A stretch of DNA of 42,169 bases, taken from NCBI GenBank assembly GCA_937770485.1, contig CALJHX010000006.1, positions 1-42,169 on the forward strand, in the 5' to 3' direction. The notes beneath the pieces are model-generated. The model was not told the origin of the DNA, did not search any database, and worked only from the letters and a program-made list of their open reading frames with translations. This DNA comes from an uncultured Verrucomicrobiae bacterium (GTDB taxonomy: Bacteria; Verrucomicrobiota; Verrucomicrobiia; Limisphaerales; UBA1096). Below, in pieces: positions 1 through 42,169 of the stretch (the stretch's first letter is position 1; each line of letters begins with the position of its first letter). Position numbers and translations under genes: made by a program.

Positions 1-330
1 ATGTCCACCGAGTCCACGTTCGCGTAAACGTAGCCGGAATTGTAGCCGATCGTACCGGCCGGCTGATCCGACGCCACGTGCAGGCCGATGCAGTAGTCCG
101 GCACCGGGAACCGAGTGAACAGCCCGTCCGCCAGCATCGCGCGCGCGCCTGCGCCGCGCTCCTCCGCCGGCTGGCCAATCATCACCAGAGTCCCGCTCCA
201 CTCATCGCGCAGCGCACCAAGCAGCCGCGCCGTGCCGACGAAGCTCGTCATATGCACGTCGTGCCCGCAGGCGTGCATGGTGTAAACGGTGTTGCCCAGG
301 TCGTCGTCCAACCGCGCAAGGCCAAAGCGG
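1..330 (-). pseudogene. M20-family amidohydrolase/peptidase, partial and probably 5'-truncated
   Basis: Read on the minus strand, this stretch encodes an M20 metallopeptidase core: the metal-binding HACGHD motif (about 260-280), a GNTVYTM lead-in, then a region with QPAEERGAGA, typical of N-acyl-amino-acid or hippurate-type amidohydrolases. The gene runs off the left edge of the window, so its C-terminal half is unseen. The 5' side is abnormal. Family members have about 90 residues before HACGHD, but here an in-frame TAG lies at 390-392, about 40 codons upstream, no convincing start exists, and the residues before LDDDLGNT do not resemble the family. I infer loss of the N-terminus where the sulfatase region begins. 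The product, if intact elsewhere, would hydrolyse N-acyl or amide bonds of amino-acid conjugates. Confidence 0.6.
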
Positions 331-392
331 CGCTGGACTATTTGCCGCTTGGCAGCAAGTCTTTCCGCAGAACCCGTGTTTGGGAATTTCTA

Positions 393-1808
393 ATGAAACA
401 CACTTTCATTTTAATCGTGTTCGCAGCAGTTGCATTGGCTAAGCCGTTGGCCGAGCGGCCGAACTTCATTCTCTGCATGGCCGACGATCAGGGCTGGGGT
501 GACACCGGCTACAACGGACATTCGATCCTAAAGACGCCGGTGATGGATGAGATGGCGCAAACCGGCCTGCGGTTCGATCGGTTCTACTCGGCGGCGGCCG
601 TCTGTTCGCCGACACGCGGCAGCGTGATGACCGGGCGCAACCCGAACCGCTTCGGCTGCTTCGCGTGGGGCCACACGCTGCGGCCGCAGGAGATCACCGT
701 CGCCGAGGCGCTCAAAAAAGCCGGCTACACCACGGCGCATTTTGGTAAGTGGCACATCGGCTCGATGCGGGCCGACGGCGCGGCCAGTCCAGGCAACAGC
801 GGGTTCGACGATTGGTTCTCGAGTCCTAATTTTTACGAGAACAGCCCGCTCTTCAGCCACAACGGGCAGGTGATCGAGACCGACGGCGAAAGCTCGCACG
901 TCACGACCGGCTTGGCGCTGGACTGGATCGGCAAGGCGGCGAAGAGAGACAAGCCTTTCCTCGCAGTGATATGGTTCGGCAACCCCCACAGCCCGCACGT
1001 CGCGGTCGATAAATACAAAAAAATGTACGCCGATCAGCCGGACGGCGCGGCGCATTTTTATGGCGAGATCACGGCGATGGACGCCGCGCTGGGCGAACTG
1101 CGAAAAGGCATCCGCAGACTCGGCGTCGCTGACAACACGGTGCTTTGGTATTGCAGCGACAACGGCGCAATCCCGAAAGGCTCAACCGGCGGTTTGCGCG
1201 CGCGAAAGGGCAGCCTGTACGAGGGCGGCATCCGCGTGCCGGCGATCATCGAGTGGCCGGCGCGGATCAAGTCGAACCGCATCACGAACATGAACGCCAA
1301 TACGTCGGACATTTACCCGACGCTGCTCGAGTTAGCCGGCGCGGCGTTGCCCAAAAATCAGCCGGTGCTCGACGGCACAAGCCTCGTGGCGCTGCTCGGG
1401 GGCAAAGCCAAGCGCCGTGAAAAGCCGATGGGATTCTGGACGTATCAAGCCAGAGGCCGCTCGAGAAAAAGCCGGGCGATGCTCGAGGTGCTGCGGCAAG
1501 AGCAACTCGCCGGCAACCAAAAACCGGCCGAGCCAGAGGGACAGATCGACAGGCAGTATCCGACCGACACTCTGCCCGGTCATGCCGCATGGATCGACGG
1601 CGATTACAAACTGCATCGCGCGCCAGTGAAGAAAAATAAGGTAGAGTTTGCCTACGAACTTTATCACTTGGGCGACGATCCGAAGGAACAGAAAAACCTG
1701 CTCGGCAGCACCAAGAAATTGGCCACACGCGTGGAACGAATGAAAGCCGGCTTGGCCGCTTGGCAGAAGTCGGTGGTGAATAGCCTCAACGGCGGCGACT
1801 ACCGCTGA
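393..1808 (+). CDS. Secreted formylglycine-dependent sulfatase (arylsulfatase family S1)
   Basis: A 471-aa protein with a signal peptide (residues 1-19, hydrophobic core FILIVFAAVALA). It hydrolyses sulfate esters, most likely on polysaccharides, outside the cytoplasm. Seen: the metal-binding DD pair at 31-32 in ADDQGWGD, the CSPTR formylglycine signature at 71-75 with Cys71 as the residue to be oxidised, GKWHIG at 118-123, and a DNG metal site at 256-258. The length is normal for small S1 sulfatases. I chose the ATG at 393 because it begins the signal peptide; the frame stays open upstream to about 78, but that part is antisense to the M20 fragment. Substrate cannot be told from sequence. 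Sulfatases of this kind are very abundant in Verrucomicrobiota and Planctomycetota. The maturation enzyme is not in the window. Confidence 0.92.
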   Translation: MKHTFILIVFAAVALAKPLAERPNFILCMADDQGWGDTGYNGHSILKTPVMDEMAQTGLRFDRFYSAAAVCSPTRGSVMTGRNPNRFGCFAWGHTLRPQEITVAEALKKAGYTTAHFGKWHIGSMRADGAASPGNSGFDDWFSSPNFYENSPLFSHNGQVIETDGESSHVTTGLALDWIGKAAKRDKPFLAVIWFGNPHSPHVAVDKYKKMYADQPDGAAHFYGEITAMDAALGELRKGIRRLGVADNTVLWYCSDNGAIPKGSTGGLRARKGSLYEGGIRVPAIIEWPARIKSNRITNMNANTSDIYPTLLELAGAALPKNQPVLDGTSLVALLGGKAKRREKPMGFWTYQARGRSRKSRAMLEVLRQEQLAGNQKPAEPEGQIDRQYPTDTLPGHAAWIDGDYKLHRAPVKKNKVEFAYELYHLGDDPKEQKNLLGSTKKLATRVERMKAGLAAWQKSVVNSLNGGDYR

Positions 1809-1869
1809 CCCAAAAATATCCGATAGTTTGACAGTGTATTGTACGACCTCACAGTTGACCTGCTTTCTA

Positions 1870-1912
1870 CCTCACCCCGGCTCTCTCCCACTGGGAGAGG
1901 GAGGGGAGCACA
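1870..1912. repeat. REP-like palindrome (CTCTCCCA / TGGGAGAG)
   Basis: An 8-bp perfect inverted repeat (1883-1890 and 1892-1899) sits in a CTCACCCCGG...GGGAGGGGA context downstream of the sulfatase. It matches the general form of the dispersed CCCTCTCCC...GGGAGAGGG extragenic palindromes found in many bacterial genomes. It may end sulfatase transcription, but no T-tract follows directly. The rest of 1809-2062 shows no gene. Confidence 0.5.
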
Positions 1913-2062
1913 CGCACCTCGCGATTTCGCTTTTTTTGGGGAAAGATGAGTTCCACCTTGCTCCTAAAATAGAGAACGGGGTAGAACCCATCCCTCCCCA
2001 AAGCACTGTCGCCGCTTCGCTCTGCCGACGCACTTCAAAAACGCCCTGCGCTTGGCCAAGCT

Positions 2063-2680
2063 GTGAGTCGTAACAAGTCATTGCCACCGGGCGAGTCGCT
2101 GATTCACCCGATCAATTCGGCCATCGAGCCGATCGACCTGGCCTCGCTGTTCACGGCGGAGCAACCGCTGGAACTGGAGCTTGGCTCCGGCGACGGATCT
2201 TTCACGCTCAAGTACGCACTGGCCCATCCCGGCCGGAACATCGTCGCGCTGGAGCGGCTGCTCGGGCGCATCACCAAGCTCGACCGTAAGGGACATCGCG
2301 CCGGGTTGAAGAATCTTCGGCTCCTCCGGGCCGAGGCGGCGTACGTACTCGAGCACCTGCTGCAGCCTGGGACGCTGGACGCGATCCACGTTTACTTCCC
2401 CGATCCGTGGCCGAAAAAGCGGCACCACAAAAACCGACTAATCAGCGAGCCGTTCCCACCCCTGTCCAAGCGACTGCTCAAGGCCGAAGGCGTCGTTTAT
2501 CTGCGGACCGACGACATCGACTATTTCGAGCAAATGCTGGAAATTTTCGATGGGGCGACGGGGTTCGAGCGCACGGAAACGCCCAGGCCGCTCAAGGCGC
2601 TCGTAACCGACTTCGAGCAGGAGTTCAACGCACAGGGCATCCCGACAAACCACGCCGCCTACCGAAAAAACGGCGGTTGA
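2063..2680 (+). CDS. trmB: tRNA (guanine-N7-)-methyltransferase TrmB
   Basis: A 205-aa class I SAM-dependent methyltransferase that makes m7G46 in the variable loop of tRNAs in the cytoplasm. Seen: the SAM motif ELGSGDGSF at about 39-47, the acidic ALE strand end at about 62-64, and the TrmB signature FPDPWPKKRHHKNRL at 112-126, which is diagnostic for the family. Length is normal. The start is the GTG at 2063; no other plausible start gives the full N-terminus. A TTGGCCAA palindrome (2052-2059) lies just upstream in the leader. It is the only gene on this strand between the sulfatase and the convergent envelope operon, so it is probably transcribed alone. Confidence 0.95.
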   Translation: MSRNKSLPPGESLIHPINSAIEPIDLASLFTAEQPLELELGSGDGSFTLKYALAHPGRNIVALERLLGRITKLDRKGHRAGLKNLRLLRAEAAYVLEHLLQPGTLDAIHVYFPDPWPKKRHHKNRLISEPFPPLSKRLLKAEGVVYLRTDDIDYFEQMLEIFDGATGFERTETPRPLKALVTDFEQEFNAQGIPTNHAAYRKNGG

Positions 2681-2823
2681 GTTAAACGCAGTTAGAGGAG
2701 TTCCAAGTTTTCAGTCAGTCGGCAATGAAGGTTTTCTCCAAACTTGAGACTTGAAACTTTTTTTCCAAAGCGGCGCACAGCGGGCGCACTCCAAGACGCT
2801 GGCACAGAAAGCCCGCTCACTGC

Positions 2824-4227
2824 TCACTTTTTCTCCGGCTGAAACTCGAGGCGCATGATGGAGCCGGGCTTGAAGGTGGCGCGGCCGAAGCTCGGACTTT
2901 GCGCCTCGACGCCGGCGGCAGCCCATCGGTTCAGCACGAAAGTAAGCCGGCTACCGTCGCTGAAGTGGGCGCGCACGCGGTGCTTGAGAGGCATGTCAGC
3001 GGCGGTCTTGCTTGTCGCCGGCTCGATCTGTTTCACGCGGTCGAGTGGCACGGGGAAACCGCCCTCGGGCGTGGTGATGTTGAGTTTGTCGTCCTCGATA
3101 CCGTTGATGCGGCCCTGCATGCGATCGTTGTTGATCAGCTTAACGAGGTCGTCCTTCGCGCCGATGGGATGGGTCGGCGGACCCTTGAACCGGCCGTCCC
3201 ATTCCTCGCCGCGCAGGTTGCTGATGCGCACGGCGCCACGGCCTTGGTGCACGATGCGGATGCCACTGCCCTCTCCAGTAAAGCCCTTGGGGTCGATCCA
3301 TTTGCGGATCAGTTTGCCGTCGATCGCCACGGCGATCAACCGCTGTGCCTTGTTGGCAAAAAACTCGAGGCGCGCCTTGGTTTTATTCCGGAAGCTAGGG
3401 ACGGTCGCCTGGCCGAGGTAGGTGAGCGGCGTGTGTTTTTTGACCGGCAAAAGGTTCACCGAGTAACTGTTGACTTGGATACTGTAAAAGCCGCCGAAGG
3501 CCGGCTCGTTCTCCTTGGTGGACAGGCTGATTGGTTGCAGCGTGTCGGTGTACAGCGCGAATGCCAGGTGCATCGCGCCACTCCACTCCAGATCGAACGA
3601 GATGTGCGAACTGTCCGGCAGGCCAAGGTCGCGGGCGATGGAGGCGGCCGCCTTGGCGTGGAATCCGCCGTTGTGATAACGCCAGTTGCCGGACTCCCCG
3701 ATGGTCTCGTTGCTAATTTTTCCGTGCGTCCAGCCGTCGTCACTTTCCGGCCCCTGAAAGATCGTCTTCAGCCCCTTGGGCAGCGGAGCGATCTTGCGGA
3801 CGGTGCTGCGCAGCAATTGCATCTGCCCAGCGTGCCAGGTGTCGAACAGGAAATGTTGCGCCGTGGCACCGGCGAGGTTGCCGCGAAAGTGGTCGCCGTT
3901 GACGAGTTCCACCTCGCAGAGGTTTCCGGCGGCGAGTCGACCAACGGCGGTGCCGTCCAGCGTGATCCCGGTGAGTTGGCCTGTGTTGAAGTGCAGCGGA
4001 GTCGTCGCGTCGGCGTGGCGCCACGTCACGCCGACGGCCGTGTCGTATGCAGCGAGAGCGCCGCGCAGCCAGTCGCCGTTCTTGAAATGGATGGTGGATT
4101 TGCTGTCGCTGGCCGGGCCGACTTGGCCAAGGGCAGTTGTTGCGGCCAGGATGAAAACCGCGAATGGACACCAAGTGACGCGAATGGACGGCTTGAACTG
4201 AAGACTTTTTAAGACACGAGTGAACAC
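2824..4227 (-). CDS. Secreted LamG/DUF1080-like protein with flanking small barrel-like repeats (paralog 1)
   Basis: About 467 aa, no enzyme recognised. After a hydrophobic export signal (VTWCPFAVFILAATTALGQ) come two repeats of the form 'F.NGD.LRG.L..' (for example FKNGDWLRGALAAYD, VELVNGDHFRGNLAGA), which look like small SH3/Sm-type barrels. A central concanavalin-like beta domain follows (WRYHNGGFHAK ... IDGKLIRKWIDPKGF ... VRISNLRGEEWDG), then a third GD-type repeat (INNDRMQGRINGIED) and a C-terminal HFSDGSRLTF segment. The next gene upstream has the same layout and many shared motifs, so they are paralogs. The frame extends to 4425, but that extension runs through a dispersed repeat. I place the start near the GTG at 4227; no ATG exists close to the signal peptide. 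Probably an envelope-associated binding protein. Confidence 0.7.
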   Translation of the reverse strand: MFTRVLKSLQFKPSIRVTWCPFAVFILAATTALGQVGPASDSKSTIHFKNGDWLRGALAAYDTAVGVTWRHADATTPLHFNTGQLTGITLDGTAVGRLAAGNLCEVELVNGDHFRGNLAGATAQHFLFDTWHAGQMQLLRSTVRKIAPLPKGLKTIFQGPESDDGWTHGKISNETIGESGNWRYHNGGFHAKAAASIARDLGLPDSSHISFDLEWSGAMHLAFALYTDTLQPISLSTKENEPAFGGFYSIQVNSYSVNLLPVKKHTPLTYLGQATVPSFRNKTKARLEFFANKAQRLIAVAIDGKLIRKWIDPKGFTGEGSGIRIVHQGRGAVRISNLRGEEWDGRFKGPPTHPIGAKDDLVKLINNDRMQGRINGIEDDKLNITTPEGGFPVPLDRVKQIEPATSKTAADMPLKHRVRAHFSDGSRLTFVLNRWAAAGVEAQSPSFGRATFKPGSIMRLEFQPEKK

Positions 4228-4311
4228 GGATTCTAAACAACTTGAAACTGATAAAAAAAGCGGCGCAGATAACCGCACTCCACGATACTGCCTCGAAGCT
4301 TTACGCCCTTT

Positions 4312-4390
4312 TCCCTCTGCAGCCCTCTGCGTCTCTGCGTCCTCTGCGTTTAAAAACAAACTCGTGAAAACCCGTGAAAACCCACGACGC
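4312..4390. repeat. Dispersed CTCTGCGT-type repeat between the two paralogs
   Basis: The 190-bp gap 4228-4417 contains the tandem-like run CTCTGCGT, CTCTGCGT, CTCTGCGT (about 4325-4349), followed by GTGAAAACCCGTGAAAACCC. On the minus strand it gives a spurious peptide rich in AEDAETQ. Repeats of this look recur in many environmental genomes and commonly create false ORF extensions. Here it explains the false 5' extension of the downstream paralog. Confidence 0.5.
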
Positions 4391-4417
4391 GACCACGAAA
4401 ATGAATGTCTTATTTCG

Positions 4418-5815
4418 TCAATCATCCCAGGGCCAGAGTTGGTCGGCGCCGCCGGCGTTGGTGTCGCTGGTTTTTTGTGAGGTGCCGAGGTTGAACTGCA
4501 GCCGCCGGATGTACTGCGAGTCGAATGTCACCGGGCCGAAGTTTCGGCTGCGGCCAGTGAGGGTGCTGCCCTCCCATTGCTGTAGGTCAAACGACACGGC
4601 CGCGCCGCCGGCGAAGTGCGCCCGCACTTCCCACGGCCTCTTGGCTTCCGGCTTCGCTTCCGGCTTGGTGAGCGCCACGCGGGTGATCCGATCGAGCGGA
4701 ATTGTGAGGTCCGCGCCGAGCGAGTTGATCACGACCGTCCTGTCATTCATGGACTTGAGCTTGCCAGGCACCTCGTCGCGGTTCTTGAGAAAAACCATGT
4801 CCTCCGAGCTGTCGTTCAAGGCGAGCTGGACTGGGTCGGAATGGCCGTCCCATGCCGACACGCGCAGATTGCTCACCCTCACGATCGGGCCGTTGAGCTG
4901 CGAGAAAAACGCCATGCCGGAGCCGGTGGCGGCGAAGCCGTTTGCGTCGCGCCATTTTCGGACGAGCTTGCGGTCGATGTAAAGTTCCATCTCGGCCTTG
5001 GGCTTGTTGACGCGGATCTCGACCTGCACGCGGTTCTTCGACTGCATCTCGGGGATCTGCCCCTGGCCAAGGTTGCGCACACCGGCGCCGTTCTGCACGC
5101 GCTGCAAACTGACGTAGCCTCGGCTGATGTAAAACATGTACGAATTGCTGCGGTAATCAAACCGGTCAAGCGCCGAGGTATACACTGGCACGATCAGGCT
5201 GAAAGTACCGTTCCACTGGAGGTCGAACTCGATGCGGGACGAGCCCTTGAGTCCGAAGTCGCGGCCCAGCACACCGACGCCCTCAGAGATGAAAACGCCG
5301 TCGCGGTACTTCCATGCCTTTGGGTCGCGGCCCAGCTTCCATCCAGCGATGGTGGTCGGCCCCTCGAATAGAATCCGGAAGCCCGGCGAGAGAAAAGCCA
5401 GCGACTGCAGCACCCCGCGCGGCGCGGACAACTGCTCGTTGAACCAAGTGGAGAACTGGACGCGCTGCTCGTCCAGCGCAATCAGGTTGCCGAGCACCTC
5501 GTCGCCGTTGTGAAAGCGGATGTGCACGGTCGGCTCGGACGGGCGCTTCACAGGACGCGCGCCCTCGAAGCGGATCCAAGCCAGGTTGTCCGGCCGAAAA
5601 TCGACCGGCTTGGCCAAGTCGGGCCGCTCCCAGCGTACTCCGTCGCCGAGGCTGACCTGCTGCAGTTCGCCGTGAAGCATCGAGCCGTCGAGGAAACGCA
5701 CGAGGTCGTCCTTGCCTGCCGCCTGGCCAAAGGCCTGGCCAAGGCCAAGCGTGATCGCCGCCACCCAAAGCGGGTAGCGGAACCATCGCCTTGGCTGGGA
5801 TGGATTACCGCTCAT
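4418..5815 (-). CDS. Secreted LamG/DUF1080-like protein with flanking small barrel-like repeats (paralog 2)
   Basis: A 465-aa paralog of the following gene. It has an N-terminal signal peptide (YPLWVAAITLGLGQAFGQA), GD repeats (VRFLDGSMLHGELQQVS; IRFHNGDEVLGNLIALD), a central LamG-like domain (WKYRDGVFISEGVGVLGRDFG ... IDRKLVRKWRDANGF ... VRVSNLRVSAWDG), a further repeat (LKNRDEVPGKLKSMND) and a HFAGGAAVSFDL tail. The ATG at 5815 overlaps the stop of the upstream gene by 11 bp, indicating translational coupling; the longer frame to 6076 is only antisense overlap. No catalytic motif is visible. The shared architecture suggests that the pair forms or decorates a surface structure with the operon's squalene-cyclase-like and DUF4175-like products, but that is inference. 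Confidence 0.78.
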   Translation of the reverse strand: MSGNPSQPRRWFRYPLWVAAITLGLGQAFGQAAGKDDLVRFLDGSMLHGELQQVSLGDGVRWERPDLAKPVDFRPDNLAWIRFEGARPVKRPSEPTVHIRFHNGDEVLGNLIALDEQRVQFSTWFNEQLSAPRGVLQSLAFLSPGFRILFEGPTTIAGWKLGRDPKAWKYRDGVFISEGVGVLGRDFGLKGSSRIEFDLQWNGTFSLIVPVYTSALDRFDYRSNSYMFYISRGYVSLQRVQNGAGVRNLGQGQIPEMQSKNRVQVEIRVNKPKAEMELYIDRKLVRKWRDANGFAATGSGMAFFSQLNGPIVRVSNLRVSAWDGHSDPVQLALNDSSEDMVFLKNRDEVPGKLKSMNDRTVVINSLGADLTIPLDRITRVALTKPEAKPEAKRPWEVRAHFAGGAAVSFDLQQWEGSTLTGRSRNFGPVTFDSQYIRRLQFNLGTSQKTSDTNAGGADQLWPWDD

Positions 5816-6797
5816 AGATCGGCAAGAAACGGTAGTTGAGTGCAAGCGAAAGCAGCGAGGCGGAGGTGGCAAACGTGGTACCGAACTGGCCACTCCAGCT
5901 TCCGTCCTCGTTCTGGTTTTGCTTGAGCGTGGTGATGTTTTTGCGGTTCCACTTGGCCCACTCCACCGGCGAGGCATGGAAGAAGGCCTGCGCGCCGTAA
6001 TACAAATAATAGTTCCGGTAGCTCGCCGTCTCCGGGGCCTTGCGGAGGTAGCCGAATGATTTCCGGAAAGTCGCACTGTCCTTCTCCTTGGCCAGGGCGA
6101 ACACCAGCGTGCCGATGGCCGAACGGGCGGCGTTAGGGCCTCGGTTGGACGTGTAGCCGAAACCGCCCTCGGGCGTCTGGCACGTCTTGAAATATTTCAG
6201 GCCAGTCTGGATGACCGACTCCGGCACAGCCAGGCCGGCGTTGCGCGCAGCGAATAACGCCACCATCTGCGCGCCGCTCACGGTGGTGTCGGCGTCGGTA
6301 CTATCCGGCGAGTAGCGCCAGCCTCCACGCGGATTTTTTTTCTGTGCGTTGATGATCAGGGCGATGGCTTTCTCGAGCGCCGGGCCAAGCCGGTCGTCCT
6401 CCACCGCGCCGTACGCCTCGGCCAAAGCCAGCGTTGCAAAGCCGTGGTTATACATCGTGGTGCCGATGTAGCCGGTGGTCTTGTTTTGACGGCTGACGAT
6501 AAAGTTGAGTCCACGCTTGATCGGGACACTGTACGGGCCGTGAACCGGGTCGTCCCCGTGCGCGAGCATCGCCACCACCGCCAGCCCGACCACCGCCGGC
6601 GACGTGCCGTACGGCTTGTCCTTGAAATTGCCGCCGGCGATCTGCGACTGCACGATGAACTGCAAGCCCTTCAAGTACATACGCTCGATCTCTTTCGGCA
6701 ACAGATCGCTCGACTCCTCAAACAATTTTTGCGCCTGGGCTGGAATGGCCAGGGCCAGGCACACCGCGATGAGAAGCGAAAGCCACGTCCGCCTCAT
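5805..6797 (-). CDS. Secreted prenyltransferase/squalene-oxidase-repeat protein
   Basis: A 330-aa exported protein (signal peptide LLIAVCLALAIPAQAQ) built from alpha/alpha-toroid repeats of the prenyltransferase/squalene-cyclase superfamily. GGWRYSPDSTDADTTVSGAQ and GGFGYTSNRGPNAARSAIG are two clear repeats, and NEDGSWSGQFGTTFATS is a third near the C-terminus. It lacks the catalytic DXDD of squalene cyclases and is exported, so cyclase activity is unlikely. Such proteins are common, unassigned neighbours of large envelope proteins in the PVC group. The start ATG overlaps the stop of the upstream giant gene by 4 bp, and its own stop overlaps the next gene by 11 bp, so 9919 to at least 4418 is one tightly coupled operon. 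Confidence 0.85.
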   Translation of the reverse strand: MRRTWLSLLIAVCLALAIPAQAQKLFEESSDLLPKEIERMYLKGLQFIVQSQIAGGNFKDKPYGTSPAVVGLAVVAMLAHGDDPVHGPYSVPIKRGLNFIVSRQNKTTGYIGTTMYNHGFATLALAEAYGAVEDDRLGPALEKAIALIINAQKKNPRGGWRYSPDSTDADTTVSGAQMVALFAARNAGLAVPESVIQTGLKYFKTCQTPEGGFGYTSNRGPNAARSAIGTLVFALAKEKDSATFRKSFGYLRKAPETASYRNYYLYYGAQAFFHASPVEWAKWNRKNITTLKQNQNEDGSWSGQFGTTFATSASLLSLALNYRFLPIYER

Positions 6798-9700
6798 CGC
6801 TTCCCGTCCCCCTCCATCACCTCCACTGCCTTGAAATAATCCTGTAATACCTCGCGAAACTCCTCCGGCAACCGTGCCGCCGCACCACTGCCCCGGCTAA
6901 TGGCACGTTCGCTGTCCTCGCGGCCGACGGCGTCGCCGCTCAATGCGGAGGCTGATTGACTAGTCGTGCCCCCTGCCTGGCTGCCGCCGCCGCTTTGGCT
7001 CTGCTTCATGCCCTGGCCCATTTGCTGTTTCATCGCCATCATCGCCATCATGAACGCCATTTCCTGCTGGGCCTGCGATTGGCCCTGCTCGCCACTGTCG
7101 CGCTTGACCTCCTCGTTAATGAGGTTGATGACGTCGGACATGGCCCGGATGGTGCCGGTCTGCGCCTCGGTGGTGGTCGAGTCGGTCTGCGGCTTGTCGA
7201 GAAGGTTGTCGGTGATCTCCATCGAGTCGAATGCCTCCTGCAACGGGTCAAGCATCGCCGGCTCGACGGTCTCGAACTGCATCCGGTTCAGCTCGAGCAT
7301 CGAGTCGGCGTGCATTTGCACCACCCGCTCGACGCCCTTCGCGTAAATCCCGGCCTCACCCTTCTGCTGCTCGAGCAGGGAAGTTTGCTGGCGGTGCAGC
7401 AGCTCGCTTTCACGCAGGCGCAGCATGGAGAAAAGCAGTTTCATCAGCTCGTTCACCTTTTTCTCGCCGCCCTCGCCGCCGCCCTCGCCGCCGCCGTCTG
7501 ATTCCTTTTTGGGTGGCTCAAGTTTCTTGGCCCACTCCTCGAAATTGCCGGACCAGTCGCCGAGGTTGCGGATAGCCAACATGGAGATGTTGGAAGAAAT
7601 CTGCTGCTCGATCTCCGCAAGCGACTCGCCGGTTTTCTCCGTCTCCATCTCGCGAGTGACCTCACCGTACTGCCCCTTGCCGGTGCGCTCGTAAAAGCGG
7701 CTAATCTCGCCCTGCAACTCGACCGCCTTGGCCTGCGTGCGGCCCTGCGACTTGGTGAAGCGGCCGTTGGCGCGGGTGTGGCGCTCCGGCAGATCGTCCG
7801 GCGTCAGGCCGATGGTTTCCTGGATGATGTCCTTGATTTTTTTGCGCAGTGCCATTTCCTCTTTACTGATTTTGCGCAGCCGCTGGGACAGCGTAAGGGC
7901 TTGAAGGTTGTCGAGGTCCTTGTTCACCTTGTCCTGCAAATCGGCCAGCTCGTCGAGCGCCTCCTCTTCCTCCTCGAGCGCGTCGGCGAGCTTCTCTTTT
8001 TTCTCCTGCGGCTCGCCGCCCTCCTGCGCCTCGCCGAGCTTGGACTGGGCCTGCTTCATCTGCTGGTCGGCCAGCTCGTTCATCTTCTGCATGTTCTGCG
8101 CCCAGTCGCGCAGCGTCTGCTCGTCGAAAGCCGGATTGCGCATGGCCTCCATCAACGCCTTTGCTCCCTCCTTCGCGAGGTCTTTCAAGTCCTGCGCGTT
8201 TTCCCTCTGATCCTCGGCGGTTTTCTCGATCTTCTCGTTGGTCTTGCGCTTGGCCAAGGTGTCGTCGTCGGCCTTGGCCAACTCACGCGTGTCCTCGGCG
8301 ATGTCTTCCTCGGCGCGCGAAACCTCCTCGAGGTTCTCCAGGATTTCCTCCAGTTTTTGTCTAACCATCTCGGCGTGATCCTCAATGCCGAGGATGTGCA
8401 GCCGATACAGCATCGTGCGGCTTGGCTTACGACCGGGCAGATGGTCGGTCGCCCAGGCGGCAAGCTCAACGGTCGTGTCCCTGCCGATGCCAAGCACCGC
8501 TGGGCTGAAATGAAAAGCGGCCTCAAACTCGGTCTCCTGCGGGCCGTTGGCCAAGACCGTGAGTGCAGAGGCGATTTGTGGCGACTGCTCCTCCGCCTGG
8601 CCAAGCGCACGCCACTCGATGCCGGCTTCCTTCACGCCGAAGTCGTCGCGGACGGTGGCGTTGAGCTCGAGCACCTCGGTCTCGAGGATGGCCAGGTCGC
8701 GGCCCAGCGTGCCAAGGTCGGGACGCGGCGCAATGTCGTCGATAGCCTCAACGTTCAACTGCCACGCGGCTGCCCCGCGGAGGTCGTGTTTGTCGCGCCA
8801 AGTGAAGGCAAAATGCGACGTGCCGCCCACCTCATGCGCCGGACTAGAAAAATTATTATTTCGAAAGCTCATCGGCTTGGCCACCCCGTCAATCGTCACC
8901 TGCGCCTGGTTGAGCTCGCGAGAGACACGGCCCTGGAACGACACCGTGCTACCGCGCAGCACCGGCAGGAAAGCCGCCTGCACCGTCTCGTTTTGCACCG
9001 GGTGCTGCAAGTACTCGGGCAGCTCGATGCGGGCGTCCAGTACGCGCATCGCCGGGCGTTGCACCTGGCGTATCTCGACCGCGTGCCGGGCGTCGCCGAC
9101 CTTCACCGTGAGGGCGCCATCCTCGACCTTACCGGAGACGGTGAAATTCACGTTGGTGCCGGCGATGTCGGCTCGTATCGGCTTGCTGTCGTTGAACCGT
9201 GCCGAGGCGGCGCCAGGTTTCCAAATATCCGGATTGCGGTACTCAACCGCGCCGTTGACGTCGAACGATTCGCCCTTGGCCACGACCATCTCGACGGGAA
9301 ACCCGGTGAGCCGAACGAGCGTGTGCCTCGAAATGTCGGCTGCCGGCAGACCCCAGCGCTGAAGCGTGTTCCAGCCAGCCTGTGGGATAATCACCCAGGC
9401 GACGACCGCCACCGTAACAAGAACCGCCGCGATGATGGCCCTCTGCCGCGCTGGCCGCGGGCTGACCGTTTGCTTGAAATCGAGCTTCAGCGCCTCACCG
9501 GCGACTTGGCTAATCGCCGCCTCGTAAAGCGCGGGGGAAAAAATGGCCGGGCGTTTTTCCTCGTCGGCCAACTCGACGATGCCGAGCAACCGGTCGCCGA
9601 GGCGCCGGTACCGCCGCTGCACCAGCTTGGCCAAGGCGCGCGTATCTCGTTTGTGGAACACCCATCGCGAGAGCCACCAAACCACCGAGGCGACCGCGAC

Positions 9701-9919
9701 ACCCACACCGGCGGAGAGCAGGCTAAGCCGCAGCCAGCCCGGGCTGTCCCATAGGCGGTCGGAGAAAAAAAGGATGAGATACGACCCGAACAACCCGGCC
9801 GCAGCGAGGCACACTGCCATCGTCGTCTCCACACGCCACAGCCGCCGCAGCACCACAGCGAATTGCTGGCGCAACTCGTCGGGAATATCCTCGCGGGAAA
9901 ACTGTTCTTTGTGGCTCAT
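6794..9919 (-). CDS. Large DUF4175-like membrane protein with long coiled coil
   Basis: About 1041 aa. Two N-terminal membrane segments lie near residues 25-50 and 55-75, with a third (AIIAAVLVTVAVVAWVII) near 165-185. A periplasmic beta-rich region of Ig-like strands follows, then a very long charged coiled coil (roughly residues 500-720, rich in EE/KK/Q) and a low-complexity Gly/Glu and Gln/Met-rich tail. This matches the DUF4175-type proteins that lie beside squalene-cyclase-like genes in Planctomycetota and Verrucomicrobiota. Function is unknown; a structural envelope role is likely. I chose the ATG at 9919 (MSHKEQF) over the TTG at 9931. It is the first gene of the operon. The usual MoxR, DUF58 and BatA-like neighbours of such loci are not found upstream. 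Confidence 0.8.
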   Translation of the reverse strand: MSHKEQFSREDIPDELRQQFAVVLRRLWRVETTMAVCLAAAGLFGSYLILFFSDRLWDSPGWLRLSLLSAGVGVAVASVVWWLSRWVFHKRDTRALAKLVQRRYRRLGDRLLGIVELADEEKRPAIFSPALYEAAISQVAGEALKLDFKQTVSPRPARQRAIIAAVLVTVAVVAWVIIPQAGWNTLQRWGLPAADISRHTLVRLTGFPVEMVVAKGESFDVNGAVEYRNPDIWKPGAASARFNDSKPIRADIAGTNVNFTVSGKVEDGALTVKVGDARHAVEIRQVQRPAMRVLDARIELPEYLQHPVQNETVQAAFLPVLRGSTVSFQGRVSRELNQAQVTIDGVAKPMSFRNNNFSSPAHEVGGTSHFAFTWRDKHDLRGAAAWQLNVEAIDDIAPRPDLGTLGRDLAILETEVLELNATVRDDFGVKEAGIEWRALGQAEEQSPQIASALTVLANGPQETEFEAAFHFSPAVLGIGRDTTVELAAWATDHLPGRKPSRTMLYRLHILGIEDHAEMVRQKLEEILENLEEVSRAEEDIAEDTRELAKADDDTLAKRKTNEKIEKTAEDQRENAQDLKDLAKEGAKALMEAMRNPAFDEQTLRDWAQNMQKMNELADQQMKQAQSKLGEAQEGGEPQEKKEKLADALEEEEEALDELADLQDKVNKDLDNLQALTLSQRLRKISKEEMALRKKIKDIIQETIGLTPDDLPERHTRANGRFTKSQGRTQAKAVELQGEISRFYERTGKGQYGEVTREMETEKTGESLAEIEQQISSNISMLAIRNLGDWSGNFEEWAKKLEPPKKESDGGGEGGGEGGEKKVNELMKLLFSMLRLRESELLHRQQTSLLEQQKGEAGIYAKGVERVVQMHADSMLELNRMQFETVEPAMLDPLQEAFDSMEITDNLLDKPQTDSTTTEAQTGTIRAMSDVINLINEEVKRDSGEQGQSQAQQEMAFMMAMMAMKQQMGQGMKQSQSGGGSQAGGTTSQSASALSGDAVGREDSERAISRGSGAAARLPEEFREVLQDYFKAVEVMEGDGKR

Positions 9920-10005
9920 GTCGACAAACAAAACAAGCGGTGCGGTAGTCTAATCATACACCGCCCCGACGCAATACGGAATTTGCCTTCGAGAGTGATT
10001 AGAGG

Positions 10006-10905
10006 CTAAGGGACGGATAGTGCGTCCTTCAGCCAAACTCGGAGTTTTTCGCGGGCTGGGCTGGGGCGGAGAAGCCATGCGTCGTTGTGGTTGCGGAAAC
10101 CGGTTTCGGCAAAAGTGATGTTTTCAGTAAGATCGGTGGATTTGATCCAATTTTTTGTCGCCGCAAGGTTGAGTTGAGCGCCGGTAATTTCGTGGCAGAT
10201 GAATTGAGGGCGCTTGGCTAGGCGCTTAAGTCGGGCGAGGGCGGAATCGCGGTCGGAGGCAGGGTAAGGCCAAGTGCGGATACCATCGTAGTGACTGTAT
10301 GGAATGAAGGCCCGCCATAGTTTGGCGGTTTCGTTATCGTACAGTCCAAGGTAGTTGCAGGCGATGGCACCGCGTGAGAATCCACACAGGATCACGCGGT
10401 CAGGGTCGCCTCCGTATTTTTTGCAAATCCACGGGACGGCTTTGTGGCAGTAATCCAACGTCGGCTGCGCGGTACGATTTTTGGCGTCGCCCCACCAAGT
10501 GAGTGCAATGTCATCTCCATTAACGTTGAGGTAAGGCAAGCATACCCAAATAAAGCCGCGTCCGCCGGAGATTCCGTAACCCATCTTGCTGCCTTCAGGC
10601 CGGCCGGTGCTAATGTCACCGTTGGCTCCTTGGTATTTGTTCCCGGCATATTCGATGAGCACCGGATAGCTTTTGCCTTGTACCCAATCAACCGGCAGAT
10701 AGGTGACATGATAAACGCCAGTCTGCTCGTAGCCGGGGATAGTTTGCTTCACTCGCCTGCCGGCATCCGGCTGGCCGGCTTCCAGTCTAGGGATGGTGAG
10801 ATCCTGCTCGACCGAACGGATATCAGGCACCTCCGCGCGAGCCAAAGACAGGGCAGCAACGAAGCCAAGCATATTGAGCCTAGTTTTTGTCAAAAAAAAC
10901 GTCAC
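10006..10905 (-). CDS. Secreted alpha/beta-hydrolase (esterase-like)
   Basis: A 299-aa protein with an N-terminal signal segment (MLGFVAALSLARA). The nucleophile elbow is GFSRG, within VILCGFSRGAIACNYL, in place of the canonical GxSxG with small residues. A C-terminal HNDAW could supply the histidine. The fold resembles poly-hydroxyalkanoate or feruloyl-esterase-type hydrolases found in sulfatase-rich PVC genomes. The natural start may be the internal ATG before LGFVAAL, which would give a cleaner signal peptide. Substrate unknown. It is monocistronic: divergent from the small basic protein gene and separated by 86 bp from the giant gene upstream of the next operon. A TTGGCCAA copy (10920-10927) sits just upstream of the start. 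Confidence 0.75.
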   Translation of the reverse strand: MTFFLTKTRLNMLGFVAALSLARAEVPDIRSVEQDLTIPRLEAGQPDAGRRVKQTIPGYEQTGVYHVTYLPVDWVQGKSYPVLIEYAGNKYQGANGDISTGRPEGSKMGYGISGGRGFIWVCLPYLNVNGDDIALTWWGDAKNRTAQPTLDYCHKAVPWICKKYGGDPDRVILCGFSRGAIACNYLGLYDNETAKLWRAFIPYSHYDGIRTWPYPASDRDSALARLKRLAKRPQFICHEITGAQLNLAATKNWIKSTDLTENITFAETGFRNHNDAWLLRPSPAREKLRVWLKDALSVP

Positions 10906-11013
10906 GATAGAAGCCGCACTTGGCCAAGCGTGCCCTTTGAGGAAGAAGCAGAAAAGCCTGCATTTATAGCAAAATATCCGGTTGCAATCGAGGGGGGGTG
11001 TGGTAGTTTCCCG

Positions 11014-11029
11014 CGCCCGCTTACGGGCG
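11014..11029. promoter_or_regulatory. GC-rich hairpin in the leader of the small basic protein gene
   Basis: CGCCCG-CTTA-CGGGCG forms a perfect 6-bp stem with a 4-nt loop, 32 bp before the ATG at 11062. An A/T-rich stretch (11040-11060) follows it. It could be a leader hairpin, or a terminator for upstream readthrough in the divergent region 10906-11061, which has no other visible gene. Confidence 0.4.
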
Positions 11030-11061
11030 GAGAGACTCCAAATCGTTTATTTTTTAAGAAA

Positions 11062-11217
11062 ATGTCACAACATCCCAGCCTGAAAGTCGGTGGTGCCGCT
11101 GAAGCCAAGCGCACTGTGCTAACCCGTTATGAGCGCGTGGAACTGCTGCGCAAACGCGGCGAACTCAAGGAGGACGACCACATCACCGGCCTGAAAAAGA
11201 CCAAGCCGGACGAATAA
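11062..11217 (+). CDS. Small basic protein of the PVC group (51 aa)
   Basis: A 51-aa, Lys/Arg-rich protein, MSQHPSLK...KTKPDE, with the pattern SLK - VLTRYERVELLRKRGE - ITGLKKTKP. This is the pattern of the conserved small basic protein of Verrucomicrobia, Chlamydiae and Planctomycetes (the TIGR04137-type family, from memory). Its role is unknown; conservation and charge suggest binding to RNA or the ribosome. It is too short to be noticed inside the longer open frame starting at 10444, which is otherwise antisense to the esterase gene. The ATG at 11062 fits the family N-terminus. It is followed 62 bp downstream by rluB on the same strand, another rRNA-linked gene, and the two may be co-transcribed. 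It is a useful taxonomic marker for this window. Confidence 0.8.
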   Translation: MSQHPSLKVGGAAEAKRTVLTRYERVELLRKRGELKEDDHITGLKKTKPDE

Positions 11218-11279
11218 TCTCCCCAGATTCCGTTGCCCTCAACGCCACTGACCGCACCGCATTTGCCTCCCCTTTGGTG

Positions 11280-12020
11280 ATGGTTCGTCTGCAAAAGTTT
11301 CTCTCCGAGGCCGGGGTGACTTCCCGCCGTGAAGGCGAAAAGCTGATACTCGCCGGTCGCGTCACTGTCGATGGCCAAGTCGTCCGCTTGCTCGGCACGA
11401 AGGTTCATCCCTCCAAAAACGAAGTGACGCTCGACGGCCGCCCGATCCGGGCCAAGGCCAAGCGCTTCGTCGCCCTCAACAAGCCCCCGAAGTTTCTCTG
11501 TACCCGCCACGACACGCACGATCGCCGGACGGTGTTCGACCTGTTGCCGGCGGACTGGGGGCACCTCTTCACGATCGGCCGGCTCGACGCCGACAGCGAG
11601 GGGCTGATCCTGCTGACCAACGATGGTGAATTTTGCCAAAAGGTGGCTCACCCGAGCCACGGCCTGCTCAAGACCTATCGCGTGACGCTGGCCAAGCGGC
11701 TCGAGCTGGAGACACTGAAGCAGCTCACGGTTGGCCTGAGCGACAAGGGAGATTTTCTCAAAGCCAAAAGCGCCCACCTGATCTCCGCCAACAACACCCG
11801 CAGCGAGGCGGAACTCGTGCTGGCTGACGGCAAAAACCGCGAAGTGCGCCGTATGTTTAAAGCGCTTGGCTTCCGTGTGTTGCGACTGCAACGGGTGGCG
11901 GTCGGGCCGGTGAGACTGGGCGAATTACCGCTCGGCAAGTGGCGCATGCTCAGTCGCGCCGAGGTCGCGTCGTGTCTCAAACCGCGCGTAAAATCGCCTC
12001 GTCCCCCTCGGCGGAATTGA
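11280..12020 (+). CDS. rluB: RsuA/RluB-type rRNA pseudouridine synthase
   Basis: A 246-aa cytoplasmic enzyme that isomerises a uridine in rRNA. Seen: an N-terminal S4 RNA-binding domain (VRLQKFLSEAGVTSRR ... LILAGRVTVDG), then the catalytic domain with GRLDADSEGLILLTNDG carrying the catalytic Asp (about residue 102), then KTYRV and the GKNREVRRM motif of the RsuA/RluB/RluE/RluF group. RluB (23S U2605 in E. coli) versus RsuA (16S U516) cannot be settled by eye. I use the ATG at 11280 instead of the GTG at 11274. The C-terminus is a short basic tail (PRVKSPRPPRRN). The gene follows the small basic protein and precedes the SH3 gene by 33 bp. Confidence 0.9.
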   Translation: MVRLQKFLSEAGVTSRREGEKLILAGRVTVDGQVVRLLGTKVHPSKNEVTLDGRPIRAKAKRFVALNKPPKFLCTRHDTHDRRTVFDLLPADWGHLFTIGRLDADSEGLILLTNDGEFCQKVAHPSHGLLKTYRVTLAKRLELETLKQLTVGLSDKGDFLKAKSAHLISANNTRSEAELVLADGKNREVRRMFKALGFRVLRLQRVAVGPVRLGELPLGKWRMLSRAEVASCLKPRVKSPRPPRRN

Positions 12021-12053
12021 CACCGGTGGGGCGACGTTTCACACTCCTCCCCC

Positions 12054-13169
12054 GTGAAACCACTTGGTCGTTTCCTCATCCCCGCGCTGACGTTGCTGGT
12101 TGCCGTTTCAGGCTTGAGCGCGAAGAACGTCGTCAGCGAAGTCACCCCCCACGAGGCAGGCACCGTCTCGGCCGACCGAGTCAACGTCCGCGCCCGGGCC
12201 AGCCTTATCGGCGAACGCGTGGCCCATCTTCGCAAGGGCGACCCAGTGACCGTTCTCGCCAAAGTGACCGTCGCACCGCCGCGCAAGGGTGAACCGACCA
12301 ACTGGCTCAAAATCGCCATGCCGGCCGCCGGCCAGACATGGGTGCACATGAGCTTCGTCAAAGAGAGTAAAGTGACCGCCAAAAGACTCAACGTCCGCGC
12401 CGGAGGCAGCGAGCGCTTCAGCATCATCGGCCGCCTAGCCAAGGGCGATTCCGTGAAGGAAAAACGCACTGCCGGCGACTGGATTGAGATCGAGCATCCC
12501 GCCGGAGCCCATGCCTACGTCGCGGCCAAGTTCATCGAGCTTGGCCAGGCCGCCGAGGAGGCCAAGCCGGAGAAAAGCCCCGAGGCCAAGCCGACTGAGG
12601 TGACCGAAACGGAAGAGCCAAAAGCAACTCCCGAGGCCAAGCCAGCCGCCGAGGAAACGAAGGAGCCGGAGGAAACCAAGGGCGAGACGGAAGAATCGAA
12701 TGAAACCACCGAGCCGGGAGACTTGCCGGAGCCGCCAGCACCGGAAGTCGTGGTGGTCGATGCCCCCGAGTCCGGCGACGCGCAAAAGCCGCCTATGGGC
12801 AACCCGGAGGATGCCGAGGAAACCAAGCCGGAACCAGCCACCGCGGTCGACGACACGAAATTGCCAGTCCCGCCACCGCGTATTGTCTCACGCGAGGGAA
12901 CCATCAAGCGACGCTTCTTCCGCAGCCCAAAAGCCCCAAGCCGGTTCGAGTTGATCAACGACAACGGCCTCACCATCAACTATCTCTACTCATCCGACTC
13001 CGGGCCGCTCAAGTCAGCCAAAGGCGAAGACGGTGAGCCGATCACCTTCAAGCATCTGATGAGTATGCTGCGCAACCGCAGGGTCATCCTGACCGGCATC
13101 GAAGCCGTGGACCCTCGCTGGCCCTCGCTGCCGCTGCTCGACGTGCGTACGCTCAAGACGCTTCCCTGA
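12054..13169 (+). CDS. Secreted protein with two bacterial SH3 domains and a Glu/Pro/Lys-rich linker
   Basis: 371 aa from a GTG start. Residues 1-23 are a signal peptide (FLIPALTLLVAVSGLSA). Two SH3b domains follow: ADRVNVRARASLIGERVAHL at about 40-60 and AKRLNVRAGGSERFSIIGRL at about 105-125, the usual RVNVRxxxS form that binds peptidoglycan or other wall polymers. Residues about 165-285 are a low-complexity linker of E, K, P, T and A. The C-terminal ~90 residues (TIKRRFFRSPKAPSRFELIND ... LMSMLRNRRVILTGIEAVDPRWP) form a conserved-looking domain I do not recognise. The stop overlaps the folD start by one base (TGATG), so the two are co-translated. Likely a periplasmic, envelope-associated protein. 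Confidence 0.82.
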   Translation: MKPLGRFLIPALTLLVAVSGLSAKNVVSEVTPHEAGTVSADRVNVRARASLIGERVAHLRKGDPVTVLAKVTVAPPRKGEPTNWLKIAMPAAGQTWVHMSFVKESKVTAKRLNVRAGGSERFSIIGRLAKGDSVKEKRTAGDWIEIEHPAGAHAYVAAKFIELGQAAEEAKPEKSPEAKPTEVTETEEPKATPEAKPAAEETKEPEETKGETEESNETTEPGDLPEPPAPEVVVVDAPESGDAQKPPMGNPEDAEETKPEPATAVDDTKLPVPPPRIVSREGTIKRRFFRSPKAPSRFELINDNGLTINYLYSSDSGPLKSAKGEDGEPITFKHLMSMLRNRRVILTGIEAVDPRWPSLPLLDVRTLKTLP

Positions 13170-14068
13170 TGCTGACTGATAACCTGATAGACGGCCGCGC
13201 GATCGCCCAGGAGGTTCACGCGGAGACCGAGTCCCGTGTTGCTTCTCTCAAGTTAGCCGGCGTCGAGCCGAGCCTTATGTTCATCCGCGTCGGGGAGGAT
13301 CCAGCATCAAAGGTGTACGTCGGCATGAAGGAGCGCACCGCGGCCAGGCTCGGCATCCGCTCCGATACGACTGTGCTGCCGGAGAACACGCCGGAGACCG
13401 GATTGCTTGAGCTGCTCCGCAAACTCAACGCAGACGCCAGCGTACACGGCGTGCTCGTGCAAGCACCGCTGCCTGTGCACATCGACGAAACGAACGTATT
13501 CTCCGCCGTGTCGCCGGCCAAGGACGTCGACGGCTTTCACCCGTTAAACGCCGGGAAACTGATGCTCGGCGAGGGTGGCGGTTTTGTTCCGTGCACACCG
13601 GGCGGCGTGCACGAGTTGCTCATCCGCTCCGGCGTGACTATCGAGGGCGCGGACGTGGTGATCCTCGGCCGGGGCAACATTGTCGGTAAACCAATGGCGG
13701 CGATCCTTTGCCAAAAGGCCAAGTACGCCAACGCCACCATCACGCTCTGTCACTCGCGTAGCCGAGACGTGGCGAAGTATTGCCGCCGGGCGGATATCAT
13801 CATTGCTGCTATGGGCGTAGCCGGGTTCGTCAAGGCTAACATGGTAAAGCCTGGCGCAACAGTGATCGACGTCGGCGTCAATCGTGTCGATGATCCCGCC
13901 GCCGAGAAGGGCTACCGGCTTGTCGGTGATGTCGACTTCGCCGCCGTCCAACCGGTTGCCGGAAAAATCACCCCGAACCCTGGCGGCGTCGGCCCTATGA
14001 CAATCGCCATGCTCATGCGCAACACCGTCCGCGCCGCCGAACAGCAAACTGACGAGTGTGCCCGATAA
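13169..14068 (+). CDS. folD: Bifunctional methylenetetrahydrofolate dehydrogenase/cyclohydrolase FolD
   Basis: A 299-aa cytoplasmic enzyme that interconverts 5,10-methylene-, methenyl- and 10-formyl-tetrahydrofolate with NADP. Seen: the YVGMKERTA motif with Tyr50 and catalytic Lys54, QAPLPVH at 98-104, KDVDGFHP at 118-125 with Asp121, PCTPGG, the dinucleotide-binding GRGNIVGKPMA, and the C-terminal PNPGGVGPMT. Length is normal, and all family landmarks are present. The gene overlaps the SH3 gene by one base at its start. Confidence 0.97.
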   Translation: MLTDNLIDGRAIAQEVHAETESRVASLKLAGVEPSLMFIRVGEDPASKVYVGMKERTAARLGIRSDTTVLPENTPETGLLELLRKLNADASVHGVLVQAPLPVHIDETNVFSAVSPAKDVDGFHPLNAGKLMLGEGGGFVPCTPGGVHELLIRSGVTIEGADVVILGRGNIVGKPMAAILCQKAKYANATITLCHSRSRDVAKYCRRADIIIAAMGVAGFVKANMVKPGATVIDVGVNRVDDPAAEKGYRLVGDVDFAAVQPVAGKITPNPGGVGPMTIAMLMRNTVRAAEQQTDECAR

Positions 14069-14081
14069 ATTTAAAGACAGA

Positions 14082-14537
14082 ATGCAAGCATCCCGAATAC
14101 TCCCCGACCTACAATGCTCCGTGCTGTGCGAAGACGTGCGCCAGGAGGCCACCGGTAACTTCATCGCGCTGGGTATCATTGGCATGATCCGCGTGCCCAA
14201 GATGCCAATCGTCGCCGGCAAGCTGTGCGTGTTCACCCGCTGGGTCGCTGGCGTAGGCGCGTTCCACGAGAACATCCGCCTCATCGCGCCCGACCAGGAA
14301 ACAGTCGTTTGCAAGTGCGAGACGAAGTTCGCCCTGCGCGACCCGGCGCATCACGCGACCAACATCGCAGTGTTTGCCGGCACCAAGTTTGAGGCACCCG
14401 GCGTGTACTACATCGAGGTGGTCGTGGATGATGTGATGAAGCTGCGCTACCCGATACCGGTGCTCGTCGTCAAGCCACCGCCCGGCGCGAAAAAGCCGGC
14501 CGAGGAAGACCCCGACGCGCCGAAGGAGAACATTTAG
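14082..14537 (+). CDS. Conserved hypothetical protein, DUF6941-like
   Basis: 151 aa from the ATG at 14082 (a GTG at 14058 would add eight residues and overlap folD by 11 bp). The pattern LQCSVLCEDVRQEATGNF, then a cytokine-like run of beta strands ending GVYYIEVVVDD, resembles the DUF6941 family, whose function is unknown. No signal peptide and no catalytic motif are visible. The tail is Pro/Lys/Glu-rich (PPPGAKKPAEEDPDAP). It may be co-transcribed with folD. The gap to the next gene is only 31 bp and is filled by a perfect palindrome built on TTGGCCAA. Confidence 0.7.
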   Translation: MQASRILPDLQCSVLCEDVRQEATGNFIALGIIGMIRVPKMPIVAGKLCVFTRWVAGVGAFHENIRLIAPDQETVVCKCETKFALRDPAHHATNIAVFAGTKFEAPGVYYIEVVVDDVMKLRYPIPVLVVKPPPGAKKPAEEDPDAPKENI

Positions 14538-14541
14538 CCGC

Positions 14542-14559
14542 CCCGCTTGGCCAAGCGGG
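14542..14559. terminator. Perfect palindrome CCCGCTTGGCCAAGCGGG between two genes
   Basis: An 18-bp perfect palindrome centred on TTGGCCAA occupies the 31-bp gap between the DUF6941-like gene and the kinase gene. As RNA it would form a 7-bp stem with a GGCC loop. No U-tract follows, so it is not a classic intrinsic terminator; it could be a processing or pausing hairpin, or simply an extended copy of the genome's dispersed palindrome. Confidence 0.4.
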
Positions 14560-14568
14560 TCATTCAGC

Positions 14569-15471
14569 ATGATTTCAACGGAGCAAGCCAAGGAGTTGTT
14601 GAGCGCTGAATTCCCCGACTGGAGGACGTTTACGCTCAACCCTATTCCCGGCGGCCTCACGAATCTAAATCTCCTCATCGAGACCGACAACGGCGAAAAG
14701 TTCGTGGCCCGGTTGCCCGGGAAAGACACCGACCTCTTCGGGATCAACCGGCAAACCGAACACGCGATTTCACGCGTGGCCTGGGAGATCGGCATAGCCC
14801 CGGAGCCGGTGGCCTTCCTCGCCGAACACGAAATACTCGTCACACGTTTCGTGGAAGGCAGCCCAATTGAAACGACCGACCCTGTGACAATCCGCAGCGT
14901 GGCCAGGCTGCTCCACCGTCTGCACTCGGCGCCGGAGGTTCCCGGCACGTTTGATCTGCCGTCGGTGATCGACGACTACATCTCGACCGCCAAGCGGTTC
15001 AACGTCACCCACCCAAGCCAACTCGGAGAGGCACTGGAATTCTCTGAGGAAATTGTCAATGCGATCGGGCGTTGCCCGAGAGTTTCGGCTCCATGCCACA
15101 ACGACCTGATTGCGGCGAATTTTCTGCAAGGCAAAGACCAGCTCTACCTCTTGGATTGGGAGTACGCCGGCATGGGCGACCCCTATGTCGACCTGGGGAA
15201 TTGCGCGGTCAACTTCTGTATGGACGAAGCCGGTTGCCGGGCATTGATGAAGTCGTACCTCGGCCGGGAGCCAAGCCCGTCGGAAATGGCACAACTGCAT
15301 CTGCTGCGGGTGCTCTCCGATTTGCGCGAAGCGATGTGGTCCTACGTGCAGGTGGGCATCTCGACTCTCGACGTGGATTTCCACGCCTACGGAATGAAGC
15401 ACCTCAAGCGTTTTTTGGACAATGCCAAATCTGACAGCTTGAACACTTGGCTCGGGGCGGTCGGTGCCTAA
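14569..15471 (+). CDS. Choline/ethanolamine-kinase-like phosphotransferase (APH fold)
   Basis: A 300-aa cytoplasmic kinase of the aminoglycoside-phosphotransferase/choline-kinase superfamily. Seen: a Gly-rich start (IPGGLTNLNLLIE) for the nucleotide loop, KFVARLPG with the ATP-binding Lys position replaced by Arg-containing context, Brenner's motif CHNDLIAANF with Asp179, and LLDWEYAGMGDP with metal-binding Asp196. The CHNDL and DWEYAG forms favour choline, ethanolamine or thiamine kinase over antibiotic kinases. It would phosphorylate a small amino alcohol with ATP. The stop overlaps the convergent neighbour by 4 bp. A decayed second copy of part of this gene lies at about 16711-16790, on the other side of that neighbour. 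Substrate is uncertain. Confidence 0.8.
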   Translation: MISTEQAKELLSAEFPDWRTFTLNPIPGGLTNLNLLIETDNGEKFVARLPGKDTDLFGINRQTEHAISRVAWEIGIAPEPVAFLAEHEILVTRFVEGSPIETTDPVTIRSVARLLHRLHSAPEVPGTFDLPSVIDDYISTAKRFNVTHPSQLGEALEFSEEIVNAIGRCPRVSAPCHNDLIAANFLQGKDQLYLLDWEYAGMGDPYVDLGNCAVNFCMDEAGCRALMKSYLGREPSPSEMAQLHLLRVLSDLREAMWSYVQVGISTLDVDFHAYGMKHLKRFLDNAKSDSLNTWLGAVGA

Positions 15472-16631
15472 CCTATATCCTGTTTGTCGATATGAATCGC
15501 AATCTGCCGTTTCTTTAGTTCGGCAAAGACGACTTCCGGATCGAACGCCAGCTCCGGAGCGACAACCCCCAAGGCCGAAACCTGGCCATCGAGAATCAAT
15601 TGAGCCGCAATGGACATCGGGATTCCGACAGAGCGGGTGTAGGCGCGAAGGCCTTCCCAGTCGGCGACCGATCCATCCGAGGCCGGATGTGAACTTGTCA
15701 GGGTGTAGCAGACCTGTTTGCCGTTCTCCGTCCCGGTGACCTCGACGTGCAGGGCATACCCATACAGCTTGGTCGTGGTTCCTTGAGCGGATTGCAGCAG
15801 ATAACTCGCGATGGTATCCATCACGCCCACGTCGACTCCGTCTACACTCACCGTTTTGTTCTCGAGGAAACCCCAGTCATACAGAACGCGCAGCAGTTGC
15901 ATGTTCGCGGGAGGCCACGTCCCACGCACTTCGACCAACCGGACTCCCTTCTCCTTGAATGATTCCGGGATTGTCTGGGTTTCGGCATGGGGGATGATGT
16001 ACTGCGTGTGTGTCCCAAACGGCTCGGGCAGTGTTATCTCCAGCGGCCGCGCGAATGGCTCGACCTGTTTGAACGCGCCGTCCTCAAAAACGATCCGGCT
16101 TTCCAAGCCGGGCTCGTATTCGATACGGGTGGTCTCAGTGATCGCTGGCGAGAAGGCAAACGGCCGGAACGCCCCGTGGCTGATGCGAATGGTGTCAATC
16201 GACTCCAGCCGGTCGTGCGCGTAACGAGCCATCACGTTGGTGGTGCCCGGTGTCATCCCGAATCCAGGCACGTAGGTTTTGCCTGCAGCCACAAATGCAT
16301 CATGAAACGCGAACTCCGGCCCGGTTCCGTTTAGGTTCACGCCATGCACACCCGCCCTCGCGATGCACAGTGTTGACTCGTGGTTGATGGAGATGGGAGT
16401 GCCATCCATGACGAGATCGTAATCCCGCATCAAGTTAGCGGTTTGGTCGGTCTTGAAAACATCAGCTTGGGCGAAGTCAACACGGTCGTCGTCCAGCCAA
16501 GCGACCACCTCCCGTCCTCGAGCCTCGTCCAGGTCGCCGATAGTAACCCGAGTTGGTTTGTCGGATTGTAGAAGGTCGAGAACTGATTCGCGGCTGATTT
16601 TCCCAGCGGCACCCAGACAAAAAATTTTCAT
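15468..16631 (-). CDS. Saccharopine dehydrogenase-family NAD(P)-dependent oxidoreductase
   Basis: A 387-aa protein with an N-terminal Rossmann nucleotide-binding start (MKIFCLGAAGKISRESVLDLL), GDLDEARG after beta-2, and the family's central GTGPEFAFHDA and PGFGMTPGTTNVMARYA segments, typical of the saccharopine dehydrogenase/LysDH-like family. Such enzymes oxidise or form secondary amines of amino acids; the actual substrate cannot be read from the sequence. It is convergent with the kinase gene, overlapping its stop by 4 bp, and appears monocistronic. Its insertion between the kinase gene and a relic of the same kinase gene suggests a local rearrangement. An amidinotransferase or lysine-pathway partner is not seen nearby. 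Confidence 0.82.
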   Translation of the reverse strand: MKIFCLGAAGKISRESVLDLLQSDKPTRVTIGDLDEARGREVVAWLDDDRVDFAQADVFKTDQTANLMRDYDLVMDGTPISINHESTLCIARAGVHGVNLNGTGPEFAFHDAFVAAGKTYVPGFGMTPGTTNVMARYAHDRLESIDTIRISHGAFRPFAFSPAITETTRIEYEPGLESRIVFEDGAFKQVEPFARPLEITLPEPFGTHTQYIIPHAETQTIPESFKEKGVRLVEVRGTWPPANMQLLRVLYDWGFLENKTVSVDGVDVGVMDTIASYLLQSAQGTTTKLYGYALHVEVTGTENGKQVCYTLTSSHPASDGSVADWEGLRAYTRSVGIPMSIAAQLILDGQVSALGVVAPELAFDPEVVFAELKKRQIAIHIDKQDIG

Positions 16632-16710
16632 TAGAGATCAGTAATGTGAACGTTTTTAGTCGACCAGCCAACTTTATCAGCGAGGGGGGGTGGAGAGCGA
16701 GCCCTGCCTA

Positions 16711-16790
16711 CTGACCCAGGGAATTGCGCGGTCAGCCTCTGGACAGTCGAAGCCGATTGCCGGACATTGATGGAGTCTGAGCCAAGCGAT
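16711..16790 (+). pseudogene. Relic of the choline-kinase-like gene
   Basis: This noncoding stretch matches the kinase gene around 15191-15280. GGGAATTGCGCGGTCA is identical in both (16 bases). The following bases keep the same order (GAAGCCG, TTGCCGG, CATTGATG, GAGCCAAGC) with scattered substitutions and one deletion. It lies on the same strand as the kinase gene but 1.4 kb further on, beyond the inverted saccharopine-dehydrogenase-like gene. It is the remnant of a duplicated copy, not functional. Confidence 0.7.
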
Positions 16791-16834
16791 TGGTTGTGCT
16801 GTACAGCTTCGCGCAGTAGCCTCCCGTGCCAACG

Positions 16835-18952
16835 ATGAAGAGATGGACTTGGTTTTTTTGTGGACTAATCATGGCGAGCATAACCTTGGCTGAAGACGAG
16901 ACCCGGCGACCACCTATCCTAGACGACCCGTACCTTTGGCTTGAGGAGGTCGAGGGCAAACGCGCGTTGGAGTGGGTGAAGCAACGCAATGTCGAGACGC
17001 TCGGCGAGCTTCAGGCCGACAATCGCTACGAGCCCTTCCTCGCGCAGGCCGAGGCGTTACTCAATGCTAGGGATCGCATCCCGTACGGCTCGATACGAGG
17101 CCGGCACATTTACAATTTTTGGCGGGACGCCGAGCACATCCGGGGGATCTTGCGCCGGACGACGCTGATGTCGTATCGCACCGCCGAACCGGAGTGGGAA
17201 ACGGTACTTGACGTCGATGCCCTGGCCAAAGCTGAGGATGAAAACTGGGTTTACAAAAGTATCGCCTGGCTCGCTCCCGGCTACGAACGGTGCCTCGTCA
17301 AGCTCTCTCGGGGCGGTACCGATGCGTCGGTGCATCGCGAGTTTGATGCCCTGGCCAAGCGCTTCGTCGAGGGTGGCTTTGTTTTGCCGGAGGCCAAGTC
17401 CGGCGTAGCCTGGCTCGATCGCGACACGCTGCTCGTCGGCACAAACTGGGGCGAGGGCTCGCTGACCAAGTCCGGTTATCCTCGCATTGCAAAACGCTGG
17501 AAGCGCGGTACTCCCCTGGCCAAAGCCGTGACAGTGTTCGAGGGACGACAGGAGGACATCGGCATCTGGCCGCGAGTGATGGATTCTGGCGAGGCAACCC
17601 TGCCGATGATCAACCAGTCTCTGACGTTTTACACCGGCGCGTACCACTTCATCGGCGATGACGGGAAACTCCAGCGATTGCCGGTGCCGGAGTCGGCCGA
17701 CTTGGCCGGGTTTTACGCTGGCCGAATCCTGTTCACACTGCGCGACGCGTGGGATATCCAAGGGCGGATATTCCCACAGGGAGCATTGCTCGCAATCGAC
17801 GAAGCTGCGTTTCGGGTAGCTGGCAAGTTGCCACGCATCGAGACGGTTTACACGCCGGATGACAGGACAAGCATCGAAGGCATCACCATTTCACGCAGCG
17901 GCCTTTACGTGTCGCTGCTGCAAAATGTGAAGGGGAGGATTCTGCGCTTCGGAGTGGACCCCAAGGCCGGCAAGTGGAGTGCCGAACCACTGCCGTTACC
18001 GCCCAATGGCACAGTGTCCCTCTCGGCAGCGAACCCCCATTCCAGAACGGTGCTGATCAATTACGAAGACCACATCACGCCGGACCAGTTGAGTGAGTAC
18101 AACGCCAGGGCGAATGTGCTAACCCTGCTAAAGTCACTGCCCGCGCGCTTTCGGGCCGACGGGCTGCAGGTCAGCCAGCACATCGCCAGGAGCGCGGACG
18201 GCGAGTCGGTTCCGTACTTCGTCATTCATCGCAAGGAACTGCAACTCGACGGTAGAACGCCGACGATCCTGTACGGGTACGGCGGGTTCGAGATTTCTCT
18301 CAAGCCAAGCTACTCGGCGACCATCGGCAAACTCTGGCTTGAGCGCGGCGGCGCGTATGCCGTAGCGAATATCCGCGGCGGCGGCGAGTTCGGGCCACGC
18401 TGGCACAAGGCCGCGCTCAAGACGAATCGCCAGCGTGCCTATGACGACTTCATCGCCGTGGCGGAGGACTTGGCCAAGCGCGGCATCACCTCGCCCAAGC
18501 ACCTGGGTATCTCCGGCGGCAGCAACGGTGGTCTGTTGGTCGGCGCCATTTTTACACAGCGCCCGGATCTGCTGAACGCTGTCGTTTGCCGAGTGCCGCT
18601 GCTGGATATGCTACGCTACACCAAGTTGCTGGCCGGCGCGAGTTGGGCGGCCGAGTACGGAGACCCCGAGGACTCAGCAATGCGTACGGCTATCCTCAAA
18701 TATTCGCCGTACCAAAATATATTCCCCGAGCGTAAATACCCGAAAGTTTTCATCGAAACATCGACCAAGGACGACCGGGTGCACCCCGGTCACGCACGAA
18801 AGATGGTCGCCCGAATGCGCGATCAGGGGCACCCTGTTTTGTATTTTGAAAATACCGAGGGCGGCCACGCCGCCGGTGCCAACCTCAAGCAACACGCCCG
18901 TCGCTACGCCCTTGAGTACGTCTACTTTTCCAGACAACTTGGTCTGGAATAA
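16835..18952 (+). CDS. Prolyl oligopeptidase family serine peptidase (S9A-like), exported
   Basis: 705 aa from the ATG at 16835, which begins the signal peptide MKRWTWFFCGLIMASITLA; a GTG at 16826 would add only three residues. It cleaves peptides after proline in the family. N-terminal DDPYLWLEEVEGKRALEWVKQRN is the classic start of the mature S9A enzyme. A seven-bladed propeller region follows, then the catalytic domain with GGSNGGLL (Ser563), the DDR motif at 646-648 carrying the acid, and GGHAAG (His678). Length is normal. Export suggests periplasmic peptide degradation. It is convergent with lpdA; the 16-bp gap contains a CTGGCCAAG variant of the genome palindrome. Confidence 0.93.
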   Translation: MKRWTWFFCGLIMASITLAEDETRRPPILDDPYLWLEEVEGKRALEWVKQRNVETLGELQADNRYEPFLAQAEALLNARDRIPYGSIRGRHIYNFWRDAEHIRGILRRTTLMSYRTAEPEWETVLDVDALAKAEDENWVYKSIAWLAPGYERCLVKLSRGGTDASVHREFDALAKRFVEGGFVLPEAKSGVAWLDRDTLLVGTNWGEGSLTKSGYPRIAKRWKRGTPLAKAVTVFEGRQEDIGIWPRVMDSGEATLPMINQSLTFYTGAYHFIGDDGKLQRLPVPESADLAGFYAGRILFTLRDAWDIQGRIFPQGALLAIDEAAFRVAGKLPRIETVYTPDDRTSIEGITISRSGLYVSLLQNVKGRILRFGVDPKAGKWSAEPLPLPPNGTVSLSAANPHSRTVLINYEDHITPDQLSEYNARANVLTLLKSLPARFRADGLQVSQHIARSADGESVPYFVIHRKELQLDGRTPTILYGYGGFEISLKPSYSATIGKLWLERGGAYAVANIRGGGEFGPRWHKAALKTNRQRAYDDFIAVAEDLAKRGITSPKHLGISGGSNGGLLVGAIFTQRPDLLNAVVCRVPLLDMLRYTKLLAGASWAAEYGDPEDSAMRTAILKYSPYQNIFPERKYPKVFIETSTKDDRVHPGHARKMVARMRDQGHPVLYFENTEGGHAAGANLKQHARRYALEYVYFSRQLGLE

Positions 18953-18968
18953 TGTGCCTGGCCAAGGG

Positions 18969-20360
18969 CTAAATATGCAGCGGCTCACCCGTCGCCGCAT
19001 GCGCTGCCTCGCGCAGGCCCTCCGACATCGTCGGGTGAGCGTGAATGGTGCGGGCCATGTCCTTCGCGCTGCCGCCTAACTCCATCAGCAGCACCACCTC
19101 GGCGATCAGCTCCGACGCATTGGCAGAGAGGATTTGCGCTCCGAGCACAAGGCCAGTCGCCTTGTCGGCGATGACCTTGGCCAAGCCGTCCGCATGCCCG
19201 CTGGCGACGGCCCGGCCGTTTGCTTGGAATGGAAAAACACCCACCCCGACCTCATGGCCCTTCTCCACGGCTTCGGCCTCTGTGAGCCCGACAGTGGCGA
19301 CTTCGGGCGAGGTATAAATCACCCATGGAATGGCGTCATAATTCACGCTGCCCGGCTGCCCGACCATGCGCTCCACGGCGGCGATGGCTTCCTGCTCGGC
19401 CTTGTGCGCAAGCATCGGCCCTGCCACCACGTCGCCGATGGCATAAATGCCAGAGACGCTGGTCTGCCACTCGGCGTCGATCTTGATGCAGCCGCGCTCG
19501 TCGAGTTCTACGCCTGCTTCGGCGGTGCCGAGGCCCCCGGTATTAGGTTTGCGGCCGACGGCAACGAGTAATTTCTCGGCCTCGAACTCAAGTTTTTTGT
19601 CGCCCTTGACCGCGATCAACTTGACACCGCCCTCTGTCTTCTCAGCAGACTCGACATAGGTGCCGAGATGAAATTTCAGCCCCTGTCTCTGCAGCAGCTT
19701 TTGCAACGCCTGGGTGATGTCCTCGTCGAATGTCGAGGCGATGCGTGGTAGGACCTCAACCACCGTCACCGCCGTGCCGAGCCGGGCCCAAACCGAGCCC
19801 AGTTCAAGGCCAATCGCTCCAGCACCGATCACGACCATCGACTCTGGCGCTTGGCTAAGCGCAACCGTGTCGTCGCTGCTTAACACCGTTTCGCCGTCGA
19901 ACTCAAGGAACGGCAGCCCGGCGACGCGGCTGCCGGTGGCGATCAGGATGCGCTTGGCCTTCAGGCACTGTTGGCCCGTGTCGCTGGTCACCTCCACCTC
20001 GTTCGGCCGGACGATGCGGCCAAGGCCAACCACCCGCTCGATGCCGTTTTTGTTCATGAGGTAGTCGATGCCGCGCGCCATCTTGCGGACGACGCCGTCC
20101 TTGCGCTTCATCATCGCACCGACATCCATCGACAGCCCGTCAGCTGAAATGCCATGTGCGCCAAAGTGCCTTCGCGCCCCATAATACAGCTCGGTCGATG
20201 TGAGCAGCGCCTTGCTGGGAATGCAGCCGACTTTGAGGCAGGTACCACCGAGGGTTTCGTCCTTCTCGACGATGGCCGTCTTCATGCCAAGCTGTGCCGC
20301 CTTGATCGCGGCGGTGTACCCACCCGGCCCGGCACCTATGACTATGAGGTCAAATTCCAT
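18969..20360 (-). CDS. lpdA: Dihydrolipoyl dehydrogenase (E3)
   Basis: A 463-aa FAD flavoprotein disulfide reductase that reoxidises lipoamide for 2-oxoacid dehydrogenase or glycine-cleavage complexes. Seen: FAD motif GAGPGGYTAA at 9-18, redox-active pair Cys41/Cys46 in GGTCLKVGCIPSK, second dinucleotide motif VIGAGAIGLELGSVWARLG, the AIGDVVAGPMLAHKAEQE FAD-binding segment, and the C-terminal HAHPTMSEG with the catalytic His (about 442). No lipoyl domain is fused. E1 and E2 genes are not adjacent in the window. The start ATG is clear; the next gene is divergent. Confidence 0.96.
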   Translation of the reverse strand: MEFDLIVIGAGPGGYTAAIKAAQLGMKTAIVEKDETLGGTCLKVGCIPSKALLTSTELYYGARRHFGAHGISADGLSMDVGAMMKRKDGVVRKMARGIDYLMNKNGIERVVGLGRIVRPNEVEVTSDTGQQCLKAKRILIATGSRVAGLPFLEFDGETVLSSDDTVALSQAPESMVVIGAGAIGLELGSVWARLGTAVTVVEVLPRIASTFDEDITQALQKLLQRQGLKFHLGTYVESAEKTEGGVKLIAVKGDKKLEFEAEKLLVAVGRKPNTGGLGTAEAGVELDERGCIKIDAEWQTSVSGIYAIGDVVAGPMLAHKAEQEAIAAVERMVGQPGSVNYDAIPWVIYTSPEVATVGLTEAEAVEKGHEVGVGVFPFQANGRAVASGHADGLAKVIADKATGLVLGAQILSANASELIAEVVLLMELGGSAKDMARTIHAHPTMSEGLREAAHAATGEPLHI

Positions 20361-20513
20361 TTATGTTTTCTCAAAAGAATGGTTAAGCGGCTACAAAAGC
20401 GGCGGTCGAACCCTGCCCCCTCGTTGACCATGAGCCAACCTGAAAAGGAGCCTGACAACAAACAGCGCAGACTCGCACCGCTTGGCCCGGCAATGTTTAA
20501 TGGCCGCAAACGC

Positions 20514-21860
20514 ATGAAATGCCCAAGCCTCAAATTTATAACCCCCCACTTGGCCAAGCTGGCATTGGCCATCGCTGCCGCTTGGCCCAGCGCCTGGCGG
20601 ACCGAGGCCGGGGAGGCTGGACTGGCCAAGCGCGCGATGCATGTCCTACGCGACCACTGTATCCGCTGTCACAACACTCAAAAAACCAAGGGTGACCTCA
20701 ACCTCACCAAGCGCGCGCTTGCCCTCAAGGGCGGCGGCGAAGGCCCGGCACTCATCCCCGGCCAAGCTGCAGAAAGCCACATCACCCGGTTACTCCAGCC
20801 CGACAGTGACCCCCACATGCCGCCGAAAAAGCAGTTGAGTGACGAACAGATTGCCGCGCTTGGCCAATGGATCGATGCCGGGGCCGAGTGGCTGCCGAGT
20901 GAACTCGTCATCGAGGCCAACCTGATCGAGCCCGATACGCTTGGCCAACTGCCCAACGACTACCAGCCGGTGTTCGCTCTTGCCCTCTCGCCAGACGACA
21001 AACAACTCGCCGCTGGCCACGGCAATCTCGTCACCGTTCACAACCTCGCCGAAAAAGACAAACCGGCCACTGCCAAACTCACCGGCCACCTCGACGCCAT
21101 CCAGTCCATCGCATGGAGCGCCGACGGCAAACACCTCGCCACCGGCGGCTTCCGCAAAGTGCTGCTCTGGAACACTGCCGACTGGTCGCCCGCCGGCGAG
21201 ATCAGTGACCTGCCCGGGCGCGTCTCATCGATGATCTTCACCGCCGACAACACGGCACTCGCCACCGCCTCCAACGCCCCCGGCCAAGCGGGAGAGATCG
21301 CCCTTTGGAATGTCGCCGATTTGGCCAGGGGCTTGGCATGGCAGGCACACGACGGCACCGTCTTCGACTTGGCCATCGCGCCCGACGGCGAAACGCTGGC
21401 CTCCGCCGGCGCCGACAAGCTAGTACGGTTTTGGAGCCTGGCCACGGGCGAACAAGTGATGCAGATCGAGGCCCACACCGCGCCGGTGCTCTCGCTCGCC
21501 TACAAGCCGGACGGCGCACTGCTGGCAAGCGGTGGCGCGGACAAGGAGCTCAAAATTTGGGACACGAAAACGCGCGAGCAAAAAAATCTCGTGACCGGAC
21601 ACCCCGGCAACGTCGCCGCGATCGCCTGGCCGGAAAAGAAAGCCGAGTTGATCACCGCCAGCGACGACGGCGCACTGCGCCTCTGCATCGAAACCAGCAA
21701 AAGCCCCGGCAAGACATGGGCCAAGGCCGACGGCCTGCTTCATTGCCTCGCCGCCACAGCCGACGGCAAACTGCTCTACGGCGGCGCGGACAACGGCCGC
21801 GTTTACACGTGGAATCGCACCGGCAAAATCACCCGCACCCTCGAGCCGGCCAAGCCGTGA
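20514..21860 (+). CDS. PVC-type cytochrome-c domain fused to WD40 propeller
   Basis: About 448 aa from the ATG at 20514 (MKCPSLK), preferred because it starts a signal peptide; an ATG at 20430 is a longer alternative. Residues about 38-130 form a planctomycete-type cytochrome-c domain: CIRCH heme site at 49-53 and DPHMPPKKQLSDEQIAALGQWI with the distal Met. It continues into about seven WD40 blades with GHLDAIQSIAWSADGKHLATGG, AHDGTVFDLAIAPDGETLASAG and similar. Such fusions are near-specific to Planctomycetota and Verrucomicrobiota, and are thought to be periplasmic electron-transfer or scaffolding proteins; no precise function is known. Three TTGGCCAA copies fall in its reading frame or leader (20550, 20860, 20941). 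It ends 67 bp before the tRNA gene. Confidence 0.88.
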   Translation: MKCPSLKFITPHLAKLALAIAAAWPSAWRTEAGEAGLAKRAMHVLRDHCIRCHNTQKTKGDLNLTKRALALKGGGEGPALIPGQAAESHITRLLQPDSDPHMPPKKQLSDEQIAALGQWIDAGAEWLPSELVIEANLIEPDTLGQLPNDYQPVFALALSPDDKQLAAGHGNLVTVHNLAEKDKPATAKLTGHLDAIQSIAWSADGKHLATGGFRKVLLWNTADWSPAGEISDLPGRVSSMIFTADNTALATASNAPGQAGEIALWNVADLARGLAWQAHDGTVFDLAIAPDGETLASAGADKLVRFWSLATGEQVMQIEAHTAPVLSLAYKPDGALLASGGADKELKIWDTKTREQKNLVTGHPGNVAAIAWPEKKAELITASDDGALRLCIETSKSPGKTWAKADGLLHCLAATADGKLLYGGADNGRVYTWNRTGKITRTLEPAKP

Positions 21861-21927
21861 CCGGGGCAGCGAAACAAAAACATTGCCAAAGCCGTGGGCC
21901 GGCCGGAAACTTCGCTTCCCCTTAAGT

Positions 21928-22001
21928 GCGGGTGTAGTTCAATGGTAGAACGCAAGCTTCCCAAGCTTGACACGAGGGTTCGATTCCCTTCACCCGCTCC
22001 A
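21928..22001 (+). tRNA. tRNA-Gly (anticodon CCC), CCA encoded
   Basis: A 74-nt cloverleaf. Acceptor stem GCGGGTG pairs perfectly with CACCCGC before TCCA. The D arm is GTTC...GAAC, the anticodon arm is CAAGC-TTCCCAA-GCTTG giving anticodon CCC (decoding GGG), and the T arm is GAGGG-TTCGATT-CCCTT. All stems close. Its last 28 bases recur exactly at 23355-23382 and 34295-34322 and in degenerate form at 27030-27057, so this gene is the likely attachment site of the elements that follow. Confidence 0.95.
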
Positions 22002-22097
22002 CTTCTTGAACCCTTCAACCTGAACGGCCTACAGCTTCGATGGAGTTGTAAGGGTTCATGTTTTCACAACGGATTCGGGGGGCTTCATCTAAGATCC
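22002..22097. repeat. D repeat, copy 1 (directly downstream of the intact tRNA)
   Basis: This ~95-bp segment aligns with copies at 27058 and 34323: CTTxxxxAACCCTTCA-xCCTGAACxG, a central hairpin region, CACAACGGATTC and GCTTCATC-xGAGATC. Copy 1 is the most diverged. It would be the right-hand arm of an attachment site or the leading end of the first cassette. The remainder of the 22002-22180 gap has no gene. Confidence 0.65.
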
Positions 22098-22180
22098 AAT
22101 CTTCCCAACTCATTGCACTCAAAAAAACCAATTCTACAAATTAACTTGAAGCTTCAATAGAGCGAGGGGATAAGTCCCCT

Positions 22181-23230
22181 GTGCCTAACATCAACCTCTC
22201 ATTTTTTTATATTTTATTAATTATATTCCACAATGCTGAAGCTGGTTTCTCTGCCGATTCAAATTCAGAGAATCCTAATTTAGGGGGAGGCGGCGATTAC
22301 ACTGTCGGACCAGATTATGTTGTTGATCCGGATTTAACAGATAAAGGGAATGCAAAGGGAAGAAGCTTTGAGTTCACAATGCGACTCTCCAATAGCAATA
22401 TCTTTAGAGGTACAGATGCCACACTGAACCCCAAGAAGCCCGTCCGTAAGGAGAGAAAGATTTATGCCTACGTGCCAGCTGCTTACAAAAATGGAACAAA
22501 GGCTCCAATTCTCGTAATGCATGACGGCCCCAGTCGGCTAAAACTTGTGAAAAACGCACTCGATAATTTGACGATTTCAAAAAATCCAAAACGTAAAATC
22601 CCAGCTTTTATAGTTATTTCTGTTCAAAATGGAGGTAACGACAGCAAGGGAAGTCAAAGGGGTTTGGAGTATGATACGCTTTCAGATCGATTTGCATGTT
22701 TTATAAATGATGAAGTTTTGCCTGCCGTATTGAACAACCGTGAGATTAAGGCAACTTATCCTAATATTGCCTTTACAGCTAACCCTTGGGGAAGAGCGAC
22801 AATGGGCTGTAGCTCTGGAGGGGCAGCAGCTCTAACGATGGGCTGGTTTCGCCCCGACTTATTCAGGCGGATAATTACTTATTCAGGTACATTCGTTGAT
22901 CAACAAGATGATGATGCGCCAGAAGAAATAAAATATCCACTCGGAGCATGGGAGTACCATTCCGGGAAAAAGTTGATTGAAAACAGTGTTAGAAAACCAC
23001 TGCGCATTTTTACTCATGTATCTGAAAACGACAATGGCGCAAAAAGTTCAGAATTGTCCCATCATAATTGGGTGATGGCCAACAAGCGCACGGCAGCAAC
23101 GCTTAAAGCAAAAGGGTATAATTATCGTTTTATATTTAGCCGTTCTTCCAGCCATTGCGACCGGCGGGTTTATGAGCAGACTCTTGCAGATACCTTGATC
23201 TGGATTTGGCAAGGTTACCAACCTGATTAA
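22181..23230 (+). CDS. Secreted alpha/beta-hydrolase, esterase D/enterochelin-esterase type
   Basis: 349 aa from a GTG start that begins a signal peptide (LSFFYILLIIFHNAEAGFSA). A putative esterase domain covers about residues 85-345: YVPAAYKNGTKAPILVMHDG, then the nucleophile elbow GCSSGG with Ser211, and a C-terminal SSSHCDRRV that supplies the His. The type is that of Fes/EstA-like hydrolases acting on acylated sugars or siderophores; substrate unknown. It is the only gene of cassette 1, transcribed away from the tRNA. Codon use is AT-rich compared with genes before 21.9 kb, consistent with transfer. Confidence 0.82.
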   Translation: MPNINLSFFYILLIIFHNAEAGFSADSNSENPNLGGGGDYTVGPDYVVDPDLTDKGNAKGRSFEFTMRLSNSNIFRGTDATLNPKKPVRKERKIYAYVPAAYKNGTKAPILVMHDGPSRLKLVKNALDNLTISKNPKRKIPAFIVISVQNGGNDSKGSQRGLEYDTLSDRFACFINDEVLPAVLNNREIKATYPNIAFTANPWGRATMGCSSGGAAALTMGWFRPDLFRRIITYSGTFVDQQDDDAPEEIKYPLGAWEYHSGKKLIENSVRKPLRIFTHVSENDNGAKSSELSHHNWVMANKRTAATLKAKGYNYRFIFSRSSSHCDRRVYEQTLADTLIWIWQGYQPD

Positions 23231-23268
23231 TTTTTTTGGCTAAGTCTAGGCAGCATGCCAACACACTT

Positions 23269-23382
23269 AAACTTTGTGAGATTCATTTAGATAAGGGAGA
23301 CACAGTGGGATTTGCACAGTCTAGACCATTATCCATTGGAGTTTTGAGTGTGCAGAGGGTTCGATTCCCTTCACCCGCTCCA
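23269..23382. repeat. U repeat copy 1 plus tRNA-Gly 3'-end copy
   Basis: About 86 bp beginning AAACTTTGTGAGATTCATT and containing GTGGGATTTGCAC, CCATTGGAGTTTTGAG and TGTGCA, followed by 28 bp (23355-23382) identical to the end of the tRNA-Gly gene including CCA. The same arrangement is at 26943-27057 and 34208-34322. The upstream part is not tRNA sequence, so the copy is not a functional tRNA; it looks like one arm plus core of an attachment site. Confidence 0.8.
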
Positions 23383-23517
23383 TTTCTCCAACGCACTAAA
23401 ATTGAGAGGGCAAACGCCCGGCCTGTTTTGGAGCGTAGGTGCTATGATTAGGCTTGCTTCGTTTTTGTGTTTCACCCAGTTGATTCAAACCAATCATCAC
23501 TCTGTAGGCATTAAAAT

Positions 23518-26500
23518 TTAATTCAACGTAGCTAGGTAGGCAACCAGATCGCGAACCTGTCGCAGATTAAGAATCGTTTTGAGGTCGGGCATTGTCCCAA
23601 TTGGCTTCGATTGGGATTTAAGTTCGGTGGTGGCAAAATATTCCAACGAGTTGTCAGGAAGTTTGATAGTAATTTTGTTTCCTCCCTTGCTTATCAAGGT
23701 GCCGCTTATTGTACGCCCATCCGTGAGTTGCACTGTGACAATCCCGTAACCTAGGGTGATTTCGGCCTGTGGATCGACGATGGACTGGAGCAGATATTCA
23801 CGCGAATGCCGTTTGGCGATGCCCTCCAAGCTCGGGCCAACCTGCTTGTCGATCTGCTTTAACGCATGACACTTCGAGCATTGGGCCTGCGCGTGGCCAA
23901 AAAATATACTATTTCCTTTTTCGGCGTTGCCTCCCTTCAGGGCAACGCCATAGCGCGTCATGATATCCTGTTTGTTAATGTAATTATTATAATGCTCCAA
24001 CTGCATCTTGAGATCTGCGGAGTCACGCGAGATAGTTGTGGCTGTTTCGAGGACTTCCAGCTGGATTTCAGGAGAGATTCTACCTGCGATTAGTTCCTTG
24101 ACGAGTTGTTCAATGATATACTTCTTTGAGGTCAGCCTTGGGATCATTTTAATCGCTTGCTGCAACTCAACCGTATCGCCGGAATTTTTAAGTGTTGTAA
24201 GCAGGTAGTTATCAACGGCAGAGCCCCCACGTTCGGCCTCCGTCAACTCTTGTGCAGCGACCATGCGAAGTGCAGGAGACTTTGAGTTTAAGGCTTGGGC
24301 GCCGACTGAACTAAACAAAGTGATGTCCCACTTGCGTAACAAACGAAGCCATTCCTTTCGCACAACGCTCCGTTGCTTTTCGTCCAATACGAAGCCAGTC
24401 GCTTGATCCAGTTTTGCTTTGTCCGGATTTATCCTCTGTAATACTGAGATGGCTTGTCGCGAAATCTTGTCGTCAGTGTCATTTGCCAGAGCCCAAATTT
24501 CTGGGCCAATAGCTGCATTGAGTGCGTCCATGTCACCTGCTGAAACGGGGAAGTAACGCCCGTCTATTGGATCTAGCTGGGATGCTTGCGGCCAAGATTC
24601 GAGAGCGTAAAGCGCTTGAATACGAAGAGCGCGACTCAGACTTGGATTCGCGAGGAAACGGGAAATGCGCTTTGCAGAAGCGAAGGTTCCGAGTCGACGA
24701 TTAGCCGCAATTGCACGAACGTTAACCGCGGGCGGATGTTGCGGATCGAGCGACCCTGCAACGGCGGGAAGGCTTTTTGGATGCTCCAAAAATGTTTGAG
24801 CTTCGGCTTCATCGTAGATGGCTCGAACAGCGTCGCTCATGACTTGTGGTGAAGCATCGTTTATAAAGGCCGTCAATTCCTTGAAGCCTTTTAGTCGCCT
24901 TAGGGAGACGACGGCAGCAATACGCATGGCTTCCGAAGGGTGCCCGACGAAGGTTTCCAGTTCTCTTAGTGTAGCAACTCCGACTAAGCCAGTGACGCCG
25001 GCATGGCGCAAAATAGGCTCCTTGTTTTCAGCCGAAACGATCAGTTCTTCAAGAGCGCCCAACGCATTCTTGCTATTGAGCTTGCCGCAGGCAATACCGG
25101 CCATCAGTCGCACGCGCGGTGATGGATCCCGAAGCATGACAGGTATCCGGTTTTCCGGATCAAAGCCAAGCTCGCCCGCCCAGCGAGCGGCTTGAGCACG
25201 CAGTTCATCACTGTCGTCGGCGCACAGGACTGTAAGTAAGTCCGAGTCCCTGTGCTTTAACTGTCCTAGCCCCCACAAGCTATGTAGCCGAGGGAGGAGC
25301 TCGGCTTTACGATTCGTTGCCAAAGCACGCAGGGCCTTACTCTCACCTCGGGCGACAAGTGCAAACTGCGCTTGCTGGCGAATTCGGCGATCGGAGTGTC
25401 CAAGAAGGGCAAGAAGTTCATCAACGGATTGGGTTTTTTGGTCTTTAGCCAAGATCTCCTTAACGTGGGTCATATTCTGCAAATTGGTATTTGCCTGCAG
25501 GGTCCAAAGTTGACTCATTCCACGGTTTGGCCTCCAGAGGGTGAAATAGAGCCGTCCATCAGGCCCAAAAGCCGACGTTAATACCTGCGCCCCGAGTCCT
25601 TGTATAAGGATATGATCACCCTGTCTTTTGAAGCCAGCCCCGTCAGCGATCATCCTAAAAGCACGAATATTACCCATTCCACCCAGGAGGAAATGATCAC
25701 TGTATGCTCCGTCTAGTGCAGTACCAGGCTGAAATGAGAAGGCTGCCGGGGCATTCCAGCTGTTTTCAATTGCAGGCAGAATATGAGAAGGCTGCTCCCT
25801 GTGAAATGGAAGCCACATCTTTTCTCCTAGCCACGGATTATAAAGATTATCTCGTGCAGCTCGAACAAGAGTGGTGTTCCGATATTGATAATACATGCGC
25901 CATCCCGAATCCGAACCTTCAGGTAGATATACGAGACGCTCTCGCTCTCCTTGGAAATCAGCATCATGATCTACGGCAAAGATATTGCCATAATTGTCAA
26001 AATCGAAGTACTGGCAGTTACGAAGGCCATTGGCAAAAATCTCGAACTCGCTCCCGTCTGGGTTACAACGCAAGATGCAGCCGGAATGCGGGTTGCTAAC
26101 TCGCTTGCCTTTTTTTGTCAGGACATCCAAACCACGATCTCCCATGCTCCAATAGAGCTTGCCGTCATAGCCTTGAACGATGCTGTGGAGGTCATGATTC
26201 CCATAACCAATGTGGGGAGCGAAGCCATGGGCAATGCTCTCCCTGCGGTCCGCAACCCCATCACCATCCGTATCGGTCAACTTCCAAAGGTCGGGAATAA
26301 TTGTGGTGTAGACGTGTCCGTCAATCGGCGTAACGCTGTGTGCTACCCCAGTCAGAACTTTGTTGAAACCGTCAGCAAATAGAGTTGCCTTATCAAATAC
26401 TCCATCGGCGTTCTCATCTTGCAGTGTGTAGATCTTTTCGCTACGCACAGATAAGTCCCTGACGTCCACTTTACCATCACCGTTGTAGTCACCCAATCTC

Positions 26501-26871
26501 TGTCGTGCGGCGATTTGTGGTGAGTAATTCTCTATTATCCACTTGCGCTTCGCTTTTGTGGATGTCAGCTCCATGTCCTTTTCATGCAGGAAAGGCGATT
26601 GAATAAGACTGATCTCTTCACGCTGCTGCCGAATAGTTTCGGTAACGTAAACCTTGCCATCGTAACTAATCCCAACCCCCATGATGGGCTTGGGCATAAA
26701 CTCGTCTCGCATGACAGGCACCGCAAGTAGTCCGTCACGCCCGATTAATGTGCCTGAAACCGTGGGCTGGCTGGACCCAATCACATTTGCATCCATATGG
26801 GCGTTTAATCCCCAAACCATGCCTATCAGGCAGAGGAATATTAAGGGGGATTTTATGCAGTTATAAATCAT
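23518..26871 (-). CDS. PVC membrane-bound dehydrogenase/heme-binding protein with HEAT repeats and CxxCH
   Basis: About 1117 aa from the ATG at 26871 (MIYNCIKSPLIFLCLIG, a signal or anchor segment); the frame stays open to 27066, but that extension crosses the U/tRNA repeat. Residues about 40-470 form a beta-propeller of the PVC 'membrane-bound dehydrogenase' type with Ca-binding-like DYNGDGKVD and DTDGDGVAD loops and HDLHSIVQGYDGKLYW. Residues about 500-900 are HEAT-like repeats. The C-terminal cytochrome-c domain has CSKCH at 998-1002 and a DPQAEITLGYG tail typical of these heme proteins. Probably a periplasmic sugar or alcohol dehydrogenase donating electrons to its own heme; substrate unknown. 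It is the sole gene of cassette 2 and AT-richer than the host region. Confidence 0.87.
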   Translation of the reverse strand: MIYNCIKSPLIFLCLIGMVWGLNAHMDANVIGSSQPTVSGTLIGRDGLLAVPVMRDEFMPKPIMGVGISYDGKVYVTETIRQQREEISLIQSPFLHEKDMELTSTKAKRKWIIENYSPQIAARQRLGDYNGDGKVDVRDLSVRSEKIYTLQDENADGVFDKATLFADGFNKVLTGVAHSVTPIDGHVYTTIIPDLWKLTDTDGDGVADRRESIAHGFAPHIGYGNHDLHSIVQGYDGKLYWSMGDRGLDVLTKKGKRVSNPHSGCILRCNPDGSEFEIFANGLRNCQYFDFDNYGNIFAVDHDADFQGERERLVYLPEGSDSGWRMYYQYRNTTLVRAARDNLYNPWLGEKMWLPFHREQPSHILPAIENSWNAPAAFSFQPGTALDGAYSDHFLLGGMGNIRAFRMIADGAGFKRQGDHILIQGLGAQVLTSAFGPDGRLYFTLWRPNRGMSQLWTLQANTNLQNMTHVKEILAKDQKTQSVDELLALLGHSDRRIRQQAQFALVARGESKALRALATNRKAELLPRLHSLWGLGQLKHRDSDLLTVLCADDSDELRAQAARWAGELGFDPENRIPVMLRDPSPRVRLMAGIACGKLNSKNALGALEELIVSAENKEPILRHAGVTGLVGVATLRELETFVGHPSEAMRIAAVVSLRRLKGFKELTAFINDASPQVMSDAVRAIYDEAEAQTFLEHPKSLPAVAGSLDPQHPPAVNVRAIAANRRLGTFASAKRISRFLANPSLSRALRIQALYALESWPQASQLDPIDGRYFPVSAGDMDALNAAIGPEIWALANDTDDKISRQAISVLQRINPDKAKLDQATGFVLDEKQRSVVRKEWLRLLRKWDITLFSSVGAQALNSKSPALRMVAAQELTEAERGGSAVDNYLLTTLKNSGDTVELQQAIKMIPRLTSKKYIIEQLVKELIAGRISPEIQLEVLETATTISRDSADLKMQLEHYNNYINKQDIMTRYGVALKGGNAEKGNSIFFGHAQAQCSKCHALKQIDKQVGPSLEGIAKRHSREYLLQSIVDPQAEITLGYGIVTVQLTDGRTISGTLISKGGNKITIKLPDNSLEYFATTELKSQSKPIGTMPDLKTILNLRQVRDLVAYLATLN

Positions 26872-26942
26872 GATTGAAGACAGATGAAGGAGTTCTTTAC
26901 CCGTATTACCGAATGAAATCCAATAAAAATCATGGTAACATG

Positions 26943-27057
26943 AAACTATGTGAGACTCATTGAGATAAAGGAGGTGCATTAGGGTTTGCACTGTTTTAGA
27001 GATTTCCTTATTGGAGTTACGAGTGTGCAGTGGGTTCGACTCCCTATACCAACTACA
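26943..27057. repeat. U repeat copy 2 plus degenerate tRNA 3'-end copy
   Basis: Begins AAACTATGTGAGACTCATT and is alignable to the other two U copies along its length (GGTTTGCACTGT, TATTGGAGTTACGAGTGTGCA). The terminal 28 bp (27030-27057) match the tRNA-Gly end at about 21 of 28 positions; the substitutions break acceptor pairing. It starts 72 bp upstream of the heme-protein start codon, so promoter elements of that gene may lie in it. Confidence 0.7.
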
Positions 27058-27138
27058 CTTTTCCACCCTTCAGTCTGAACGGTTTACCGCTGCGATAGAG
27101 CAGTGGAGATTCTGATTCTCACAACGGATTCAATGAGC
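27058..27138. repeat. D repeat, copy 2
   Basis: Very similar to copy 3 at 34323: CCCTTCAGTCTGAACxG, TTTACCGCT, GATAGAGCAGTGG, a small hairpin, then CACAACGGATTCAATGAGC. The hairpin is GAGA (27106-27109), loop TTCTGAT, TCTC (27117-27120); in copy 3 the second pair changes from A-T to G-C while the loop is the same. Confidence 0.75.
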
Positions 27139-27181
27139 AGCCATTGCAGCTTGTAATAAAGGCTATGGTTTTTTGAGTTCA

Positions 27182-27315
27182 TCAGGTCGGCTTAAGGTGA
27201 GCAGCCAAGCGCTTACGGGCGCGATGCAGCCATACTTTCACGGAGCTGACGATCACATCCAATGCCTCGGCGATCTGATTTGCCTTCATTCCTTCTCCAT
27301 AAAAAAGTTTTGATG
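27182..27315 (-). pseudogene. ECF-type sigma factor, C-terminal fragment (region 4)
   Basis: Minus-strand translation gives a sigma-70 region 4 helix-turn-helix: YGEGMKANQIAEALDV then SSVKVWLHRARKRLAAHLKPT and a stop at 27182-27184. The family normally has about 120-150 residues before this; here they are missing, because from about 27310 leftwards the minus strand reads into the methyltransferase fragment. So only the DNA-binding -35 recognition part remains, and it is not a functional sigma factor. Confidence 0.75.
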
Positions 27316-27747
27316 TTATGGGCGCAGGATGCCATTCTTCACAGCGGCAACCGCAAAAAAGTTTTTGAGGAAGTCCACCGTGTGCTCCGCCCGGGAGGCG
27401 AATTCATCTTTACCGACCCGATGCAAAAACCCGGCGCCGATGCTGAAACCCTAAAACCCGTGCTGGAACGCATTCATTTGGAATCCATGGGCAGCGTGGA
27501 ATGCTATGGGAACTATGCTCGCGAGCTGGGCATGGAGACGATTGAAGTGCTGCAAATGCCGGAGCAGCTGGTGAACCATTACAGCGCAGTCCTCCACAAT
27601 CTGGAAAGCAGGCATGACAAACTCAAAGATGTCTGCGATCCTGCCTACCTTGAGCGCATGCAAAACGGACTCAATCACTGGATTGATGCCGGCAAAAACA
27701 ATGCACTCGACTGGGGTATATTACATTTCCGCAAGGCGTACTCCTAA
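27306..27747 (+). pseudogene. Sarcosine/dimethylglycine N-methyltransferase, 5'-truncated
   Basis: About 145 C-terminal residues of an SDMT-type SAM methyltransferase: WAQDAILHSGNRKKVFEEVH, RVLRPGGEFIFTDPMQ, QLVNHYSAVLHNLE and the end GILHFRKAYS. These enzymes make glycine betaine from sarcosine or dimethylglycine. The N-terminal half with the SAM Gly-loop is absent. At the break, the expected FDV is read in the neighbouring frame at 27310-27318 (TTTGATGTT), so a two-base loss follows the junction as well. The residues upstream in the open frame (from 27262) are antisense of the sigma fragment. The stop lies 19 bp before the BCCT start, a usual osmoprotection arrangement. Confidence 0.82.
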
Positions 27748-27765
27748 TGTTTGGCAGCATTGTCG

Positions 27766-29286
27766 ATGATGAAAGATTCCCCTTCAAAAAAACCGGCTTG
27801 GGACTTCCACCCGACCGTGTTCTTGGCATCGGCCATCATCATTATACTAGCTGTTGTGATCGGATTGATCTACATCGGCCAAAATTCAGCAGAACAAGCA
27901 GAGCAGTTGTTTTCCAGTTTGAAAACAACGATGTCCAATGCGACTGGCTGGTTTTTTATACTCTCGGTTAATATTTTTCTGATCTTGGTTCTTTATATCG
28001 GATTCTCCAAGTACGGAAATATCCGTATTGGCGGCAAAGAGGCGCAACCCGAGTTCAGCCGCCTCTCGTGGTTTGCCATGCTCTTCAGCGCCGGTATGGG
28101 CATAGGGCTGGTCTTCTGGAGCGTCGCCGAACCCATCTCCCACTACAGCTCCCCACCGGTCGCCGAAGCCGAAACCGCGTTGGCTGCGAGAGAAGCGATG
28201 ACCTACACCTTCTTTCATTGGGGCTTTCACGCATGGGGCATCTACGCACTGGTGGGACTGGCCATTGCTTATGCCTGCTTCAACCTCAAGCAGCCGCTGA
28301 CCATCCGTTCCACCTTCTACCCACTGCTCGGCGACAAGGTTCACGGTCCACTCGGCAACCTCATCGATATCCTCGCTGTGGTTGCAACACTCTTTGGCGT
28401 GGCCACCTCGCTCGGGCTGGGGGTACAGCAGGTAAACGCAGGGCTCAATCACTTGTGGAACGTTGAAGAAGGGGTAAACACCCAGATACTGCTCATCATT
28501 GGAATTACCGGTATCGCCACGATCTCGGTAGTTTCCGGTGTCAATAACGGCATACGAAAGCTCAGCACGCTGAACATGGTCATGGCCGCACTGCTGCTTC
28601 TGAGTGTTTTGGTATTCGGCCCAAGCTTGTTCTTGTTGGACGCGCTTGTCCAAAACATCGGAGACTATGCACAAAAACTGCCGGCTCTCAGCACTTGGAC
28701 GGAAGCCTATGCCGATACGGACTGGCAAAACGACTGGACTATTTTTTACTGGGCCTGGTGGATCTCCTGGTCACCTTTCGTTGGCATGTTCATCGCGCGA
28801 ATATCCAAAGGGCGCACCGTGCGCGAGTTTGTCACTTGTGTGTTACTCGTTCCTTCACTCCTTGGCATTCTTTGGCTCGGCATCTTTGGCAATGCCGCAC
28901 TGCACCAGGAACTACTCGCCGAGGGTGGCGTCGCTACAGCTGTCAAAGACAACGTAGCCGTAGCCATCTTCGCATTATTGGAAAACTACCCCATGGCCGG
29001 CATGACCTCGGGACTGGCCATCCTCGTTGTCGTCACTTTTTTCATCACTTCATCCGACTCAGGCTCGCTCGTTATCGACATCATCACTGCCGGTGGCAAA
29101 ACGGACCCACCCGTAAAGCAGCGCATCTTCTGGGCTGTATTGGAAGGCGTAGTGGCGGCCGTATTACTTATCGGTGGCGGACTCCTGGCACTGCAAACGG
29201 CTTGCATCCTGACTGGCCTGCCCTTTGCCATTGTCCTGCTGTTCATGGGATGGAGCCTGCTCAAGGCACTACGAACAGAAAACTGA
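27766..29286 (+). CDS. BCCT-family betaine/choline transporter
   Basis: 506 aa from the ATG at 27766 (MMKDSPSKK). Twelve hydrophobic segments with BCCT hallmarks: AGMGIGLVFWSVAEPISHY and the signature WAWWISWSPFVGMFIARISKGRTVREF in the eighth segment, plus SSDSGSLVIDI near the C-terminus. It imports glycine betaine, choline or related quaternary amines with Na+ or H+. Length is that of short BetP/OpuD-like members without a long cytoplasmic osmosensing tail. It follows the truncated methyltransferase, as in halophile betaine loci. GC content is intermediate between the AT-rich cassettes and the bet operon, and it lacks TTGGCCAA. Confidence 0.93.
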   Translation: MMKDSPSKKPAWDFHPTVFLASAIIIILAVVIGLIYIGQNSAEQAEQLFSSLKTTMSNATGWFFILSVNIFLILVLYIGFSKYGNIRIGGKEAQPEFSRLSWFAMLFSAGMGIGLVFWSVAEPISHYSSPPVAEAETALAAREAMTYTFFHWGFHAWGIYALVGLAIAYACFNLKQPLTIRSTFYPLLGDKVHGPLGNLIDILAVVATLFGVATSLGLGVQQVNAGLNHLWNVEEGVNTQILLIIGITGIATISVVSGVNNGIRKLSTLNMVMAALLLLSVLVFGPSLFLLDALVQNIGDYAQKLPALSTWTEAYADTDWQNDWTIFYWAWWISWSPFVGMFIARISKGRTVREFVTCVLLVPSLLGILWLGIFGNAALHQELLAEGGVATAVKDNVAVAIFALLENYPMAGMTSGLAILVVVTFFITSSDSGSLVIDIITAGGKTDPPVKQRIFWAVLEGVVAAVLLIGGGLLALQTACILTGLPFAIVLLFMGWSLLKALRTEN

Positions 29287-29667
29287 TTCGCCTTAAACAA
29301 GGCCTCATTGATTTGTCCAATGTGGGCAAAGATAAAAAAAGGGTCTTTTTGGTTTTGAACAGGCCATATTTGCGAGTCCGTGAAACGCGATTACAATCCC
29401 CCTCTTGATTTGGCGCGGCTTGGTTTTTGTTGCGCTTACCGTTTTGCTGTTTGCGGCGAAGAAAAATACCCCGCCGGTGGTGGATAAGCCGTTCGCGCCG
29501 CTGGAGACGGAGTGGACGATGCAGGAAGTTATCGCATGTACCGATTGTTCGTATCCATTCCGTAACGATTTCACTTCAACTTTTGTCTGGTCGCTGAGTG
29601 AACGGAAGACCCTGAAGTTCTCCGGGGACCAAAGCCGGGTAGGGCGCCGAGCGCTCATGAAAAACTC
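29287..29667. other. Gene-free spacer with unassigned fragments
   Basis: This 380-bp stretch separates the BCCT gene from the HAD gene. A short open frame on the plus strand from about 29405 begins with a hydrophobic run (GLVFVALTVLLFAA) then KKNTPPVVDKPFAPLE. It looks like the export signal of a protein cut off near 29560; I do not recognise it. The base composition changes to GC-rich at about 29.66 kb, so a recombination junction probably lies here. Confidence 0.4.
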
Positions 29668-30309
29668 TTACTCGAAGAACCCTTCTGCCAACTCCGTGAA
29701 ATCTCCGATGCAGCGGTGGGCGATGGCCTGCCGTTGCTCATCGGTTCCGATGCCGATGACGTACATGCCCGCCGCTATCGCCGCCTGCAGGCCGGGGATG
29801 CTGTCCTCGAAAACCAGGCAGTGGTTGGGCTCGACGCCCAGGGCCCGGGCGGCGACTTCAATGCACTGGGGGTCGGGCTTCGACCGTTGAATGTCTTCGG
29901 CGCACACGAGGTGCGTGAAGTGCTCGCCGAGACCCAGGCGGGCAACCACGTGCTCGACACTTTCTCGGTCGCTGGACGAGACCAGGGCCGTGGCTCGGCG
30001 TCGGGCCGCGGCCATGACCACTTCGGGGGCGCCTGCGATGACCGGGGGCACGGTTTCGACCAGCGCCCGGTGAAACTCGGCTTGCAACTCGGCGGCGACG
30101 TCGACGGTCCGCAGGCTGGGCGCGAGTTTCTGCAGTGTTTCGGCTGCCCGGGACCAGGTGCGGCCGTGAAAGGCGGTGCTGTCGACCTCGAGGTCCAGGT
30201 CGTGGGCTGTCAGCAGATGGGCCACGGCGGCGTCGGTGAGGTGCTCCGAATCGAGGAGGGTGCCGTCCATGTCGAAGAGAACCGCTTCGATGGGGTGGGG
30301 CCAGTTCAC
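29668..30309 (-). CDS. HAD-family phosphatase, beta-phosphoglucomutase-like
   Basis: 213 aa from the GTG at 30309, directly after the betB stop (TGACGTG). Seen: motif I FDMDGTLLD with nucleophile Asp13 and Asp15, a helical cap, motif II SSSD, motif III lysine in RSKPDPQCIEVAARALGV, and motif IV VFEDSIPGLQAAIAAGM. This is the BPGM/DhaP-like HAD subfamily IA, which acts on small phosphate esters. It is the last gene of the betA-betB-HAD operon; a choline-phosphate substrate would fit this position but is only inference. The upstream open frame to 30573 is antisense to betB. C-terminus ends LAEGFFE. Confidence 0.88.
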   Translation of the reverse strand: MNWPHPIEAVLFDMDGTLLDSEHLTDAAVAHLLTAHDLDLEVDSTAFHGRTWSRAAETLQKLAPSLRTVDVAAELQAEFHRALVETVPPVIAGAPEVVMAAARRRATALVSSSDRESVEHVVARLGLGEHFTHLVCAEDIQRSKPDPQCIEVAARALGVEPNHCLVFEDSIPGLQAAIAAGMYVIGIGTDEQRQAIAHRCIGDFTELAEGFFE

Positions 30310-30310
30310 G

Positions 30311-31786
30311 TCAATCGTCAGCCCCGAACCAGCCAAAGGCCTTGGGGGCATGGTTGCGATAGATGTGCTTGAGTTCGGTGTACTCGTCGAGACCCGCTCG
30401 GCCCAGTTCGCGGCCGATGCCCGATTGCTTGTAGCCCCCCCAGGGCGCGGCGGGGAAATAGACGTTGAAGTCGTTGGCCCACACCGTGCCGAAGCGCAGG
30501 GCGCGACTGACCCGTTCGATGCGGGCTTCGTCGGTGGTCCAAAAGCCCGCCGACAGCCCATAGACCGTGTCATTGGCCCGGGCGATGGCCTCGGCTTCGC
30601 TGTCGAAGCGCTCGACGCCGATGACCGGGCCGAAGACTTCTTCCCGGGAGATGGTCATCTCGGGGGTGCAGCCCGTCAGCAGGGTGGGCAGGTAGAAAAA
30701 GCCATTGGCCAGAGCCGGATCGTCGGGTCGGGCGCCTCCCACCACCAGGGTTGCACCTTCACTCAGGGCCAGGGCCACGTGGTCTTCGACCTTTTGCCGG
30801 TGGGCCGCCGAAATGAGCGGGCCCATGCGCGTATCCGGATCGGCGCCGTTGCCGACGGTGATGGCCTTCATGCGGGCCGAGAGGGCTTCGACGAAGGCAT
30901 CGTGAATGGGCGATTCGACCAGCAGCTTTGCGCCCGCCGAACAGATTTGGCCGGCGTGAAAGAACACCGCGTTGAGCGCGTAGTCGACGGCGACGTCGAG
31001 GTCGGCGTCGGCGAAGATGAGGTGGGGATTCTTGCCCCCGAGTTCCAGGGCCACCCGCTTCAGGTTGCCGGCAGCGGCCCCCATGATGGTCCGGCCGGTC
31101 TGACTGCCGCCCGTGAACGACAGAAGGTCGACGCCATGGTTCTCGGCCAACTCGGCGCCGACGGTGGCGCCGGGGCCCAGCACGGTGTTGATGACGCCGT
31201 TGGGAAAACCGACCTCTTCGCAGAGTTCGGTCAGACGTAGGGTGGTCAGGGGGGTCAACTCGCTGGGCTTCATGACCACCGTGCATCCCGCCGCCAGGGC
31301 GGGGGCCAGTTTCCACGAGGCCTGCAGCAACGGATAGTTCCAGGGCAGAATCAGCCCGCAGACGCCGACGGGCTCACGGACGGCGATGCTCTTGCCATTG
31401 GGGTCAGGGGCCTCGAGGACTTCGCGGGCTTCTTCCCGGGCCAGTCCAGCGTAGTAATTGAACACCGCGGCCACATCGTCCATGTCCCAGCGGCTTTCCT
31501 CGGTGGTCTTGCCGGTGTCCGTGGTCTCGAGGCGGGCGAGTTCTTCTCGATTTGCAGCGATTGCGTCGGCCAGGGCCACCAGCAGGTCAGCCCGCTCTGC
31601 GCCGGTGGTCTGCGACCAGGGGCCGGTATCGAAGGCCCGCCGGGCACTGATGATTGCAGCCCGGGCATCGGCCCGACCCCCTTCGGCCACCCGGGCGATT
31701 TCGGAGCCATCGAAGGGATTGATGATGGAGCGGGTTTCCCCCGAAGCGGCGTCAAACCACGCCCCGTCGATGTACAGCCTGCTCAT
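30311..31786 (-). CDS. betB: Betaine-aldehyde dehydrogenase (NAD(P)-dependent aldehyde dehydrogenase)
   Basis: 491 aa from the ATG at 31786 with a strong Shine-Dalgarno AAGGAG 8 bp upstream. Catalytic landmarks: Asn150 in LILPWNYPL, SFTGGSQTGR at 223-232, Glu248 in LELGGKNP, and the nucleophile Cys282 in GQICSAG. EEVFGPV and the C-terminal PWGGYKQSGIGRE are present. It oxidises betaine aldehyde to glycine betaine in the cytoplasm. The ATG overlaps the stop of betA by 4 bp (ATGA), so the two enzymes of the pathway are co-translated; this context supports betaine aldehyde over other aldehydes. Codon use is GC-rich and unlike the neighbours to either side. Confidence 0.9.
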   Translation of the reverse strand: MSRLYIDGAWFDAASGETRSIINPFDGSEIARVAEGGRADARAAIISARRAFDTGPWSQTTGAERADLLVALADAIAANREELARLETTDTGKTTEESRWDMDDVAAVFNYYAGLAREEAREVLEAPDPNGKSIAVREPVGVCGLILPWNYPLLQASWKLAPALAAGCTVVMKPSELTPLTTLRLTELCEEVGFPNGVINTVLGPGATVGAELAENHGVDLLSFTGGSQTGRTIMGAAAGNLKRVALELGGKNPHLIFADADLDVAVDYALNAVFFHAGQICSAGAKLLVESPIHDAFVEALSARMKAITVGNGADPDTRMGPLISAAHRQKVEDHVALALSEGATLVVGGARPDDPALANGFFYLPTLLTGCTPEMTISREEVFGPVIGVERFDSEAEAIARANDTVYGLSAGFWTTDEARIERVSRALRFGTVWANDFNVYFPAAPWGGYKQSGIGRELGRAGLDEYTELKHIYRNHAPKAFGWFGADD

Positions 31787-33432
31787 TGGGTCGTCTCCTT
31801 CACGTAATAGGGTACGTGTAGCGGTTCTAAGGGCGTATTGCCCAGGATCATGTCCGCGGCCTTCTCGGCGATCATCAAGACCGGGGCATAAATGTTCCCG
31901 TTGGTGATGGCGGGCATGACCGACGCATCCACAACGCGGAGACCTTCGACGCCGTGCACCCGCAGTTCGGGGTCGGTCACCGCATCGGGGCCGATACCCA
32001 TTTTGCAGGTGCAACTGGGGTGGTAGGCGCTTTCACCCTGTTGGCGAATGAACTCGAGAATCTCTTCGTCGGTTTCTACCCCTGGTCCCGGGGCCAACTC
32101 TTCGTCTCGAAAACGGTCGAAAGCTGGCTGGGTCATGATGTTTCGGGTACAGCGAATGGCTTCGACCCATTCCCGCCGTTCCTGTTCGGTGCCCAGGTAG
32201 TTGAAGACGAGGTCGGGATAGTCGGTGGGGTCGGCGGATTTGATGCGCACATGACCCCGGACATCGGTGTTCATGGGGCCCACGTGAACCTGGTAGCCAT
32301 GGCCCGGCCGTGCGCTGGAGCCGTCGTAGCGAATGGCGATGGGCAGAAAGTGATATTGCAGGTTGGGGTAGGCCACCCGGTCGTTGCCCCTGATGAATCC
32401 ACCCGCTTCGAATTGATTGCTGGCGCCGATCCCCCGCCGCCGGAACAACCACTGAAATCCAATCCAGGGTTGGCGCCACCATTTGAGCGCTGGGTACAGG
32501 CTTACGGGCTGGGTGCAACCGTATTGAATATAGACTTCCAGGTGGTCTTGGAGGTTTTCGCCCACCATGGGCAGGCTCTGCACCATATCGATGCCCAGAG
32601 GCTCGAGGCGCTCGGGATCACCAATGCCCGATAACTGAAGAAGTTGGGGCGAGTTGATAGCCCCGCCACAGCAGATGATCTCGTCGCCCCGTACGATGGA
32701 CGTACGCCCTTTCCGACGAATCTCGACCCCCACGGCGCGACGCCCTTCGAAGATGATGCGGTTGACCATGACTCCGCATTGCACCGTCAGGTTGGGTCTC
32801 TTCGTGACCGGGTGTAGATACGCTCGGGCGGCATTCCAGCGACGACCCCGCCAGGTGGTCCGGTCGAAGGGACCAAAGCCTTCCTGCTGGTAGCCGTTTA
32901 CATCGTCGGTAAGGGGATAGCCTGCTTCTTTGGCCGCGGCGAATAACGCATCGAAGAGGGGATTGTCGCAATCGGCGGTGGTCAGATACAGCGGCCCATC
33001 GGTTCCGTGGTAATCGTCGTCGCCAACGAGTCGATTCTCGATGCGCTTGAAGTACGGCAGTACATGGGCGTAGCTCCAGGCATCTAGACCCGGAAAACGC
33101 GCCCACTTTTCGTAGTCGAGGGCGTTGCCCCGAATATAGATCATGCCATTGATGGTGCTGGACCCACCCAAGACTTTGCCCCGGGGCTGGTAGACCCGTC
33201 GGCCATTCATGAAGGGCTCGGGCCCTGACTCGTACCACCAATTGTACATGCGGCTGGCCAGGGGATAGGTCAGAGCCGCCGGCATGTGCAGGCGGAAGTC
33301 CCATCGGTGATCGGGCCGGCCGGCTTCGAGGACCAACACTCGAGTGGACGTATCTTCACTCAGTCGGCGAGCCAAAACGCAACCGGCCGAGCCGCCGCCA
33401 ATGATGATCTTGTCGTAGGTTTTTTCCACCAA
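31783..33432 (-). CDS. betA: Choline dehydrogenase (GMC flavoprotein oxidoreductase)
   Basis: 549 aa from a TTG at 33432, with GTG at 33429 as alternative. FAD motif IIIGGGSAGCVLARRL at 9-24, the GMC signatures RGKVLGGSSTINGMIYIRG and GAINSPQLLQLSGIG, and active-site His471 in SAYHPSCTCKMG with the second His/Asn segment PAITNGNIYAPVLMIAEKAAD. It oxidises choline to betaine aldehyde, passing electrons to the respiratory chain or oxygen. The first gene of the betA-betB-HAD operon; no BetI regulator is present. The DNA upstream is an amputated host-type gene that stops at about 33440, so the operon seems to have been inserted there. Some GMC relatives use other alcohols, but the betB partner argues for choline. 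Confidence 0.9.
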   Translation of the reverse strand: MVEKTYDKIIIGGGSAGCVLARRLSEDTSTRVLVLEAGRPDHRWDFRLHMPAALTYPLASRMYNWWYESGPEPFMNGRRVYQPRGKVLGGSSTINGMIYIRGNALDYEKWARFPGLDAWSYAHVLPYFKRIENRLVGDDDYHGTDGPLYLTTADCDNPLFDALFAAAKEAGYPLTDDVNGYQQEGFGPFDRTTWRGRRWNAARAYLHPVTKRPNLTVQCGVMVNRIIFEGRRAVGVEIRRKGRTSIVRGDEIICCGGAINSPQLLQLSGIGDPERLEPLGIDMVQSLPMVGENLQDHLEVYIQYGCTQPVSLYPALKWWRQPWIGFQWLFRRRGIGASNQFEAGGFIRGNDRVAYPNLQYHFLPIAIRYDGSSARPGHGYQVHVGPMNTDVRGHVRIKSADPTDYPDLVFNYLGTEQERREWVEAIRCTRNIMTQPAFDRFRDEELAPGPGVETDEEILEFIRQQGESAYHPSCTCKMGIGPDAVTDPELRVHGVEGLRVVDASVMPAITNGNIYAPVLMIAEKAADMILGNTPLEPLHVPYYVKETTQ

Positions 33433-33439
33433 GGCGAGG

Positions 33440-33647
33440 ATCCTATGAGAGGGGTCACAGGCCTGTCAATCGCTGACAGCGGTTGCTCCTTAGCGGTTAG
33501 AACAAATAGAGCACCGGCACCCACAACCAGCAGAAGCCCCAGTATTGCGGCCCCAGCCAAGCTTAAGACAATAAATAACCAAGAGCGTGATTTCCGGGGA
33601 GCCGGAGGTGAAGAAGGGGGCAAAACAGGAGGCATTCCCAAATCCAT
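33440..33647 (-). pseudogene. N-terminal fragment of a membrane-anchored protein
   Basis: Minus strand from the ATG at 33647: a Pro-rich head (MPPVLPPSSPPAPRKSRS) then one long hydrophobic segment (WLFIVLSLAGAAILGLLLVV) and VLTAKEQPLSAIDRPVT. This is the start of a PVC-style protein with a cytoplasmic Pro-rich N-terminus and one membrane anchor. At about 33440 the frame runs into betA leader sequence, so the body of the protein is missing. It marks one edge of the inserted bet operon. Confidence 0.6.
33463..33479. promoter_or_regulatory. Small inverted repeat upstream of betA
   Basis: CTGTCA-ATCGC-TGACAG is a perfect 6-bp inverted repeat about 31-47 bp before the betA start, at the join between the bet operon and the neighbouring gene fragment. 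It could be an operator or part of the junction; no regulator gene is visible to match it. Confidence 0.3.
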
Positions 33648-33794
33648 ACAAAATTTTAACGCATGGACGCTAATGGCCGCAACAATTCCAGACTTTCACG
33701 CGGACGAAAACGCAGGCAGAAATAGCCATGCGCCCACTGCTTTTAATTCTGCTCATAAGGATCACGGTTATGAGCTCCACCATCGGAACGGTAG

Positions 33795-33955
33795 CGGGCA
33801 CCGGGAAGGCGGGTAAGATGCCGGCTTATTTTAACCAAGGGCAGAGCGCGTTGTTCGATATTTTGGACGGCGACGCCGGGCAGCAGATTGAGGCGCTGCA
33901 CCATTACATTCGGCTGGGTGACGAGATGGTGCCGCCAGAGGCGCCGGGGCAGTGA
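33795..33955 (+). pseudogene. C-terminal fragment resembling a PVC cytochrome-c protein
   Basis: Residues GTVAGTGKAGKMPAYF, then QSALFDILDGDAGQQIEALH and YIRLGDEMVPPEAPGQ, with a stop at 33953-33955. The pattern MP.F..G.S.L..+L.GDA..Q++A+W.Y+ is that of the extreme C-terminus of large Verrucomicrobia/Planctomycetes cytochrome-domain proteins. The ~1000 preceding residues, including any CxxCH, are absent; the 22 residues before (from 33728) do not belong to the family. Debris beside the amputated membrane gene. Confidence 0.45.
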
Positions 33956-34207
33956 TTTTTTTGCTAAAGAATCGCTTCACCTATTCAAAGCGACTGGACA
34001 AGAGCGGACAAATAATGATGAAAAATGTGTTCACCCGATTCATCAGCCGATTTGCGGCATCCCTCACAAGATCCATGAAATTCAAGACATAATAAGGCTT
34101 AGCTATTATTCATTGCATTCACAAAATCCTCCCCAAACATGGGGGTAAGAAGGATGAAGCCATAAGATCTGGTGGTGGATAAAGAAGTCCAAATAACCTC
34201 TTCACTG

Positions 34208-34322
34208 AAACTGTGTGAGACTCATTGAGAAAAGGGGAGATCAGTGGGATTTGCACTGTCATAGCCACTCATTCATTAGAGTTTAGATTGTGAAGAGGGT
34301 TCGATTCCCTTCACCCGCTCCA
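34208..34322. repeat. U repeat copy 3 plus tRNA-Gly 3'-end copy
   Basis: Begins AAACTGTGTGAGACTCATT, contains GTGGGATTTGCACTGTC and TCATTAGAGTTTAGA, and ends in 28 bp (34295-34322) identical to the 3' end of the intact tRNA-Gly including CCA. It is 12.3 kb from that tRNA and is the right-most attachment-like site in the window. Confidence 0.8.
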
Positions 34323-34417
34323 CTTATCAACCCTTCAGTCTGAACAGTTTACCGCTACGATAGAGCAGTGGGGATTCTGATTCCCACAACGGATTCAATG
34401 AGCTTCATCCGAGATCT
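34323..34417. repeat. D repeat, copy 3
   Basis: Closest to copy 2, with CCCTTCAGTCTGAACAG, TTTACCGCTACGATAGAGC and CACAACGGATTCAATGAGC, and continuing into GCTTCATCCGAGATC as in copy 1. The hairpin GGGA (34371-34374), TTCTGAT, TCCC (34382-34385) shows a compensating change against copy 2. Confidence 0.75.
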
Positions 34418-34657
34418 GACGTTCTAACTCTGTGCTCTGATCTCTGTGCTTCTCTATCAATTGATGAATCTACTGTTGCTGCCTCTGTCTAAGACGGTTC
34501 ATCTCATTGCTTCGTTCTCAGCAATCGTCGTCTTTCGTTAATGTCGATGTTGCTCTTACTCTCTCGCTCAACGTAATCGTTACTTGTCGATTTACCCGTA
34601 AGTACTGATTTGAATACACTCTTTTATGATTCCACTTAATTGTAAGGGATAACTAGG
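34418..34657. other. Gene-free pyrimidine-rich region
   Basis: No plausible gene on either strand. The stretch is rich in CTCTG/TCTCT and CGTT words (CTCTGTGCTCTGATCTCTGTG near 34430) and lies between the last D repeat and the duplicated 5' region of the protease gene. I see no stem strong enough to call an RNA. Confidence 0.3.
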
Positions 34658-34769
34658 CCCTCTCTATTGCTTCATTTTTTTGATCTCTTTTTCTATTCTG
34701 AACGCCTTTTATTGTGGTAATGTGCCATCCACCGGGTGCAGCTGATACGCCAGTCCATAAAATTTCCCT
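34658..34769 (+). promoter_or_regulatory. Duplicated 5' region, copy 1 (upstream of the clostripain-like gene)
   Basis: About 110 bp ending at the ATG at 34770. It shares with 40290-40402 the words TTGCTTCATTTTTT, TTGATCTCTTTTT, CTATTCT, CCTTTTAT, GGTAATGTGCC and CCACCGGGTGC in the same order. Conservation between two paralogs whose bodies have diverged points to promoter or leader function. No clear Shine-Dalgarno is visible. Confidence 0.55.
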
Positions 34770-37700
34770 ATGAAACAACAAATCAAAATATATTACATAA
34801 TAGCTATTTACATTTTGAGTCTCGCTCATGTCAGCGCCCAAGAGTTGGCTCCGGATAAAGGGGCATACAAGCCGGGCGAGGATGTTGTCATTTCGTTTTC
34901 CGGGGGGCCGGGTAACACAAAGGATTGGGTGGGTATCTACAAGGAGGGGCAGACGCCAGATGCAGTTATTTCTGTCCAATATAAGTATGTGGGCGGCGAG
35001 ACTTCGGGAGAGTTACTTTTTGATTCGCTGCCAGCTGGGAAGTATGAGGTATATTTATTTGAAGATGATGGCTATGCCATATTGGCTGCGGCTAAATTTG
35101 AAATTATTCAAGATGTAGAATCACCAAAGCTGACATCATCCAAGACAACATATGAAGTGGGAGATAAGATAGTTGTAACATTTAGTGGAGGCCCTGGAAA
35201 CGCTTTAGATTGGATAGGAATCTACAAGGAGGGGCAGACGCCAGACGCAGTTATTTCTGTCCAATATAAGTATGTAGGCGGCCAGACTTTGGGAGAGTTA
35301 TATTTTGATTCACTGTCAGTTGGAAAGTATGAGGTGCATTTATTTGAAGATGATGGCTATGATAAATTGGCTACAGCTAAATTTGATGTAAAGGAAAGCA
35401 TTAACAACAGTCCAATAGTTTCCAATCAGAGTGTGGAGGTGGATGAGAATGGGGCAGTGTCAATAACACTGATTGGGAGTGACAAGGAAGAAGACACATT
35501 AAGTTTCACAGTATTAAGTCAGCCAAAGAACGGGACACTGGGTGGCACGGCCCCGGTGCTTAGCTACAGTCCTAATGCGAACTATTCAGGGAGTGATAGC
35601 TTTACTTTTAAAGCTAATGACGGCAGTGCAGATTCAAATACGGCAACAGTGAGCATTACTGTGATTGAGAACGTAGTAGCTGAACTAACATCATCCAAGA
35701 CAACATATGAAGTGGGAGATAAGATAGTTGTAACATTTAATGGAGGCCCTGGAAACGCTTTAGATTGGATAGGAATCTACAAAGAGGGGCAGACGCCAGA
35801 CGCAGTTATTTCTGTCCAATATAAGTATGTAGGCGGCCAGACTTTGGGAGAGTTACATTTTGATTCACTGTCAGTTGGGAAGTATGAGGTGCATTTATTT
35901 GAAGATGATGGCTATGATAAATTGGCTACAGCTAAATTTGATGTGAAGGAAAGCATTAACAACAGTCCAGTAGTTTCCAATCAGAGTGTGGAGGTGGATG
36001 AGGATGGGGCAGTGTCAATAACACTGATTGGGAGTGACAAGGAAGAAGACACATTAAGTTTCACAGTATTAAGTCAGCCAAAGAACGGGACACTGGGTGG
36101 CACGGCCCCGGTGCTTAGCTACAGTCCTAATGCGAACTATTCAGGGAGTGATAGCTTTACTTTTAAAGCTAATGACGGCAGTGCAGATTCAAATACGGCA
36201 ACAGTGACGATAAATGTAATAGCCGGGTCGGATTTGGGAGAAGTGGTTTACTTTATGGAAAACTTCGACGTTCTGGAGCTTGGCCCGTTTGTCTCGGGCA
36301 GCGAGTCGGGTGGTGATGGCACGGACTGGACCTCGACCGCTCCGATAAACTGGGTGCAAGCTACCGGCGGCGGATATCGTCAGACAGCACGGAACGCGGC
36401 CACCGGCAAAAAGGTAACCGCCAGTTCCGAGGAGGCCAACAAGGGCAATCTCGCCAAACACGCCGTCGATGGCGATCCCACCACCCGTTGGTGCGCCGCC
36501 AACGGCGCAACCGGCTCGTGGCTGCAGGTGGACCTTGGCCAAGCGCAGGACATCCAAAATGTCCGGCTCATTTGGGAGAATGCCAACGGCGCGTACCAAT
36601 ACAAGATCGAAGGCTCTGCCGACGACAAGGACTGGAAACTGCTCGTCGACCAATCGAAAAACAAGGCAGTGCAACAGGTCACCCCGCACAAGGTCGATGC
36701 AAAAAAAACCCGCTACTTCAAAATCACCTACCTGGGGGCCAATCCGGCGTACTGGGCTAGTTTTTGGGAATTCGAGGCCCACACCGGTGCCCTACCGGAG
36801 TTGCCTCGCAAGGTCGTCGGCGACGATTTTGCTGTCGAGTTTAACGGATGGACTTTTTTGGATCCGGTATCGTGGAACGCCACGGCTGGCCAGGACAGGG
36901 ATCAGTTCAAGAAGGGTCAGGGGGTAATAGCAGTGGCGGATCTGGATGAATACAACGACAAGGAGTCTTCGAAACTTGATGCGTGGTTGTCGACGCCGGA
37001 GATAGAGATAACAAGAGCGGGAGCGGGGACGCTGGTGTTGAGTTATGATTCGAGTTTGAGGCAGAAGGCACCGCAGACGGGGAGAGTTACGGTGAGTTAC
37101 AATGGAGGTGAAGAAGTGACATTACTGGAGTTGAACGCATGTACGGCGACAGCGTATGATGAGACGGTTGAGTTGAATTTAAAGAATCCGGCAGGGGCAA
37201 AGACAGCGGTGATAAGTTGGCATCATAAAAAAAATATCGGCGTTCGGTGGGACCGGGACGGTAATAGGGTAGATACATCAGCAGGGTGGTGGGCGATAGA
37301 TAATGTGAAGGTTTATGAAGAAAGGGGTAATACTGCTCCGGTGGTGGCGGCCCAGACGGCTACAGTGACGATAAACGTAATCAAGAAGAAAGAGGATGAG
37401 CCGTTATTAAGTTTATCGAAGACGGAGTATGAGGAGGGAGAGGTGGTAGAGGTTAGCTTTAGTGGAGGGCCTGGGAATGCTAAGGACTGGGTGGGGATCT
37501 ACGAAGAGGGTAGCCAGGAGATGAGCGCAGACAAATTTTTGGGTGGCAGGATATCCGGACAGTTGATCTTTGATCCGCTTTCTTCAGGAAGGTATGAGGT
37601 AGTTTTGTTTGAGAATGGCAGTAATCAAAAGTTGTATACTACAAATTTTAATGTGAGGAAGGAGGGCAGCGGCTGGGTCACAATAGTCCATTCTGCAATA

Positions 37701-39812
37701 TCAGGAAAAGAATATAACGTAAAACTGGAAGGAAGAGATTTTGACGGTGATACGATTACTTATAGATTAGTCGCTAAGCCGAAGCATGGTACGTTGAGTG
37801 GAACTGCACCTAATCTAATTTATAGACCAAATACTGATTATACAGGGTCTGATAGCTTTAGCTATGTGGCAAATGACGGAGAGCTGGATTCAGAGATTGC
37901 TACTGTGCATTTTAATATTAAAAACAAAAACCCAAAGAAATGGACTATCCTTTTGTATAGTCCGGGTGACAGTAATATTTCTTACTTACATTTAGCAATG
38001 ATCAAAGAATTGCAAAGACTTGGCAGTAATAATAATGTTAATATTGTTATACAAAGCGATTATAATAAATATGAACAAAATATGACAAAGCATGCCGTAT
38101 GTCGTGATGATTCCGATTACGATAATGTGGTCAATGGTGCTACAAGAATTGTTGTAGGTGAGAACGTCGATAAAAATAAATCCATGACCACCCCGGTAGT
38201 AGCGAGGTTGCCAGAGCGTTCTATATCTGAAAACAGGATGGACGATCCTCGGGTATTTGGGGATTTTTTAGATTGGGGTATGACAAATTATCCTGCTGAA
38301 AGATATGCGCTGCTATTACATGATCATGGGGGGAGTTTTCGTGGCTTTGGTGAAGATTATCAAGACGGGTTGGGTAGTTTGGAGAACGGCCTGCTAAAGC
38401 CCAGAGCATTCAGGAAGGAAATTCAAAGGAGTTTAGATAGGGCAGGTGTTGAAAAGTTTGATTTTATAAACTTTTTAGCATGTTTAATGGGAGCAACAGA
38501 AGTTTTAGATGCGTTTGATGGGTTGTGCAATGTTTTCTATGCGAACCCTTCGTTTGTTCATGGCTTTTATCACAGTGAAGTGAAGTTTATTGACGTTTTA
38601 TTAAATAACCCGGATATCGATAATATCTCGTTAGTTGAACATGAAGTTGAAGGACAAATTCGTAATCCGTATTTTAATCTTCATGAGGGATCAGTGCATT
38701 GCGCATATGACATGTCAAAATATGGTGCATTTAAAGCGGCTTTCTATAAGTTTACTGCTGATTTGTTAGCAGAACACAAAATAGATCGTGTTCCCATCAA
38801 TGCAGCTCGCCGAACCGCGACAGGATATTACAAGATAGATTACAGCAAATTTCCTTCAGATTTTATAGACTTAGCACATTTTGCTGAGATTTTGTCCAAA
38901 AATGTAGATGGCGAACTCAAAGGATCATCAGTTACACTGCTGGAAAGCATAAATGATATGATTATTGGCAAGCATTTAACTTCAAAAAGACCAAAAGTTG
39001 CAGGTTTGAGCATTTATCATCCTGTCAATGGGCTAGAGGCCGGTAAGAAAGATTATGATAGATGGGATGAAACCTATTTTGCAAAAGGAACGGGGGGTGA
39101 TTGGTATAAATATTTGCAGCAGGTTAATTCAGAGAGTGCTCGAAATGGAGAGTTGGTTGTATTGAATTCCAATGGAGAGTTGGTTTCCAGAAATGCAGAA
39201 TTTGGAACGGCGGAGAGCGGGTTAATGAGCGCCTCATTGAGTCAGCCAGTCGAGATTGGATTTGAACTTAAGAGCGCCGATGAGGCATACGATTACTTCA
39301 TTAGCTTAGTCAGCAACAGGGAAACGGATGATCCCAATCAGTTTGTCTACCTAGGGGAATTGCACCGAGGGCTGATTAGTGGAAAGAAAAAGCACCAATA
39401 CAACTGGGATACTAGACTACCGGTGTTATCGTTGGAAGGAGGCGAGGCGAAAGCACCGCCTGTGGGTTCTGTGGGAGTGGATCGCAAGGAGTTGATTGGT
39501 GAGATGCCCTTATACCTTGGAGGATGGTGGTCTGAGTTGTCAGATGACCTGATGATTAGTTATGCCGACTATCAGGGCCCTGGAGAGGAGAAGAAGACAC
39601 ATCTAATACTGACTACTAAATATCTTGAAGGAGGTGCTGGGGTTTTAAATTCTGTTATGTTGGACAGTTCACTTGAAAACCGGTCGCCTGATGGAGCAGG
39701 AGAGAGCGAAAATAAAGTTGCCCCAGTGGGTGTAGATTTTATATTTGAACCTGGGGCCAAGTTGTGGCCGATGTATTATATGGAAGAGCCAGATCCAGAG
39801 AAATCCCGGTGA
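34770..39812 (+). CDS. Secreted multidomain clostripain-like (C11) cysteine protease, frameshifted near its end
   Basis: 1680 aa as read. Signal peptide 1-24. Then ~90-residue modules of the form YxxGExVxVSFSGGPGNxxDWIGIY (about 25-112, 120-205, 305-390, 865-950), like phosphoesterase N-terminal beta domains, alternating with tandem-95/cadherin-like modules (NxxVEVDExGAVSITLIGSD). An F5/8 type C carbohydrate-binding domain covers about 534-674, and a beta domain ending WWAIDNVKVYEE about 700-850. The peptidase C11 domain spans about 1055-1480: His1186 in LLLHDHGG and Cys1238 in NFLACLMGATEV form the dyad. It would cleave proteins, often after Arg/Lys, at the surface. The reading frame breaks at 39812; the natural C-terminus continues in another frame to 40221. 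Confidence 0.85.
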   Translation: MKQQIKIYYIIAIYILSLAHVSAQELAPDKGAYKPGEDVVISFSGGPGNTKDWVGIYKEGQTPDAVISVQYKYVGGETSGELLFDSLPAGKYEVYLFEDDGYAILAAAKFEIIQDVESPKLTSSKTTYEVGDKIVVTFSGGPGNALDWIGIYKEGQTPDAVISVQYKYVGGQTLGELYFDSLSVGKYEVHLFEDDGYDKLATAKFDVKESINNSPIVSNQSVEVDENGAVSITLIGSDKEEDTLSFTVLSQPKNGTLGGTAPVLSYSPNANYSGSDSFTFKANDGSADSNTATVSITVIENVVAELTSSKTTYEVGDKIVVTFNGGPGNALDWIGIYKEGQTPDAVISVQYKYVGGQTLGELHFDSLSVGKYEVHLFEDDGYDKLATAKFDVKESINNSPVVSNQSVEVDEDGAVSITLIGSDKEEDTLSFTVLSQPKNGTLGGTAPVLSYSPNANYSGSDSFTFKANDGSADSNTATVTINVIAGSDLGEVVYFMENFDVLELGPFVSGSESGGDGTDWTSTAPINWVQATGGGYRQTARNAATGKKVTASSEEANKGNLAKHAVDGDPTTRWCAANGATGSWLQVDLGQAQDIQNVRLIWENANGAYQYKIEGSADDKDWKLLVDQSKNKAVQQVTPHKVDAKKTRYFKITYLGANPAYWASFWEFEAHTGALPELPRKVVGDDFAVEFNGWTFLDPVSWNATAGQDRDQFKKGQGVIAVADLDEYNDKESSKLDAWLSTPEIEITRAGAGTLVLSYDSSLRQKAPQTGRVTVSYNGGEEVTLLELNACTATAYDETVELNLKNPAGAKTAVISWHHKKNIGVRWDRDGNRVDTSAGWWAIDNVKVYEERGNTAPVVAAQTATVTINVIKKKEDEPLLSLSKTEYEEGEVVEVSFSGGPGNAKDWVGIYEEGSQEMSADKFLGGRISGQLIFDPLSSGRYEVVLFENGSNQKLYTTNFNVRKEGSGWVTIVHSAISGKEYNVKLEGRDFDGDTITYRLVAKPKHGTLSGTAPNLIYRPNTDYTGSDSFSYVANDGELDSEIATVHFNIKNKNPKKWTILLYSPGDSNISYLHLAMIKELQRLGSNNNVNIVIQSDYNKYEQNMTKHAVCRDDSDYDNVVNGATRIVVGENVDKNKSMTTPVVARLPERSISENRMDDPRVFGDFLDWGMTNYPAERYALLLHDHGGSFRGFGEDYQDGLGSLENGLLKPRAFRKEIQRSLDRAGVEKFDFINFLACLMGATEVLDAFDGLCNVFYANPSFVHGFYHSEVKFIDVLLNNPDIDNISLVEHEVEGQIRNPYFNLHEGSVHCAYDMSKYGAFKAAFYKFTADLLAEHKIDRVPINAARRTATGYYKIDYSKFPSDFIDLAHFAEILSKNVDGELKGSSVTLLESINDMIIGKHLTSKRPKVAGLSIYHPVNGLEAGKKDYDRWDETYFAKGTGGDWYKYLQQVNSESARNGELVVLNSNGELVSRNAEFGTAESGLMSASLSQPVEIGFELKSADEAYDYFISLVSNRETDDPNQFVYLGELHRGLISGKKKHQYNWDTRLPVLSLEGGEAKAPPVGSVGVDRKELIGEMPLYLGGWWSELSDDLMISYADYQGPGEEKKTHLILTTKYLEGGAGVLNSVMLDSSLENRSPDGAGESENKVAPVGVDFIFEPGAKLWPMYYMEEPDPEKSR
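35133..36207 (+). repeat. Near-identical 520-bp internal duplication in the protease gene
   Basis: 35133-35652 and 35688-36207 are nearly identical (offset 555 bp, 185 codons). Each encodes one GGPGN-type module plus one tandem-95 module. The few differences (for example AGTGGAGG versus AATGGAGG) indicate a recent duplication by unequal recombination. Confidence 0.85.
36230..36930 (+). other. GC-rich segment embedded in an AT-rich gene (F5/8C domain)
   Basis: Within the AT-rich protease gene, this stretch switches to GC-rich codons (GGC, GCC, CTC, GTC, ACC) and holds the only TTGGCCAA copy (36535-36542) to the right of 20.95 kb. It corresponds to the F5/8C carbohydrate-binding domain and its linker. 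AT-rich codon use resumes after about 36930. Confidence 0.65.
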
Positions 39813-40221
39813 ATGGAAACCGTATTTTACATGGTTTAAGGATGGGTACATCAAGATACCGGAGAACGGGAAGGATGGTTTAGTGATCAACTGGGTGGGT
39901 GTGGAGCCTGGTGATTACCGTGCGGAAGTACAGGTGTCGGATTTTCATGGTAACTTGAGTGAGGAACTCAAATTTGATATACGAGTGGAGGGGGATATTC
40001 AGGGACTACCTAGCTTAATGTTAACACTGGAGGGTGCGAGGGTTGTACTGAGTTGGGGGATGGAGGATGGCGGTGATGAGGCCATACTGCAGTGGGCAGA
40101 TGGTTTAGGCGGTGAATGGGTCGATGTCCCTTCAAGTGATCTAGGATTCGGCGGCGCTGGTCGGCTCTACAAGGAAAATGCTAATGATGAGACCAAGTTC
40201 TATCGCCTCATCAAAAAATAG
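39798..40221 (+). pseudogene. C-terminal part of the protease in a shifted frame
   Basis: About 138 residues that continue the upstream protein one base out of frame: NPGEWKPYFTWFKDGYIKIP, a beta-sandwich segment (VEPGDYRAEVQVSDFHGNL), then a C-terminal PSLMLTLEGARVVLSWG and the ending ETKFYRLIKK. The TGA that ends the upstream frame is at 39810-39812 and the continuation GAA TGG AAA begins one base later. An independent gene is unlikely, because the open frame's first ~18 residues (from 39745) are just the other frame of the protease. One lost base near 39800 explains it. Confidence 0.7.
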
Positions 40222-40289
40222 GGGCATTGTAAGTATCTGTTTGATTACCCATCTCGCTGAGTTGTAGTGAGAATAGGTGAGTGATAGAG

Positions 40290-40402
40290 ACCCCTTTCTG
40301 TTGCTTCATTTTTTGATCTCTTTTTGTCTATTCTCGATGCCTTTTATGTTGGTAATGTGCCTTCCACCGGGTGCGCTGTTACGCTAATTATTTAATTCGA
40401 CA
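40290..40402 (+). promoter_or_regulatory. Duplicated 5' region, copy 2
   Basis: Same ordered words as copy 1 at 34658-34769, ending at the ATG at 40403, including GTTGCTTCATTTTTTGATC and GGTAATGTGCCTTCCACCG. The preceding 40222-40289 shows no gene. Confidence 0.55.
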
Positions 40403-42118
40403 ATGAAACAACAAATCAAAATACACTTCTTGATAGCCATTTTCCTTTTGGGTCATGCTCATATCAGCGCCCAGGAGTTGGCTCCGAGTAAAGGCGCATA
40501 CAAGCCAGGCGAGGATGTTGTCATTTCGTTTTCCGGTGGCCCCGGTAACGCAAAGGACTGGGTCGGTATCTACAATGAGGGGCAGACGCCTGGCGACGTT
40601 AATTCAACCGACTATAAATATGTGGATGGAAAGACATCGGGGGAGTTGGTGTTTGATCCGCTGCCGGTGGGAAAGTATGAGGCGCATTTATTAGAGAATG
40701 ATGGTTATGAAATACTGGCCTCGACGACGTTTGAGGTGAGTGATGAAGTGGATGTGCCGAAGGTGAGTTTATCGAAGGCGGAGTATGAGATAGGAGAGGT
40801 AATAGAGATCAGTTTCAGCGGAGGACCCGGTAACAAGTTAGACTGGATAGGAGTGTACCAGGAGGGACAGACTCCAGGTGAAGTTAGCTCGACGGACTTT
40901 GAATATGTGGTTGGGAAGACTTCAGGCAGTTTTGTCTTTGATTCGTTGCCAGTTGGAAAGTATGAGGCGCATTTATTTGAAGATGATAGCTATGACATAT
41001 TGGCAACGGAGAGTTTCAATATCAAGGAGGCTCCAGTAGCAAACAAGGCGCCAGTGGTAGTGGACCGGAGTTTGGAGGTAAATGAGGAAGGGTCGGTGTC
41101 CATTACACTGACGGGGAGTGATGAGGACGGGGATGATCTATCCTTCACAGTACTGAGTCAGCCCAAGAACGGCGCATTAAGTGGCACAGCTCCAAACTTA
41201 ACCTATAGCCCCAAGGCCAACTATTCGGGAAGTGACAGTTTTACGTTTAAGGCCAGTGACGGCAAAGCAGATTCAAATACGGCTACGGTGACGATAACGG
41301 TGGCTGAGAAGGTTGAGGAGGTCCAGGTCTCAATGTCCAAGAACGCCTATGAAATAGGAGAACTAATAGAGGTTAATTTCAGCGGGGGGCCTGGGAATGC
41401 AAAGGACTGGTTAGCCATCTACGGGGCAGCTTATGATCAACCTATAGAAGGATTTGTGAATTCATTTGCATATGTGGACGGAACGCAGAACGGGATAACA
41501 GGAAAGAAATCGGGAACGGTTTATTTTAAAAATGGATTACCACAAGGCACCTACAAGGTGTCGTTATTGGAGAATGCATCATCCAAAATTTTGGCTACGG
41601 CCGTTTTTGAGATCAAGCCGGCGGAGGTCAAAATTCAATTAAGCAAAATTGAGTATGAGCCAGGAGAGGAGATAGAGATCAGTTTCAGCGGAGGACCCGG
41701 GAATAAGTTGGACTGGATAGGCGTGTACCAGGAAGGGCAACAAGAAATCAGCTTGTGGTGGTATGTAGACGGAACCAAGGATGGGAATGTGGGTAAGGCG
41801 TCAGGGGTAATCACAGTGCAATTGGATTTGGCAGTGGGAAGCTATAAGGCGTCATTGCTTGAGAATAATGAGGCTAAAATACTAGCCACCGCAAGTTTCA
41901 ATATCAAGGAGGCAGCAGTGGTGAACAAGGCGCCAGTGGTAGTGGACCGGAGTGTGGAGGTAAATGAGGAAGGGTCGGTGTCCGTTACACTGACGGGGAG
42001 TGATGAGGACGGGGATGATCTAACCTTCACAGTGCTGAGTCAGCCCAAGAACGGTGACATTAAGTGGCGCAGCTCCGGCCCTGACCTACAGTCCCAAGGC
42101 GAACTATTCAGGGAGTGA
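40403..42118 (+). CDS. Secreted multidomain surface protein, paralog of the protease N-terminus; frameshifted and partial
   Basis: 571 aa as read; the real gene runs off the right edge. The signal peptide (KIHFLIAIFLLGHAHISAQ) and first module are close to the protease's. Modules: GGPGN-type beta domains at about 25-110, 120-205, 310-400 and 410-500, and tandem-95 modules (KAPVVVDRSLEVNEEGSVSI) at about 215-300 and from about 510. At 42057 an extra A relative to the equivalent module (near 41170) shifts the frame, so the last ~20 residues (IKWRSSGPDLQSQ...) are spurious. In the corrected frame GALSGAAPALTYSP, NYSGSDSFTFKANDG and so on read open to the window end. Whether a protease domain follows is unseen. 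Adhesion or binding role likely. Confidence 0.8.
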   Translation: MKQQIKIHFLIAIFLLGHAHISAQELAPSKGAYKPGEDVVISFSGGPGNAKDWVGIYNEGQTPGDVNSTDYKYVDGKTSGELVFDPLPVGKYEAHLLENDGYEILASTTFEVSDEVDVPKVSLSKAEYEIGEVIEISFSGGPGNKLDWIGVYQEGQTPGEVSSTDFEYVVGKTSGSFVFDSLPVGKYEAHLFEDDSYDILATESFNIKEAPVANKAPVVVDRSLEVNEEGSVSITLTGSDEDGDDLSFTVLSQPKNGALSGTAPNLTYSPKANYSGSDSFTFKASDGKADSNTATVTITVAEKVEEVQVSMSKNAYEIGELIEVNFSGGPGNAKDWLAIYGAAYDQPIEGFVNSFAYVDGTQNGITGKKSGTVYFKNGLPQGTYKVSLLENASSKILATAVFEIKPAEVKIQLSKIEYEPGEEIEISFSGGPGNKLDWIGVYQEGQQEISLWWYVDGTKDGNVGKASGVITVQLDLAVGSYKASLLENNEAKILATASFNIKEAAVVNKAPVVVDRSVEVNEEGSVSVTLTGSDEDGDDLTFTVLSQPKNGDIKWRSSGPDLQSQGELFRE

Positions 42119-42169
42119 CAGCTTTACCTTTAAGGCCAACGACGGATCAGGCGATTCTAAAACCGCTAC

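What the first reader, a model, noticed from the sequence alone, without database searches (positions are those of the whole stretch)
21928..34322. Tandem cassette array built on repeated 3' ends of one tRNA-Gly gene
Seen: after the intact tRNA-Gly(CCC), its last 28 bases recur at 23355-23382 and 34295-34322 (perfect) and at 27030-27057 (about 21/28). Each copy is preceded by the same ~85-bp non-tRNA segment (U). The intact tRNA and two of the three copies are followed by a related ~95-bp segment (D). U-tRNA end-D therefore behaves like a composite attachment site and divides the region into 1.4, 3.7 and 7.3-kb cassettes with unrelated cargo. Known: integrative elements often use tRNA 3' ends and can stack in tandem, as tycheposons do in Prochlorococcus. 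Inferred: repeated insertion at one tRNA, newest next to the tRNA, with the recombinase supplied from elsewhere, since no integrase is seen. I know of no described verrucomicrobial system of this form.
Basis: partly seen in the sequence, partly recalled or inferred. Interest (0 to 1): 0.87.

Follow-up and report, generated by a model that had tools for sequence, protein, structure and literature searches.

The report
Integrase-less cassettes stacked behind tRNA-Gly
Behind one tRNA-Gly gene of an uncultured, likely verrucomicrobial bacterium lie three complete gene cassettes (likely six with a neighbouring contig) in which no recombinase gene was detected, and because the same short ends and a copy of the tRNA's 3' end bound cassettes in sibling species too, some directly behind tRNA-Gly genes, they likely move by an unseen recombinase acting on those shared ends.

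Summary
Behind tRNA-Gly(CCC) (21928-22001), perfect 28-nt tRNA 3' ends recur at 23355 and 34295 and a degenerate one at 27030. A conserved ~90-bp segment U precedes each copy; D follows the tRNA and two copies. The array likely continues on contig C4 (three more sites, then a chromosomal flank). In siblings G011 and G017 both flanks lie on one contig, 1.0 and 2.7 kb apart, against about 49-51 kb here. U or D occurs in 14 of 21 same-genus genomes; 26 of 31 testable U copies abut a tRNA-Gly end. Both tRNA-Gly(CCC) and (TCC) are used, and the TCC site is empty here. Four cassettes, over the parts compared, are more alike between species than the measured flanks (E3, a choline-to-betaine operon: 97% over 7 kb). 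No tyrosine or serine recombinase lies in any of 14 cassettes with both edges seen. In G006 the cassettes' tRNA ends differ from both resident tRNA-Gly genes, so cassettes seem to bring their own end, as an attP does. Best reading: non-autonomous cassettes with a common U-t-D attP, moved in trans. The recombinase was not found; 'newest next to the tRNA' is not supported. New variant of tRNA-linked additive islands.

The parts
21928..22001 (+). intact tRNA-Gly(CCC), attachment gene; its last 28 nt (21974-22001) are the repeated segment t
   Evidence: ARAGORN; pattern search
22002..22097 (+). D of cassette E1 (left end, next to the tRNA)
   Evidence: repeat family D4; profile match 22009-22097, E 8.7e-21
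22002..23382 (+). cassette E1 (1.38 kb): putative esterase PF00756 at 22181-23230; GC 42.8% against 60.8% upstream
23264..23354 (+). U of cassette E1 (right end)
23355..23382 (+). perfect tRNA 3'-end copy t
23383..27057 (+). cassette E2 (3.68 kb, no D found): DUF7133/HEAT/cytochrome c protein on - strand (frame 23518-27066)
   Evidence: last 1166 nt of the compared part 91.9% identical to G019:C33
26941..27029 (+). U of cassette E2
27030..27057 (+). degenerate tRNA 3'-end copy (6 of 26 mismatches)
27058..27141 (+). D of cassette E3
27058..34322 (+). cassette E3 (7.27 kb): truncated methyltransferase, BCCT transporter, HAD hydrolase, betaine-aldehyde-dehydrogenase-like ALDH, choline dehydrogenase
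   Evidence: 97.0% identical to G010:C41 over 7021 aligned nt
34203..34294 (+). U of cassette E3
34295..34322 (+). perfect tRNA 3'-end copy t
34323..34421 (+). D of cassette E4
34323..42169 (+). left part of cassette E4 (Big_9/cadherin-like/clostripain surface proteins); likely continues on contig C4 to about 8010

Best explanation
The tRNA-Gly 3' end is followed by a tandem array of cassettes in which no recombinase gene was found (three complete in the window, likely six in all), most of them bounded by the conserved arms D and U, which are likely the two halves of a shared attachment site attP = U-t-D used by one recombinase supplied in trans. Inferred mechanism: an excised cassette circle would carry U-t-D, where t is its own copy of the tRNA-Gly 3' end. 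Recombination of t with the tRNA 3' end, or with an older t copy, would give tRNA-t-D...cargo...U-t and keep the tRNA intact. Repeats at tRNA-Gly(CCC) or tRNA-Gly(TCC) would stack cassettes, and recombination between U-t-D copies would delete or fuse them. Shown: anatomy, conservation of U and D beside tRNA-Gly ends across the genus, near-empty, empty and differently filled sites in siblings, cassettes shared between species, and no tyrosine or serine recombinase match inside. Inferred: circles, the trans-acting enzyme, and its class (likely tyrosine).
For: U (query without t) hits 12 of 21 same-genus genomes and D 11 of 21, 14 of 21 together. At a fixed offset, a t copy (or the tRNA's own end) with at most 8 of 26 mismatches adjoins 26 of 31 testable U and 24 of 30 D copies; random places give 8 of 5000, some of them likely real sites. 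Outside the genus every listed match of the U-t-D query falls at the tRNA part (list cut). Left flank, tRNA-Gly(CCC), a t-like copy and the C4 right flank lie on one contig in G011:C208 and G017:C275, 1.0 and 2.7 kb apart. At tRNA-Gly(TCC), G000:C18 is empty; G006:C25 has U-t before the same right flank and G017:C364 has tRNA-D after the same left flank. Interspecies identity exceeds that of measured flanks: E3/G010 97.0% over 7021 nt (flank 72-78%), E2/G019 91.9% over 1166 nt (69%), E5/G002 93.6% over 673 nt (80-86%), E6/G020 89.0% over 828 nt, behind a tRNA-Gly(TCC) (74-79%). PF00589 in none of 14 cassettes with both edges seen; PF00239 in 1 of 21 genomes, on a contig with no U or D hit. In G006 both tRNA-Gly genes read TTCGCCC while 5 of 5 readable cassette copies have A at that position, so t seems to come with the cassette. 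Island GC 42-58% against 61-62% core.
Against: No helper recombinase was found, and no circular form can be seen in assemblies. Shared binding-site repeats in U and D are not significant (9-mers: 18 of 60 shuffles as good; U against reversed D: 20 of 200). 5 of 31 testable U and 6 of 30 D copies lack a recognisable t, and one U copy (G016:C118) was found on a contig fetched for its t. Two U copies lie beside genes that by eye look like core genes (G003:C43; G016:C118). E2 lacks D and E5 lacks U. E6 is no more alike between G000 and G006 (87.5%) than the flank (90.6%). E3 and its G010 relative are about 98% identical in the middle, 90-95% over the last 0.8 kb of cargo and 87% at U-t, a mosaic that also fits homologous recombination. 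The C6-C4 join is inferred. The same-genus genomes are 61-93% complete.
Confidence: 0.66

Rival explanations
1. Decayed autonomous islands: each cassette was once an ordinary integrative element with its own integrase at the same tRNA, and all lost it.
For: Some t copies are degenerate. An integrase gene start lies beside a tRNA-Gly end in G002:C30, and fragments related to that integrase exist in G000:C34 and G014:C121.
Against: None of 14 cassettes with both edges seen has a PF00589 match, including ones with close relatives in other species and cassettes as short as 1.1-1.4 kb. No U was found at the G002 integrase end.
Confidence: 0.17
2. Homologous recombination only: natural transformation or transduction brings cassettes in, and the ~200-bp U-t-D repeats serve as homology for insertion, deletion and swapping.
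For: U-D fusion lacking t in G006:C373, at 15932-16026 of L128; mosaic identity of E3 and its 1.6-kb gap against the G010 form.
Against: Cassettes also sit at tRNA-Gly(TCC), where G000 has no U or D, so a first insertion without homologous arms is needed; U and D abut t at a fixed offset in most copies.
Confidence: 0.12
3. Transposition with target-site duplication (casposon- or Tn7-like): U and D are terminal repeats and t is a duplicated target.
For: U and reversed D share a short gapped match, TCACTGAAACTG-TGTGAGATTCA / TCATTGAATCCGTTGTGAGAATCA.
Against: A match as good is reached by 20 of 200 shuffles. In G006 the t copies carry A where both resident tRNA-Gly genes have G, 5 of 5 readable. 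Cas1 and transposase families were not searched for genome-wide.
Confidence: 0.05

Closest known systems
Additive flexible genomic islands at tRNA genes (Alteromonas fGI1, PMC4119200, PMC5217437; Methylophilaceae fGI-2 with repeats of the last 20 bp of tRNA-Lys, PMC10872708)
   Same: cassettes added or lost behind a conserved tRNA, with repeated tRNA 3' ends; niche cargo (passages seen)
   Different: here the cassettes share conserved arms U and D across a genus, two tRNA-Gly genes are used, and no recombinase was found inside; whether those islands have comparable arms was not checked
Dehalococcoides ssrA genomic islands (PMC3146451)
   Same: tandem islands after one RNA gene with a short 3'-end repeat and a conserved 15-bp motif beside it; the paper counts 15 islands without an integration module and suggests cis-mobilizable elements (passages seen)
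   Different: target is tmRNA, and 16 of those islands carry a serine-recombinase module; here PF00239 occurs in 1 of 21 genomes, on a contig with no U or D hit
Tycheposons (Prochlorococcus; the original paper was not held under the DOI tried; known here second-hand from passages of PMC10872708 and PMC11389934)
   Same: tRNA-bordered cargo elements in marine bacteria with nutrient cargo
   Different: described with a tyrosine recombinase in the element; no PF00589 match in 14 cassettes with both edges seen here
Integron cassette arrays (recalled)
   Same: arrays of non-autonomous cassettes moved by one recombinase in trans
   Different: tRNA-derived site and long operons here; the U hairpin shows no covariation; an integron integrase was not searched for by its own model

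Membership tests
Additive flexible genomic island at a tRNA | variable set of cassettes at a conserved tRNA locus, absent or different in relatives | tested here: met
   G011:C208 and G017:C275 near-empty; other cassettes before the same right flank in G006 and G007
Additive flexible genomic island at a tRNA | repeated tRNA 3' ends between cassettes | tested here: met
Cis-mobilizable element (CIME) | no integration gene inside | tested here: met
   PF00589 and PF00239 in none of 14 cassettes with both edges seen
Cis-mobilizable element (CIME) | no transfer genes inside | tested here: inconclusive
   no conjugation domain among the cassette proteins given to Pfam; not every open frame was scanned
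Cis-mobilizable element (CIME) | functional attL/attR used by a neighbouring element's enzyme | not testable with these tools
   needs circle detection or a recombination assay
Tycheposon | tyrosine recombinase within the element | tested here: not met
   0 of 14 cassettes with both edges seen
Tycheposon | tRNA at the border, cargo for nutrient or stress functions | tested here: met
   betaine, YaaA, ABC uptake; phosphate uptake next to U-t-D in G001:C78
Dehalococcoides-type ssrA island | insertion at ssrA with serine recombinase module | tested here: not met
   tRNA-Gly target; PF00239 in 1 of 21 genomes
Integron | attC sites that fold as a conserved hairpin | tested here: not met
   the one candidate stem in U is paired in 69% of cells against 70% after shuffling; D was not tested this way
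Integron | integron integrase with attI next to the array | not tested
   only PF00589 was searched; no match on contigs C6 and C4

The most novel reading that the evidence does not exclude
A genus-wide shared pool of recombinase-free, often single-operon cassettes that carry one ~200-bp attP (U-t-D) and are plugged in and out of two tRNA-Gly genes by a single trans-acting recombinase: an integron-like economy built on tRNA ends, trading osmolyte, phosphate, solute-uptake and stress functions among verrucomicrobial species.
Probability: 0.4. Interest if true: 0.82.

Novelty: new variant of a known kind. Interest (0 to 1): 0.62.

Why it matters
If right, gene content of these bacteria is reshuffled cassette by cassette at two fixed tRNA sites without each cassette paying for its own integrase. 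The conserved 200-bp end gives a simple handle for finding cassettes, their cargo and the missing enzyme in metagenomes, and makes the helper question directly testable.

Tried and rejected
Arm-type repeats in U and D: no better than shuffles. Conserved hairpin in U: no covariation. Known RNA family over four U-t-D loci: 3 matches, all below gathering score. U or D in viral contigs: 0 for each of two exact patterns. Phage and plasmid records: every listed match lies within query positions 112-154 of 261, the tRNA-derived segment (116-143) and its edges; 8 plasmid records were not listed. Trans-phylum spread: D also occurs in contigs labelled Flavobacteriales, Alphaproteobacteria, Phycisphaerales and Acidimicrobiales. 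One (L225) is 99.8-99.9% identical to G011:C77 and one (L218) 91.6-94.7%, so mis-binning is likely for these; two (L229, L231) are unresolved. An ORF start beside t in G018:C60 looked integrase-like by eye but has no Pfam match. The profile was contaminated by neighbouring frames; for G genomes I rely, and for L218, L225, L227, L229, L231 only (no match).

Full report
Observation. tRNA-Gly(CCC) lies at 21928-22001. Its 3' 26 nt recur perfectly at 23357 and 34297 (no match in any of 100 shuffles); a degenerate copy with 6 mismatches lies at 27032. U precedes all three copies; D follows the tRNA, the second and the third copy but not the first. The stated coordinates and sizes hold.

Beyond the window. 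The window is a whole contig (C6, 42,169 nt) of a 3.30-Mb, 83%-complete genome. Besides the end of the second tRNA-Gly (C18), the only other U-t-D-like places found are on contig C4: U-t-D at 7.9-8.1 kb, t-D at 30.1 kb, U-t at 31.2 kb, plus one D relic without t on C24. C6 ends and C4 begins inside related surface-protein genes, and C4:1-1801 is 94.9% identical to window 39494-41295. They are therefore likely neighbours, either adjoining or overlapping as variants. The island would be about 49-51 kb and ends U-t without D before a chromosomal flank, as the model predicts for the outermost right end.

Empty and other sites. In G011:C208 and G017:C275 the window's left flank, the tRNA, a t-like copy (5 and 4 mismatches) and the C4 right flank lie on one contig, with 1.0 and 2.7 kb between. 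This supports the join and shows the locus is polymorphic. What lies there in G011 is a 224-aa spermine-synthase-like gene behind what by eye is another kind of left end, so the CCC site there is near-empty, not empty. The second isoacceptor, tRNA-Gly(TCC), is empty in G000 (C18) but followed by D in G017:C364, while G006:C25 shows U-t before the same right flank.

Conservation. With t excluded from the queries, U matches 12 of 21 and D 11 of 21 same-genus genomes, 14 of 21 together. By eye, other left ends follow the tRNA in several of the rest. In the fetched contigs, 32 U and 30 D copies were found. 26 of 31 testable U copies and 24 of 30 D copies have t (for some D copies the tRNA's own end) with at most 8 of 26 mismatches at the fixed offset. 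Outside the genus, 119 of 125 genomes matched the U-t-D query, but every listed match lies within query positions 106-155, the tRNA-derived part (116-143) and its edges; the list was cut.

Cassettes shared between species. Cargo clusters recur between species in different company. E3 is 97.0% identical to a cassette in G010:C41 over 7021 nt, while the tRNA flank is 72-78% identical. E2's end matches G019 at 91.9% over 1166 nt (right flank 69%), E5's start G002 at 93.6% over 673 nt (flanks 80-86%), and E6 (YaaA) G020 at 89.0% over 828 nt, where it sits behind tRNA-Gly(TCC) (flank 74-79%). Against this, E6 in G006 is 87.5% with the right flank at 90.6%, which says nothing for transfer.

Cargo. 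E1 esterase; E2 DUF7133/HEAT/cytochrome c; E3 BCCT transporter, HAD, ALDH, choline dehydrogenase; E4 Big_9/clostripain surface proteins; E5 clostripain, DUF7133, kelch and an ABC uptake system of unresolved substrate; E6 YaaA. The G010 form of E3 also has glycine/sarcosine N-methyltransferase (over its cut-off) and a sarcosine/dimethylglycine methyltransferase-like gene (below its cut-off); in the window the first is missing and the second truncated. G001:C78 carries pstS, pstC, pstA, pstB and phoU (each over a cut-off) and a phoB-like gene, next to U-t-D.

Recombinase. PF00589 was searched in all 21 genomes; none of its hits lies in the 14 cassettes with both edges seen: E1, E2, E3, E5, E6 of G000; two in G006:C373 (one with a fused U-D edge), one in G006:C451 (its outer t has 7 mismatches); one each in G007:C4, G009:C67, G011:C77, G020:C5; two in G010:C41. 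Only G002:C30 has an integrase (first 248 aa, SAM-like and catalytic domains, cut by the contig end) beside a t copy, and no U was found there. G001, with U and D, shows only two PF00589 hits, in frames of 328 and 337 aa, Xer-like by size (not tested further). Serine recombinases: 1 of 21 genomes, G006:C414. So the enzyme is host Xer, phage-borne, missed through incompleteness, or of another class.

Origin of t. Both tRNA-Gly genes of G006 read TTCGCCC, whereas 5 of 5 readable cassette copies in G006 have A at that position. A target duplication would copy the G; a cassette-borne attP explains the A. This is one genome and one position, so it is indicative, not proof.

Order of insertion. Mismatches from the tRNA outward are 0, 0, 6, 0, 4, 5, 3. 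Insertions have not simply piled up next to the tRNA.

Literature. Six searches in the held library listed no paper whose title or abstract start describes such arrays in Verrucomicrobiota; one search held 1 paper, and of the 68 papers only 10 were listed. Passages of PMC10872708, PMC11389934, PMC3146451, PMC5217437 and PMC4119200 were seen; no paper was read whole. Additive islands and ssrA islands are the closest kinds found. The absence claim holds only for that library and those terms.

Taxon. Contigs carrying D in named records are mostly titled Verrucomicrobia, Limisphaerales or Pedosphaera MAGs, several from the sea by their isolate names (recalled meaning), and several contig lengths coincide with G contigs, so the genus is likely marine Limisphaerales (inferred).

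Noticed in passing
L233, L245, L237, L248, L255, L242; L236, L252; L240, L243: By eye, other left-end classes follow tRNA-Gly in relatives, one with a doubled AAGTTACACC: several element families seem to share this target.
   Followed up: partly
L120:8649-9392 and t at 8512-8537; fragments in L274 and L265: A tyrosine integrase starts beside a tRNA-Gly end in G002; fragments related to it (28 aa at 89%, 70 aa at 76%) persist in G000:C34 and G014:C121.
   Followed up: partly
window 34770-42118; L014:783-13949: Very large tandem-repeat surface proteins (Big_9, clostripain) in E4/E5, with near-identical repeats at the contig break.
   Followed up: partly
window 27262-27747: Truncated methyltransferase gene; the G010 cassette has the longer sarcosine/dimethylglycine-type form plus a glycine/sarcosine methyltransferase.
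   Followed up: yes
L209:10039-12003 (G001:C1) and L128:14930-16386 (G006:C373): E1-like and E6-like (YaaA) sequences lie next to each other, in G001 behind a weak D match about 13 kb downstream of a tRNA-Gly-like gene: cassettes may fuse.
   Followed up: no
L106:9690-9762 (G000:C24): D-like relic without a tRNA end, away from the array.
   Followed up: no
L105 (G003:C43) and L107 (G016:C118): U copies next to genes that by eye look like tsaD, and like psd and pheT: possible secondary sites or rearrangements.
   Followed up: no
L225, L218, L229, L231: Cassette contigs placed in MAGs labelled as other phyla; L225 is 99.8-99.9% identical to a contig of G011, so likely mis-binned.
   Followed up: partly
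L128:15932-16026: A U-D fusion lacking t, joined at a shared AGTGGGATT.
   Followed up: partly
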